Source: Anthopleura xanthogrammica (lineage: Eukaryota; Cnidaria; Anthozoa; Actiniaria; Actiniidae). From it: DNA of 64,000 bases. The stretch covers positions 759,501 to 823,500 of the forward strand of contig OZ025217.1 in the NCBI GenBank assembly GCA_964019055.1. The letters are read 5' to 3'. Position numbers and translations under genes: made by a program. Position 1 is the first letter of the stretch, and each line of letters starts with the position of its first letter. The notes beneath the pieces are model-generated. The model did not search any database. It was not told the DNA's origin and worked only from the letters and a program-made list of their open reading frames with translations. Positions 1 through 64,000 of the stretch are shown in pieces.

Positions 1-13
1 TCTCTATATTCAG

Positions 14-1322
14 AATTGGTTATCAAAACAGCGTTACCTGTTGGAATTGGACTAGCTGTTCTCAGCTATTGTGGAGAAAATGAGATAGCAAAGAAGGTTG
101 TTCTAGAAAAAGTGGTCTTGCCTCCACTGGTGAAACTGCTTGAAGTGATTGTAGGCTCGGTTTGTTTCGTGATTCAAACAAGCAGCCTGTCATCATTGAA
201 ACAGTTATGGATGAGCTACAAGGATGGTTCCTTGAAGGAGAAAGTCAAGAAAGTCATCAATGAGATTGACGAAGTAAAAAAACTGACCCAAGGAACAGAG
301 ATTGATGTGACAGTTGAGATTGATGAGGAGTACCGTGAAGCATGCTGGGTACTGTTGCTGTTAGAAAGTCAACAAGGTATGCCAGCTTGTCACATATATA
401 CAGCTATTTCAAAATTAAAGGTTGGTGAAGGTTTTTTTGAAAGGTATTATATTCCTATGTAAATAATATCAGCACAGAAGAAAATATGGTGGAAAAACCT
501 GCAGACAAATTTTGGGAAAATTTCCCATTGTTGTGACCTTTCGCTGCTTGCATTCATATCACAATAGTGCATTACGGGCTTAGTATGCAACGTGAAAGAA
601 AACCTTCGCCAACCTTTTTTTGAAATATCTGTATTCCTTTTGTTCGATCTGCGTGCATTTTGATCTGCTGAAATTATACAACTATTATTCATGTTTATCA
701 TCAATTCTGCTAAGCAAGGCTGTATTATCAGTAGTATACCTAGCCTTCACTTTATCTGATTATGAAACTATATTATGCACTCATTTGTATTACTAATCTG
801 GTCCATTAATCTCAGCTGAAGTTGAACAAGAGTCAAGTAAGAGTGTCCAAAGACCGCGTCGTCACTCGTTGTCATGTGAACGAGATTTTTTACCAAAGCA
901 TGACAAGAACCAATTATCTTGGCCAGAATGGACCGCTTTGAAGGAAGCAGAAAACAAACTGGCGAACGAGACCAGACGAAGAAAATATGTAGAAAAGCAA
1001 AATGAAAAGTCAAGGCAAAAGATGGAAGTGCTTAAAGGTGCTAAGGATACGACTAAATCAGAGAAAGAGGATGTAACAGTGACTCGCCAGGGTACTGATC
1101 CTTATAAATTAAGACTGAGCAAAGATCTCTGTCTGGGAAAAGAACTGACGAAAGTAACTCATTTTCTGGCATTTTGTTTTCACAGCTCGTTCTACGACAG
1201 TGGAAAAACGGCGTAGGCATTCGTCCCCACATGCTGACGAGACACAACTAAAAAAACCAACAAAGAAGCAGAGATTGTCAAAGAGTAAAGTCGGTGGCAG
1301 GAAAGGAAAGAAAAGAAACTGA
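14..1322 (+). CDS. Copy A: partial TRADD-N/coiled-coil paralog lacking the CHAT domain (5' end outside window)
   Basis: Three exons are supported: 14-376, 816-1091 and 1186-1322 (stop at 1320-1322), all joined by phase-1 introns with GT/AG ends. Exon 1 encodes a hydrophobic stretch, then a TRADD-N-like domain (GSVCF..., then QLWMSYKDGSLKEKVKK, then VTVEIDEE), matching copies B and C closely. Exon 2 starts like the coiled-coil exon of B and C (RPRRHSLSCERDFLP) but diverges after KDTTKS, near 1070. The reading then joins, in frame, a short very basic exon (EKRRRHSS ... KKPTKKQRLSKS ... GRKGKKRN). No TPR or CHAT domain follows, whereas B and C have about 600 more residues. One Glu of the EIDEEEY motif is missing. 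The gene is either a shortened adaptor with a nuclear-localisation-like tail or a decaying duplicate. The DED exon would lie left of the window. Confidence 0.6.
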
Positions 1323-2070
1323 GAGTTACATTTAGTAAGGAAGCAGCAGACGGAATTGAAGTTAGTAGGCCAAGCGCCATTTCAAGCGCTAGTTAGATCA
1401 CCGACAGCGCATACTTTCAATTTTGTACTTGCACTTGTAGTATTTATATTATATGTAATCTGTATGTACTGTAGATGTGTATCTTTATCAATTTTGTCCG
1501 ATCATAGAGTGAAAGATTGGGAAACACCTATAGAACATAGAAATTAGGCAAGTAGAGTGCAAACAATATATCCGTGAAATACAAATTACTAAATAGTGCT
1601 AATTTAACAATAGAAAACAATAGAATTTGCGAAAATTGTACTATTTTCGTACTATTTTGTTTCACGGATATATTGTTTGCACTCTACAATGACACTCTAG
1701 AAGCGTTCAACATGTGCTTAAGTATTGCTAAAACGATTGATGACAAGGTGATAGAAGCAAACGTTTATGGAAGCATAATATAGGCGTTTGGAAAAAAAGA
1801 AGCCGTGAACTGTCAACTGAAATAGAAGGAAAAACTTAAGGAAGAGTACTGGTATTTGCCCCAGGGCTTCTAATATAAGGACTTCTTAGAAGGAACATCT
1901 TCATCTTGATGCCAGGATTACCTTTAATAGCCGGGCTTTATTAGGTTCACAGTCAACTGCACAGTTAATATTTCAATATTCGCGGTGTGACTGTATTATA
2001 TACAGTGAATTATAAAGATTATAATGTGTTTACTATAAGACTAGAACATATTAAATAACTAGATCAATTA
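1323..2070. other. Region behind copy A with TPR remnant
   Basis: No complete gene is seen. Around 1690-1780 (+) a short reading (TLEAFNMCLSIAKTIDD ...) resembles one helix pair of the TPR repeats typical of CHAT-associated proteins. It is probably a relic of the lost C-terminal part of copy A or of another family member. Confidence 0.3.
1552..1687. repeat. Foldback element with 28-bp perfect inverted repeats
   Basis: The arm at 1552-1579 is the exact reverse complement of 1660-1687, with an 80-bp spacer whose inner flanks are also partly complementary. This suits a small MITE or foldback element next to the TPR remnant. Confidence 0.6.
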
Positions 2071-2137
2071 TCATGTTCCACCAAAGATGAATTCAAGCAC
2101 AGCCTGTACGTTGCCTCCAGTTGTTCTGAGAGCTCGT
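2071..2137 (-). pseudogene. Fragment of the UBL7 last exon (UBA domain end)
   Basis: The sequence matches the start of the true UBL7 terminal exon at 16632 with few substitutions, and homology ends sharply at 2137. On the minus strand it covers only the end of the UBA domain and the stop. It lies behind truncated copy A just as intact UBL7 lies behind copy C, which suggests a shared segmental duplication. Confidence 0.75.
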
Positions 2138-2541
2138 GTATAGTGTACGTCCGATTAAAGCACATTTAATTTCACAGGGTCATAGCAGGGGGAGGGGCCT
2201 GTGATAATAATACAATAATTTTTGATGTACTGTATATTGAACACTGAAAATTTTAGGTCTGTTACTAATACTTTTGACTTAGGGCCCCCCCCCCCCAATA
2301 TATTTGACCTTGCTACGGCCCTGTTTCATCACACCTTTTGACCGGTCTCCCCCCTCCCCCCAACTGCAATGTATTATGGGCAATGTGAAATTAGAGACTA
2401 TATGGGGATTTAGTTCCTCTCTGTCGACACCCTTTTTGCACCTTGTCAACTCTTTTCGCAAATAAAGTTATTATAAGTTCATTTCCATTTTTTACATATG
2501 CAATACAGAAAATGTGTACCAGTTTTAATCAAGTATATTAT

Positions 2542-2976
2542 CTAACAATGCACTATTTGTTTTCTACCCCTCCAATCAAAATAAAAACTATCAGTGTAGT
2601 GTTTTGCTATGTATTGATGACAGCTGACTTTAGGTTGTGGGAAAACCTTTCCTCTTATTTCATCTATTTCCATTCCCTCATTCTTGCATACCATTACTTT
2701 ATTCATCAGTTTCTTTAAGTCTTTAGCTGCTCTTGAATGTAATTTAGAGTCCTTGGTATTCAGAATGTAGTTATCAAAACCGCCAGCTTTATCTACGCAT
2801 CTCATTGCGTGTGTCGTAAAGTTGTAAGAAACAGTTTTCTCCAGTACTTCACTGTAGTACTTCTTGCGCTGGACATTTGGCTTCCAAGATCTTTTAGTTC
2901 TATAAGCATGATAGTCATAGAGATTAAAAATGTATCCCAAAATATCAGGCAATGCCGAGGGCGTAGGTTGTGAGAA
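2542..2976 (-). CDS. MRPL28: Mitochondrial ribosomal protein bL28m-like, C-terminal exon
   Basis: This single minus-strand exon has about 144 codons. Residues YRTKRSWKPNVQRKKYYSE, followed by TTHAMRCVDKAGGFDNYIL, are typical of the bL28 family as found in mitochondria (MRPL28, yeast Mrpl24), a component of the large mitoribosomal subunit. A plausible acceptor (TTTCCTATAG) precedes the open frame, and a stop codon lies just upstream in frame, so at least one 5' exon encoding the targeting peptide and N-terminus is expected at higher coordinates. I could not identify it. The frame is intact through the stop. With the missing 5' part and a repeat-filled flank, a partial or decaying copy cannot be excluded. 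Confidence 0.7.
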   Translation of the reverse strand, partial: FSQPTPSALPDILGYIFNLYDYHAYRTKRSWKPNVQRKKYYSEVLEKTVSYNFTTHAMRCVDKAGGFDNYILNTKDSKLHSRAAKDLKKLMNKVMVCKNEGMEIDEIRGKVFPQPKVSCHQYIAKHYTDSFYFDWRGRKQIVHC

Positions 2977-3140
2977 CTATAGGAAATTCCTTCCCAATGC
3001 CCCCCCTAAAAAATAGCATTTGCAACAACCTTGTGAAAGGATGAAATTTAAATTGATTAAGCTTTGGCTGTTGTATGTATCAGAGTGTGAGACACTCATA
3101 ACAAAGCTAGGATTGAATTTTTGAAAATTTGATTTTTAAG

Positions 3141-4549
3141 GTGGCTCAATATAGTTCTCCAGGCTTGAGGTACCTTTTTTGAAATCACGATTTCGCAGCT
3201 TAAGAATGCTTTGATTCCTTTGATACTTGTTCATGTCTGTAGTATAGGCCCAAAGTTGTGTTTGGAAGTGGTTTCCTACCAACACATGTTTCCATAGTAA
3301 CAAAAACTGAATACCTTTGTTTTAAACATTGGTGTTTTTCTCAAAATCTAGTCATAAACTTTATAATGAAATTTTCAGGTTTTGGAGTACTGAAGTAGTG
3401 CAACATGTGGATGAAGTTTAAACACTTTTTATCAGACGGGTTTGTAGTAATTCAAGAATAATTTTTTTCCCAGTGGGGGTGGGGTACTAGGGACGGTTCA
3501 GTAGTAGGGAGGTGCAGCTGAGACCTACAAACCCTGACCCTGTTCCGGAGTAAACGCCTTAAAAATATACCTTGTTTCAGAGGAAGATTTTCACATACTT
3601 TGTAAAAAAAGATACCCTGTTCCAGAGAAGACTTTCACATACTTTGTAAATATACAAAAAAAAACCTGGTTCCAGAGTGTGATTTTATATACCCTGTTCC
3701 AGAGAAAAAAATGCTGAAAACCATACCCTGTTTGGTGGCACATACCCATATAGCAAATATAGGGGTTTTTTACCACATGATTTTGCTTACTCACAAAATT
3801 ATTGCTGATATTTTCAAGACATCACGAATCTCTTTCTATTTTTGGCAAAATTATAATAGATGAGAACACAAACTCAGCAATGTAGATAGTGATCCTCTAA
3901 GGGGTTTGCAATTTCAAGATATATTTTTTTTGAAAACAGTGTAAACAATGCACAACACAGCCAAAAAGCAAAAAAAGATTTTTGCATAAATCTGAATATT
4001 TCCAAAATGCTCTTATAGAATTTTATTTTAAAACACCAGCCGCTAAATCAATCATTTATCTTCACTGTCAAACAGTTTTTAGCCCTTCAGAATGATTCTG
4101 TCTGATGAGAAGGACGTGCGAAGATTCAGTTTTCATTCTTTGTCAACTTATGGAAGTTGTAGCCTTTTTTTCGATCTGTTTTGTTTCACAACTATTCAAA
4201 TGCATTCATTCATTAATCATGCACACTGTGATTCTCTGTCACACAAATCATTTACTTCTTTTTCCCTGCTTGTAGAATAATTAAAACATTTTACTTCTCT
4301 CATTTTGTGCATTTCTCGGCAAGCTTACATTTTCTCAACATGCCTGATACGTAAATGACTTGTGTGACAGGGAGCCTCAGTGGAGAGTATGCATAATTAA
4401 TATATGATAAATAGGAAACCACTACCAAACAAAACTTTGGGCCTATACTACAAACTTGACCAAGTATCAAAGGAATTGAAGCATTCTTAAGCTGCAAGAT
4501 TGTGATTTCAAAAGCAGTACCTCAAGCCTGGAGAAACTATATCGAGCAA
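3141..4549. mobile_element. 1.4-kb non-autonomous element with about 140-bp terminal inverted repeats
   Basis: Sequence 3141-3283 (…CTCCAGGCTTGAGGTAC…TAGTATAGGCCCAAAGTT…) recurs inverted at 4412-4549 with scattered differences. No coding capacity is seen between the arms. The interior holds degenerate tandem copies of a motif containing ATACCCTGTTCCAGAG (about 3560-3735). This is best read as a long-TIR, non-autonomous DNA transposon. Confidence 0.7.
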
Positions 4550-5988
4550 GGTACCTGAAGGAGGGAGGAAACTGGAGAACCAACAAACAACTCTACTCAC
4601 ATACAACACTGTACCAGTGGGACTAACAATTTTAATCCACCCATCCCTGCTCTACAGCTCCCTCCAACAATCAAGACTCTGATCTAAAAACCCAGATGTT
4701 GTTAAAGGAGCATGATGTCTGGTCATGCAGGGGGAGGGGTGGGCAAATGGAAAAATTTGAAGCCTGGCTGGAACCTTTACAAACACATATCAATCTATTG
4801 AATGTACTTCACATTAATGCATTGTTTTAGCCTTTATGATGAATAAAGTGTTATTTATTAGTCATAATGTTAGGCTGACTCACTTTTTCCCAGAGAACGT
4901 TTCCACGTGACCCATCATAATGCCTTTTCCTGCATAAATACCCGTATGTGCACGTTTAGGTATGGCTTTCTGTAAGATAAACCGAAGCCCCAGCTGAACC
5001 ATCTCTCTTGTAGTCTGTTCACTCTCTTTTAACTATAAATCAATAATTCTATGGCTCAGAAATCGTTAATCTTGTGTTTATCAAAATCTTCCTCGGAAAT
5101 CAAGATGGCGGATATTTGTAATACGCATGCCTAATACTAATTACCGCTGTGTAGGATCACCTGCAGGCGCTTGCAAGAGTTATTGCGCATGTCTTTTACT
5201 CGATCCGCTATCCATGAATAATCATTTTGTTTTATTTATATTTAATTTTGGCGCGAACTTCGATCACAAGAAATATTAATCTACAAAGTGAAAATTTGAG
5301 GCAAAAATTCTTCATTCTTAGTGAATATTATCAAACCAGGAACGTTATATGGAAAATAAGGTTGTCTGCTGCGCGAAGGTCTGCGAGGTAAGTGAGCAAA
5401 CGAGGTGGTTTTGTTTAGTTGAATATACACTTTTTTCTGAATTTTATTCAGACGGTTCGACTGTAAATCAACAGTCTTCATCAATTGTTTTAGGGGACGG
5501 ATCATTTGATATTTGATTGGGGGGTGGTTGATTTTTTTTGGGGGGGGGGGGGGGGGGTGGGCCAATTCTAAGTTTGCTCGATGTTTTTTTCCGCCCTCAA
5601 GTGTTGCATGATATTTTTTTACTATTTCGGTCCAGTAGCGTAGTCGCGGAGCCGGTCAGCAACAGTGTTTTTTCAAATGACTGTATGCTATCATGCTACG
5701 AATGCAACCAAAAGAATTGGAATTCACTGTATCTAATCCCCCCCCCCCCCCAGGGCGATACTGAAATAAGGACCGGTCCCTAACTAGATACCTAGATAGG
5801 TAAAAGTAGGTAACAATATTTTTTGCCAGCAGAAGAAGTTAGTCGACGGGCACTAATGCGAGATTTTATGCTCTTGGGCTTTCTGTGTTGCAGGTTATTG
5901 GAAGAGACATACATATGATAATGACTTCCGCCTTCCTTGCTTGAAAGCTCTTGGACTGTTTACATGTTCACAGCAAAAAGTATCTAAG
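4550..5988. other. Intergenic stretch upstream of copy B
   Basis: No gene is supported here. A poly-G run at about 5538-5557 and a shorter poly-C run near 5740 produce spurious short open frames on both strands. The promoter and any 5' UTR exon of copy B are expected in the right half of this interval. A possible acceptor, ttgcag, ends at about 5893. Confidence 0.3.
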
Positions 5989-8900
5989 ATGGAAAACCAT
6001 CGAATAGTTTTGTTTAATATCCTTAGGAAAAGAACTAAAGACATTCTTCAAAGTTTACAAGATAGTAACAACAACCTGATTAGGGAAGTAAGGGAATTAT
6101 TTGAGGGAATTCCTGGTATTATCGATGAAGAACTTGCACGTATCGAGACGGTCGACCATCTTTGGGAGTTTTTAGTAACGAAAGAAATTATCAGTAAGGA
6201 CAAAGTGCAAATGTTGAAGAATGTTGCTAGGTTTGTTAAGTCAAACGAGTTGAAAAAAGAAGTAGAAAGCTATGAGTACGAGAGATCTGGTAAGTTACAA
6301 CTGACAGAGAACTCGACTATTAAACTACTCAAACGAAATGTTGGTTTACGTTGGTTTTATGTGGTTTACGACAAATCATTTATCGTAACTCAGTCGTGAA
6401 ATTATCACACTATTAAAGAAAAACATAACACAAACTATATCGTTTGTACCATAATGATACCATTTATGAAGATATATGATCCTGTATGATAGTTTGTTGA
6501 CTATAATTTTTTAAATTTTGTTTCAGGTATGGTTCAGAAAGTAGGTTTAGGTGAGAAGATATCCTTGTGATTTTGCTTTATTAACACTCTGTTGGGTTGA
6601 GGGAGATGTTTAGTTTTTCTGAATCCCCTCCATCTTTGAAATAAAAACGAAAGGAATACTTTTGGGTCAGAAATTATGAGCAAAGTACAGACCTTTACAG
6701 GGTATTTTTGTCTACTGTTTTGTCTACTAGGTCTGCGTGACCTAGATGATTGCGTGACTGCTAGACCACAAGCACTGTTAAGGTGCGGACACACGGTGCA
6801 ACATTGCGCGTAATATTGCAGGCAATGGTGCTGAAGTAGGATCGTTTTCTACTTCAGCACCATTGCGTGCAACAAATTGTGTCATGTGACATGGCTCGCA
6901 ACATCGATTGCCTGCAAAATTGTGTGCAATGTTACACCGTGTGTCCGTCGCTTTATATAAGGTTTTCCAGCAAATGCTGAAACTAAACAAAATTTCTAGT
7001 GAATTGATGAAAATAATTTTTTACAACTTTGCCCCAGAGTAGAGTTTTTGTATGACTTGGCAGTGACGCTCTGTCACAGCACGAAAAGTTGAAACAGTCA
7101 CAGCGCGCCATATCACTACTTATCCACTGAATCGGAATGCTTCACAGTGATACGAAATCTGGGCATGAATCTTTAATTGTCAAAATTCATAACTCATGCA
7201 TAATTTTCTTTTTTCTTTTTTTTTCTGACAGGAATTGCAAAAACTGCAAGTAAGACAATAAGTATTTTTAACGTATACTTCATCCTCGCGCCTTGCATGC
7301 CTTACCGGGTCTGAGTAATATAAATAGTGAAGTTGGGGTTGTGAGATTTAATGGCAAAATTCCTAAAAAAAATGGCAAGAATCTCAACTAGGTCCCCAAT
7401 GTTTTTCACCAGTATCCCCCTCCCCTCTCTAATAAATTATGAACAGTATGAGTGGAACTCTGGTCATAGTGAGTATGGAAGTAAAAATGAAAATAATCTA
7501 TGTCACATAGAGTCACATATAAGTTATTCGTCTCAGTCCATTTCTATCTCTATTCATCTTCAGAACTGGTTATCAAAACAGGATTACCTCTAGGAATTGG
7601 ACTAGCTGTTCTCAGCTTCTGTGGCGAAAATGAGATAGCAAAGCAGGTTGTTCTAGAAAAACTTGTCTTGCCTCCACTGGTGAAACTGGATGAAGTGTGC
7701 GAAGGCTCGGTTTGCTTCGTGATTCAAACAAGCAGCCTTTCATCATTGAAACAGTTATGGACGAGCTACAACGACGGTTCCTTGAAGGAGAAATTGAAGA
7801 AAGTTATCAATGAGATTGACGAAGTAAGAAAACTGACCCAAGGAACAGAGATTGATGTGACAGTTGAGATTGATGAGGAGGAGTATCGTGAAGCATGCTG
7901 GGTACTGGTGCTCGCAGAAATTGAACAAGGTATATATGCTACCTTATCATATATCATATCTAAACAAGGTTGATTACCAAGACCCAGGACTTAGCTTTCT
8001 ATTTATCAAATGATGCAGGGGCGGATCCAGGATTTTGTTCGAATTCAGGGAGGGGTGTGGCACACAAAGTCAACCCAGGGAGGGGTGCACCCCTGGATCC
8101 ACCCCTGTTATGAATACATTATATATTTGTATTAATCTTGTTCTCAGCTGAAGTTGAACAAGAGTCAAGTAAGAGTTTCCAAAGACCGCGTCGTCACTCG
8201 TTGTCATGTGAACGAGAATTTTTACCTACACGTAGCAAAACACAGTTATCTTGGCAAGAATGGACAGCTTTGAAGGAAGCAGAAAAGAAACTGGCGAACG
8301 AGACCAGACGAAGAATTTACTTAGAGAAGCAAGTTGAAGAGTTAAGGCAAGAGATAGAAGTCCTTAAAGGCACAAAGGATACCACTAAATCAAAGAAAGA
8401 AGATGTAATAGCGCTTGAAGAAAAAAATCAAGAGCTTATGACTGAATTGGAAGCTCCCAAAACCACTGATCTAAAAAAAGTTGAAAAATTAAAAGAGGCC
8501 ATTGAGTGTAGAGAAGAGATACTTAAAAATGCTGTAGAGGCAAATGACCGAATTGAGGTGGGTGCTGCTTACACCCAAACTGGTGTATTGTACTATGCAT
8601 TAGGTACTTTATACAAAGAAACTTATGAAAAAGAAAATTGTGAAGATACTATGAAGAAAGCAGAAAGCTGCTTCAAAGAAGCTGCAGATTCCTGGGAAAA
8701 GTTGAATGCTCAACTAAACGACGAAGACGAGTTGAAGAGTGAGGTTAGTCGTTCCATGTTTATAACTTACAAGTTCCTGACAACAGTGCTGCTGGTAACA
8801 AAGCAGACAGAGGAAGCTCTCATCGTCTCTGACCGGACACGAGATCCTGGTTTGGTTGATACCATGATCAAGAAATTCCAAATGAACAAAAATGACATTT

Positions 8901-9997
8901 TAAATGAATCGATGAGATATGCAAATGTTTCTTCCATTTTAGAAAATAAGAGTTTCTCTGTCCTAATATTTTCTGTCAGAGATGCCAACATAAACATATG
9001 GATTTTAGAATGTCAAAAACCGTCTTTTTTTCTCACAACGATGGTCCCTAATGAATCAGGAAAGAAAATATCAGTGGATACTTATATCACCAATCTGGTT
9101 GCTGCAGCTAATGCATCATCTGATGGTGAACCACTTGAACGACTGTATGAACTATTGATAGCTCCCGTCCTACCAAATCTCACCCAAGATGAGGTTGTCA
9201 TAATTGCTGATGGGCCTCTTCAATTGGTACCATTTGCAGCTCTTCGAAATCCCAAAACAGGACAATTTTTGTCCGATACAAAAAGCATCAGGTATGCCCC
9301 GTCTCTAACAGCAATGAAGATCTGGAAAGAATGTCCAGTGGATTACCATGGAAACACAGGAGCACTAGTTGTTGGTGATCCTGATGTTGGAAGGGTAATG
9401 GTTGCAGGTGAAGAGTGTGAATCCACTAGTTTACCGTATGCACTAAGAGAGGCCAAGGTTGTAGGCGCCATACTAAATGCAAGTCCATTGGTAGGAACTC
9501 AAGCAACTAAGCACGAAGTACTAAAAATGCTTCAGGAACACCTTGCTGTTATTCATATTGCTGCTATGGGAAACGAAAAAGGTGAAATCCTTCTTGCTCC
9601 ATCTGCTTCAACAAGAGAAGTTATTCCAGAAGAGCATGACTACATGTTGACTATCGAGGAAGTACAAGAAATGCGCATTCATGCCCAACTGGTTATACTG
9701 AGTATGCCATGGGGTGGAGGTAGTAGATTCCATAGTGAGATAACAATGGGAAAAGTTGATAGTATGAGTCAAGCCTTTCTTGCTGCAGGAGCTCGTGCTG
9801 TTGTCGCGTCCTTGTGGGCCATTGACGATGAAGTTACTTTGAGTTTCATGGTAAGCTTTTACACCTTTCTAAAGATGGGAGAAAGTGCAAGTAAAAGCCT
9901 GCAGTATGCCATGAATGACATAAGAGGAGAATACGAAGAACCAAAGTACTGGGCTCCTTTCTTCCTTATTGGCGATGATGTCACCATCAGTGTATGA
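5989..9997 (+). CDS. Copy B: DED-like / TRADD-N / coiled-coil-TPR / inactive CHAT protein
   Basis: Exons: 5989-6289, 6527-6550, 7232-7249, 7564-7929 and 8148-9997; 852 residues. All introns are phase 1. Residues 1-100 form a DED-like death fold (MENHRIVLFNIL ... IETVDHLWEFL ... ELKKEVESYE), aligning with the helix pattern of FADD/caspase-8 DEDs. Two micro-exons add 14 residues. Residues 115-236 hold a hydrophobic segment and a TRADD-N-like domain (QLWTSYNDGSLKEKLKK). Next come a charged coiled coil (SWQEWTALKEAEKKLANE), TPR-like helices, and a CHAT domain from about residue 545 (APVLPNLTQDEVVIIADGPL ... AFLAAGARAVVASLWAIDD). CHAT proteases need His in an xHG motif and Cys in LSAC; here they read AAMG (Met710, codon 9566-9568) and LSMP (Pro757, codon 9707-9709), so no proteolysis is expected. 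The likely role is a cytosolic death/immune signalling scaffold. Confidence 0.82.
6786..6947. mobile_element. MITE-like inverted repeat in copy B intron 2
   Basis: Ends CGGACACACGGTG and CACCGTGTGTCCG are inverted. A second internal hairpin (about 6822-6866) is centred on an ACTTCAGCACCATTGC arm. No coding capacity. Confidence 0.6.
8016..8107. mobile_element. hAT-like MITE (CAGGGGCGGATCCAGG ends)
   Basis: It is bounded by CAGGGGCGGATCC and GGATCCACCCCTG. It lies in the last intron of copy B and is absent from the otherwise alignable intron of copy C, so it inserted after the two genes separated. The same end sequence recurs at about 10527-10690, 47233-47429 and 54317-54514. Confidence 0.65.
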
Positions 9998-10020
9998 GAA
10001 ATAAGAAAGAACTGAGATTA

Positions 10021-10230
10021 TACAGTGAACCCGCAAAGTACTGGGCTCCTTTCTTCCTTATCGGTGATGATGATGTCACCATCAATGTATAAGAAATGAG
10101 AGAGAACCAAGATTACAGTGAACCAAAGTACTGGACTCCTTTCTTTCTTATTGGTTGATGATGTCACCATCAGTGTATGAGAAATGAGAGAGAACCAAGA
10201 TTACAGTGAACGAAAGTACTGGACTCTTTT
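10021..10230 (+). repeat. Degenerate tandem copies of the CHAT 3' coding end
   Basis: Behind the copy B stop codon, the block CAAAGTACTGG(G/A)CTCCTTTC ... GATGTCACCATCA recurs about three times with indels. It mirrors the more regular 87-bp array behind copy C. The copies are non-coding as they stand. Confidence 0.7.
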
Positions 10231-10526
10231 CTTATATTGGTGGTAATGACTCCAAGGAGATGAGAACCAAAATATAAATAAGGGAGAGTCGTTGGTAATT
10301 CCTTTCAATCTAGAGGGTTGGTTGTAATTTGTTTCTGTGATATTTCATGTAGATTCCACTGGCTCCCGGCCCTTATATATAAAATATATGCTATTACTAT
10401 GTATACTACCAAAGGATTTGGAATCCACTGTCATCCTTAACCACCAGGTTTTGTAGTGGGAGTTCTACACACTTTAATAGCGATAGGAATAGCCCAGGGT
10501 TCCAGCTAGAGGAGCCAAGAGGGCTG

Positions 10527-10690
10527 CAAGGGCGGATCCAGGGGAGGGGTGCAGGGGGTGCGCACCCCTCTCACAGCAACTTTGTCCCCCTATTTTGATG
10601 TTTTCTTTTTCTGATTCTGAGGGTTGCACCCCCCCGGGCTAACTTTGTGCCCTGCACCCCTCCCTGAACAAAATCCTGGATCCGCCCCTG
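10527..10690. mobile_element. hAT-like MITE between copies B and C
   Basis: Inverted ends GGGCGGATCCAGG and CCTGGATCCGCCCCTG enclose a C/G-rich interior. It belongs to the same family as the element in copy B's last intron. Confidence 0.6.
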
Positions 10691-10912
10691 CGGGCCTCTG
10701 TATTCCAGGGTATGATTGTAACTGAGTTACACACTGCCAGTGTCTCATTTTATTTTGAAGAAGATTGTATGTACTAGCTAGGAACAGTAGAAAGGGAACA
10801 AGTTTAAAGTTTATTAAGAAATACTTGAATGGCAATGTACATTGAAAAACTCAAACTTACATGTAAAGAAGATAATTAAGTCACTTTCCTAACATATACC
10901 ATATGTACAATG

Positions 10913-10918
10913 AATAAA
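10913..10918 (+). terminator. Candidate poly(A) signal for copy B
   Basis: AATAAA about 0.9 kb after the copy B stop, in AT-rich sequence. It is the best candidate I see before copy C starts. Confidence 0.3.
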
Positions 10919-11294
10919 TATGATCTTATGAATCTAAAATACATTGAGAAAGATCGTCCCAGTTCTTTTAAAATAGCATTTAAAAGGTAGAAAGCTGTCT
11001 TGGAAACGTTTAGTACGACATTTTAGCAGCGGTATTGCCCTAGGGCGCCTCAGGTTGAACTTGCATTCAGAATGAGGATGCAAGATGTCATGTATGCGGT
11101 TTGAACTGTCCAAAACAAGATAACGAGATTTTATGGCAGCAAAAGTAGTCTTTAGTCAACGGACACTAATACAAGTTTGGTAGATTATAGATTTTATGCC
11201 CTTGGGCTTCCTGTGTTCTAGGTTCTTGGAAGAGTTTGCATACATATGGTAATGACTTCCGCCATCGATATCATTGATTGAAGAAATAGCAAGT

Positions 11295-14200
11295 ATGGAA
11301 AAAAATCGAATAGTTTTGTTTAATATCCTTAAGATAAGAACTAAATGCATTCTTCAAAAATTACACGGTAGTAACAACAACTTGATCATTGAAGTAAGGG
11401 AATTACTTGAGGGAATTTCTGGTATTAGCGATGAAGATCTTGAATCTATCGAGACGGTCGAACATCTTTGGAAGTTTTTAGTAAGGAAAAAAGTTATCAG
11501 TAAGGACGAAGTGCAAGTGTTGGAGCATGTTGCTGAATTTCTTGAGTCTAGAGAGTTGGAAAAAGAAGTCAAAGATTATAAAAACAAGAATTCCGGTAAG
11601 TTCCAAAGGACAGAACTGAGCTTATTGTTCCGCTTACCTCAGACTGACTAACTTTGCGCTGACAAATTATTATAACCGAGAAATAATCTATCTTTGCTTT
11701 GAAACTGAGACAGAAACACTACTAGCTGTAACTTTATTTAGTTAGGTTAGAGACCATTCATTATTTATCGGGCGAAGGTGGGGGGTGGGGGATGGGGGGG
11801 GGGGGGGGGGGCATGTACCATACCACAGGGTTATGTTATTTATCATGATATATAATGGCTGGTTGACTATGATTATTTGAATTTTGTTCCAGTTGCAGTT
11901 CAGAAAGCAGGCCATTTAGGTGAGGAGATATTCTTACAATTTTGCTTTACTAATATTCTGATGACTGGGAAAATGTTTATATTTTAATTCCCTCCATCTT
12001 CGAAAAAAACCTCAAATTGATCCACATTCAAAAATTTTGTTGTAATTATGCTATATCATTTTTTTTGACAGAAACATGCTTGCAAGCTGTCAAAGGTGAG
12101 GATTTTTAAGTCCCTGTTACACATTGAAACTTTTAGCTGAAACTTGTGTGCAACAGCGTTGCAATACAAGTGTCGCGGGGGTGTTACGTCACAGTATGCA
12201 ATTATGTCTTTAAACTTGTTCACTGCACAAGTTTCAGTTGCACAAGTAAAAAGTGGTTCTACTTTTAAAACTCGCAAAGGGCTTCATGAAGCAAACTTGT
12301 TCAAAGCACTTCTACTTTGAAACTCCCAATCAAAGTTTCATAAAGCTCGGGTGTTACAGGGTTCAATAGACCTTTTTAGCTTCGTATGTAAATTGCCCAT
12401 TTCAGACCACATGACATTCCCTTGAGAAATGTTCTTTTGTTAAAATATTTACACTTGAAAGAATCAACTCCCAAGAGTGGCATCACATGGTCTGAAATGG
12501 GCACAACAAACAACGAAGCTAAAAAGGTCTATTCATTCTGAAACTTGTCAATGCACACAAGTTTCAGCTAAAAGTTTCAACGTGTAACAGCTAGGGCCTT
12601 TATTTTCTTATGTAACACAGAGGGCACAATTACTGAATTCTGATTGGATCCTGTCATGTTAATATATTATATGTTATGACTCTCATATCATTTTAATGTC
12701 TAAATCAGGTAATGGATGTGGGTTAGGGGTAGCCAGACTTTGGTTAGAACCTTGGGAATATGACAGCATGCAGTGGTTTTCATACGAATTAACATATATA
12801 ACATTAGCTCTCTAGTTTAGAGAAAATCATCAGCCATAAAGTGCAGTGTAAAATTATGGAATGATTTGACTCTGATATCAAAACTTTGAAAATATCAATC
12901 GAAAGTTTTTAATTATTGGAACAATTTGGAATCCCAATTGATTTTGCTAATCCTCAATTTGATTTTTATACAGGAGGAGCAATGGAAGCAGGTATGTTTG
13001 ATTATTTCATTAAATGCATTTTGTGTCATTTCATCCTATTCCATTCAACTATGACATCCCTGATTGCATGACATGTCACATGTGCGACAGTTGAAAAGTG
13101 AGGTCCCGTATGCAAGAGAGTAAGAGAAGAGTTATGGTTCTGTGTTCTTACTGATTGAAAATACTTTATTAAAGCTTGTTACAAACTCCAACCACTTCTA
13201 TTTCTATACCTATTCCATCTTTCTTCTTTTCTGTTCTAATGTATTTATGATAGTAAAAGTTAATATTATTTTTACCATTTTTCAGTGATAATATTGAAAA
13301 CAGTTTTTAAAACTGCAGCACAAACAGCAGCAATAACTGGAACAGTTGCTGCCATTATGAAGTTGTTCCATAACAATCCAGAAGCTTTACAAACCTTGTT
13401 TCACGACATATTACCATATGGGATGGATTTGATTGGACTTAAGAAGGGTTCCTTGTACTTTGTGCTTGAAACAAGCAGCCTGTCATCAATGAAACAGTTA
13501 TGGATAAGCTACAAGGATGGTTTCTTGAAAGAAAAAGTCAAAAAAGTCATCAATGAGATCGATGAAGTAAGAAAACTGACCGAAGGAACAGAGATTGGAG
13601 TGACAGTTGAGATTGATGAGGAGGAGTACCGCAAAGCATGCTGGGTACTGGTGCTGGCAGAAATTGAACAAGGTATGGCATTGCCACCTTATCATATATC
13701 ATATTATGATAAACAAGGCTGTATTACAAATAGTAGTCCAAGAGCTAGCTTTCTATTTATATTACTATGAATACATTATATATTTGTATTAATCTTGTTC
13801 TCAGCTGAAGTTGAACAAGAGTCAAGTAAGAGTGTCCAAAGACCGCGTCGTCACTCATTGTCATGTGAACGAGATTTTTTACCAAAGCGTGACAAGAACC
13901 AATTATCTTGGCCAGAATGGAAAGCTTTGAAGGAAGCAGAAAACAAACTGGCGAACGAGACCAGACGAAGAAAATATGTAGAAAAGCAAGTTGAAGAGTC
14001 AAGGGAAGAGATGGAAGTGCTTAATGGCACAAAGGATACCACTAAATCAAAGAAAGAAGATGTAATAGCACTTGAAGAAAAAAATCAAGAGCTTATGACT
14101 GAATTGGAAGCTCCCAAAACCACTGATCTAAAGAAAATTGAAAAATTAAAGAAGGACATTGAGAATAGTGAAGAGATACTTAAAACTGCTGTGGAGGCGA

Positions 14201-15726
14201 ATGACCAAAATAGGGTGGGTGCTGCTTACTCCAAAACTGGTGAATTGTACTGCACATTAGGTACTTTACACAAAGAAACAAATGAAAAAGAAAATTATGA
14301 AGATACTATGAAGAAAGCAGAAAGCTGCTTCAGAGAAGCTGCAGATTCCTGGGAAAAGTTGAATGCCCAATTAAACAAGGAAGACAAGTTGAAGACAGAA
14401 GTTAATCACTCCTTGTTGAAAACCTATGAGTTTCTGACAACAGTGCTGATAGATGCAAAGAAGACAGAGGAAGCTCTTAATGTCTCTGACCAGACACGAG
14501 ATCCTGGTTTGGTTGATACCATGATCAAGAAATTCCAAATAAACAAAAATGAAATTTCAAGTGAATCGATGAGATGTGCAAATGTTTCTTCCATCTTAAA
14601 AAATAAGAGTTTCTCTGTCCTAATATTTTCTGTCAGAGATGCCAACATAAACATATGGATTTTAGAATGTCAAAAACCACCTTTTTTTATCACAACGAAG
14701 GTCCCTAATGAGTTAGAAAAGAAAATATCAGTCGATACTTATATCACCAATCTGGTTGCTGCAGCTACTGTATCATCTGATGGTAAACCACTTGAACGAC
14801 TGTATGAACTATTGATAGCTCCCGTCCTACCAAATCTCACCCAAGATGAGGTCGTCATAATTGCTGATGGGCCTCTTCAATTGGTACCATTTGCAGCTCT
14901 TCGAAATCCCAAAACAGAACAATTTTTGTCCGATACAAAAAGCATCAGGTATGCCCCGTCTCTAACAGCAATGAAGATCTGGAAAGAATGTCCAGTGGAT
15001 TATCATGGAAACACAGGAGCTTTAATTGTTGGTGATCCTGCAGTTGGAAGGGTAATGATTGCAGGTGAAGAGCGTGAATTCGATAGTTTACCGTATGCAC
15101 GTGTGGAGGCCAAGGTCGTAGGTACTATACTAAATGCAAGTCCATTGGTAGGACCTCAAGCAACAAAACATGAACTATTGAATAGGCTTCACGAGTACCC
15201 GGCTGTCATTCATATTGCTGCTATAGCAAACCAAAAAGGTGAGATCCTTCTGGCTCCATCTGCAAGAGAAGTGAAGCCAGAGATCAATTTGGCTCTATCT
15301 ACATTAAGAAGAAAGGTTATTCCAGAAGAGAATGAATACCTGTTGTCTATCGAGGAAGTACAAGAAATGTGTATTTGCGCTCAACTGGTCGTACTGAGTT
15401 TTAGTGGTAGTGGCAGTGGGGAGATAACAATGGGAAAAGTTAAGAGTATGAGTCGAGCCTTTCTTGCTGCAGGAGCTCGTGCTGTTGTAGCATCTCTGTG
15501 GCCCATTGATAAAAATGCTACCCGAAGCTTCATGGTAAGCTTTTACACCCATCTGGAGAAAGGAGAAAATGCTAGTAAAAGCCTACAGAATGCCACGTCT
15601 GATATGAGAGAAGAAGGTTTTGATGAACCAAAGAACTGGGCTCCTTTCTTTCTTATTGGTGATGATGTCACCATCAGTGTACCAGAAATGAGAGAGAACC
15701 AAGATTACAGTGAACCAAAGTACTAG
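11295..15726 (+). CDS. Copy C: DED-like / TRADD-N / coiled-coil-TPR / inactive CHAT protein
   Basis: Exons: 11295-11595, 11893-11919, 12072-12095, 12974-12991, 13286-13672 and 13805-15726; 892 residues, all introns phase 1. The domain order is as in copy B: DED-like 1-100 (MEKNRIVLFNIL ... IETVEHLWKFL ... ELEKEVKDYK), three micro-exons of 27, 24 and 18 nt, TRADD-N exon (residues 124-252), coiled coil and TPR-like helices, CHAT. The first 50 residues of the TRADD-N exon differ completely from A and B: an Ala/Thr-rich hydrophobic segment (AAQTAAITGTVAAIM) replaces the LPLGIGLAVLS type. From GSLYFVLETSSLSS onward the copies agree again. The catalytic positions of CHAT read AAIA (Ile726, codon 15223-15225) and LSFS (Ser786, codon 15403-15405), so activity is unlikely. 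The C-terminus is extended because the first 87-bp repeat junction is read through (VPEMRENQDYSEPKY). Confidence 0.82.
12112..12595. mobile_element. MITE with a second MITE nested inside (copy C intron)
   Basis: The outer ends CCCTGTTACACATTGAAAC and GTTTCAACGTGTAACAG are inverted over about 40 bp. The nested element, at about 12365-12534, has ends ATAGACCTTTTTAGCTTCG and CGAAGCTAAAAAGGTCTAT. A related fragment of the nested element (TTTCAGACCACGTG) lies near 44480. Confidence 0.65.
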
Positions 15727-16059
15727 GCTCCTTTCTTTCTTAATGGTGATGATGTCACCATCAGTGTATGAGAAATGAGAGAGAACCAAGATTACAGTGA
15801 ACCAAAGTACTCGGCTCCTTTCTTTCTTAATGGTGATGATGTCACCATCAGTGTACCAGAAATGAGAGAGAACCAAGATTACAGTGAACCAAAGTACTAG
15901 GCTCCTTTCTTTCTTAATGGTGATGATGTCACCATCAGTGTATGAGAAATGAGAGAGAACCAAGATTACAGTGAACCAAAGTACTGGACTCCTTTCTTAT
16001 TGGTGATGATAATGTATGAGGAATGAGAGAGAACCAAGATTAGTGTGAACCAAAGTACT
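15625..16059 (+). repeat. 87-bp minisatellite made from the CHAT C-terminal coding end
   Basis: GAACCAAAG starts at 15625, 15712, 15799, 15886 and 15973, exactly 87 bp (29 codons) apart. The first unit is the true 3' end of the copy C coding region; later units run past the TAG at 15724. Units 1 and 3 share GTGTACCAG, units 2 and 4 share GTGTATGAG, suggesting a later 174-bp doubling. The antisense open frame across the array is an artefact of the period being a multiple of three. Confidence 0.9.
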
Positions 16060-16175
16060 AACTCTGTGATAAGTTTGAAGGATCTTCTGTTTTTTTGTTA
16101 TTTATTTTTATAAATATTTGATATCATTGAAATACTCACCATCAAAAAAAAGTTTGGGTGAAAACTTCAGAGTTC

Positions 16176-16181
16176 AATAAA
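16176..16181 (+). terminator. Candidate poly(A) signal for copy C
   Basis: AATAAA about 450 bp after the copy C stop and just beyond the 87-bp array. Confidence 0.4.
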
Positions 16182-16532
16182 TAGTGTACATAATGGGTAG
16201 AATGGGTAGAAAATCAGGGCAAAAACAAGGCAGTCATGTACTCTTTTCATTGCTACACATGGATCAAGACAACAGTCACCACATTGAAAAACGGGTAATA
16301 CACCACTGCAATCAGATTATGTAAAGGCACCAAACAATTTTTTTGATTAATGACAGTGTATTGCCTGATTTACCTCTTGCAACTTTTGTCTCGATCAGCA
16401 CGTAGCAATGAAAACAGCCTGTGGTAAAGGATCTAGTAAACTCTAAAGTTCTTTGTGAACTGATTACCAACATGAACAAGGCTGCAATGTTTAATGAATG
16501 AACTTGAATTTGTGCAAGCAACTTGTCTTGTC

Positions 16533-16538
16533 TTTATT
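16533..16538 (-). terminator. Poly(A) signal of UBL7
   Basis: TTTATT on the plus strand (AATAAA on the minus strand), about 95 bp downstream of the UBL7 stop. UBL7 and copy C converge here. Confidence 0.6.
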
Positions 16539-16631
16539 ATTCACAATCTAATGTATATATGTAGGTAATAATTGTACAATGATGATAACAAAAAATTAGT
16601 TTCTATTTTAACATTATATGCAACATCAATA

Positions 16632-19600
16632 TCATGTTCCACCAAAGATGAATTCAAGCGCAGCCTGCACATTGCCTCCAGTTGCTCTGAGAGCTCGTAA
16701 ACTAACTTCATCATCTGTGATGCCCATGTCACGTAGCTGTTGAAGCTGGTTCTAAATCACATTATAACAGCATTAAAATAGGTCATTGCACTAACAAGTC
16801 ACATGATCCATCCCCCTTAAATCAACCAGTTGTGTCAAAATGAACTGCATCTCATAAATATATGACAAAGAAATTGTTTTCATCTTCATCTTGGGGCTAA
16901 TACAATGAATGAAAATACAAATAAGCCTTGTTTCGAGGTGTTAGCTAACTGGAGTAACCGTGGTTAGCTATACAGTGGTTACAGCTGTATATAATATTGA
17001 CTATATTATAAAAAAATCGAAACATATCTTATAAGGATTCATATGGGAAAATGTGTTGTATGGCAAGCTCTTATTCAGTTTGACACAACTGCTTGTTACA
17101 AGAGGGTGTAATTTTATTGATAAAAATTATGGGAATGTAATTTTGTGGATATTGGTACTAGTTTTATTAAAATAAGAATAATTAGTCAGATTAAGAAATT
17201 ATGAAAAATCATTTACCTGCAATTGAGCATTGCTTGGTGGTTCAGCGTTGGATGAACTACTAGTATTAGCTGTGGCAGCTGCTACAGCACGACCCGATAG
17301 GGCAGTAGATATTGCTTCAGTAAACATGTCTCTAGTAACACGCTGTTGTGTTCCTGTACTTGTTGATGGTCCTACATGATTAAATGAGACACAAATTAAG
17401 TATGAATACAAGGAGTAGGTTACTCTTACTAGAAATGCTGGGCAAATTGAACCAAACACTGGAACAAATTTATTGAACCCTGAAACAACCTTTGGGCTAA
17501 CCTAAGTCAGGGCATAGCCAACACACAGATTGAACAGCAAGTTAGTGTGTTGGATTCTGCAGAGGGAGGAAAATCAGAAAAAAAAACTACCTTCTACTGG
17601 TGATGATGAAGGTAGTCCTGCACTAGCCAGAGCAGATTGTAACATAGATGGTGTTACAGGCACAGGTTGACCTTGAGCCTGTGCTGCTTGAGATGCCTGA
17701 ATGAGTTCTTCTCTTGCTGCTATCATTTCTGCACGAGCCAACACCTGTAGTTTTGTGCAAATAAAAAATTATTTTTTATGATATGTTATAGAGTTAGGGT
17801 AGTTGAGGCACACCAGATTGGGTGAAAGACCTACATGATAGCAAAGCTTTCTTACACAACAGCCATGTTGGTCACAACAATAGATTTTTGCCCAGCCTTA
17901 TTCAACTTATGGCACTCGCATTCAAGCCCTTCAGGATGAGTTTGAACAGGCAGAAAGGGTTTAGGAACACCTTACTCTGAAGAAGAAGCTTAATAAATAA
18001 AGTAGGAATTCATAGAGCTTCTCTCTGAATCTGTAACAATATTTGAGGTTACGATGGTTATAAACAAAGCTTAAATGAACATGGGAGTCACAAAAATGTA
18101 CTTACTCCTCACATTTTCCTCCTTTATAAATTAATCTTTTATATACAGCTCTAATAAAATATATTTTGGAGACCTTGTTTATTGGATTGTAAAACCTGCT
18201 TCTCCCCCCCCCTTCTGAGTCAGAAATTAAAAATGAATGAAATTTAATTACATTTCCCACTGATAAATTGAATGGAATGAAAATACTGACCCCTGCTTCT
18301 ACATCTGGCATGTCTTCATCAGATTCATCAGCAGCAAGCATACTTCTAACATTCTGCAGTCCAGATCGACCCTCCCCTCCTTCTGTTGCTGTAGCAGCTG
18401 CAATGTATGATGCAGCTTCAACTAGACTTGGATGCTGTTGTACAACTCTAGGAGGAAAACATTCTTGAGTAAATATTATGGTGGATCTATATACATACAG
18501 ATTTCAGTATCTTTCACTATTATTTGCAGGCCAATCTGTAGATGGGAGAACCTACTGTACATAGCACTCAGTTGATGTAGTGTATTCATAAAATCTATCA
18601 TATTCTATTGTCGTTTCATCTATTGTTATTACATCAACTGCTTGCTATGTCCTCCACTCCCTGCCTTTTTCAAATTATTTTCCAAAATATCCTCTCAGGT
18701 TTTTCTATGAATGATGAAAGGAAATTTTCCTGGAAGCTACACACTAAATGTATCAATAATGAAAAGCAAGAGATGAGTGCTTACTGTTCAATATTAGCTG
18801 TTTCTATAACTTGTTGAAGGAGTTCTTGGTCTTGAAGGAGAGCTAACAACAAAACAAAACCTGAATGTATTGTTGAAATCATTACACATTTTCAGTGGCA
18901 ATTTATCACCACAAAATTAATGTGCAAAATTAATTAACAAGTTTTCTCATTAGCAATAATATGTCATGTTAGATTAGATTTTGTAAAGACACTGTCTAAA
19001 ATGCTATGGAAATGATGCCATCCTTTGACCTTCAACTTTTCTCAAACTCTTAAATAACCTCAGTGTTGATCAAAGTCAGGACATTGCTAATTCAGAATTG
19101 TAATTGAATTCAGGAATGCAGAGAAAAACCCTTGCTTCAAGGGAGAGACCTAACAAACTCTACAAGTTTACATGATACAAAGTCCAGGAATCAAACCCAA
19201 GACCCCAGAGGTGCAGGGCTCAAAATAACAGCCAGTCATACGCCAGCCAGGATGTCCAGCGTATGAATTTTGTTTTTCAAATATGACCAGTCAACATGTC
19301 CATTCAAAACTGTATTTGATCGGTCAAGTACCAAATTTGGTCGGACATTGACCATTGACCGGCCGTTATTTTGAGCCCTGAGGTGAGAGGCAAGTGTGCT
19401 ACTACTATGCCACCCTTGATTACCCTATAAGAAGTCTACTTAATCCTATGCATTGCAAAGCCTTTCTTACCCATAGCTGTGAGGTCCTTTGAAAGACCTG
19501 GGGTTGCTGCCACTAGCTGTTCCATCATTTCTGGATTGGTAAGAATTTTTTCTACCTAAATATTGAATTTAAAAAAATGCCTTCAGATATTATCAAACAA

Positions 19601-20752
19601 CTTCTAGGCTGATATAAATCACATTTAATTTATGAAATGCCAGCTTGTGCAGAGGGAGAAAAACCCTCAAATCAAGGGAGGGACCTAACAAACTCTATTC
19701 ACATGTGATGCCCCATCCAGGATTTGAACCAGAGTCCCTAAAGGTGAGTGCACTCAGGGACCGCAGAGCATCCTTAAAAGTGGCGGGGGTAAGATTGGAA
19801 AATATAAGAGACCTAGTATGGGAAAAAGTGGTAGGGCTATAACACTACCAGTCCCCTTCTACGGCCCATGGCACTACTGCTATTCCATCCTAAATTTTGA
19901 TAACATGATTTGTTTCTTACCGTGGTTCTGTAGGCTGGACTTTTAATGGCTGCTTCAAGAACTTGCATGACATTTTCTATAGAAGCTCCACTACTTTCTG
20001 GTTCTGAAACAATACAGAATTTATATTTTTAGTTTTCATTCATTCATGGATCTTAAAGATCCAACATTCCCTTCCTTCCCTTCATCCATCCATTTTTCCA
20101 TCTTTTGATCTGTCTTTCCTTTCATTCATCCATCCATCCATCCATCCTCTTCTTGTTTCATTTTACTGTACATCAATCAATCAATCCCACCCATCTACTG
20201 TATCTATCATCCATGAATTCATTTAATTTCTATCCCTCTACTGTACATGTGCATGCATCCCTCTAGTCTTTTATTTATCAATTCATTTTTCAAACATCCA
20301 TCCACTCTTCCATCCTATTCTTTCTCCCTTCTTTATCTATATTTTTTACCATAAGCCAAATAAAACCTACATCAATGACTTACCAAAGGGTTCTATTTCT
20401 GGATATTTCCTCACAACATGAACAGTACATCCATCTTGTATCCCATAACTCGATAATACCCTGTTATCTTTCATCAATTGTCCGGCATATATCAAATCTA
20501 GAAAAACATACCAAAATTAATCTAATGATAAAATCCTCAATCCTCAATCCTCAAAATAAAAATCGCAAAAAATCTACACAACGGTAGAGAAGAAAATAAA
20601 GAAATCCAAGCCGGCTTACTTTGTTCGACTACGGGAATATTTGTAACCTTTGACGCTCTGTCTTTCAACTCGGAAACTTTTTCACTCCATTCTATATCTT
20701 CCACTTGATGCTTTTGAGAGCTACTTGTCTCCTTTAAGCGAATAAATGGCAT
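16632..20752 (-). CDS. UBL7: Ubiquitin-like protein 7 (UBL plus UBA domains)
   Basis: Nine exons on the minus strand: 20620-20752, 20384-20497, 19921-20003, 19471-19555, 18785-18842, 18291-18447, 17591-17744, 17217-17371 and 16632-16751; 352 residues, all phases consistent. The N-terminus starts MPFIRLKETSSS. Exon 2 ends the ubiquitin-like domain (LIYAGQLMKDNRVLSSYGIQ, then DGCTVHVVRK). A middle region, NPEMMEQLVAATPGLSKD, resembles the STI1-like part of vertebrate UBL7. The C-terminal UBA domain reads QLQQLRDMGITDDEVSLRAL, then RATGGNVQAALEFIF, nearly as in human UBL7. The length is close to the human protein (about 380). UBL/UBA proteins shuttle ubiquitinated clients; UBL7 itself is poorly characterised. 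Introns hold a MITE (16827-17091), two SINEs and CATC-type simple repeats. Confidence 0.92.
16827..17091. mobile_element. MITE in the last UBL7 intron
   Basis: The ends CAGTTGTGTCAAA and TTTGACACAACTG are inverted. Its left flank (CCCCCTTAAATCAA) resembles sequence near 42500. Confidence 0.5.
19095..19413 (-). mobile_element. tRNA-derived SINE interrupted by a MITE
   Basis: On the minus strand a TGGCATAGTAG box-A-like motif (near 19412) and a GGGTTTGATTCC box-B-like motif (near 19195) are followed by a tail with CTCCCTTGAAGCAAGGG. The two boxes are separated by an inserted MITE at 19214-19380; without it their spacing is tRNA-like. Confidence 0.55.
19214..19380. mobile_element. MITE nested in the SINE, with AGGTG target duplication
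   Basis: Inverted ends CAGGGCTCAAAATAAC and GTTATTTTGAGCCCTG are flanked on both sides by AGGTG (19209-19213 and 19381-19385). A longer relative lies at 21486-21842. Confidence 0.7.
19650..19830 (-). mobile_element. Second tRNA-derived SINE copy
   Basis: The minus strand has a box-B match GGTTCAAATCC and the same CTCCCTTGATTTGAGGG tail motif as the neighbouring SINE. The box A region is less clear. Confidence 0.5.
20040..20345. repeat. CATC/CATT-type degenerate tetranucleotide repeat
   Basis: Imperfect CATCCATC runs in a UBL7 intron. A similar run lies at about 25610-25690 in the neighbouring gene. Confidence 0.6.
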
Positions 20753-21068
20753 AGTTTTCTTTACTATTTTGTCAATATTTTGATTGTTTTTCTATTTTTG
20801 AAAAATTTTCTGACTCTTGTAACCGCGCGACTGTACAACTCGAGGAGAACTAGAGCTAGTGAATGATTGGATAATCTTAAATTACTGGACAGCGCGGCTT
20901 TTATATTTGAGGAGGAATAGTACTAGTATTCTATTGGTTGGAATCTAAGGGCGGCATATCACTCATTTGATTTGATCAGTTTCGAAATCATTACATTTCA
21001 ACATTTGTTGAAATAAATTTCAATGCAGGAATTAAGCCACTGTTAGTGGGGATCTTTACCTTTAAGTG
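20753..21068. promoter_or_regulatory. Bidirectional promoter interval between UBL7 and the PWWP gene
   Basis: The two start codons face away from each other 316 bp apart, so both promoters and 5' UTRs must share this interval unless untranslated exons lie elsewhere. No clear TATA box is seen on either side. Confidence 0.6.
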
Positions 21069-24000
21069 ATGGAAAGGCAGTTAATTGTATCAGATGTTGT
21101 GTGGGCAAGAGCTAGAAAGCCAAAAATCGAGATATTTTGGCCAGCACAGGTGAGATTTCTCGATTCAAATCTTTCAGTGATTGGCAGCTTTGGCGAATAT
21201 TTTCTAGGCTTATCTTAGCTTATAATAAGCTTACTTGTCATCTGGCACTATATGTTTTGAAATCACATCGATATAGTGTTATATTTAAGCAATAGATCGT
21301 GCTAATTGTTTGCTATTTGTTGAATTATTGTGAAAAGTAAACATTCTTAGTACATGCAAGCTGCAGTCCTATAGTCTTACGACTCTACTTTTCCATCCTT
21401 ATTTACTGCTTCTATCAAATGCTCATCTTATTACATGTGTGCATAAAGAACAAAACATCATTGTCCCTTTTATTAAATACACAAGCAGGACTTGAAATAA
21501 CGGCCTGTCTGTCAGCGGTCAAGATGACTGGCCAAGTCTAGTTTTAGCTCGGTCACACCTCGTTTCCTGCTAAGGGGCATAGCTTTCTTTACGCAAATAT
21601 ACACTTGCATACTTGAGAAATTCTCTAATTATTCAGATTTGCTTATGTATGTAAAGCAAAAGCTTTACTTTTAGGGGTGGGAGCGTTTGAGGCCATGGGA
21701 CCTGTACATACTTGCCAAAATGTCCTAGCTACACCCCTGCAGCTCAACGTTGCTGTTCAAAATGACCAAGAAGGCAAATTTTTGACCAGAAAAGTTCCAA
21801 TTCTGGACATTGTCTGATAACTGGCCATTATTTCAATTCCTGCACAAGTTTTAAACTAAACATTAAAAGATTTTTGGGATGATATGCTGGAATATTCTAG
21901 GTTTGTTTACATGTTTACAGGTTGTCGAAACAGAGAAAGCTACAAAAAGATCTAAAAAGAAAGTTATTGCAAGTGTGAAGTTTCTTGGGGAAGACACGTA
22001 GTAAGTGTTGAAAAAAGTAGATGTTTGTATCAGTGGTTGTTTTGTACATGTTTAGCCTTCATTTCCTGACAGTCTACCGCCAAGCATTACAGGCTTTACA
22101 TGTTTGGAATGCCATGCACATTTTAACAACCAATGAATGCTATTCTTGCAAATTTTATATGCTGCTAGCCTTTCTTACATCCCATAAAGCATTTCAATTT
22201 GGCTCATTTGCATCAAATTTGAGAGGCTTTTTGTATAAAAACAATAGTTTTCATGTGCAGTGAAGGACAACAAGGTATTTTATTTATGCAAAGTAAATAA
22301 GAAACCAGTGAATTCTTTAACAAGTTTAAGTTGGGAATTTCACTTCAATTCCTAGATTATACATCACATGTGATCAGAGTTTTTTAGGTCTCTCCCTTGA
22401 TTCGAGGGTTTTTATCAAGGTTCTCTCATCATCACCATTTTATTTTTACAGTGAAGATATCAAAGATGCTAAAGATATTATGGACTGGGATTGTAAAGAA
22501 CAGCATGATCTAATCCACAGTGCAAGAGGTAACCACATTCATGGGTTTTGTGCTGGATTTTTAGATTTATCTTCTGTACATAAGTCTGTTTATTTATGAT
22601 ATCTATATTTTCTTTTATTATCAGCCTCTATTAAGGAACCACGAAAGAAGATTTGTTTTAACAAAGGTGTTGCTGAAGCAAAAAAATTGTTTGGTAAGAC
22701 ATAGTTTTGTGGGCGAAGAGCTGTACATTTCAAAATCCTCAATTATTTTGTACATTCAATATTTTTAGTTGAGAAGAAAGGAATGATGAGTGATGAGAAA
22801 AACAAAACCCCTAATGAGTCACCAACATCCAGCAAAGGAAAGAAGTCTATTGACGTCAAATTTGTTGACGACAGTAACACGGTACCCATAGTAAAGGAGC
22901 AAATATGTACAAATAATACCAATAAGAATGAAAGAAAAGAAGAAAAGAAAGATTGCAAGGCTGCAGGTGTAAAACAAAATAAAAAAACTGGTTCTAATAA
23001 AAGAGTAAATGCAAATGAACCAAAAGACATCAAAACAAACACTGATGAACCAAAGGTTAAACGCTCTAAAGGTGTTGTTAACTGTGAAAATTTGTTAAGA
23101 AGAACAAGTCCAAGAAAATGTTCTGGAAGAGACTCATCACTTGATAAAGAGGAAGTAATTAAAAGAAAGTCTGTTACTGCTAAAGTTGTTTCAAATGGAA
23201 AAAGAACCTCAACATTAACACAGTGTATTGGGAAAGCTAATAATGTGGAAATGAAGAATACGGTAAATACTAAAAACAGTCCAGCTTCAAATAGGAAAAG
23301 AAAAAGAGAAGAAGAGACAAAACAAAATGGATTTAGTTCTACTACACTTGAAAGCACAGATGAAAAATTAAATGACTCTAAATCTCCAGCAAAACTATCA
23401 AAAAAACAAGGAAACAGTGGAGTAAAGCAAAAATTAATTGAAAAGAACCAACAGACCAAAAAAATTGTTGACAAAAGACCTGTTCCAAACAATCACAAGG
23501 ATGACAATTCTTTTAAAGTGGAAAAAAAAAATAATGATTTGAACGATGAAGGATGGGAATCTGATTCTTGCTCAGATGAAGAACTCATGGAAACAGCTTT
23601 GTCACCAAGCTCAAAGAACTTCAAATTTGAATTAAACGATGTGGTATGGGCCAAGTTATTCAGGGATCCATTTTGGCCTGCTCAGGTAGGATTTTGTAGA
23701 TGTTCATTCCGACATAATGAAATTGGGTGTTGTTTGCCCTTTCCACTAGTTGGGAGCTGATTCAGCAGTTACTCAGCACTTCTCTCCATGTGTTTTATTC
23801 TATTAAAGGTCAAAAGAATTATTGGTAATAAGAAAGCCAAAAAGATATATGTACAGTTTCTTGGATATGACAATGAATCCTGGTAAGACTGACTGTTGAA
23901 ACCATAGAATGTGAATGTAGTTATTAGTCAGTAATAACAAAATAGTTTTGCATTATGCTTTGTATGCCATACTTGCATATATAAGACTGATCTGCTATAT

Positions 24001-27000
24001 TTTTAGCTTTTCATGTAACAGACTGGTTCCTTTTGCATGTGAGTCTGAGAAGAGAGAGAAATTCATGGTAAGAAAGATCAAAATGATGATGATGCATGGT
24101 AATGATGATGATGTCATGCATGGTAATGATGATGTTGATGCATGGTAATGATGATGATGATGCATGGTAATGATGATGTTGATGCATGGTAATGATGATG
24201 ATGCATGGTAATGATGATGATGCATGGTAATGATGATGATGCATGGTAATGATGCATGGTGATGATGATGATGATGCATGGTAATGATGATGATGCATGG
24301 TAATGATGATGATGCATGGTAATGATGCATGGTGATGATGATGATGATGCATGGTGATGATGATGATGATGCATGGTAATGATGATGATGATGCATGGTA
24401 ATGATGATGTTGATGCATGGTAATGATGATGATGCATGGTAATGATGATGCATGGTAATGATGATGATGCATGGTAATGATGCATGGTGATGATGATGAT
24501 GATGCATGGTAATGATGATGATGCATGGTAATGATGATGATGCATGGTAATGATGATGATGCATGGTAATGATGCATGGTGATGATGATGATGATGCATG
24601 GTAATGATGATGATGATGCATGGTAATGATGCATGGTGATGATGATGATGATGCATGGTAATGATGCATGGTGATGATGATGATGATGCATGGTAATGAT
24701 GCATGGTGATGATGATGATGATGCATGGTAATGATGTTGTTGGTGCATGGTAATGATGATGATGATGCATGGTAATGATGCATGGTAATGATGATGATGT
24801 CATGCATGGTAAAGATGATGATGATGCATGGTAATGATGATGATGATGCATGGTAATGATGTTGTTGGTGCATGGTAATGATGATGATGCTGTTAATACA
24901 TGGTGAATAATGGAGATGATGACAATGATAATGGTGATGAAAATGTTGGATGATGATAATGGTGTTGCTGATAAGATAAATTGATTATGATGGTGATGCA
25001 AGGCAATGTCAGTAATGATGTTGATGCATGATGAAATAATAAAGATAATAATATTAAAGACATTCTTAGAAAGGGTGATAATGTTAATGATGTTGATGAG
25101 AAGGAGGATGATTCACTGGATATTATGATGAAGTTAGTAGTGATGATGATGGTAATGGTGATGTAATAGGGTCAATAGTATTAGTGGTAGATGATTATGA
25201 TGATAGTTTTTTGATAATTCCAAGTCTGCAATGAATTCCATTTTCATGTTACTAGAAAGAAGCTATGGAATTAGATTCTCAGAGATTTGAGGAAGCTATG
25301 ACCAATGCAGAGGACTTGGTCAGAAGAAAAGGTACCTTGATAATGCATGTCCCATTTCTATTTTGTTGACATTAAAATTCCAAACACTGAATCTTTGACT
25401 GTTGTGTTTCCAACCAGCCCTGGGTATTAAAGTGGAGAATGAAGAGGAGGAAGAAGGTATCTAACCGTGTTCATAATAGTATATTTACATTTGCTAAGAA
25501 CATGTATTTCCTGCTGTTTTACTGCTCTGTCCGTTAATTGATGAATGAACTTAAGGCCCTGTTACGTGTTGAATTTTGCCAACGGTTGCATAAGTAGAAA
25601 GCATCTATCGACCCATCCATCCATCTATTTGTTTATTCATCCATCCATCCATTTGTCCATCCATCCATCCATATATTCATTCAATCCTTTCATCTGGTAA
25701 TCCATGTATCTATCCATTCATCAATCTATTAATCCGTTTCTTTATACATTCACTCATGCATTTTTCAGTTTGTGAGGCCGTTGATACTGATGATGTCAAA
25801 GACAATAGTAGTGAAGTCAAAGTGGACACGTCGAGTGTTACTGAAGACAAACCTGAGAAAGAAACTAATGTCAGAAGATCAAGCCGCAGTGTTAGGTAAG
25901 TATCAACAACTGTCTTGAGACACACATACACAACGAATGATAATCCTGTCACATCACACCTTATTTTGGCCATCATTGAATTCATTAGTCAAAACCTGAG
26001 TGTATAAATTTCATTTGTTTTTATCTGAAATAATCTTTGAATTTTATTGGTTTACAGAAGACCATCGAAATACAAAGATATCCTGACATACATCAGAGAA
26101 GCAAAGGTTTGTGCTTGTTACTTCAAAGGAAAACAAAATAGACAAAATTTTCAAAGACAGGTTCTCATGGAATGTCATGGAAACGCCTTGATTGACATCC
26201 GCCAAAACCTATTGATGACAATTCTGCATGTGCTATTAAGAATGACTTGAGTGAAATAGCATTGATAATGATGAGTCTACAGGGAACTTAACTGAAGAAA
26301 GATATATTATTGTGTTTTAACAGCCCTTCCTGAAAGAAATATTTGAAGAGAAGAAAGCATGTGTAAGGCATCAAATATTCAAGAAGGGTTCAGCAAAAGA
26401 AAAGAACTCTTTGAAACGTCGTTCAGGGTTTGGTCCTGTTGCTGAAACTGACCTGGTAAGTTATCACAATGCCAATTTTTTCCATTTCTAATCGCATATA
26501 ACTTCACTGTACGCTGTACCTCTTGTTCTCACTCACCTGTCCCAGTTACCAGTTGCACATTGTGCAAGCCTTGGTAAAACTATTCCAGTCTGTGAGAACT
26601 TTAAGCTTTTTTTTTTTTTGTACAATAGTAATCTCAATTTATTGCTTGCTTGGTAATTAGCTTCTGAAACTCATTCATCTTACACGAGGAGAAAATAAAG
26701 GCAATCAGTCGCTACCAAGGGTTTGGAAATCTCATCGTTAATAGCATTAAATTTGGTTTGGTCAATTCTTCCTTTGATTTTTCTGCAACGAAAATATCGG
26801 TCAGGTTCGCGTTTCTCAGTGTTTAAAACATCGTACTTTGGTCTGAGGTATCTACTAAAATAAGTGTAGTGTCGAATGAAATTGTTTCCGTGACAAATGT
26901 TTTTTTTTTTTTAAATGAAATGACAAATCAACAAACCAACTTTTTCCCGCCATTTTCGACAGGAAAATGACATCATGGAGCTGCTGCAGGATTATTACAG

Positions 27001-27393
27001 AGAACTTGTGGGAAATAAAGAGGATTTCTCCGAGATCACTTACATCAGTGATGTATGGCTGCCTGAGGTAGGTAACATAGTTAGCAGTTAAGCCCGGCTT
27101 TAAAATCCAAGGGATCGGAAAGGACGCGAGCGAAGAAGACAAAGAGAATTACCTTATTTCCTTATTAAACATTTTCTTGTAATTTTTCCCTTCAGGCTAT
27201 TATTTACGCACTTCAAAAAATTGAAAAAGTTGACAGAAAAACAGCGGAATCCATGTTTCAACAAGGTTCCAGTCAGGGAACGCACGGCTGTCGTTTTACG
27301 CAACGACTGAAAGCCAAAACTCTAACCCAAGAGGAAAAAGAAGAGTCCTTACAAAGAGCAGAAAAAAGTTTTCACACTTCCTCGACTTCATAG
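21069..27393 (+). CDS. PWWP3A: PWWP3/MUM1-type protein with two PWWP domains
   Basis: Fourteen exons: 21069-21149, 21921-22000, 22452-22528, 22625-22693, 22769-23685, 23809-23882, 24007-24067, 25256-25331, 25418-25456, 25769-25895, 26058-26106, 26324-26455, 26963-27067 and 27196-27393; 694 residues, phases consistent. An N-terminal PWWP (VSDVVWARARKPKIEIFWPA, then VIASVKFLGEDTY) is followed by a Lys/Ser-rich disordered linker from one 917-nt exon, then a second PWWP (LNDVVWAKLFRDPFWPAQ, then YVQFLGYDNES). The C-terminal helical part (GFGPVAETD ... WLPEAIIYALQKIEKVDRKT) resembles the end of human PWWP3A/MUM1 (EXPAND1), a nucleosome-binding, 53BP1-associated DNA-damage factor. PWWP domains read methylated H3K36 and DNA. 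Human PWWP3A has one recognised PWWP, so the second is notable. Confidence 0.8.
21486..21842. mobile_element. MITE in PWWP gene intron 1, with CACAAG target duplication
   Basis: Ends CAGGACTTGAAATAACGGCC and GGCCATTATTTCAATTCCTG are inverted. CACAAG directly flanks both sides (21480-21485, 21843-21848). Same family as the element nested in the SINE at 19214. Confidence 0.65.
24080..24890. repeat. 800-bp (GATGAT)nGCATGGTAAT microsatellite
   Basis: A compound array of GATGAT runs separated by GCATGGTAAT or GCATGGTGAT units, in the PWWP gene intron after exon 7. A more degenerate tail reaches about 25200. All three minus-strand frames stay open for about 250-295 codons of His/Ser/Ile repeats, an artefact of the repeat. 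Confidence 0.95.
25610..25690. repeat. CCAT tetranucleotide repeat
   Basis: Imperfect (CCAT)n between exons 9 and 10 of the PWWP gene. Confidence 0.7.
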
Positions 27394-28621
27394 TTTAAAG
27401 TGTGTATATTATTATTTTTAGACAAAATTCGTTTACATGTGTGGCGCAAAATGGAGGACGGCAGAAAATGACAGCTTTGGTGATGTGCGCAACACAAATG
27501 AGCGATGCGCAGTGCTAAATCAGTTAGGTTGAAGTGTAATTTGTGTGCGCGCAGCATAGAATAGGTGATGCGCAGTGTAATTTTAGTATTTAGCCTGCCT
27601 ATGATATGTGTACGCCTTACCTATTCGCCAAAGGCGATAAACTAGTTACTCCACGTTCTAATTATTATATTTTCTAGCAATACAGAGCATTGTCACTAAC
27701 TGAGGTCTCAAATATTTATGTTTTTACTTACATTCCTGTGAAAATACAGCCTTTTGCAAAAATTATGGCCGTTTCAAGTATATATACAAGTATATCAAAA
27801 GTATGTCAGAAATTATGGGATATCATCGCTGATATTTTTTTCGGGTTGCCTATCACTAGGGCTTTCTGGAAAAAATATCAGGAATGATTTCTGATGCACT
27901 TTTGATATACTTGTACATATACTTGAAACGGCCATAATTTTTTGCGAAAGGCTGTATATACGGTATTAATCGAACGTTTTGCAATAACGATGGAAAACAG
28001 ATTGAGAAAGAACTGATATCATTCTTAGTGAGTAACTGGAAATCTGATAGTCTGATAGTCTCGCAACTCGTGCGTAATCCAGTTAAAAAGTTATTACACT
28101 GAAATTCGTTTATTCATTTATAGGTGTGGTTCAAGGCGCATATAAGTTGCATATTAATAGAATGAACCCTTGAACTGAAGCATTGGAATATTATGTGCTA
28201 TTAAGGGACTAACAAAACTATAAGAACAATCGATTATCCACTTCAATGCATATATTCTCAGCTATTTGTTCTGCCAAGTTTTGGTTAAACGTCCATCCAT
28301 GGCCACTACTTTCCATGTGGGACGCGTTTTGAAAAACTAGCTGTGCGCGCAAAGTTGGGAAATTTGGGATGTATTTCGTTTACTGTATTACAATGAACAC
28401 AATGTCATATGTGAAAAATTAGGTTGCGCAAAGAAACTTTCTTAAAAAGTCCATTACGCAAAATTGGAATCTGTTTTTTTTCTTGTTGATGGGTTCCCTG
28501 TGTGAATGGTAAAACCGCTGAATATTACTGTGCCAGCGATTGATTCAAAATGGCGTCTGTTCCTTGACAACAAGAAATTCAGTAAACCCTTGTGTTAATA
28601 CCTCCTTTTCTACGGTTTTCA
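27394..28621. other. Intergenic stretch between the PWWP gene and KATNAL2
   Basis: Contains the 3' UTR of the PWWP gene, a MITE (27745-27956) and the KATNAL2 promoter. No other gene is seen. Confidence 0.4.
27745..27956. mobile_element. MITE with about 55-bp inverted ends
   Basis: TACAGCCTTTTGCAAAAATT at the left and AATTTTTTGCGAAAGGCTGTA-type sequence at the right continue as near-complementary arms (GGCCGTTTCAAGTATAT). Confidence 0.7.
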
Positions 28622-34632
<6,011 letters not shown>

Positions 34633-34713
34633 ATTATGTTATTCTACGGTAAAGTTATGGACAGTTAGGTTCATAATTAGGAGATGATTGACTTGTACTG
34701 ACTACATGTGAAC

Positions 34714-34932
34714 CACGTGTTATGTCCTAGTACTTTGGTCACGTGGGCATTATGTAACATGAAGAGCACGTGACCCTACAATGATGTCAATGTCATGGTA
34801 ACATGAGACTTTGTCACGTGACCTGCTTTCTACATTCACGTAAGCATCTCCCTAATCACGTGACTGTGTATAGAAAACAGAACCATCTTGCCACTAGTAT
34901 GACTGTTAAACGCAGTCACAGCTAATCACGTG
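34714..34932. promoter_or_regulatory. Cluster of six CACGTG E-boxes
   Basis: CACGTG occurs at 34714, 34740, 34767, 34815 (within GTCACGTGAC), 34857 and 34927, all in the 3' UTR/flank of KATNAL2. Such palindromes bind bHLH-zip factors (USF, TFE/MITF, Myc/Max types). A regulatory role is inferred only from density. Confidence 0.45.
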
Positions 34933-35025
34933 AACGCGGTGTCAATACTCACCTGTCCTACCCTCGGCCTTTTCCAACTCGCTTACCAAAGTCTTGTTTT
35001 GTAAATAGAATGGTATTATTTCCCG

Positions 35026-35031
35026 AATAAA
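35026..35031 (+). terminator. Poly(A) signal of KATNAL2
   Basis: AATAAA about 395 bp after the KATNAL2 stop. Confidence 0.5.
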
Positions 35032-35378
35032 TGTCTAAGCTCAACAAACTGCTGTAAGGTAACACGACTTTCTCACGCCAAGTTACAGTGATAAGTCTTG
35101 CAGAAGGTGTTGTCAGAAGTACATATTAACTATTGTTCCACTTCTGTTATTGTCCGGCACACTCGCAACAGCTGACGATAACGATGAGACATGATTATTA
35201 CTTTTTCAATAATTTCAATTTTATTCTCGAGTTTAAAGTATATAATGATAGCTAATTAACTTATATAAAAACGTTTTCATTAATGCTGTAGAAATATTCT
35301 GATTTGAAAACCTCCTATCCTTGAAATTTCAGCTCTATCCCGATCCTTTCCCGATCACATCCCGATCCTATCCCGATG

Positions 35379-38069
35379 CTATCCCGACCCTAAATAATCG
35401 GCTGAACCATACCCGGATGTGCTCGGCACATGTTCAAAGTCAGACGCCAAGTTCCAGTCGTTCAAAGGATCATCTAAATATTCCTCTGGCTCTTCAATCT
35501 CCATCAGCTTCTCACTCGTTTTTCTCCTAAAATATTTCACATAAGATATCTCATTTCTTTTCATATTTTCACATTTTCTTTTCAGTGTTTCTGGTATATC
35601 ATCCCGTAAGGAATACCCTTTGACGTAAACCCCTGTGTATGCTTCGTCTAAAAAGCTTCCATCCTCTAAGCATGTTCGAGATATTCTTGCATTAAGGCGT
35701 CGAAAAATATTTAGTTCTCTATAGAAAGCGCTTCCCTGTGATTTTATTTTCCTCCAGAGTGTTGCGTTGAAGTACTGGTAGAGAAGAGAATCCGCTCGAT
35801 TCCAACTTTTAATATCATGCTTGACGGCTTCGTCAAGATTGTCTCTCTTTTGTTTGTCCTGTCGTTCGTTCAACTTGAAGTACAAAATATCTTCAAACGA
35901 CCAACACATTATCTGCTTCAAGAGAATCAAAGACTCGTCAAAATGCTCCATAATCATGACCAAGTTAAACTCGTTATCCAGGAAATGGAGGTAGTTCTCT
36001 ATAGCAGATTGGTTCTGGAAGTACCTGAAGTCGAGGCCCAGATCGAACATCATAGGATTGCGCAACAGATGTAGGGCAAGTGTCTTTTTCATGTGAGGAT
36101 GGCTATCTCTGAATGATGGAGGGTACTTCAGGAACGTTCCTAGCGGATCCTTCTCGTCGTTAAATCCTAAGGGATTTGCGAAATGCATGAAGTTGAAAAC
36201 TGACTCGTATTGTTTGATGGGATCCCTTAGGATCGTGATGTATTTGGATTTGCTCTTTGGGAATAACCAATGCATGGGCTTCCTGTTGTATCTGGCGTGG
36301 TTACACAGTATGTTAGCGTCCATTTTGTACAGCGGTGCTGTGTACGTAACCCTGAATCTAGTCGGCCATAAGAATGTGAAAAGATGCCTCTGTTTGGGCA
36401 GTACAAACGTTAGGTTCCACTTATCGCCGTATCTGTTAAGGATATTAGTGATTGTACTTCCTCCTGTTTTGTGAGTCTTCAGAAACAACACGTGATCAAC
36501 TCTACGACATTTTTGTTTCTTCTTTCTTTTCGCATTTTTTCGCTTTTCTCTGGTTTTAGGATTTTTGAGGGTTTTTATTTTATCAGGTAGAAGTGTTTGT
36601 GTATTTGTTTGTTCTTGAGAAGGAGCTTGTTTTGCTGTTTGTTTTGCTGTTTGTTTTGCTGTTTGTTTTGCTGGTAGTTCCCGTGTTGATATTGTATCCC
36701 GTGAATGCCTACAAAACAGTTAGTATGGCTGGGTTAATTATCATGTTATATAGAAACGAAGTTGGCGAAGATAGTTATGATAATATTTATAGTATAATGA
36801 TGATGATTAATTATGATGATGGTGATAATGATAATGACAGGTGATAGTCAGGTGATGATGCTCATGAGGATGCATGGTGATGATGATGATGGTGGTGATG
36901 ATGATGATGGTGATGATGATGGTGGTCATGATCATGATGATCGTGATGATGATGGTGATGATTTTGATGATGGTGATTGTGATGATGATGATGGTGATGA
37001 TGATTGTGATGGTGACTGTGATGATGATGATGATGTTTGTGATGGTGATGATGGTGACTGTGATGATGATGATGGTGACTGTGATGATGATGATGGTGAT
37101 TGTGATGGTGATCATGATGATGATGGTGATGATAATGATGGCGTGATGATGGTGACTGTGATGATGATGATGATGATGGTGATCATGATGGTGGTAGTCA
37201 ACGGAGCTGGGCAAAATTTAGTTAAATACCATGGTTTGATGGCTAAGATCGCTTCAATGCATAGATAGTTTATATCAACAGTTACTGAGCATCTCCTATC
37301 GTGAATATAAATCCCGATCTTCTATATCGTCAAATAATTCCTAGATTCCCGACATTTTAGGTTCGTCGCTCCATGCATAGTCATAGAACACCGAGTTCTT
37401 CCCACTGATGTCTAAAAGTTTTATTGTGATTAATGCCATATCGATCTTGACAAGAAACAATTCATTGCGTTCAAATTGTTTTCTCATCAAACACGTGTAC
37501 CATACTGATATGATTTCAGTAAGATGATTACCCAAATCTCAATATAATGAGGAAATTCTAGAATCAAAGCCAGGTCATTTAATTCAACAGCAATAGAATA
37601 TTTTGGATCTTGTGTAATTGCTGAAATTGTGCCATGGCGGATTGTAGACTAAAAGGGACACCCGGCAATCATATTGGTCTGTTCTGTTTTATGAAGTAAT
37701 TCTAGATGTGAAGTCTGTCGACCCCATGGCATGTCTGCCTCGCTAGAAGCCAGAAACGTTCAAGAACAACTGACACAGAACTCTGTATTAAGTTCTTAGA
37801 TTTGTAGTACATTTTTTTTCACATATTAGCCAAGGAAGGCTGCTTGTTTTAGGGGCATTCAATATTGAACCATAAGAATCGTCAACGCTGAAATTACAGG
37901 AATAACTCAGCGAAGTTATTACCATTTTATAATAGTGCGTCTGCATGACTTACCGTTGTTGTTCAAAACAATTCCTTAGCGATCTTTCTCTAGTGTAGTT
38001 AACACTACAGTACAAAATAACCGCTCCGCAAATCAAGAAGATGAAGATCGATCTTAAATGGATAAACAT
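35379..38069 (-). CDS. Galactose-3-O-sulfotransferase-like, type II Golgi enzyme (paralog 1)
   Basis: Two exons, 37954-38069 and 35379-36708, joined in phase 2; 481 residues. Exon 1 gives a short cytosolic tail and signal anchor (SIFIFLICGAVILYCSV). Exon 2 has a textbook branch point and acceptor (TACTAAC ... TTTTGTAG). A basic/Gln-rich stem with tandem AKQT repeats comes next, then the catalytic domain: the 5'-phosphosulfate loop FLKTHKTGGST, CNHARYNRKPM, and the 3'-phosphate loop region KYITILRDPIKQYESVF, all diagnostic of the Gal-3-O-sulfotransferase family (PAPS-dependent sulfation of galactose on glycolipids or glycans in the Golgi). The sugar acceptor cannot be predicted. The C-terminal 30-40 residues are acidic and unique to this copy. 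Confidence 0.88.
36805..37200. repeat. (GATGAT/GATGGT)n microsatellite
   Basis: About 400 bp of ATG-type trinucleotide repeat in the intron of sulfotransferase paralog 1. The long His/Ile or Met/Asp open frames here are artefacts. Confidence 0.95.
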
Positions 38070-40289
38070 GATCACATGATCAATCGTCAGCTATACGAAC
38101 ATCTTTGTCGACTTTGAAAATATCCTAAATATTTGATCTGATCATTCGCTTCTCCTTGCATCCCAAAATAAGTCTTCTTCTTCTTTCACCGCGGGGCTAG
38201 GCAATAATCCATTGAATTCTTTAGAAATTGCTAAATAGGTAAGACTTGCGTTAGCTTGTATTGTTCAGGTTCATATCGTAGTGAATAATTGATAATATTC
38301 GCATTTTTTACTTGTTCCACAAGCAGATCTTCTAGTCTTTCCACCTGCCTTTGAAATTCGAAAATTCTGTACGTTGTTTTTTCACAATTTTATTCATATT
38401 CCTATTTTTTGAAAGCTTATTCCTTTAGGTGTCACCTTGTGTCTTTATTTGTTATCTTAATCTTTTAGGTTTTGTTACTTTTTAGGGATCTTTATTTGTT
38501 CGAATAAGAGACGGGTATCGCGTTTGAGGTGCCAGGCGAAGTCCAACCCTCAACTACTAGTGGTATATTGTTTCTCCAGTAAAAATGCTTTTAGCGAAAG
38601 CTTGATTGACTAATTCGTTTCTCAGTTATATTTTTATATTTATTTCTGTTCATTCTCGCTTGTTGGAGCATTTTACCTAAAATATATTGGATTGATATAC
38701 TCGGCTTGGATGACAAACGTCAAAGCTAACAAACAGTCGCTTGACACTTCCAAAATTTGACAAGACAACTAAATCATCATATATATGCTGTCACAAAAAA
38801 ATTTTAACAATTTTCGCATGAGTTATTTTGTATAAGTTGCGGGTTTCGAAACATTTAAGTTGTTCAGTGATGTGTTTTAGACTGAAAAACTCAAAAACTT
38901 CAAAACGGTTCTGTCAGTGAAAATACAGAATTTGTTTTCACATATACGGACTTGCGAGAAGTATTTGTAAAGTTAATTGGTAAATAAATGTAATATGTTT
39001 GACATGTTTGGACACCAGAAATGAATACACTCTTGATGATTTCAAACCTCAGGTCATCAGTTCCATGTAACGTATCTTTTTTCTTTCTTTTTTCTTTCCT
39101 CTTTTTCCCCAGTTCTATTTGCTTTTTCTGTGTGCCTTTTTCTTATTACAGCTTAGGTTATACAACTTGCTACAACTTGCTAAAGTCGACCCATATTTTA
39201 TATTTTTCATATTTTTTTAATCTTTTTCCCCCCTTCGTGTATTGTGGCAGCTATTTCTGGTTTCTTCGTTTACAATCTCTTTTTGGTTTATCAGTTTCAT
39301 TTATGTCAAAAAAAATCTCTATTTTCCGTAACATTTTCTGCAACATTTTCTGCGTGAACAATTTTGTTAGGAAGTATTTTTTGTTTATTTATTTCTGATA
39401 AAAAATTTCGATTTCTTCCGGCGTAACATTTTCTGCACCATTGCTTTTTTATTCTATACTCGTTACATTTTCACTCTTTCCTTTCCAGTTTCCAGTTTCC
39501 ATTTTTCCTTTCTTTCGTTATGTTCAACTGTTACAAAAAAATGCTCTTTCATCCACCAAATTCTGACATTTGGCTCACTAACACTGTTCGAGATAATCTG
39601 ACATAATCTCCACTAACATCGACCAGCTTTATGTTGAGTTCAGCACACATCTATCTCTGAAAGGTTATACCTGATCTAAGACTGATATATTGATTGTAGA
39701 GGTAGGATAATGGACTTAATGTGGAGTAGATAAGAGCATTGTGAGTGGTCGGCGTGGGGTCGCATAATTCTTTTCTTCTTGTTCAAAAGATAGAACATTT
39801 TCCAAAAAGATACCGAAGGAAACAAAACCGTCTTCTCAACTTGTTGGAGAGGTCTTTTAGAAGAAAGTGGGAACGCCACCACTGTTATCAGATCTTGAAT
39901 CATTGCAATTGAAGTCCAAAAGGAATTAGAACGAAGATATTTCCGATAACTTTGCTTTGCGAGGGTATAATTTGTTTTGTAGAAAGTGTTTGCATTTCAA
40001 TGAAGAATAGATATTTTACGTGTTAGAATGATTTACATATCTAAAGAGTCTCACCGATAGAAACGAGAATAATCAACACATGTAAACCAGTGGCGAATCA
40101 AGTCGGCGTTGATGCAACAACACTATAGCTAGTCTGTATTCTACTGAATTGGACAAGATTCGGTAGTGTCATCCCTATCAGTCTTGAGAAATGGTCCCAG
40201 CATCTTTGTTGCAGAAGATTCAATACTAATGATTTCAGAATCAATTTCTTTTGAAGAAAGTTTACTTCGACTGATGTTGATGGTTAATC
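38070..40289. other. Intergenic stretch, no gene seen
   Basis: T-rich and pyrimidine-rich (for example 39070-39300). A 125-codon open frame at 39021 encodes Phe/Ser-rich low-complexity sequence without splice context or known motifs, so it is not called. Promoters of the two divergent neighbours are expected here. Confidence 0.35.
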
Positions 40290-41942
40290 ATGCCTAACAC
40301 TACTAACAGGACATTTCCACATCCTACAAGCTGGTTCAATATGTTATATTGCATGGTTTCTCTCTTTTCTTTATCGTTTGTAGCACAGAGTACCAGTACA
40401 ATGAATTATTCTGCTATAGTTTTGCTACCAACACCATCAGTCAGAACATCGAGTAAGGAAAATTCAGAAATCGTGAATCATAACGTTGAAAATGATGGGC
40501 TCTCTGATATGAAATTAAGTATTCCATCTACAATATCTCAAACAAGTTCACTTATGCAAGGATATTTATCAAGGAATCTTACATTCTATGGAACTTCATC
40601 TTCAACAATTGTATCCAGAACGATTCCAAAACAAAACAGCTTTATACACATCACAAATTATCCAGCGTTTCCTAATACTCAAGCCATCACACCTAAATGT
40701 GAATTTTCCAAAACATCTCAAGTACTTCAAAATCCTACCGTTACAAAAGATGGCAGGATTAGAACCAATGGCTCTGATATTTCATTCGAGGTGGATTTAA
40801 TCAAGAATAAAAATTCTTCGAACTCAAAATCTTCAAACTGGACAGAAACAAACATCTCAAGCTGTGACAACGACAAGAGAAACTGCCATGGTTATGCTAC
40901 TCGCTGGTTCGATTTTTACCTAAACGTAAGTCAATAGTGAGTATAATATTTTGTGTAATTTGCTTAAGAAACGGACATTTATTTTCATCAAGAAACCCAA
41001 AGCTTATCCATGTATAATTATGTTTACATGTATACAGTTTGTTTTCCGTGTTTTCAGACAATACGTTTTTGTTATTTAGGGTTTTTAATTTTTTTTTATC
41101 TTAACATTTATCTTATCTTTTATGTAATCTGTTAGGTCTAGGATATAAGTTGTAGTGAAATTTCACTGTAAAATATCAACGTTTTCTCAAAGTATCAACA
41201 TCAAATTGTTAGTAGTAGTCAGCAGTTTGTAGTAGGGATTTGATTCAAGGGTTTTAGTTGATTAGTTTTCGATTAAGCAAACAATAGACTTTCGTGACTG
41301 GAAAGAATAGTGAACATTAGGTTAACTCGGCTGTAAAAACTATTTTCTTGATCAAAGTGAAATCGTTGAAACCCGCACCAAATTGTTATGTCTTTCAGGC
41401 GCTTACTAATAAACATTCAACGCTTTAAAGTGATGATGTGAGATTATCATCATCATCGTCACTACGTCACCATCACCACCATCATTATTGCCATCACCAT
41501 CAACATCCTCCTCATCGTGACCACCATCATCATCATCATCATCATCGTCACCATCACCATCATTATCATCATCAACACCATCACCATCGTCACCAACATC
41601 ATAGCATCATCAACAATGTCATCTTTATCGGCACCATCAATCACAACCATCATCATCATCATCAACACCATCATCATCATCACCACCACCACAATCGTCA
41701 TCATCACCATCATCTTCACCATAACCCATCAACATCATTATCATGATAATCATGATCATTAACAGTATAACTTTTTATTTCTGTGTTAGGTGGGTGGATG
41801 GATCATGCTAGCAGTGGTGCTAATAGGAATCATATCGCTCATCATCACACACATACTCGGAAGAAGATCAGTTAACTCGAATGAAATAACAGGGCTTCGA
41901 GGAAGAGAAGTTCATGGTCGATATCGAGCTCACTGGATATAG
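40290..41942 (+). CDS. Unrecognised single-pass type I membrane glycoprotein
   Basis: Two exons, 40290-40925 and 41790-41942, phase 0; 262 residues. I do not recognise the family. The N-terminus has a hydrophobic segment usable as a signal peptide (MLYCMVSLFSLSFVA), preceded by 17 residues if the first ATG is used; the second ATG at 40341 would give a more typical signal. The ectodomain is Ser/Thr/Asn-rich with several N-glycosylation sequons (NYS, NLT, NGS, NWT, NIS) and a few cysteines near its end. Exon 2 encodes a transmembrane helix (WIMLAVVLIGIISLIITHIL) starting right after the splice junction, and a short basic cytosolic tail. The splice sites (AACGTAAGT; TGTGTTAG) and the tidy exon-domain boundary support a real gene. 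A mucin-like or receptor-like surface protein is the broad guess. Confidence 0.65.
41438..41755. repeat. (CAT)n microsatellite
   Basis: CATCAT/CACCAT repeat ending about 35 bp before the acceptor of exon 2 of the membrane glycoprotein gene. Confidence 0.95.
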
Positions 41943-42914
41943 AATGAAATTAATCATCTATTTATTATAAATAATATTAATCTCTGATTGCCCTATAGAA
42001 CAAGATCTGTAATCCGTAGTTTAGTTATTCCAGAATCCGTCAATGCGGCAATGTTTGCTTAGCTGAATTTTATCAACATAAAGAAAACGCAGGAACATCA
42101 TGAAGCTGACCCAAGAAATCTCTGTCGTTTATTTTGAGATGATATCTAGTGCCCATGCTTTAGCAACCAGTAATACGAGTAAGGGAATGGAAGTGAGTTT
42201 CTAAACTGATGTAATCCTAAAGAATCCGGCCCTTACTAAAGAAAGACTCATTGAAATCAGTGACATTTGAACAGGTTTAACGTGTGTCAGACATGATGAC
42301 ATCCATCAGTCATGATGCCAGAACGTTAAGTTTTAATGATTATCATACGCGAGGAAACCGTCAAGTCTATTCAGGTTTTAAAATATACACATCAGTAGAA
42401 ACATGTTACAAGGATTTAAGTTAAGATTGAGAAAAAGTAGTCTTGGATAGCAACATATTCTCTCGATTTTATTTCAATAACAGGTCACGTGACCACGACC
42501 CCCTTAAATCAAACACCAGTGTCAAAATAAAGTCCAAAAGTGAAAAGAGCATATTGATATTAGTAAGAAGGTGAAGTTTCAGGTCAAAAGAATTTCTGTG
42601 GAAAAATGTGCTGGATGGCAGGAGCTTGCCATATTTTTTTGTTCGGTTTTCGTGACGGAGACCAATAGGAACGAAGGCTCAGAAAGCCAATTTTGTTGGT
42701 AGGTTGTAAATGCGCATGCGTAAAAGGTCTTTCATGCTATTGGCTTAAACGAAGATTTAATCGTATCGGCACAATAGATATACTTAAAGCCCACTATGTT
42801 TGCTTAAAGCAAATTGCAGTCAACAAAATCGATCCACAAAGTTTGTTCCATTTTTTTCAATACTATCTGTAGGAGAGGTCCTGTGGACAGTGACATCAGC
42901 TCACATAGCCGAGA
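41943..42914. other. Intergenic stretch, no gene seen
   Basis: Holds the 3' UTR of the glycoprotein gene, a perfect GGTCACGTGACC palindrome (42482-42493) and a fragment similar to the MITE flank near 16800. The promoter of the next sulfotransferase is expected near the right end. Confidence 0.35.
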
Positions 42915-45900
42915 ATGATGCCATTCTTATTACACACTACCAAGAAGAGGAGGGTTTTAATACTGGTTTTTCTTGTCCTTTTGTGTGCTGTTACAATGTT
43001 AATAGAATTGTACTTGGTGGAAAACTCAAAGCATGCTCAACACACGTTTTCTAAGACGTAAGTCATTTTTTTTAGACTATATGGTAGAATATCGTTGTGT
43101 ACAATCTTGTACTTTAAACCCGTCTTGCTTTATTGATCTTTATATTTACAATTCTTGGTTTGCAACCACGTGTTATTTGGTCGTACTTAAATTCCATATA
43201 TATTTTTCCTTTAGCTAAATAAAATATAATGCAAACCAGTTTATAGAGATATAAAACGTACGCCTATGGGTAATTCAAACGTTGATAACTCGGAAGCAAA
43301 TACACACAATATCTTTCTAAAACATTTCAAAGAACCAGTTTTATATCATTCATATTTATATTTTATTTTATTTTTTCTTCTTGAATGATGTCACGTGAAA
43401 ACGAAAAATACTATAAAAATACACGTTATCAATTCGTCCCCGAGGGGATACAGAATTTTAAAATATATTCAATACTAGTGATATACGAGGTTAGAAATAT
43501 CGATCAAACAGGTATTGAAGAAGGTGAGCTTGATCTTATATGAATTAATGAGAAGATAATTATAAAGCAATACCATTCAGCCACTTACAAAGATCTGAAG
43601 AGGTTTGATGTACACTTGCTTCGATATCTGAGGAGAGATCTTGGTATCATCTTATCTACATATCACTCAACTTTACAATTTCCAATGGATTTTGGTAGTT
43701 CATTCAAATTTAAGTTAAAACGCAAAGGTCCTAATATTGAGCCTTGTGGTACGCCATTGCCGATAAGTAGACTGTTCTCTTTCTGTGAGGACAACTTTGG
43801 AACCATTTCAGAGAATTTTGGGAGATCTATCAAGACCTTGGTTGTCACTCGAGGTCTAAACTGTCCTTATTATACTTGCTAATTTGAAACCTACACTGTA
43901 ACAGCTAATAAGCATCACAGATGTTATCGGTTAGCAAACCAATAGCAGAAAATATGTGGACTTCCTTTTATGAAGGGTATACTAGTCAAACTTGTTTAGA
44001 ACAAAAGAATTGAAACTCCACTATGTTAGCCAACTTCCTTGGCAACGAGACCAACCCCGAGTAAATGAGTCTGTATATAATCAAGAAACAGTGCAGTATT
44101 TCACGATTCTTTTTAAAAGGTTTTAAGTATGAACTGAACATTGTAGGCACCAACTTTATCACACAGGCATGTGCTAGCTTGAGTGCTCTTTTTCTCAAGT
44201 GTTGACATCAATTGAACGAGACTTAGAGGCTGACTGATTAGTGTGTTCATTCGGATTAGCATTCACCCTCGGGCTGTTTCAAGAAAAGAGGGTTTTCTCT
44301 GTGAACAATCTAAATCCGATAACATAAACACCAAAAGCAAGTATATTTATCCAGAATTTTGCGAATCACATTACATCTATTTGTACAATCTTTCCAGCAG
44401 AGTAAATAGTCTGAAAGTAACGGTTTTAGTTATATAGAAAACACATCAATAATACACCCTTGGGTTTAATGTTTTTCCATTTCAGACCACGTGTCATTCC
44501 CTTGAGAATAAGTTTCTGTGTTTGAGTTGTATCCATATTCATGTGTCTTCTCATGCGCAACCATCAAAAAATGATACTCTAGGGAATGACACCAAGGGAA
44601 TGATTACCTTGGGATCCATTGTTTCCAGAAGGATGTTTAAGCTCTAACATCCCTCTGGATGAATAGTGATGAGGGATATTTAGTCTAAATAGTTCAGTAA
44701 ATGAATTACTGGTTTCCAATTTGGCCCACTGTCACTCACACGCACTACCACTACATTATATATTCTATGCATATAACTCTCAACTCACATATTGATTTTT
44801 ACAGAGGGAGGAAAAACCAGAGAACCTTGAGAAAAATCCTTCCAGCACGTCAAACAAACTCAACTCACATATGATCCAACTCGAACCCGGACCACACCCA
44901 TTCCACCCTAGTCCAGTAGTGTACCTAAAGAAGCTTTAATAGAAACACTTTGATTCAACAGCCAACATAATATATTATATTTAGAAAGATAAGCATGGGC
45001 TGAGAGATGTCAAGGAGCCAGGAAACTCCAGTGAGAACATTTAATACTGTTAATTATATTATGAGTGGTACTTTTATACTTTTTTTAAATACTAAATAGG
45101 AATTTTTGAAATTTTTCTTTAAACATTTTCCCCTCTCCCTTTTCCTTCCATCTCCTTGATATCCCTTCACTTTCCTTGATTTCATTTCTCTTTCTTTCTT
45201 TCTTAGTTCTCATATTTTCTTTCTTTTTCTTCCCTTTCATTTCTTTATCTTATCTTGTTTTTCCTTCCTTCCCTTTCCTGTCACTTTCAATCGTGCCTTT
45301 TCCTACTATTTACATTGAAATGTAAGATGTTTGATCAGCTTCTAAGTTGAACCTCAGTCTACCCTCTGCCACCATTACTCAGTCGATCGATTGTCTTTCT
45401 TTTCAGTTGTCTATTGTCCATCATCAACACGACCCAATGTACTCGACCAGTTAAGGACATCATGTTCTTAAAGACACATAAAACAGGCAGCAGTACTCTT
45501 ACAAACATCCTGAATCGCTATGCCGACAACAGAGAATTAAATGTGGTTCTGCCAGCACAAGACGAGGTCTTTGCGTTCTACTGGCCTCACCAATTCCAAT
45601 TAAACTTTGTTGCACCCTTAAATAACTTACCCAACATCCTCTGTAACCATGCTCGCTTCAATAAGATACCTATGAACATTGTACTGCCCAAAACAAGAGC
45701 AAAATACATCACGCTCCTGAGAGAACCTTTTTCGAACTATGAATCTGTTTTTTACTTTTTTCACTTGGATTATTTTTTGAAGCTAAAGAATGATAGTTTG
45801 ACGACAATGGATCGATTTTTGAGTCGAAATATGTCTTTGGTTGAATTGCGCGAATTGATAACGAAAAGGCCTTTAGCGAGGAATCCACAGTCGTTTGATC

Positions 45901-46436
45901 TGGGATTAGAGCTGGAGTACTTCGAAAACACCACAGCCGTTAAAAAATACATCGACTTTCTAGATAGCGAGTTTGATTTGGTCTTGATTTTGGAGCACTT
46001 TGATGAATCTCTCGTCCTCATGAAGCGGTTATTTTGTTGGGATTTGAAAGATATTTTGTACATCAGACAACTGGAACGACTAAACATAGATAAGAATAAA
46101 GAGGCGATCACCGACGACTTGAAACGCAAGGTTAGAAGCTGGAACAGCGCAGATGAAATGCTTTATTCTCATTTTAATGCCACGCTTTGGAAAAGAATTT
46201 ATTCGGAAGGACCGGATTTTTATAAAGATTTAGAAACATTTCGTGAAGAATTAAAGCAACTCCAAGGCGTGTGTCTAGAAAAGGGTGCTAGAAAGACACT
46301 TGCTTATGGTAGTAGATATGTCAAAGGGTACGAGGTAAAAGCAAATGTTACCGACACACTCAAAAAGTACTGCCAAAAATTTGTGTTGAGTGAAGTTGAT
46401 TATTTGAAGTATCATCGACAAAAATTAGGGAAGTAG
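42915..46436 (+). CDS. Galactose-3-O-sulfotransferase-like, type II Golgi enzyme (paralog 2)
   Basis: Two exons, 42915-43057 and 45407-46436, phase 2; 390 residues. Exon 1 starts ATGATG after an in-frame TAG and gives a basic tail followed by a signal anchor (KKRRVLILVFLVLLCAVTML). The 2.3-kb intron carries a retroelement fragment. Exon 2 has the PAPS-binding loop FLKTHKTGSST, CNHARFNKIPM, the second loop KYITLLREPFSNYESVF (Glu replaces the usual Asp after Arg) and the family motif LEHFDESLVLMKR. The stem is very short compared with paralog 1. It is a Golgi-lumen sulfotransferase with unknown acceptor sugar. It diverges clearly from the other three paralogs in the window, so it belongs to an older duplication. 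Confidence 0.88.
43640..43850 (-). mobile_element. Degenerate non-LTR retrotransposon reverse transcriptase fragment
   Basis: The minus strand encodes NGVPQGSILGPLRFNLNLNE, the conserved RT motif of LINE-type elements, with a stop where YADD would be expected and a frame break after it. About 60 codons are recognisable. It lies in the intron of sulfotransferase paralog 2. Confidence 0.75.
44470..44640. mobile_element. Fragment of the MITE nested in copy C
   Basis: TTTCAGACCACGTGTCATTCCCTTGAGAA resembles the interior of the nested element at 12365-12534, and an inverted GGGAATGA arm follows. Confidence 0.4.
44805..44905 (-). mobile_element. SINE-like fragment
   Basis: CAGAGGGAGGAAAAACC followed by a minus-strand GGGTTCGAGTTGG box-B-like motif resembles the SINEs in UBL7 introns. 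Confidence 0.35.
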
Positions 46437-47232
46437 GTTAATTGAAGGACGCCGAATGAATGTGCTTAGATCGGCTTCTAGTTGGTAACATATGTTTCTT
46501 AAAGCCTGGTTTTACCTGCGGGGGTATCGGAAGATGCTTATGACGAAGCGAAAACAAGAAAACGGAGTTGGAATCAGAGACATGAAGCGTGTCAGAAGTG
46601 GAATCAGAAGAATCGTAAGGTTTCCCGTTTGCCTGCTTGGTTTTCCTTACATTATAGAGAGCAGTTTTCACTTCTAATCAGCTTACGCATGAACTGCTTC
46701 CAGCGAAAAACTGACCAGGGTTAACTTGTACGAGAAACAGAAGACGGTCCTTGCATTCTTATTGGAACAGTAGTCATAGTTGCTCTCATGGGGTCTGTCA
46801 GATGAATGGACAACCGGTTGGCGTCTTTCAAGTAATGTTGATATTAGCGTCAACTTATAATGAGGTGTTGGTACTTGTAGTAAAATGGAACTACCTTTTA
46901 AAATCGATTTAAAACTATTAGGGATAATTGGCAAGCATCTAGGATAGTAAGTGGATTCTTGAAAAACTGTTCTGATTGCTTCAAAAAATTATAGAAAGAA
47001 AGACATAAAGTAAGAGAGGGGGAGAGAAGGAAGGACAGAAGGACAACATGCACAGACCACGCATATTTTCGTATTTCTTTCCTTTTAGGCTATTAACGTA
47101 GTAATTACAAGCATAACTAAGATATAAATATAAAAATCTTGTTTAAATTTGTCGTGCTCTCTTCAAAAAGTAAAGTAACAAAACAGCCTTGAAAGAATGG
47201 CTAAACGCATTTTCAAACGCAAATCGACAAAG

Positions 47233-47429
47233 CAGTGGCGGATCCAGGGGTGGTTCCGAGGGCTCCATGGAACCCCCCTTCGTGAGATCTCGTGAAGCCA
47301 ATCATGTTCTTTACGCTCAGTAGAATGAAATTAGAACCCCCTCCCCCCTTTTTAAGTCGATTGTAACAGCTTTTTCTGCGTGACGGCCATTTTGGAACCC
47401 CCCTTTTTAAAATCCTGGATCCGCCACTG
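47233..47429. mobile_element. hAT-like MITE, unit 1 copy
   Basis: Ends CAGTGGCGGATCCAGG and CCTGGATCCGCCACTG with CAAAG directly flanking both sides. It is also present in unit 2, so it predates the duplication. Confidence 0.7.
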
Positions 47430-47629
47430 CAAAGACTCGAACATTTTTTTGTTAAAACTAGAGAGACCTTACGGTAGTCTAGTCCACCTCCCCGAGAAAC
47501 TTTGTGCGAATGCCTTCTTTGCTTCTCTATTGTTAACAGGAACCGTTTGGGTTACCTGTGGTGGTCTTTCTTAGAGTTGTTTATACGGCCCTTGGGCTAC
47601 CTGTGGTTGGTCTGTGTGGTGCATGCGTC

Positions 47630-49582
47630 TCACTGCACTGGATGGTGCAAAAAGTCCTTTCCTTTATCCCAATTATTATCGTGATCATACAAGTAACTAA
47701 AATCTCCTTGATCATTGTAAACATTCAGCTTCTGTTTATGTCTTTCCATATTCTCTGCCATAAAGGGAAGTTCATTCTTTGTCATATCCCTACAATATTT
47801 TTTAGTCATCGGGGGTAGATCATCCCTTAGCTTATATCCTTTCACATATTTGCCTGAGTATGCCTTCGCTAGTGCTGAAGACTGGACGCATTTTTCAAAC
47901 ACTTCTTTCTGAAGCTTGCGAAAGCGCGCCAAATCTTCGTAGAACTCAGGCCCCTCAGCAGCTATCTTCTTCCATAGTGTTTTATTAAAAGCTTGATACA
48001 GCATTCCATCTGCCTGGTTCCAGCTTCGAATGTTTTGTTCGAGTTTTTCTGAAACAATTCGCTTGTCTTTGTCCTGTCTTTCATTCTGCTTTAAGTATAC
48101 AACATCTTCTAACTCCCAACACAGAAGTCTTTTTAATAAAACAACCGATTCGTCAAAATGTTCCATAATCATGACCAGAGTAAATTCTGATTCCAGGAAC
48201 TGTATGTATTTCCAAACAGCCGACATATCTTGGAAGTACACAAAATCCAGACCAAGATCAAAGAACATAGGATTTCTCAACAGACAAGAAGCCAACTTGC
48301 TATCCATCCTTGCTGAACTAAATGAAGATACATTCTGAAGATATTTTTCCAGTATTTCCATACTATCGACATATCCTGGGATATTCAGCCCTTCCCATAA
48401 CTTCATGTAATTGAAAACTGACTCGTACTGAGCCACAGGGTCGCGTAAGATTGATATATATGCAGTGGTTTCCTTTGGAAAAAGGAAATGCATAGAAAAT
48501 CTATTGTATCTCGCGTGGTTGCATAAAAGATCTGGTTTATCGTAGAGTGGTACAACTGTTTCTATTGAGAACCGTTTTGGCCAGCCAAATGATATTTGGT
48601 TTTTCGGAAGAGCAAATGTCAAGTCCTTTTTGTTGCCATAGCGATTGATAATGTTAGTAACGGTGCTGCTTCCGGTTTTGTGAGTCTTGAGAAAGAGAAC
48701 TTTGTTAATGGGAGAACACTTATAAGAAGTTGGTTTTTGTGGCATTTCTTCTTGATGTATTACTCTGTCTTCCTCTGTTTCACTGTGAGAAAGAAAAGAA
48801 AAGCAATATTTTGAGATTATAAAAGGCATTCAAAAAGAGCATAGTTCCTCCCAAATGCCATTAAGCATTTGCAGATTCATGACAGGAAAAGATAAACAAA
48901 CAAATAACTGATTAAATAACTAACTAGATAAATAAAAACGAAAATTGTTTTTTTTAAATATTAAAATTTTCATTCACGTAAAGCTATATTTTTCAAATTT
49001 TAAAATACAACCAATCAAAAGAAAGAATGGATAGGGTCAACCAATCCGAATTCGAGAAAAACACTAGAATGGCTTCCCAGGTTTTGAGGCGAAGCTGGAG
49101 TTGAAAATGGCGGGAGGCGTTATTCAGATAGAAAAGAGAAAAGTTCTAGAGGTTTTCTTTTCAAAGAATTTCCTTAAAAAATGGAGCAAGATTTTTGTCT
49201 CTTTGAATGAAAGACATTCTCAAGGAATATTGGCCGGCGAAAATGGTAAAAAAGATCGGCGTTTTTCGTTCAGTGAGGTAAGCATATGTTTTAAGAAAAA
49301 CATTTAGCACAGAAACAAGATGCAAAGGGCCTGAAATATTTTAGAATTATTTAACATACATACTTCATCTAAGCACGTATTTCTGCTTTTTTTTTCTTAC
49401 TTGAGCATGAAGAACGGTCTTTGACGATTCGTAAGTCGTTTCCTTGAACTTTGACCAACTTTTCTTCTTCGTGGAGTTGAATCAATCAAAATAAAAACTT
49501 CAACAATGACGAACAGAGTGACCAGTAAACAGCAAACAGATAGAAGTCGCTTTATATTTATTCCTCTCCGCAAATGATTCAT
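47630..49582 (-). CDS. Galactose-3-O-sulfotransferase-like, type II Golgi enzyme (paralog 3, unit 1)
   Basis: Main model: exons 49401-49582 and 47630-48782, phase 2; 444 residues. Exon 1 gives a basic N-terminus and signal anchor (LLSVCCLLVTLFVIVEVFIL) and an Arg/Lys-rich stem. Exon 2 carries FLKTHKTGSST, CNHARYNRFSM, AYISILRDPVAQYESVF and MEHFDESVVLLKR, the PAPS-binding and family motifs of Gal-3-O-sulfotransferases. A distal first exon at 51601-51731 can splice to the same acceptor in the same phase. The catalytic exon differs from paralog 4 at only four residues over about 400. The intron contains an opposite-strand open exon (49107-49277). The product is a Golgi sulfotransferase with unknown acceptor. 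Confidence 0.9.
49107..49277 (+). other. Possible first exon of an unidentified plus-strand gene
   Basis: A good start context (GAAAATGGCG) opens a 57-codon frame (MAGGVIQIEKRKVLEVFFSK, then FLKKWSKIFVSLNE) ending exactly at a GTAAGC donor. The second half is faintly reminiscent of a PH-domain strand pattern. I could not find the next exon. The matching site in unit 2 is broken. Confidence 0.3.
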
Positions 49583-50099
49583 GTTTTCGAAGATGGATAA
49601 ACAAACTTTGAACGATCTCGATATGAAGAAAAGTCAAGCAATGAGGCACCACCACGCAGACTCTGTGCTACATGGGAACGATTTCCCAAAGGGGGAGGGG
49701 TAATACGGTAAGCTTGAATTATTGAAAAAAGCTAGCAAAAACATAAGACTGAAATAATTGATTTTCTAAAGTTTCTGATTCATTTTCATATTAGAATATT
49801 GCTCAATTCTGGGTCACTTTTAAAATTTGGGCAGATTAACTATTGAATTCATTGAAGGAAAAGTGTTTTCCCGCCATTTTTGGGCTTCCTGTGCCCACCG
49901 GATTAAAGTGAGTTAATGATTAACCTCAGCGCAAACACATTCTCAAAATTGTTTTAACCTCTGATCACTTTGATATTTTATAAACATCTAATTATTTATT
50001 TTTATATTTTTATTCATACCTTGGATATTTCAAAGGCATAAGAATATACCGTGGGAAATAGAATCAGACAAAAAAGTATAATCCTTTTACCCGGCGTAG

Positions 50100-51290
50100 T
50101 CAATTGATAACATTGATAATAATTGATAAAGAATTAACTAATTGATTATCAATTGATATCAGCAAATGATAGAAATTGATATCTCACTCAAATTTTTTTT
50201 CAATTAATCAATTGGTATCAATTGATATCAATATTTATCAATTAATAGATCTAAACTACATTGATCTACTTTGATCCAAATGCTCACAGACGCATGCTTA
50301 TTATGATATGTATTTACTGGGTTACCTGTGGTAAACCAGTCATAAAATACCTTCGTTTTTTTTTTTTCTTTCTGTCTGCGACTTAATTACGTATGATAAA
50401 ACTCGGACTGGAATCGGAAGGATATGGAAGTTGGACTTCACCTAAATGGGTATTTTCGAAGATTTAGTTTTTGATTTTTTTTTTCCAAAATGGCTTTCAC
50501 TGTGCATTTATAGTAGGCAGTCTCTGACTGTCTTTTGAAAAACGACGAAAAAAGAAAACGAGGGCCTCGACAGTACGATACATCAGAAATATTAAAAACT
50601 AAATTACAGTCAGCTTATTTTATAATTGATCACTCTTTTTCCACAAAGGGTGGGTCAAGGGCGCCTAGGACCCTCCCCCTCCCCCCTGCCCCTGGTCCCA
50701 CCCGCTGCAGGTAACCAAGTGCACGCTGCCACCAGCGTCTTGTTTGTTTTTACTTTCTGTGTATGGCTTATTGTCATACGCAGACTGCATTGTTATGCTG
50801 CACAATTTTATATTAATTGTATTATGTTGTGTCGTATCGTATCAGTGTGCAATCGTTAATACTGCTTTACTAGATATTGTTTTTGTAAACAACAATATGA
50901 CTGTCCATGGAGGCATAGGTTTTGCAATGGAAATGTTGGGAATTCGTTTATTTTTATTTTGTTACTGTTCTTAAAATGTAAGCCACATTTTTGATTTACT
51001 CTAAATGTAATAAATAATGTGTATCAGGCAAACTATTGTATTCAATTACACTGTAAACTTGGCCTGTTTATCGATTTATTGATTAAATCCTCTTCATTCT
51101 GGGTTTTCGTTTCTATCATTTAGTATCAATTAGTATCAATTGATTATCAATTTTTATCAATTGATCTCACTCACTTTTCGGCTATCAATTTTTATCAATT
51201 GCTGATATCAATTGATAATCAATTAGTTAATTGTTATCAATTGTTATCAATTGAGACCAATTATCAGTTTTATCAATCGACTACGCCGGG
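50100..51290. mobile_element. 1.2-kb element with TATCAATTGATA-rich ends and 7-bp target duplication
   Basis: The ends CCCGGCGTAGTC and GACTACGCCGGG are inverted. About 150 bp inside each end is filled with TATCAATTGATA-type repeats. CCTTTTA flanks both sides (50093-50099, 51291-51297), and unit 2 (about 57235-57245) keeps the uninterrupted site. No recognisable transposase. Confidence 0.85.
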
Positions 51291-51600
51291 CCTTTTACTA
51301 CCGTATATGTTCAGTTATGATTAATAAACCATGGCATACTGCATCTTAGTTATCAACTTGAATACAAAGTAATATAAGATTAATTTCCTTTAAGTTAAAA
51401 GAGAAAAAAGCAAATTGAAAACTATTCTTCTTAAATTTACTCCACGGTTGATTTGAATAAACATTTTCTAGCTCAAGGTATTGTAGTTTACATCAAAGAA
51501 ACTCAAAAAAAAAACAAAAAACAAACATCTCACGGCTAGTAAACAGAGTAAACATCTAGACTTAGCAAATAAAATTAAAAGTAATTTCAATCGTAAATAC

Positions 51601-51731
51601 CTTGAAATACGAGTCTGCCAGTGAGTAAAGGAAAACGGTTCATTGGAAGACATTTGCCATAACGTGATAGCTCCAGACACGATCAAAAGGACCAAAAGTA
51701 CATTCTGGATGGTGTGAGTCAAAGTTGGCAT
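51601..51731 (-). CDS. Alternative first exon of sulfotransferase paralog 3
   Basis: ATG at 51731 opens a 43-codon frame with a signal-anchor-like helix (IQNVLLVLLIVSGAITLW) ending at a phase-2 donor (TCAAG/GTATTT), the same phase as the main first exon. Joining to the acceptor at 48782 gives an intact protein with a different cytosolic tail, anchor and stem. It is conserved in unit 2 at 57733-57863. Confidence 0.6.
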
Positions 51732-51908
51732 GTCAACGGCGTAATAAATCTGCTTTGGTACGGCTGACCTTTAGTAGTGAATAAAAATCTAGCTCCGATT
51801 TCAATCTCGTGATGTTTGTCTGTTTAATATTAAGAACCGATCGTGGGTCACTCGAAATTAATCGGTAAAGTACTTAACGAGGCCCCGAAGGAGAGAAGAG
51901 GAACAGGG

Positions 51909-52461
51909 TACGAAGCTAGCCTTAATCCTATTGTTTTTAGCCTCCTGTGCAGCCGCTGTGAGGCGTTTCCGGTTCCCGTCATTCCGGAAGCGCCTCACAG
52001 CGGCTGCCCAGGAGGCTAATTGTTTCCAGTCTGCCGAAATCCATACTAGGTTTACGTCACTGCAATGGACAGTGATGACAGATTTTCCGGTTCGGCGAGA
52101 TCTCGTTGGTCAACAACCGTTTCTCAATGGCTGAGTTCTTTTGGCTTCTTGTCCTTTTTCGAGTCAGTTTATTTACTGAAAGTAAGATTTGTTGGGTACT
52201 GAATGATTTCATACTGATTTTGAAGTTCTGCAATTTGTGACGGTTGATTTTCTTGCGGACTTTAGTAAATTCATGTCAACGATCTGACAGATTAGTGGTT
52301 TCAGGTGACGACTCCTGCTGTTGTTTTGGCTGTTCGGCGGTGTGGGATAACTACGAGATCTCGCCGAACTGGAAAATCTGTCAACACTGTCCATAGCAGT
52401 GACGTAAACCTAGTACGGATGTCGGCAGACTGAAAACAATAGGATTAAGGCTAGCTTCGTA
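51909..52461. mobile_element. Foldback element with about 120-bp arms and a nested 81-bp hairpin
   Basis: The left arm (GAAGCTAGCCTTAATCC ... GATTTTCCGGTTCGGCGAG) returns inverted at about 52340-52461. A near-perfect hairpin (51938-52018, TAGCCTCCTG ... CAGGAGGCTA) interrupts the left arm only, with ATTGTTT repeated on both sides. Confidence 0.75.
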
Positions 52462-53556
52462 GGGTGCCCGTGCTGTAAGCATAAAAATCATCAGCCGCCA
52501 AGCACTCGTTCCAAGCCCCTGCTTGTCAGCACCTCGGAAAATGTGCGAGTATGAAAAGCGCGAAGTCTGGGAACGATATTGACTCCCTCCCATCTCTGAT
52601 TCAGTAATCTCGCAGGTAAAGAATGGCGGCACTACTCGCCTCCCCAAAGATCAAAAATCGTGTTATGTAAAGAATTTTGGGATTAAATTGAAGAGGAGAT
52701 TAAAAAGATCCGACATGGATCGCGTCCCCCAAGTCTGTTCGCCATGAGCCGGGTTTATTTCATTGATATTTCATTGAACTAATTCGGGAGGGCGACTGAC
52801 TTCGTAGCATAAAGCCGGCTATTGTGCTACAAGCATAGCTTTCTTTATTCTCCTCTAGAGTGTTGTGTGGTGTGTAGGAGATCTTCATCTTGGTCAGCGG
52901 TATAGCCCAAAGAACTCTTGCCTTCAGCTACCATATATATCCAAACTACTATATGTTTATCAAAAGTATAGCTATTTTTTCAATATTGAGTTTGAAATCA
53001 TATTAAAGTTGATGCTGCTGTTAAGGAATCAGTATTGCATAAATCAGTCTTGGTTGATATCCCGGGTTTTGAAACGAAACGAAACAACTGGCTCCCTGAA
53101 CCAACAAAATGCAGCAAGTTTGTTAACTGAGAAAAACTGGAGTCATTCCATAAAGCATATCATGATGCTAGTATGGGCTCTATGACGTCATTTATTGTCG
53201 AATGTCCGGCAAAAGATGCAAGTAATTTCTTTTTTCTTTCTCTTCTCTTTTCTTTTCTTTTCTTTTAGCATGCAAAATGATAATTCATTGTTCGCTAAAT
53301 CATGCAGTGCTTGATTCTTCATCGAAACTTCATGTTTACCCCCAAGATTAACCTGGAAATGTCATTGATTGTGTTGATGTAGAGCTGCATTTTTTCTTGA
53401 CCAACCTAGTAAAGTTACCATAATTTTCTAGCGCGATGCCAAAAAGCTATATGATTTTCTTAGACAGGAAATCCTTTCCTTTGATTTATTGATAAACTAT
53501 CTATTTCAAAGCCCCCCACATGATTTTATCTGTCTTATGTGATAAGAATGGATCTC
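52462..53556. other. Unit 1 tail, no gene seen
   Basis: Homologous to 58570-59391 in unit 2, the flank downstream of the NCKX gene. CTTTT-rich repeats at about 53225-53270. Confidence 0.5.
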
Positions 53557-53719
53557 TTAGACGTCAACAATGCACATTGGAGGGTTGAAATTACCAAAGG
53601 CATTCATCTCTACTACAGAAATAATCCGCAGGAACACGAAGTAAAAGAACATATAGATCCATCCAACTTTCTTGTTGAGAGTTCACTTGTAGTAATATAT
53701 TATGAGTGTGACGGCAATG
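53557..53719 (-). pseudogene. Truncated copy of the NCKX terminal exon
   Basis: Matches 59392-59566, the last about 55 codons of the exchanger, including the stop, with compensating 3-nt indels. It stops abruptly at the duplication junction, so it lacks the alpha-2 repeat and cannot function. Confidence 0.85.
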
Positions 53720-54316
53720 GCTTGGTTTTCCTTACATTATAGAGAGCAGTTTTCACTTCTAATCAGTTTACGCATGAACTACTTCCAGTGAAAAACTGAC
53801 CAGGGTTAACTTGTACCAGAAACAGAAGACGGTCCTTGCATTCTTATTGGAACAGTAGTCATAGTTGCTCTCATGGGGTCAGATGAATGGACAATCGGTT
53901 GGCGTCTTTCAAGTAATGTTGATATTAACGTCAACATATTATGAGGTATTGGTACTTGTAGTAAAATGGAACTACCTTTTAAAATCGATTTAAAACTATT
54001 AGGGATAATTGGCAAGCATCTAGGATAGTAAGTGGATTCTTGAAAAACTGTTCTGATTGCTTCAAAAAATTATAGAAAGAAAGACATAAAGTAAGAGAGG
54101 TGGAGAGAAGGAAGGATGGCAGAAGGACAACATGCACAGACCATATATTTTCGTTTTTTTCTTTCCTTTTAGGCTATTAACGTAGTAATTACAAGCATAA
54201 CTAAGATATAAATATAAAAATCTTGTTTAAATTTGTCGTGCTCTTTTCAAAAAGTAAAGTTACAAAACAGCCTTGAAAGAATGGCTAAACGCATTTTCAA
54301 ACGCAAATCGACAAAG

Positions 54317-54514
54317 CAGTGGCGCATCCAGGGGTGGTTCCGAGGGCTCCATGGAACCCCCCTTCGTGAGATCTCGTGAAGCCAATCATGTTCTTTACGC
54401 TCAGTAGAATGAAATTAGAACCCCCTCCCCCCCTTTTTAAGTCGATTGTAACAGCTTTTTCTGCGTGGCGGCCATTTTGGAACCCCCCTTTTTAAAATCC
54501 TGGATCCGCCACTG
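54317..54514. mobile_element. hAT-like MITE, unit 2 copy
   Basis: Duplicate of the element at 47233-47429, with one substitution in its left end (GGCGCATCC). Confidence 0.7.
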
Positions 54515-54714
54515 CAAAGACTCGAACATTTTTTTGTTAAAACTAGAGAGACCTTACGGTAGTCTAGTCCACCTCCCCGAGAAACTTTGTGCGAATGCCT
54601 TCTTTGCTTCTCTATTGTTAACATGAACCGTTTGGGTTACCTGTGGTGGTCTTTCTTAGGGTTGTTTATACAGCCGTTGGGCTACCTGTGGTTGGTCTGT
54701 GTGGTGCATGCGTC

Positions 54715-56737
54715 TCACTGCACCGGATGGTGCAAAAAGTCCTTTCCTTTATCCCAATTATTATCGTGATCATACAAGTAACTAAAATCTCCTTGATCAT
54801 TGTAAACATTCAGCTTCTGTTTATGTCTTTCCATATTCTCTGCCATAAAGGGAAGTTCATTCTTTGTCATATCCCTACAATATTTTTTAGTCATCGGGGG
54901 TAGATCATCCCTTAGCTTATATCCTTTCACATATTTGCCTGAGTATGCCTTCGCTAGTGCTGAAGACTGGACGCATTTTTCAAACACCTCTTTCTGAAGC
55001 TTGCGAAAGCGCGCCAAATCTTCGTAGAACTCAGGCCCCTCAGCAGCTATCTTCTTCCATAGTGTTTTATTAAAAGCTTGATACAGCATTCCATCTGCCT
55101 GGTTCCAGCTTCGAATGTTTTGTTTAAGTTTTTCTGAAACAATTCGCTTGTCTTTGTCCTGTCTTTCATTCTGCTTTAAGTATACAACATCTTCTAACTC
55201 CCAACACAGAAGTCTTTTTAATAAAACAACCGATTCGTCAAAATGTTCCATAATCATGACCAGAGTAAATTCTGATTCCAGGAACTGTATGTATTTCCAA
55301 ACAGCCGACATATCTTGGAAGTACACAAAATCCAGACCAAGATCAAAGAACATAGGATTTCTCAACAGACAAGAAGCCAACTTGCTATCCATCCTTGCTG
55401 AACTAAATGATGATACATTCAGAAGATATTTTTCCAGTATTTCCATACTATCGACATATCCTGGGATATTCAGCCCTTCCCATAACTTCATGTAATTGAA
55501 AACTGACTCGTACTGAGCCACAGGGTCGCGTAAGATTGATATATATGCAGTGGTTTCCTTTGGAAAAAGGAAATGCATAGAAAATCTATTGTATCTCGCG
55601 TGGTTGCATAAAAGATCTGGTTTATCGTAGAGTGGTACAACTGTTTCTATTGAGAACCGTTTTGGCCAGCCAAATGATATTTGGTTTTTCGGAAGAGCAA
55701 ATGTCAAGTCCTTTTTGTTGCCATAGCGATTGATAATGTTAGTTACGGTGCTGCTTCCGGTTTTGTGAGTCTTGAGAAAGAGAACTTTGTTAATGGGAGA
55801 ACACTTATGAGAAGTTGGTTTTTGTGGCATTTCTTCTTGCCGTATTACTCTGTCTTCCTCTGTTTCACTGTGAGAAAGAAAAGAAAAGCAATATTTTGAG
55901 ATTATAAAAGGCATTCAAAAAGAGCATAGTTCCTCCCAAATGCCATTAAGCATTTGCAGATTCATGACAGGAAAAGATAAACAAACAAATAACTGATTAA
56001 ATAACTAACTAGATAAATAAAAACGAAAAATGTTTTTTTTAAGTATTAAAATTTTCATTTACGTAAAGCTATATTTTTAAAAGTTTTAAAATACAACCAA
56101 TCAAAAGAAAGAATGGATAGGGTCAACTAATCCGAATTCGAGAAAAACACTAGAATGGCTTCCCAGGTTTTGAGGCGAAGCTGGAGTTGAAAATGGCGGG
56201 AGGCGTTATTCAGATAGAAAAGAGAAAAGTTCTAGAGGTTTTCTTTTCAAAGAATTTCCTTAAAAAATGGAGCAAGATTTATATAGCATCTTTGTAAAAC
56301 GTTGAAGAACTTGTCTCTATGAATGAAAGACATTCTCAAGGAATATTGGCCGGCGAAAATGGTAAAAAAAGACGTCAAAATGAAGCTATGTCAAGATGAA
56401 GCTCAAAGATCGGCGTTTTTCGTTCAGTGAGGTAAGCATATGTTTTAAGAAAAACATTTAACACAGAAACAAGATGCAAAGGGCCTGAAAGATTTTAGAA
56501 TTATTTAACATACATACTTCATCTAAGCACGTATTTCTGCTTTTTTTTTTCTTACTTGAGCATGAAGAACGGTCTTTGACGATTCGTAAGTCGTTTCCTT
56601 GAACTTTGACCAACTTTTCTTCTTCGTGGAGTTGAATCAATCAAAATAAAAACTTCAACAATGACGAACAGAGTGACCAGTAAACAGCAAACAGATAGAA
56701 GTCGCTTGATATTTATTCCTCTCCGCAAATGATTCAT
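54715..56737 (-). CDS. Galactose-3-O-sulfotransferase-like, type II Golgi enzyme (paralog 4, unit 2)
   Basis: Exons 56556-56737 and 54715-55867, phase 2; 444 residues, about 99% identical to paralog 3 with the same PAPS-binding motifs and signal anchor. Differences in the catalytic exon include His/Arg and Tyr/His in the stem, Gln/Leu in a loop before the ARMDSKL stretch, and Glu/Lys near the C-terminal third. None touches a known motif. The alternative distal first exon is present at 57733-57863, close to a local 174-bp tandem duplication. Both copies have intact frames and splice sites, so both may be expressed. Confidence 0.9.
56193..56297 (+). pseudogene. Broken unit 2 copy of the plus-strand exon at 49107
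   Basis: Starts identically, but an inserted sequence after KKWSKI brings in a stop at 56295-56297. This argues that the open frame is not maintained by selection, at least in this copy. Confidence 0.45.
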
Positions 56738-57404
56738 GTTTTCGAAGATGGATAAACAAACTTTGAACAAACTCGATATGAAGAAAACTCGAGCAACGAG
56801 GCACCACCACGCAGACTCTGTGCTACATGGGAACGATTTCCCAAAGGGGGAGGGGTAATACGGTAAGCTTGAATTATTGAAAAAAGCTAGCAAAAACATA
56901 AGACTGAAATAATTGATTTTCTAAAGTTTTTGATTCATTTTCATATTAGAATATTGCTCAATTCTGGGTCACTTTTAAAATTTGGGCAGATTAACTATTG
57001 AATTCATTGAAGGCAAAGTGTTTTCCCGCCATTTTTGGGCTTCCTGTGCCCACCGGAAACGTGAGTTAATGATTGACCTCAGCACAAACACATTCTCAAA
57101 ATTGTTTTAACCTCTGATCACTTTGATATTTTATAAACATCTAATTATTTATTTTTATATTTTTATTCATACCTTGGATATTTCAAAGGCATAAGAATAT
57201 ACCGTGGGAAATAGAAACAGACAAAAAAAAATAGTCCTTTTACTACCGTATATGTTTATAATTAATAAACCATGGCATACTGCATCTAACTTATCAACTT
57301 GAATACAAAGTAATATAAGATTAATTTCCTTTAAGTTAAAAAAAAAAGCAAATTGAAAACTACTCTTCATAAATTTACTCCCCGGTTGATTTGAATAAAC
57401 ATTT

Positions 57405-57752
57405 TCTAGCTCAAGGTATTGTAGTTTACATCAAAGAAAGAACAGTATAAACGAGCGAGCCAAATACCCTTGGATGTGAGCAAACTCACGGCTAGTAAAC
57501 AGAGTAAACATCTAGACTTAGTAAATAAAATTAGAAGTAATTTCAATCGTAAATACCTTGAAATACGACTGAGTCTGCTCTAGCTCAAGGTATTGTAGTT
57601 TACATCAAAGAAAGAACAGTATAAACGAGCGAGCCAAATACCATTGGATGTGAGCAAACTCACGGCTAGTAAACAGAGCCGTAAATATCTAGACTTAGCA
57701 ATAAAAGTAGAAGTAATTTCAATCGTAAATACCTTGAAATACGAGTCTGCCA
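57405..57752. repeat. 174-bp tandem duplication at the alternative first exon
   Basis: TCTAGCTCAAGGTATTGTAG starts at 57405 and 57579. The duplicated block includes the donor site and about 20 nt of the alternative exon, giving two possible donor contexts. Absent from unit 1. Confidence 0.75.
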
Positions 57753-57863
57753 GTGAGTAAAGGAAATTTGTCCATTGGAAGACATTTGCCATAACGTGAT
57801 AGCTCCAGACACGATCAAAAGGACCAAAAATACATTCTGGATGGTGTGAGTCAAAGTTGGCAT
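57733..57863 (-). CDS. Alternative first exon of sulfotransferase paralog 4
   Basis: Same length (131 nt), phase and signal-anchor-like helix (IQNVFLVLLIVSGAITLW) as the unit 1 copy. It is intact, with a few substitutions (NEPFSF versus NGQISF). Confidence 0.6.
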
Positions 57864-59391
57864 GTCAAGTATTGGTTTTCTATAACTACAATATACCAAG
57901 GAACACTCTTATTTCTAGATTTCATAGCACTATCTACGAATAACCGAAGAGAAATCGGTCTTTGTGTTACGATTATCGAAATATATCTTGCAAAATTATG
58001 GCTCGACTTGAATAGTTGGTGTCATCTTACAATAGAGACACAGGGATCCCAAAGATGAAATATTGGATCCCAGGCATAGTATTAGTTATCATCAAAAATG
58101 GCTGACAAAATAAAAAGTAACAAAACCTAGTCTGATTACAGAGCGAAATCCCGGCATGATTTCAGAGGAAAAAGAAGAAGGTTCATTTCCCACTCACTTC
58201 TTAACTCCTCCCAGTGTATGAACCGTTTTAAAAAATTCTTTCAAATGAAATTTTCTCAACTAACACCTTATCAAACCAGAAAAAAGCAAACGAAAAATCG
58301 AGAAATTGTGTTTTATTCAGTAGTGTTAATAAATGTTCTATGTAATGAAAGATGCTTTTAGAGTGAACCAGTCTAAACGAATGAAATAGATATTACATGA
58401 ATACACTTTAGTGGACCCTAATTTCATTGTTTTCTTTTGTATCTATTTGACTACTACACTTAAACTAGCAATTTTTATTTCACGGGTTTAGTGATTTCGC
58501 TCTATATTATTTACTTATGATACATAATAATTTGGTATCACATTCCGGAATACAACTATTTCTTGATCTGTAAGCATAAAAATCATCACCCGCCAAGCAC
58601 TCGTTCCTAGCCCCTGCTGGGGAAAATATGCGAGTATGAAAAGCGCGAAGTCTGGGAACTTCTGACTGATTTGTAGCATAAAGCCGGCTACTGTGCTACG
58701 AGCATAGCTTTCTTTATTCTCCTCTAGAGTGTTGTGTGGTGTGTAGGAGACCTTCATCTTGGTCAGCGGTATAGCCTAAAGAACTGTTGCCTTCCGCTAC
58801 CATACATACCTCCAAACTATATGTTTATCAAAAGTATAGTTATTTTTTCAATATTGAGTTTTAAATCGCATTAAAGTTGATGCTGCTGTTAAGGAATCAG
58901 TATTGCATAAATCAGTCTTGGTTGATATCCCCGGTTTTGAAACAAAACGAAATAGGTGAAACAACTGCCTCCTTGAACCAACAAAATGCAGCAAGTTTGT
59001 TAACTGAGAAAAACTGGAGTCATTCCATAAAGCATATCATGATGCTAGTATGGGCTCTATGTAAGTAATTTTTTTTCTCTTCTCTTTTCTTTTCTTATCT
59101 ATTAGCATGCAAAATAATAATTCATTGTTCGCTAAATCAGTTCTTGATTCTTCATCGAAACTTCATGTTTACCACCAAGATTCACCTGGAAATGTCATTG
59201 ATTGTGTTGGCGTAGAGCTGCATTTTTTCTTCACCAACCTAGTAAAGTTACCATAATTTTCTGGCGCGATGCCAAAAAGCTATATGATTTTCTTAGACAT
59301 GCGGAAATCCTTTCCCTTGATTTATTGATAAACTATCTATTTCAAAGCCCCCACATGATTTTATCTGTCTTATGTGATAAGAATGGATCTC

Positions 59392-62300
59392 TTAGACGTC
59401 AACAATGCACATTGGAGGGTTAAAATTACCAAAGGCATTCATCTCTACCACTACAGAAATAATCAGGAATACGAAGTAAAAGAACATATAGATCCATCCA
59501 ACTTTCTTGTTGAGAGTCCACTTGTAGTAATGTATTATAATGAGTGTGATAGCAATAGAACCAAGGATAAAGAAACAAGAAATCAGTAAGCCATGGCTGT
59601 TGATCACTACCGATGAATCGTATTCCCAAACAGTGGTCTTGATTAGCCAAGGTATGCCGAGACACAGGAGTATATCAAACACGTTGCTTCCTACGGTGTG
59701 AGAGACAGCCATATCTCCATCACCTACGAGTAAGACACAACTCATTAATTGTTGGGTTACGTGTGACGTCATATATCCGCCATGTTGGTTTACACTGACA
59801 AAATAGATGGTTTTGGTACTTTGCGTCCCCTCCTCACCATTGGTTGTAAAAAAAAACTTTACACGTACTTCTGAGGTCGGAGAGCGAGGGATGAGTTATT
59901 GAGATCAATAGGGAGTGACCCTCCAATACTATAAAATCCTGGTTACGTACGCCCTTCATGAGACAATATTAGTATTATCTTTCTAGAATATTCCAACTTT
60001 ACCTTTGCGGGCGACAAATAAACTGGATAAACAATCCGGGACACTGCTACCAAAAGCAACCAGCGACAAACCCATGACGGAGTCAGGTATGAGAAACGTA
60101 TAGCCAATCACAGTCACCATCCAGACTAACATATATGACGTCACGCCAATCCAGCCAATACACACGATAAAGGAAACAACAACCCATTTTTCACATGATT
60201 TTTTCTTGACATCGGGGATTGATAAGAAAAACAATATGCTGATGGGAAGGCCGAAAACCCAACAGACTCGTGGCCAGGCACCCTTGGGTGGAGAGAAAGG
60301 TGAGCCAAGGGTGAGGTCTGGGACTTCATGAGGGACGTGTTTTTCGTACTCGTGATGGTGAGCCAGATGTTCTCCGCTGTCTGCAATATGACAAAACAGC
60401 AAAACTTTAATGTCGAAAAGAGATAGTTAGAGGCGAAGGAAAAAAGGGGGAAAAAATCTGAATTTAAGGAACAAACTTCGAAAGAGTTAACTGGTAATCA
60501 CCTGAAATGTTACTCTTTTTCTCGGTATCATCTTTCTCGGTCTCTTCTTTCTCTTTCTCTTCCACTTCATTTTCTTCATCCTCTTTTACTCTAATGTAGT
60601 TCCCTTTATTATCCAGGCCGTTCTTGGCATTCTGTTCATGAAGGTCAGATTTATACTCTGGGGTAGTGGTCTTAGTCACTTTGTACAGATAAGCCTCGAT
60701 ACGAGGATTGAAGTACATGATAACGAGGTACACGGAGTAGAAAGACACCATAGCTGTTGCTTCAGACCTTCGGAAAAAATCGGAAGAAAACCGTTTAACA
60801 TATTAAAGTAGAACTGGAATCATCAATAATTCTTATGGCCTTAGATTGTTGACCTTGTTGGAAGCAGCCTCGTTTTCAAGTTTCTTTGATGCTACTATGA
60901 GCAGATATTGAGCTATGTATTACAGGAAAAAGGTTAAGCCACTACTTACCAAACAACGACATTATCCATGAGAACCAACATAAGAGCAATCAAGCTTAAT
61001 AGATAGAAGAAGCTATCTCGCACCATTGGCCACCATGCAAGATACAGAACCTACAAGTGTGTGAAAAAAATGGTACTCAAATCTTTCTTCGAACATTTCT
61101 AAAGCGGAAATAGGACGCGGACACCCTGTGGTGGAAATACCATAGTAAAAAATTGGCGAAATCGGAGATCACTACTTTGTACCCAGGCCCTTTTAGGTTA
61201 CAGGAACTCTTCCTTTCAATCAAGATCAGGCCAAGGACTCAAATCCAGGAACATGATCATATTCGCAAAAGTTTGAAGATATTTTGAATCAAATTAAATG
61301 CTAATAGTATAAAACGAAGTAATATATGAATATTAGGACAATAATATTAGGTTAAGTGTTTACCGTTCCAGCGCATATACCACACACTCCAATCACGAAC
61401 AACACGTTAAAGACCGCTGACCCTAGGATAGTGCCGACGCCAATATCTCCTTTAGTGATAAAAACACCTAAAAAAACCAATACGTAAATAATACAAGTTA
61501 AAAATTATTATTATTTTTCATTGTTACTGGAATACACGTCAGCTTTAGACTTTCATCATAAATTAGTTGTAGAGCAGCTATTTTATTTAATTAATTTCAA
61601 GTGAAACAATATTTGCGAACAAGAGAACATATTTCTGCCCACTTGTTGTGCATCATCTCCTTAAAATTGTGGTTTATAATTATTATTCGATATCATTTCA
61701 GACCAAGTGACTATCTCAGTTTTGTTTCTATTTGTTCATTGTTATACAGGAAGATAATGCAAATTCAACCTCAGAATCATGAATTTGAAAATTCCCAAGA
61801 TATAAAATTCTATTCTATTCTAATTCTAATTTTTATTTCTAGTTTCTTTTAATTAAAAGTATTTGCCCGATATTATCTTTACCAATAACAGATGCAAATA
61901 ATTCTGGTGCGGAGCTTCCTAGCGCCATGAAGGTTGCCCCGGCAACGTCTGTCTGAAGTCCTAGACGATCACAAATGATCTCCAAGCAGGGAACAAAATA
62001 GTCATCACAAACAATAGCAATGGCCCAAAACATGTAGAATGACACTAAAAAGTTGACCACTACAGCACCATGTTGTCTTTGCTTTTGGTTGAACATGTCA
62101 TCTGGGAACTCTAGAACCGCTGGTGGCGTGCAGTTGAGTTTTCGTGTCTTGTGAGCGAGAAGTTTCCTCGAGGGGAAATGGGACTTCTCTTCCGCATTGC
62201 TCTTTTCTGAATGAAAAAATGCATAATCAGTGGATCAGTTAAAATCAGTAAATTTATTGATGGATGAAACTGACTGGGTTCGTTTAACAAGTTGGAACAA

Positions 62301-63604
62301 GTTGAAAGAAACCCCAGCCACTTTTTCCATAGGGTGTATTTGAAGTAGCAAGGCAGACACCAATATGGTATTGTATCGTGTTTCATTACTGAGATTAAGT
62401 AATAGAAGGATCGGTTGCTATTCTTTCTCAGATTTAATCGCCCATAGTTACATTAGATACAAAATCTTTCTCTTTTCTCCCCACGGACGAACTCAGTTTT
62501 ATCCAGTCAATTCCAATTCTTCGCTTGAGCATTTAATGTCACTTTTAGTTTAGTGAAGTCATGTTCTAAACAACAGTTTATTGTTTCTACCCCCTCAGTA
62601 CTGCCCCGTATCTGTTCATGGCACTATTCCGAAACGGAGAGCTCAAAACAGTGTTTTACCCGCCATAAGAAAAATTAAATTTAGGCTTAAAATTCGCAAG
62701 AAAGGTCAAGCAAAATTGGCATCTGTGAACAAGGTACCTGTTAAGACCCTTGTCAGAGAATCAAAGGCGCCCTACCGAGTGGGCGATCACTTCGTACATA
62801 CTAGACTATTTGTTCAGAAGATATTATGATACAGAAAATTGCGCTGGTTTTACGAATGATCCTAAGTACCTGAACTTGTACAAATTTGTATATTGAAGCA
62901 CAAGAAAACTAGGAAATATTTGGCATCAAAAGGCTGATTGCAAAAGTGCACTGATCATTCCTTAGTTATGTATCAAGTAGTTGTGAAGGAAGCGCGAAAG
63001 CATGAGCTAATGAATAGACCTACAACCAGTTAGTTATAAAATTGATACCGTTTTTTAACTGAAACGAATTTCTTCTGGAATTGCTACTGATAAACCATAT
63101 TTTTCAAGGAAAATTAGACTAATTTTTACCCCTGTTTAATCGAATCAAAGTTAGAAATCAAACAATGTGTCGCGCGGAAGGACAACAAAAGTTGAATTGA
63201 CTTCCTAAGGGGAAATTATAATAACAATTTAATGAAACATTTTACAGACATGAATATCTGTTATATTCTGTTGTGCCAGAGGGTTAGCTGGTTACTTATT
63301 GGTCATTTTCCTAGTATGAAGTAGCTTAAGATATCAATACTGGAACAGAATTATTTTTGTTATTTTTCTCAGAAATCATAATATTTTGTTAAGAAACACT
63401 CGAATAGCATCGAGAAAGAACAGAGAGATAAATAAAGAAAACAAACAGCATGAATCCTAATCATTCCTTGTCCTTACCTTTGGTCTGTGTCGCCGTTTTC
63501 CCATTAGCAAAGCTGTTGTATGTTGACGCTACAACTACATATAGAACTAGAAGACTTAAAGCAATTACCACGCGGTTGTTGAAGAACCGCTTTCGACTCC
63601 TCAT
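59392..63604 (-). CDS. SLC24A: Na+/Ca2+-K+ exchanger, NCKX3/4-like
   Basis: Seven coding exons: 63478-63604, 61883-62206, 61364-61467, 60950-61050, 60502-60767, 60003-60380 and 59392-59723; 543 residues, phases consistent. The N-terminal hydrophobic segment ([15 protein letters not shown]) is followed by a short extracellular part and the alpha-1 repeat ([37 protein letters not shown]). Next are [14 protein letters not shown], an acidic Glu/Lys-rich cytosolic loop (exon 60502-60767), and the alpha-2 repeat ([20 protein letters not shown], then [15 protein letters not shown]). The final helices end FNPPMC, as in vertebrate SLC24A3/A4. The family exports Ca2+ and K+ in exchange for Na+ at the plasma membrane. 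The start follows a possible 5' UTR acceptor (AACTTACAG). The cytosolic loop is short compared with NCKX1. Confidence 0.93.
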
Positions 63605-64000
63605 AACTCTGTAAGTTAAAAAGTAACAAAAAAAAAGAGAGAAAAAAAGCTACATTTGGATAAAGAAAGGTACTCCACTGCTCATCCTTATGACCCTCCT
63701 TGTTGTGGTTTTCTGTCAAAGGATCAGATATTTAAAAAAAACATTATTTATTCAAAGAAAACAACCTGCTATCCTTTTCACATACCTGTTACAAAGGTTA
63801 TGGTCCTAGCAACACTTAATTCACTTGATTTATCATGATAATTGCTAACTAAAAACACACACACACATATACATATATAGCTAGGATCATAGAAACTCAC
63901 TATTATTTTCATATTTTTCCTTCAAATTTTTGGGTATTTTTTTCTCATTTATTTAAGGACTAAACTCATAATTTCTTGCGAAGCTTGTAGCAAAATAATT
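63605..64000. other. Upstream flank of the exchanger gene
   Basis: No coding feature is seen. A short (AC)n run lies near 63855. The exchanger's promoter or an untranslated first exon may lie here or beyond the window. Confidence 0.35.

Follow-up and report, generated by a model that had tools for sequence, protein, structure and literature searches.

Tandem sea anemone genes predicted to join DED-like and TRADD-N domains to CHAT domains that lack the catalytic dyad

Two neighbouring genes in a 64,000-nucleotide stretch of the genome of the sea anemone Anthopleura xanthogrammica (hereafter, the window) carry, in this order, a DED-like domain, a TRADD-N domain, a coil/TPR region, and a CHAT domain. 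In both of them the CHAT domain has lost both residues of its catalytic His/Cys dyad, and coding constraint is visible between the two copies. We see about an even chance that these genes, here called copies 2 and 3, code for proteins of the form DED-like - TRADD-N - coil/TPR - CHAT, in which the CHAT domain is a retained pseudoprotease that regulates death-fold assemblies; the regulatory role is one that we infer by analogy.

Architecture of the locus

Copies 2 (5989-9997) and 3 (11295-15726) are arranged head to tail on the + strand. The segments predicted for them are as follows.

5989..6289, +: copy 2 exon 1, DED-like, with an ATG start and a phase-1 end at GTAAGT (sub-threshold Pfam DED match, E 1.6e-5)
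6527..6550, +: copy 2 possible micro-exon of 24 nt in the DED/TRADD-N linker (AG/GT flanks, in frame; copy 3 has a comparable stretch)
7232..7249, +: copy 2 possible micro-exon of 18 nt (AG/GT flanks, in frame)
7564..7929, +: copy 2 exon with TRADD-N, symmetric phase 1 (32.7 bits for TRADD-like_N against a cut-off of 23.7)
8148..9997, +: copy 2 last exon with coil, degenerate TPR, and pseudo-CHAT (exon residues 328-610; CHAT E 7.1e-45)
9938..10233, +: 88-bp minisatellite, 3.3 copies, built from the terminal part of the copy 2 CHAT coding sequence
11295..11595, +: copy 3 exon 1, DED-like (sub-threshold Pfam DED match, E 1.4e-4; 65% identity to copy 2)
11893..11919, +: copy 3 possible micro-exon of 27 nt (in frame in silico)
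12072..12095, +: copy 3 possible micro-exon of 24 nt (in frame in silico)
12974..12991, +: copy 3 possible micro-exon of 18 nt (in frame in silico)
13286..13672, +: copy 3 TRADD-N exon, the first ~40 aligned codons strongly divergent (TRADD-like_N E 0.0057, below cut-off)
13805..15726, +: copy 3 last exon with coil, degenerate TPR, and pseudo-CHAT (exon residues 328-620; CHAT E 3.4e-48; model pLDDT 85)
15624..15998, +: 87-bp minisatellite, 4.3 copies, built from the terminal part of the copy 3 CHAT coding sequence

Spliced in silico, both copies are open over 838-892 aa: copy 2 yields 838-852 aa and copy 3 yields 869-892 aa, with no inner stop in any of the 4 and 8 micro-exon choices, respectively. 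Every predicted junction is GT-AG and the phases are compatible throughout; for copy 2 as for copy 3, the first exon closes in phase 1, the middle exons are multiples of 3, and the final exon opens in phase 1 as well. For these two copies, the open proteins and fitting phases are compatible with the joined domain order proposed by an earlier, sequence-only reading of this DNA, and from them we infer that the exons are spliced together into one protein. The domain names that it gave (DED-like, TRADD-N, coil/TPR, and CHAT) also proved mostly right for copies 2 and 3, with the qualification that the DED score is below the cut-off.

For exon 1, DED (PF01335) is the top Pfam family in both copies, although its scores of 25.5 bits (copy 2) and 22.4 bits (copy 3) lie below the curated cut-off of 35.9. 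The DED profile score is likewise below the cut-off in P0091, a protein of Actinia tenebrosa; on such profile scores, "DED-like" is the safe wording. The AlphaFold model of P0091 is poor, its residues 1-80 (the DED region) being helical with a pLDDT of only 29-66, and sequence searches against solved structures with the DED and TRADD-N exons returned no meaningful match. The cut-off of TRADD-like_N (PF20694) is reached by copy 2 only; copies 1 and 3 score below it, yet their alignments to copy 2 reach 86% and 61%, respectively. TPR profiles in the last exon are also below their cut-offs (E 0.05-0.06), and the model of this region is helical. The TPR part is short and sub-threshold here, accompanied by the CHAT match and by homology to the TPR-CHAT protein P0002 of Actinostola that starts at exon residue 115.

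Upstream of these genes lies a further copy, represented by three segments.

14..376, +: copy 1 TRADD-N exon, the 5' side of the gene being off the window (TRADD-like_N E 7.4e-4, below cut-off; 86% identical to its copy 2 counterpart)
816..1091, +: copy 1 coil exon, 3' end uncertain (tblastn 80-89% identity over 815-1078, none further)
1186..1322, +: copy 1 possible last exon, a basic NLS-like tail that would replace TPR-CHAT (in-frame joins from several candidate donors, the donor being uncertain)

Over 88 residues, the coil exon of copy 1 is homologous to the start of the last exon in copies 2 and 3, and it diverges after that. Between 1078 and 8147, tblastn with five CHAT-bearing queries (E 1e-2) found no TPR or CHAT match, and any DED of copy 1 would fall outside the window. 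Three neighbouring paralogs with the full domain set had been proposed. This fits copies 2 and 3, and is rejected for copy 1 because the latter carries TRADD-N and part of the coil without CHAT.

The closest named protein matches are P0002 and P0091, both from sea anemones. P0091, whose record is marked partial, consists of DED, TRADD-N, and coil, without CHAT. Since P0091 and copy 1 lack CHAT and the homology to P0002 sets in only inside the exon, the ancestral gene was probably DED-TRADD-N-coil, and the TPR-CHAT segment probably joined later, inside the coil exon. Exon shuffling requires symmetric phase-1 exons, and phase-1 introns around the domain exons would make the C-terminal modules exchangeable; the CHAT-less copy 1 would be an adaptor-only form.

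The CHAT domain and its lost dyad

Both copies match the CHAT family (PF12770) far beyond its cut-off, at the E-values given above. The model of the copy 3 domain fold-matches Csx29 and separase, with modest Foldseek TM-scores for the CHAT-exon model (0.35-0.46 by query length, among the best 20 rows), and its pLDDT drops below 50 at 536-538, in the catalytic loop. Note that the model was built on an alignment of 30 relatives, most of them dyad-bearing, and is thus no proof that the dead domain folds.

To compare the catalytic positions, we aligned copies 2 and 3 with 130 fetched proteins, comprising 120 listed of 132 matches and 10 from the search with spliced copy 2; the broad protein searches scored only those candidates that shared most words with the query. 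P0091, which has no CHAT, was left out of the counts, and P0062, which has a gap at the Cys, was left out of the Cys count. The catalytic His is present in 129 of the 129 fetched relatives that span its position. The Cys is present in 126 of the 128 spanning both positions, the exceptions having Ser (P0023) and Arg (P0029), and none of these 128 lacks both residues. The corresponding codons of copies 2 and 3 are listed below.

9566..9568, +: copy 2 catalytic His position, ATG (Met)
9707..9709, +: copy 2 catalytic Cys position, CCA (Pro), in a loop without any Cys
15223..15225, +: copy 3 catalytic His position, ATA (Ile)
15403..15405, +: copy 3 catalytic Cys position, AGT (Ser)

In place of the His/Cys dyad of an active CHAT or caspase-clan protease, copy 2 thus has Met/Pro and copy 3 has Ile/Ser. 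The sequence-only reading had called this a caspase-clan CHAT domain; for copies 2 and 3 we reject that it works as an active effector protease, since both dyad residues are lost and the changes in conserved columns crowd the active site (see below). In the TPR-CHAT protein of Craspase, replacing the catalytic Cys by Ala or Ser abolishes activity (PMC9729208). A Ser protease is unlikely for copy 3 because its His is gone too. With both catalytic residues lost, the product is likely a regulator or decoy rather than an enzyme.

To describe the surroundings of the dyad, we used 111 CHAT columns that are >=90% conserved across 20 relatives. These relatives belong to the alignment of 30 proteins that we chose among the 120 listed, and they include P0023, which is itself without the catalytic Cys. 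The near-site set comprises 21 of these columns, in residues 470-478 and 525-551, and was chosen after viewing the alignment; near-site counts and local dN/dS were taken from a pairwise realignment of copies 2 and 3. Each copy is altered in 25 of the 111 columns. Near the dyad, 10 of 21 columns are altered in copy 3 and 13 of 21 in copy 2, and the columns altered in either copy number 14/21 near the site vs 18/90 elsewhere (hypergeometric p 6.6e-5, for a region picked post hoc). When each of the 20 relatives was left out in turn, only 0-3 of 19-20 near-site columns were altered in it. In addition, the catalytic loop of copy 2 contains a 4-residue insertion.

Nine near-site columns are altered in both copies, 3 with identical replacements and 6, the dyad included, with different ones. 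This mixture of shared and differing replacements suggests that decay of the catalytic loop probably began before or around the duplication and that change continued afterwards. A tree built from 32 CHAT domains unites the two copies (100/100, stem 0.31) and groups them with P0001-P0003 (94/98), which keep the dyad. Two of these three, P0001 and P0003, are metagenome proteins that may be incomplete, their contigs being 2200 and 1475 bases long.

Selection and alternative explanations

The open frames of the last exons, of 616 and 640 codons, align end to end in one frame. Between copies 2 and 3, this exon has a dN of 0.102 and a dS of 0.215; the values are 0.117 and 0.258 for CHAT alone, and 0.090 and 0.174 for the coil/TPR part. 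For neither part did dN exceed dS in any bootstrap (0 of up to 400). The pair contains 0 stops vs 7.8 expected when its 212 differences are placed at random, and only 0.1% of 2000 simulations were stop-free. Since dN is below dS and stops are absent, the pseudo-CHAT of copies 2 and 3 seems to be retained. The dN/dS ratio of ~0.45 is moderate, comes from one pair of copies, and is blurred by apparent gene conversion.

The sequence-only reading had described tandem copies with patchy divergence, and copies 2 and 3 fit this description. In the CHAT region, dS is 0.064 over residues 328-427 vs 0.457 over 428-620 without the near-site codons, an apparent sign of gene conversion, so that the dN/dS estimate would mix different histories. 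In the TRADD-N exon, saturation is reached over the initial 40 aligned codons (dN 0.90), and the remainder has a dN of 0.125 and a dS of 0.497; the start of the copy 3 TRADD-N may have been acquired from another paralog. For the DED exon, dN is 0.202 vs a dS of 0.155; diversifying selection is unsupported there, because the bootstrap interval of the difference spans zero.

These values bear on the possibility that the CHAT region is under relaxed selection, copies 2 and 3 being en route to pseudogenes and the dyad loss a symptom. A ratio that is not very low, the number of altered conserved columns in each copy together with the loop insertion, and a last exon running into an unstable minisatellite are all compatible with decay. 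However, the two long frames still align over their full length, the pair is stop-free with no bootstrap favouring dN, and the changes cluster at the active site rather than being spread evenly; we consider decay unlikely. A rather unlikely alternative makes the dyad-less CHAT a recognition or scaffold surface and the protein a sensor or adaptor: TPR and pseudo-CHAT would sense a ligand, and DED/TRADD-N would recruit a separate effector, activating cell death rather than damping it. The six near-site columns replaced differently in the two copies would suit a variable surface, as would the constant Death-like and TRADD-N part with variable flanks described in PMC8195603. Nevertheless, the 40 near-site codons have a dN (0.238) below their dS (0.385), with no sign of positive selection, and no ligand is known.

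It is also conceivable, but very improbable, that the DED/TRADD-N exons are transcribed separately from the TPR-CHAT exon, the fusion being an artefact of genomic reading. In this direction point P0001-P0003, in which neither DED nor TRADD-N is matched at E<=0.1 (with the possible incompleteness of P0001 and P0003 noted above), and the earliest in-frame Met of the last exon, residue 98 in copy 2 and residue 70 in copy 3, from which a shorter, TPR-CHAT-only product is possible. On the other hand, the CHAT exon opens with a coil segment that also trails TRADD-N in copy 1 and that P0091 of Actinia has fused to its TRADD-N, and the phases fit at all junctions in both copies.

Relation to known systems and proposed function

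According to the main text of Kaur et al. (2021, PMC8195603), TRADD-N proteins of the DEDD2 clade number 17-168 in cnidarians, most often preceded by a DED and with variable flanks, and TRADD-N of this clade also occurs fused to a TTC28-like TPR, in an animal that is not named. As predicted proteins, copies 2 and 3 would have in common with them the Death-like domain (usually DED) followed by TRADD-N, the variable flanks, and the cnidarian expansion. They differ in their dead CHAT, none being described in that main text, where the word CHAT has 0 occurrences. The earlier statement that the exact combination was not familiar as a described system holds in part: given the expansions and the TPR fusions of PMC8195603, the kind of fusion was nearly described already, and a CHAT pseudoprotease with DED and TRADD-N was not found in the paper listings and text passages searched. 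Searches on inactive CHAT, on DED with CHAT, and on TRADD-N with anemone returned no relevant paper.

We know of no established function for anthozoan TPR-CHAT genes. They number 276 and 304 in two Acropora and 15 in Nematostella (PMC12314368), and canonical TTC28 is TPR plus CHAT (PMC9145168). The TTC28-like proteins have TPR followed by one C-terminal CHAT (PMC12314368), which would resemble the layout predicted for copies 2 and 3 with their sub-threshold TPR part, whereas the dyad, kept in 126/128 of the fetched CHAT relatives, is lost in these copies. The closest TPR-CHAT proteins by tree, P0001-P0003, have no DED or TRADD-N, unlike copies 2 and 3, for which both are predicted. The TPR-CHAT protein Csx29 of Craspase and separase are active proteases with a His/Cys dyad (PMC9729208), which copies 2 and 3 do not have.

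The search with spliced copy 2 yielded 10 CHAT proteins, of which those named by organism are bacterial, and neither DED nor TRADD-N is listed for any of the 10. The DED/TRADD-N region had no match at E<=1 among 4857 candidates of the length range searched; only two cnidarians are named among the listed matches, so absence there means little. Among the proteins searched, neither an apparent orthologue of the whole architecture nor a putative active DED-CHAT partner was found.

c-FLIP consists of two DEDs and an inactive caspase (C14) domain, and tunes caspase-8. Like the predicted products of copies 2 and 3, it combines death-effector modules with a caspase-clan domain whose catalytic residues are missing. 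It differs from them in having a caspase rather than a CHAT/separase-type domain, two DEDs rather than one DED-like domain, and no TRADD-N or TPR, so that the likeness is an analogy in which the protease parts are not homologous. By definition copies 2 and 3 are not c-FLIP: their domain is CHAT, there is no C14 match up to E 1, and each has one DED-like exon. The c-FLIP-type combination of DED and inactive caspase is also described in PMC8195603, according to which DEDD2, the vertebrate DED and TRADD-N protein, interacts with cFLIP.

Under the pseudoprotease reading, the DED and TRADD-N head would bind like domains and thereby enter a death-effector platform. The pseudo-CHAT would then replace, compete with, cap, or bind competent TPR-CHAT (TTC28-like) proteases, or hold what they cleave, and would thereby restrict or adjust protease activity in the way that c-FLIP tunes caspase-8. 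A more specific version, which we offer tentatively and hold to be doubtful, is that sea anemones have a c-FLIP-like inhibitor on a CHAT (separase/Craspase) scaffold, evolved independently of caspases: a duplicated DED-TRADD-N-TPR-CHAT gene would have lost its dyad, been kept by selection, and come to restrain active DED- or TPR-CHAT-based death proteases.

If this is true, animal TPR-CHAT proteins would form an uncharacterised death-protease pathway with pseudoenzyme regulators of its own. A dead yet kept protease wired to DED-like and TRADD-N domains would tie the anthozoan TPR-CHAT genes to animal death-fold signalling, and the binding partner of the pseudo-CHAT would provide a testable handle. 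If the pseudo-CHAT does regulate an active CHAT protease, the FLIP principle of a dead protease on a death domain would have arisen more than once, on different scaffolds.

Other genes and simple arrays in the window

Four galactose-3-O-sulfotransferase genes, all of them apparently intronless, lie at the following positions:

35379-36719
45351-46436
47630-48829
54715-55914

Three were called by a Pfam test, and the fourth (54715-55914) was assigned by the likeness of its translation to that of the third, the two being almost the same. The fourth gene is contained in a 2.6 kb duplication (98%; 46635-49194 versus 53720-56280).

The remaining features are:

2542-2976, - strand: open frame matching Ribosomal_L28 (E = 9.8e-13)
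24083-25033 and 31476-31818: extended arrays of simple sequence (imperfect His/Ser-type repeats; five-base repeat)
59392-62234, - strand: sodium/calcium exchanger family matches in three open frames

The exchanger frames are probably exons of a single gene, and the long open frames within the simple arrays are spurious products of the arrays. The Ribosomal_L28 frame, perhaps mitochondrial L28 or a retrocopy, sits between copies 1 and 2 of the TRADD-N genes.

Shared motif and divergent ends of the TRADD-N copies

851-880 (copy 1), 8183-8212 (copy 2), 13840-13869 (copy 3): RPRRHSLSCE motif, in the segment after TRADD-N
9938-10233: minisatellite at the copy 2 gene end, unit 87-88 bp
15624-15998: minisatellite at the copy 3 gene end, unit 87-88 bp

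The motif, which we take to be a possible basophilic-kinase site, is identical in the three copies and also occurs in P0091, a partial Actinia tenebrosa protein. The units of both minisatellites consist of the final codons and stop region of the CHAT genes. Since the copy 3 frame stays open beyond the position of the copy 2 stop, copies 2 and 3 differ at the C-terminus.
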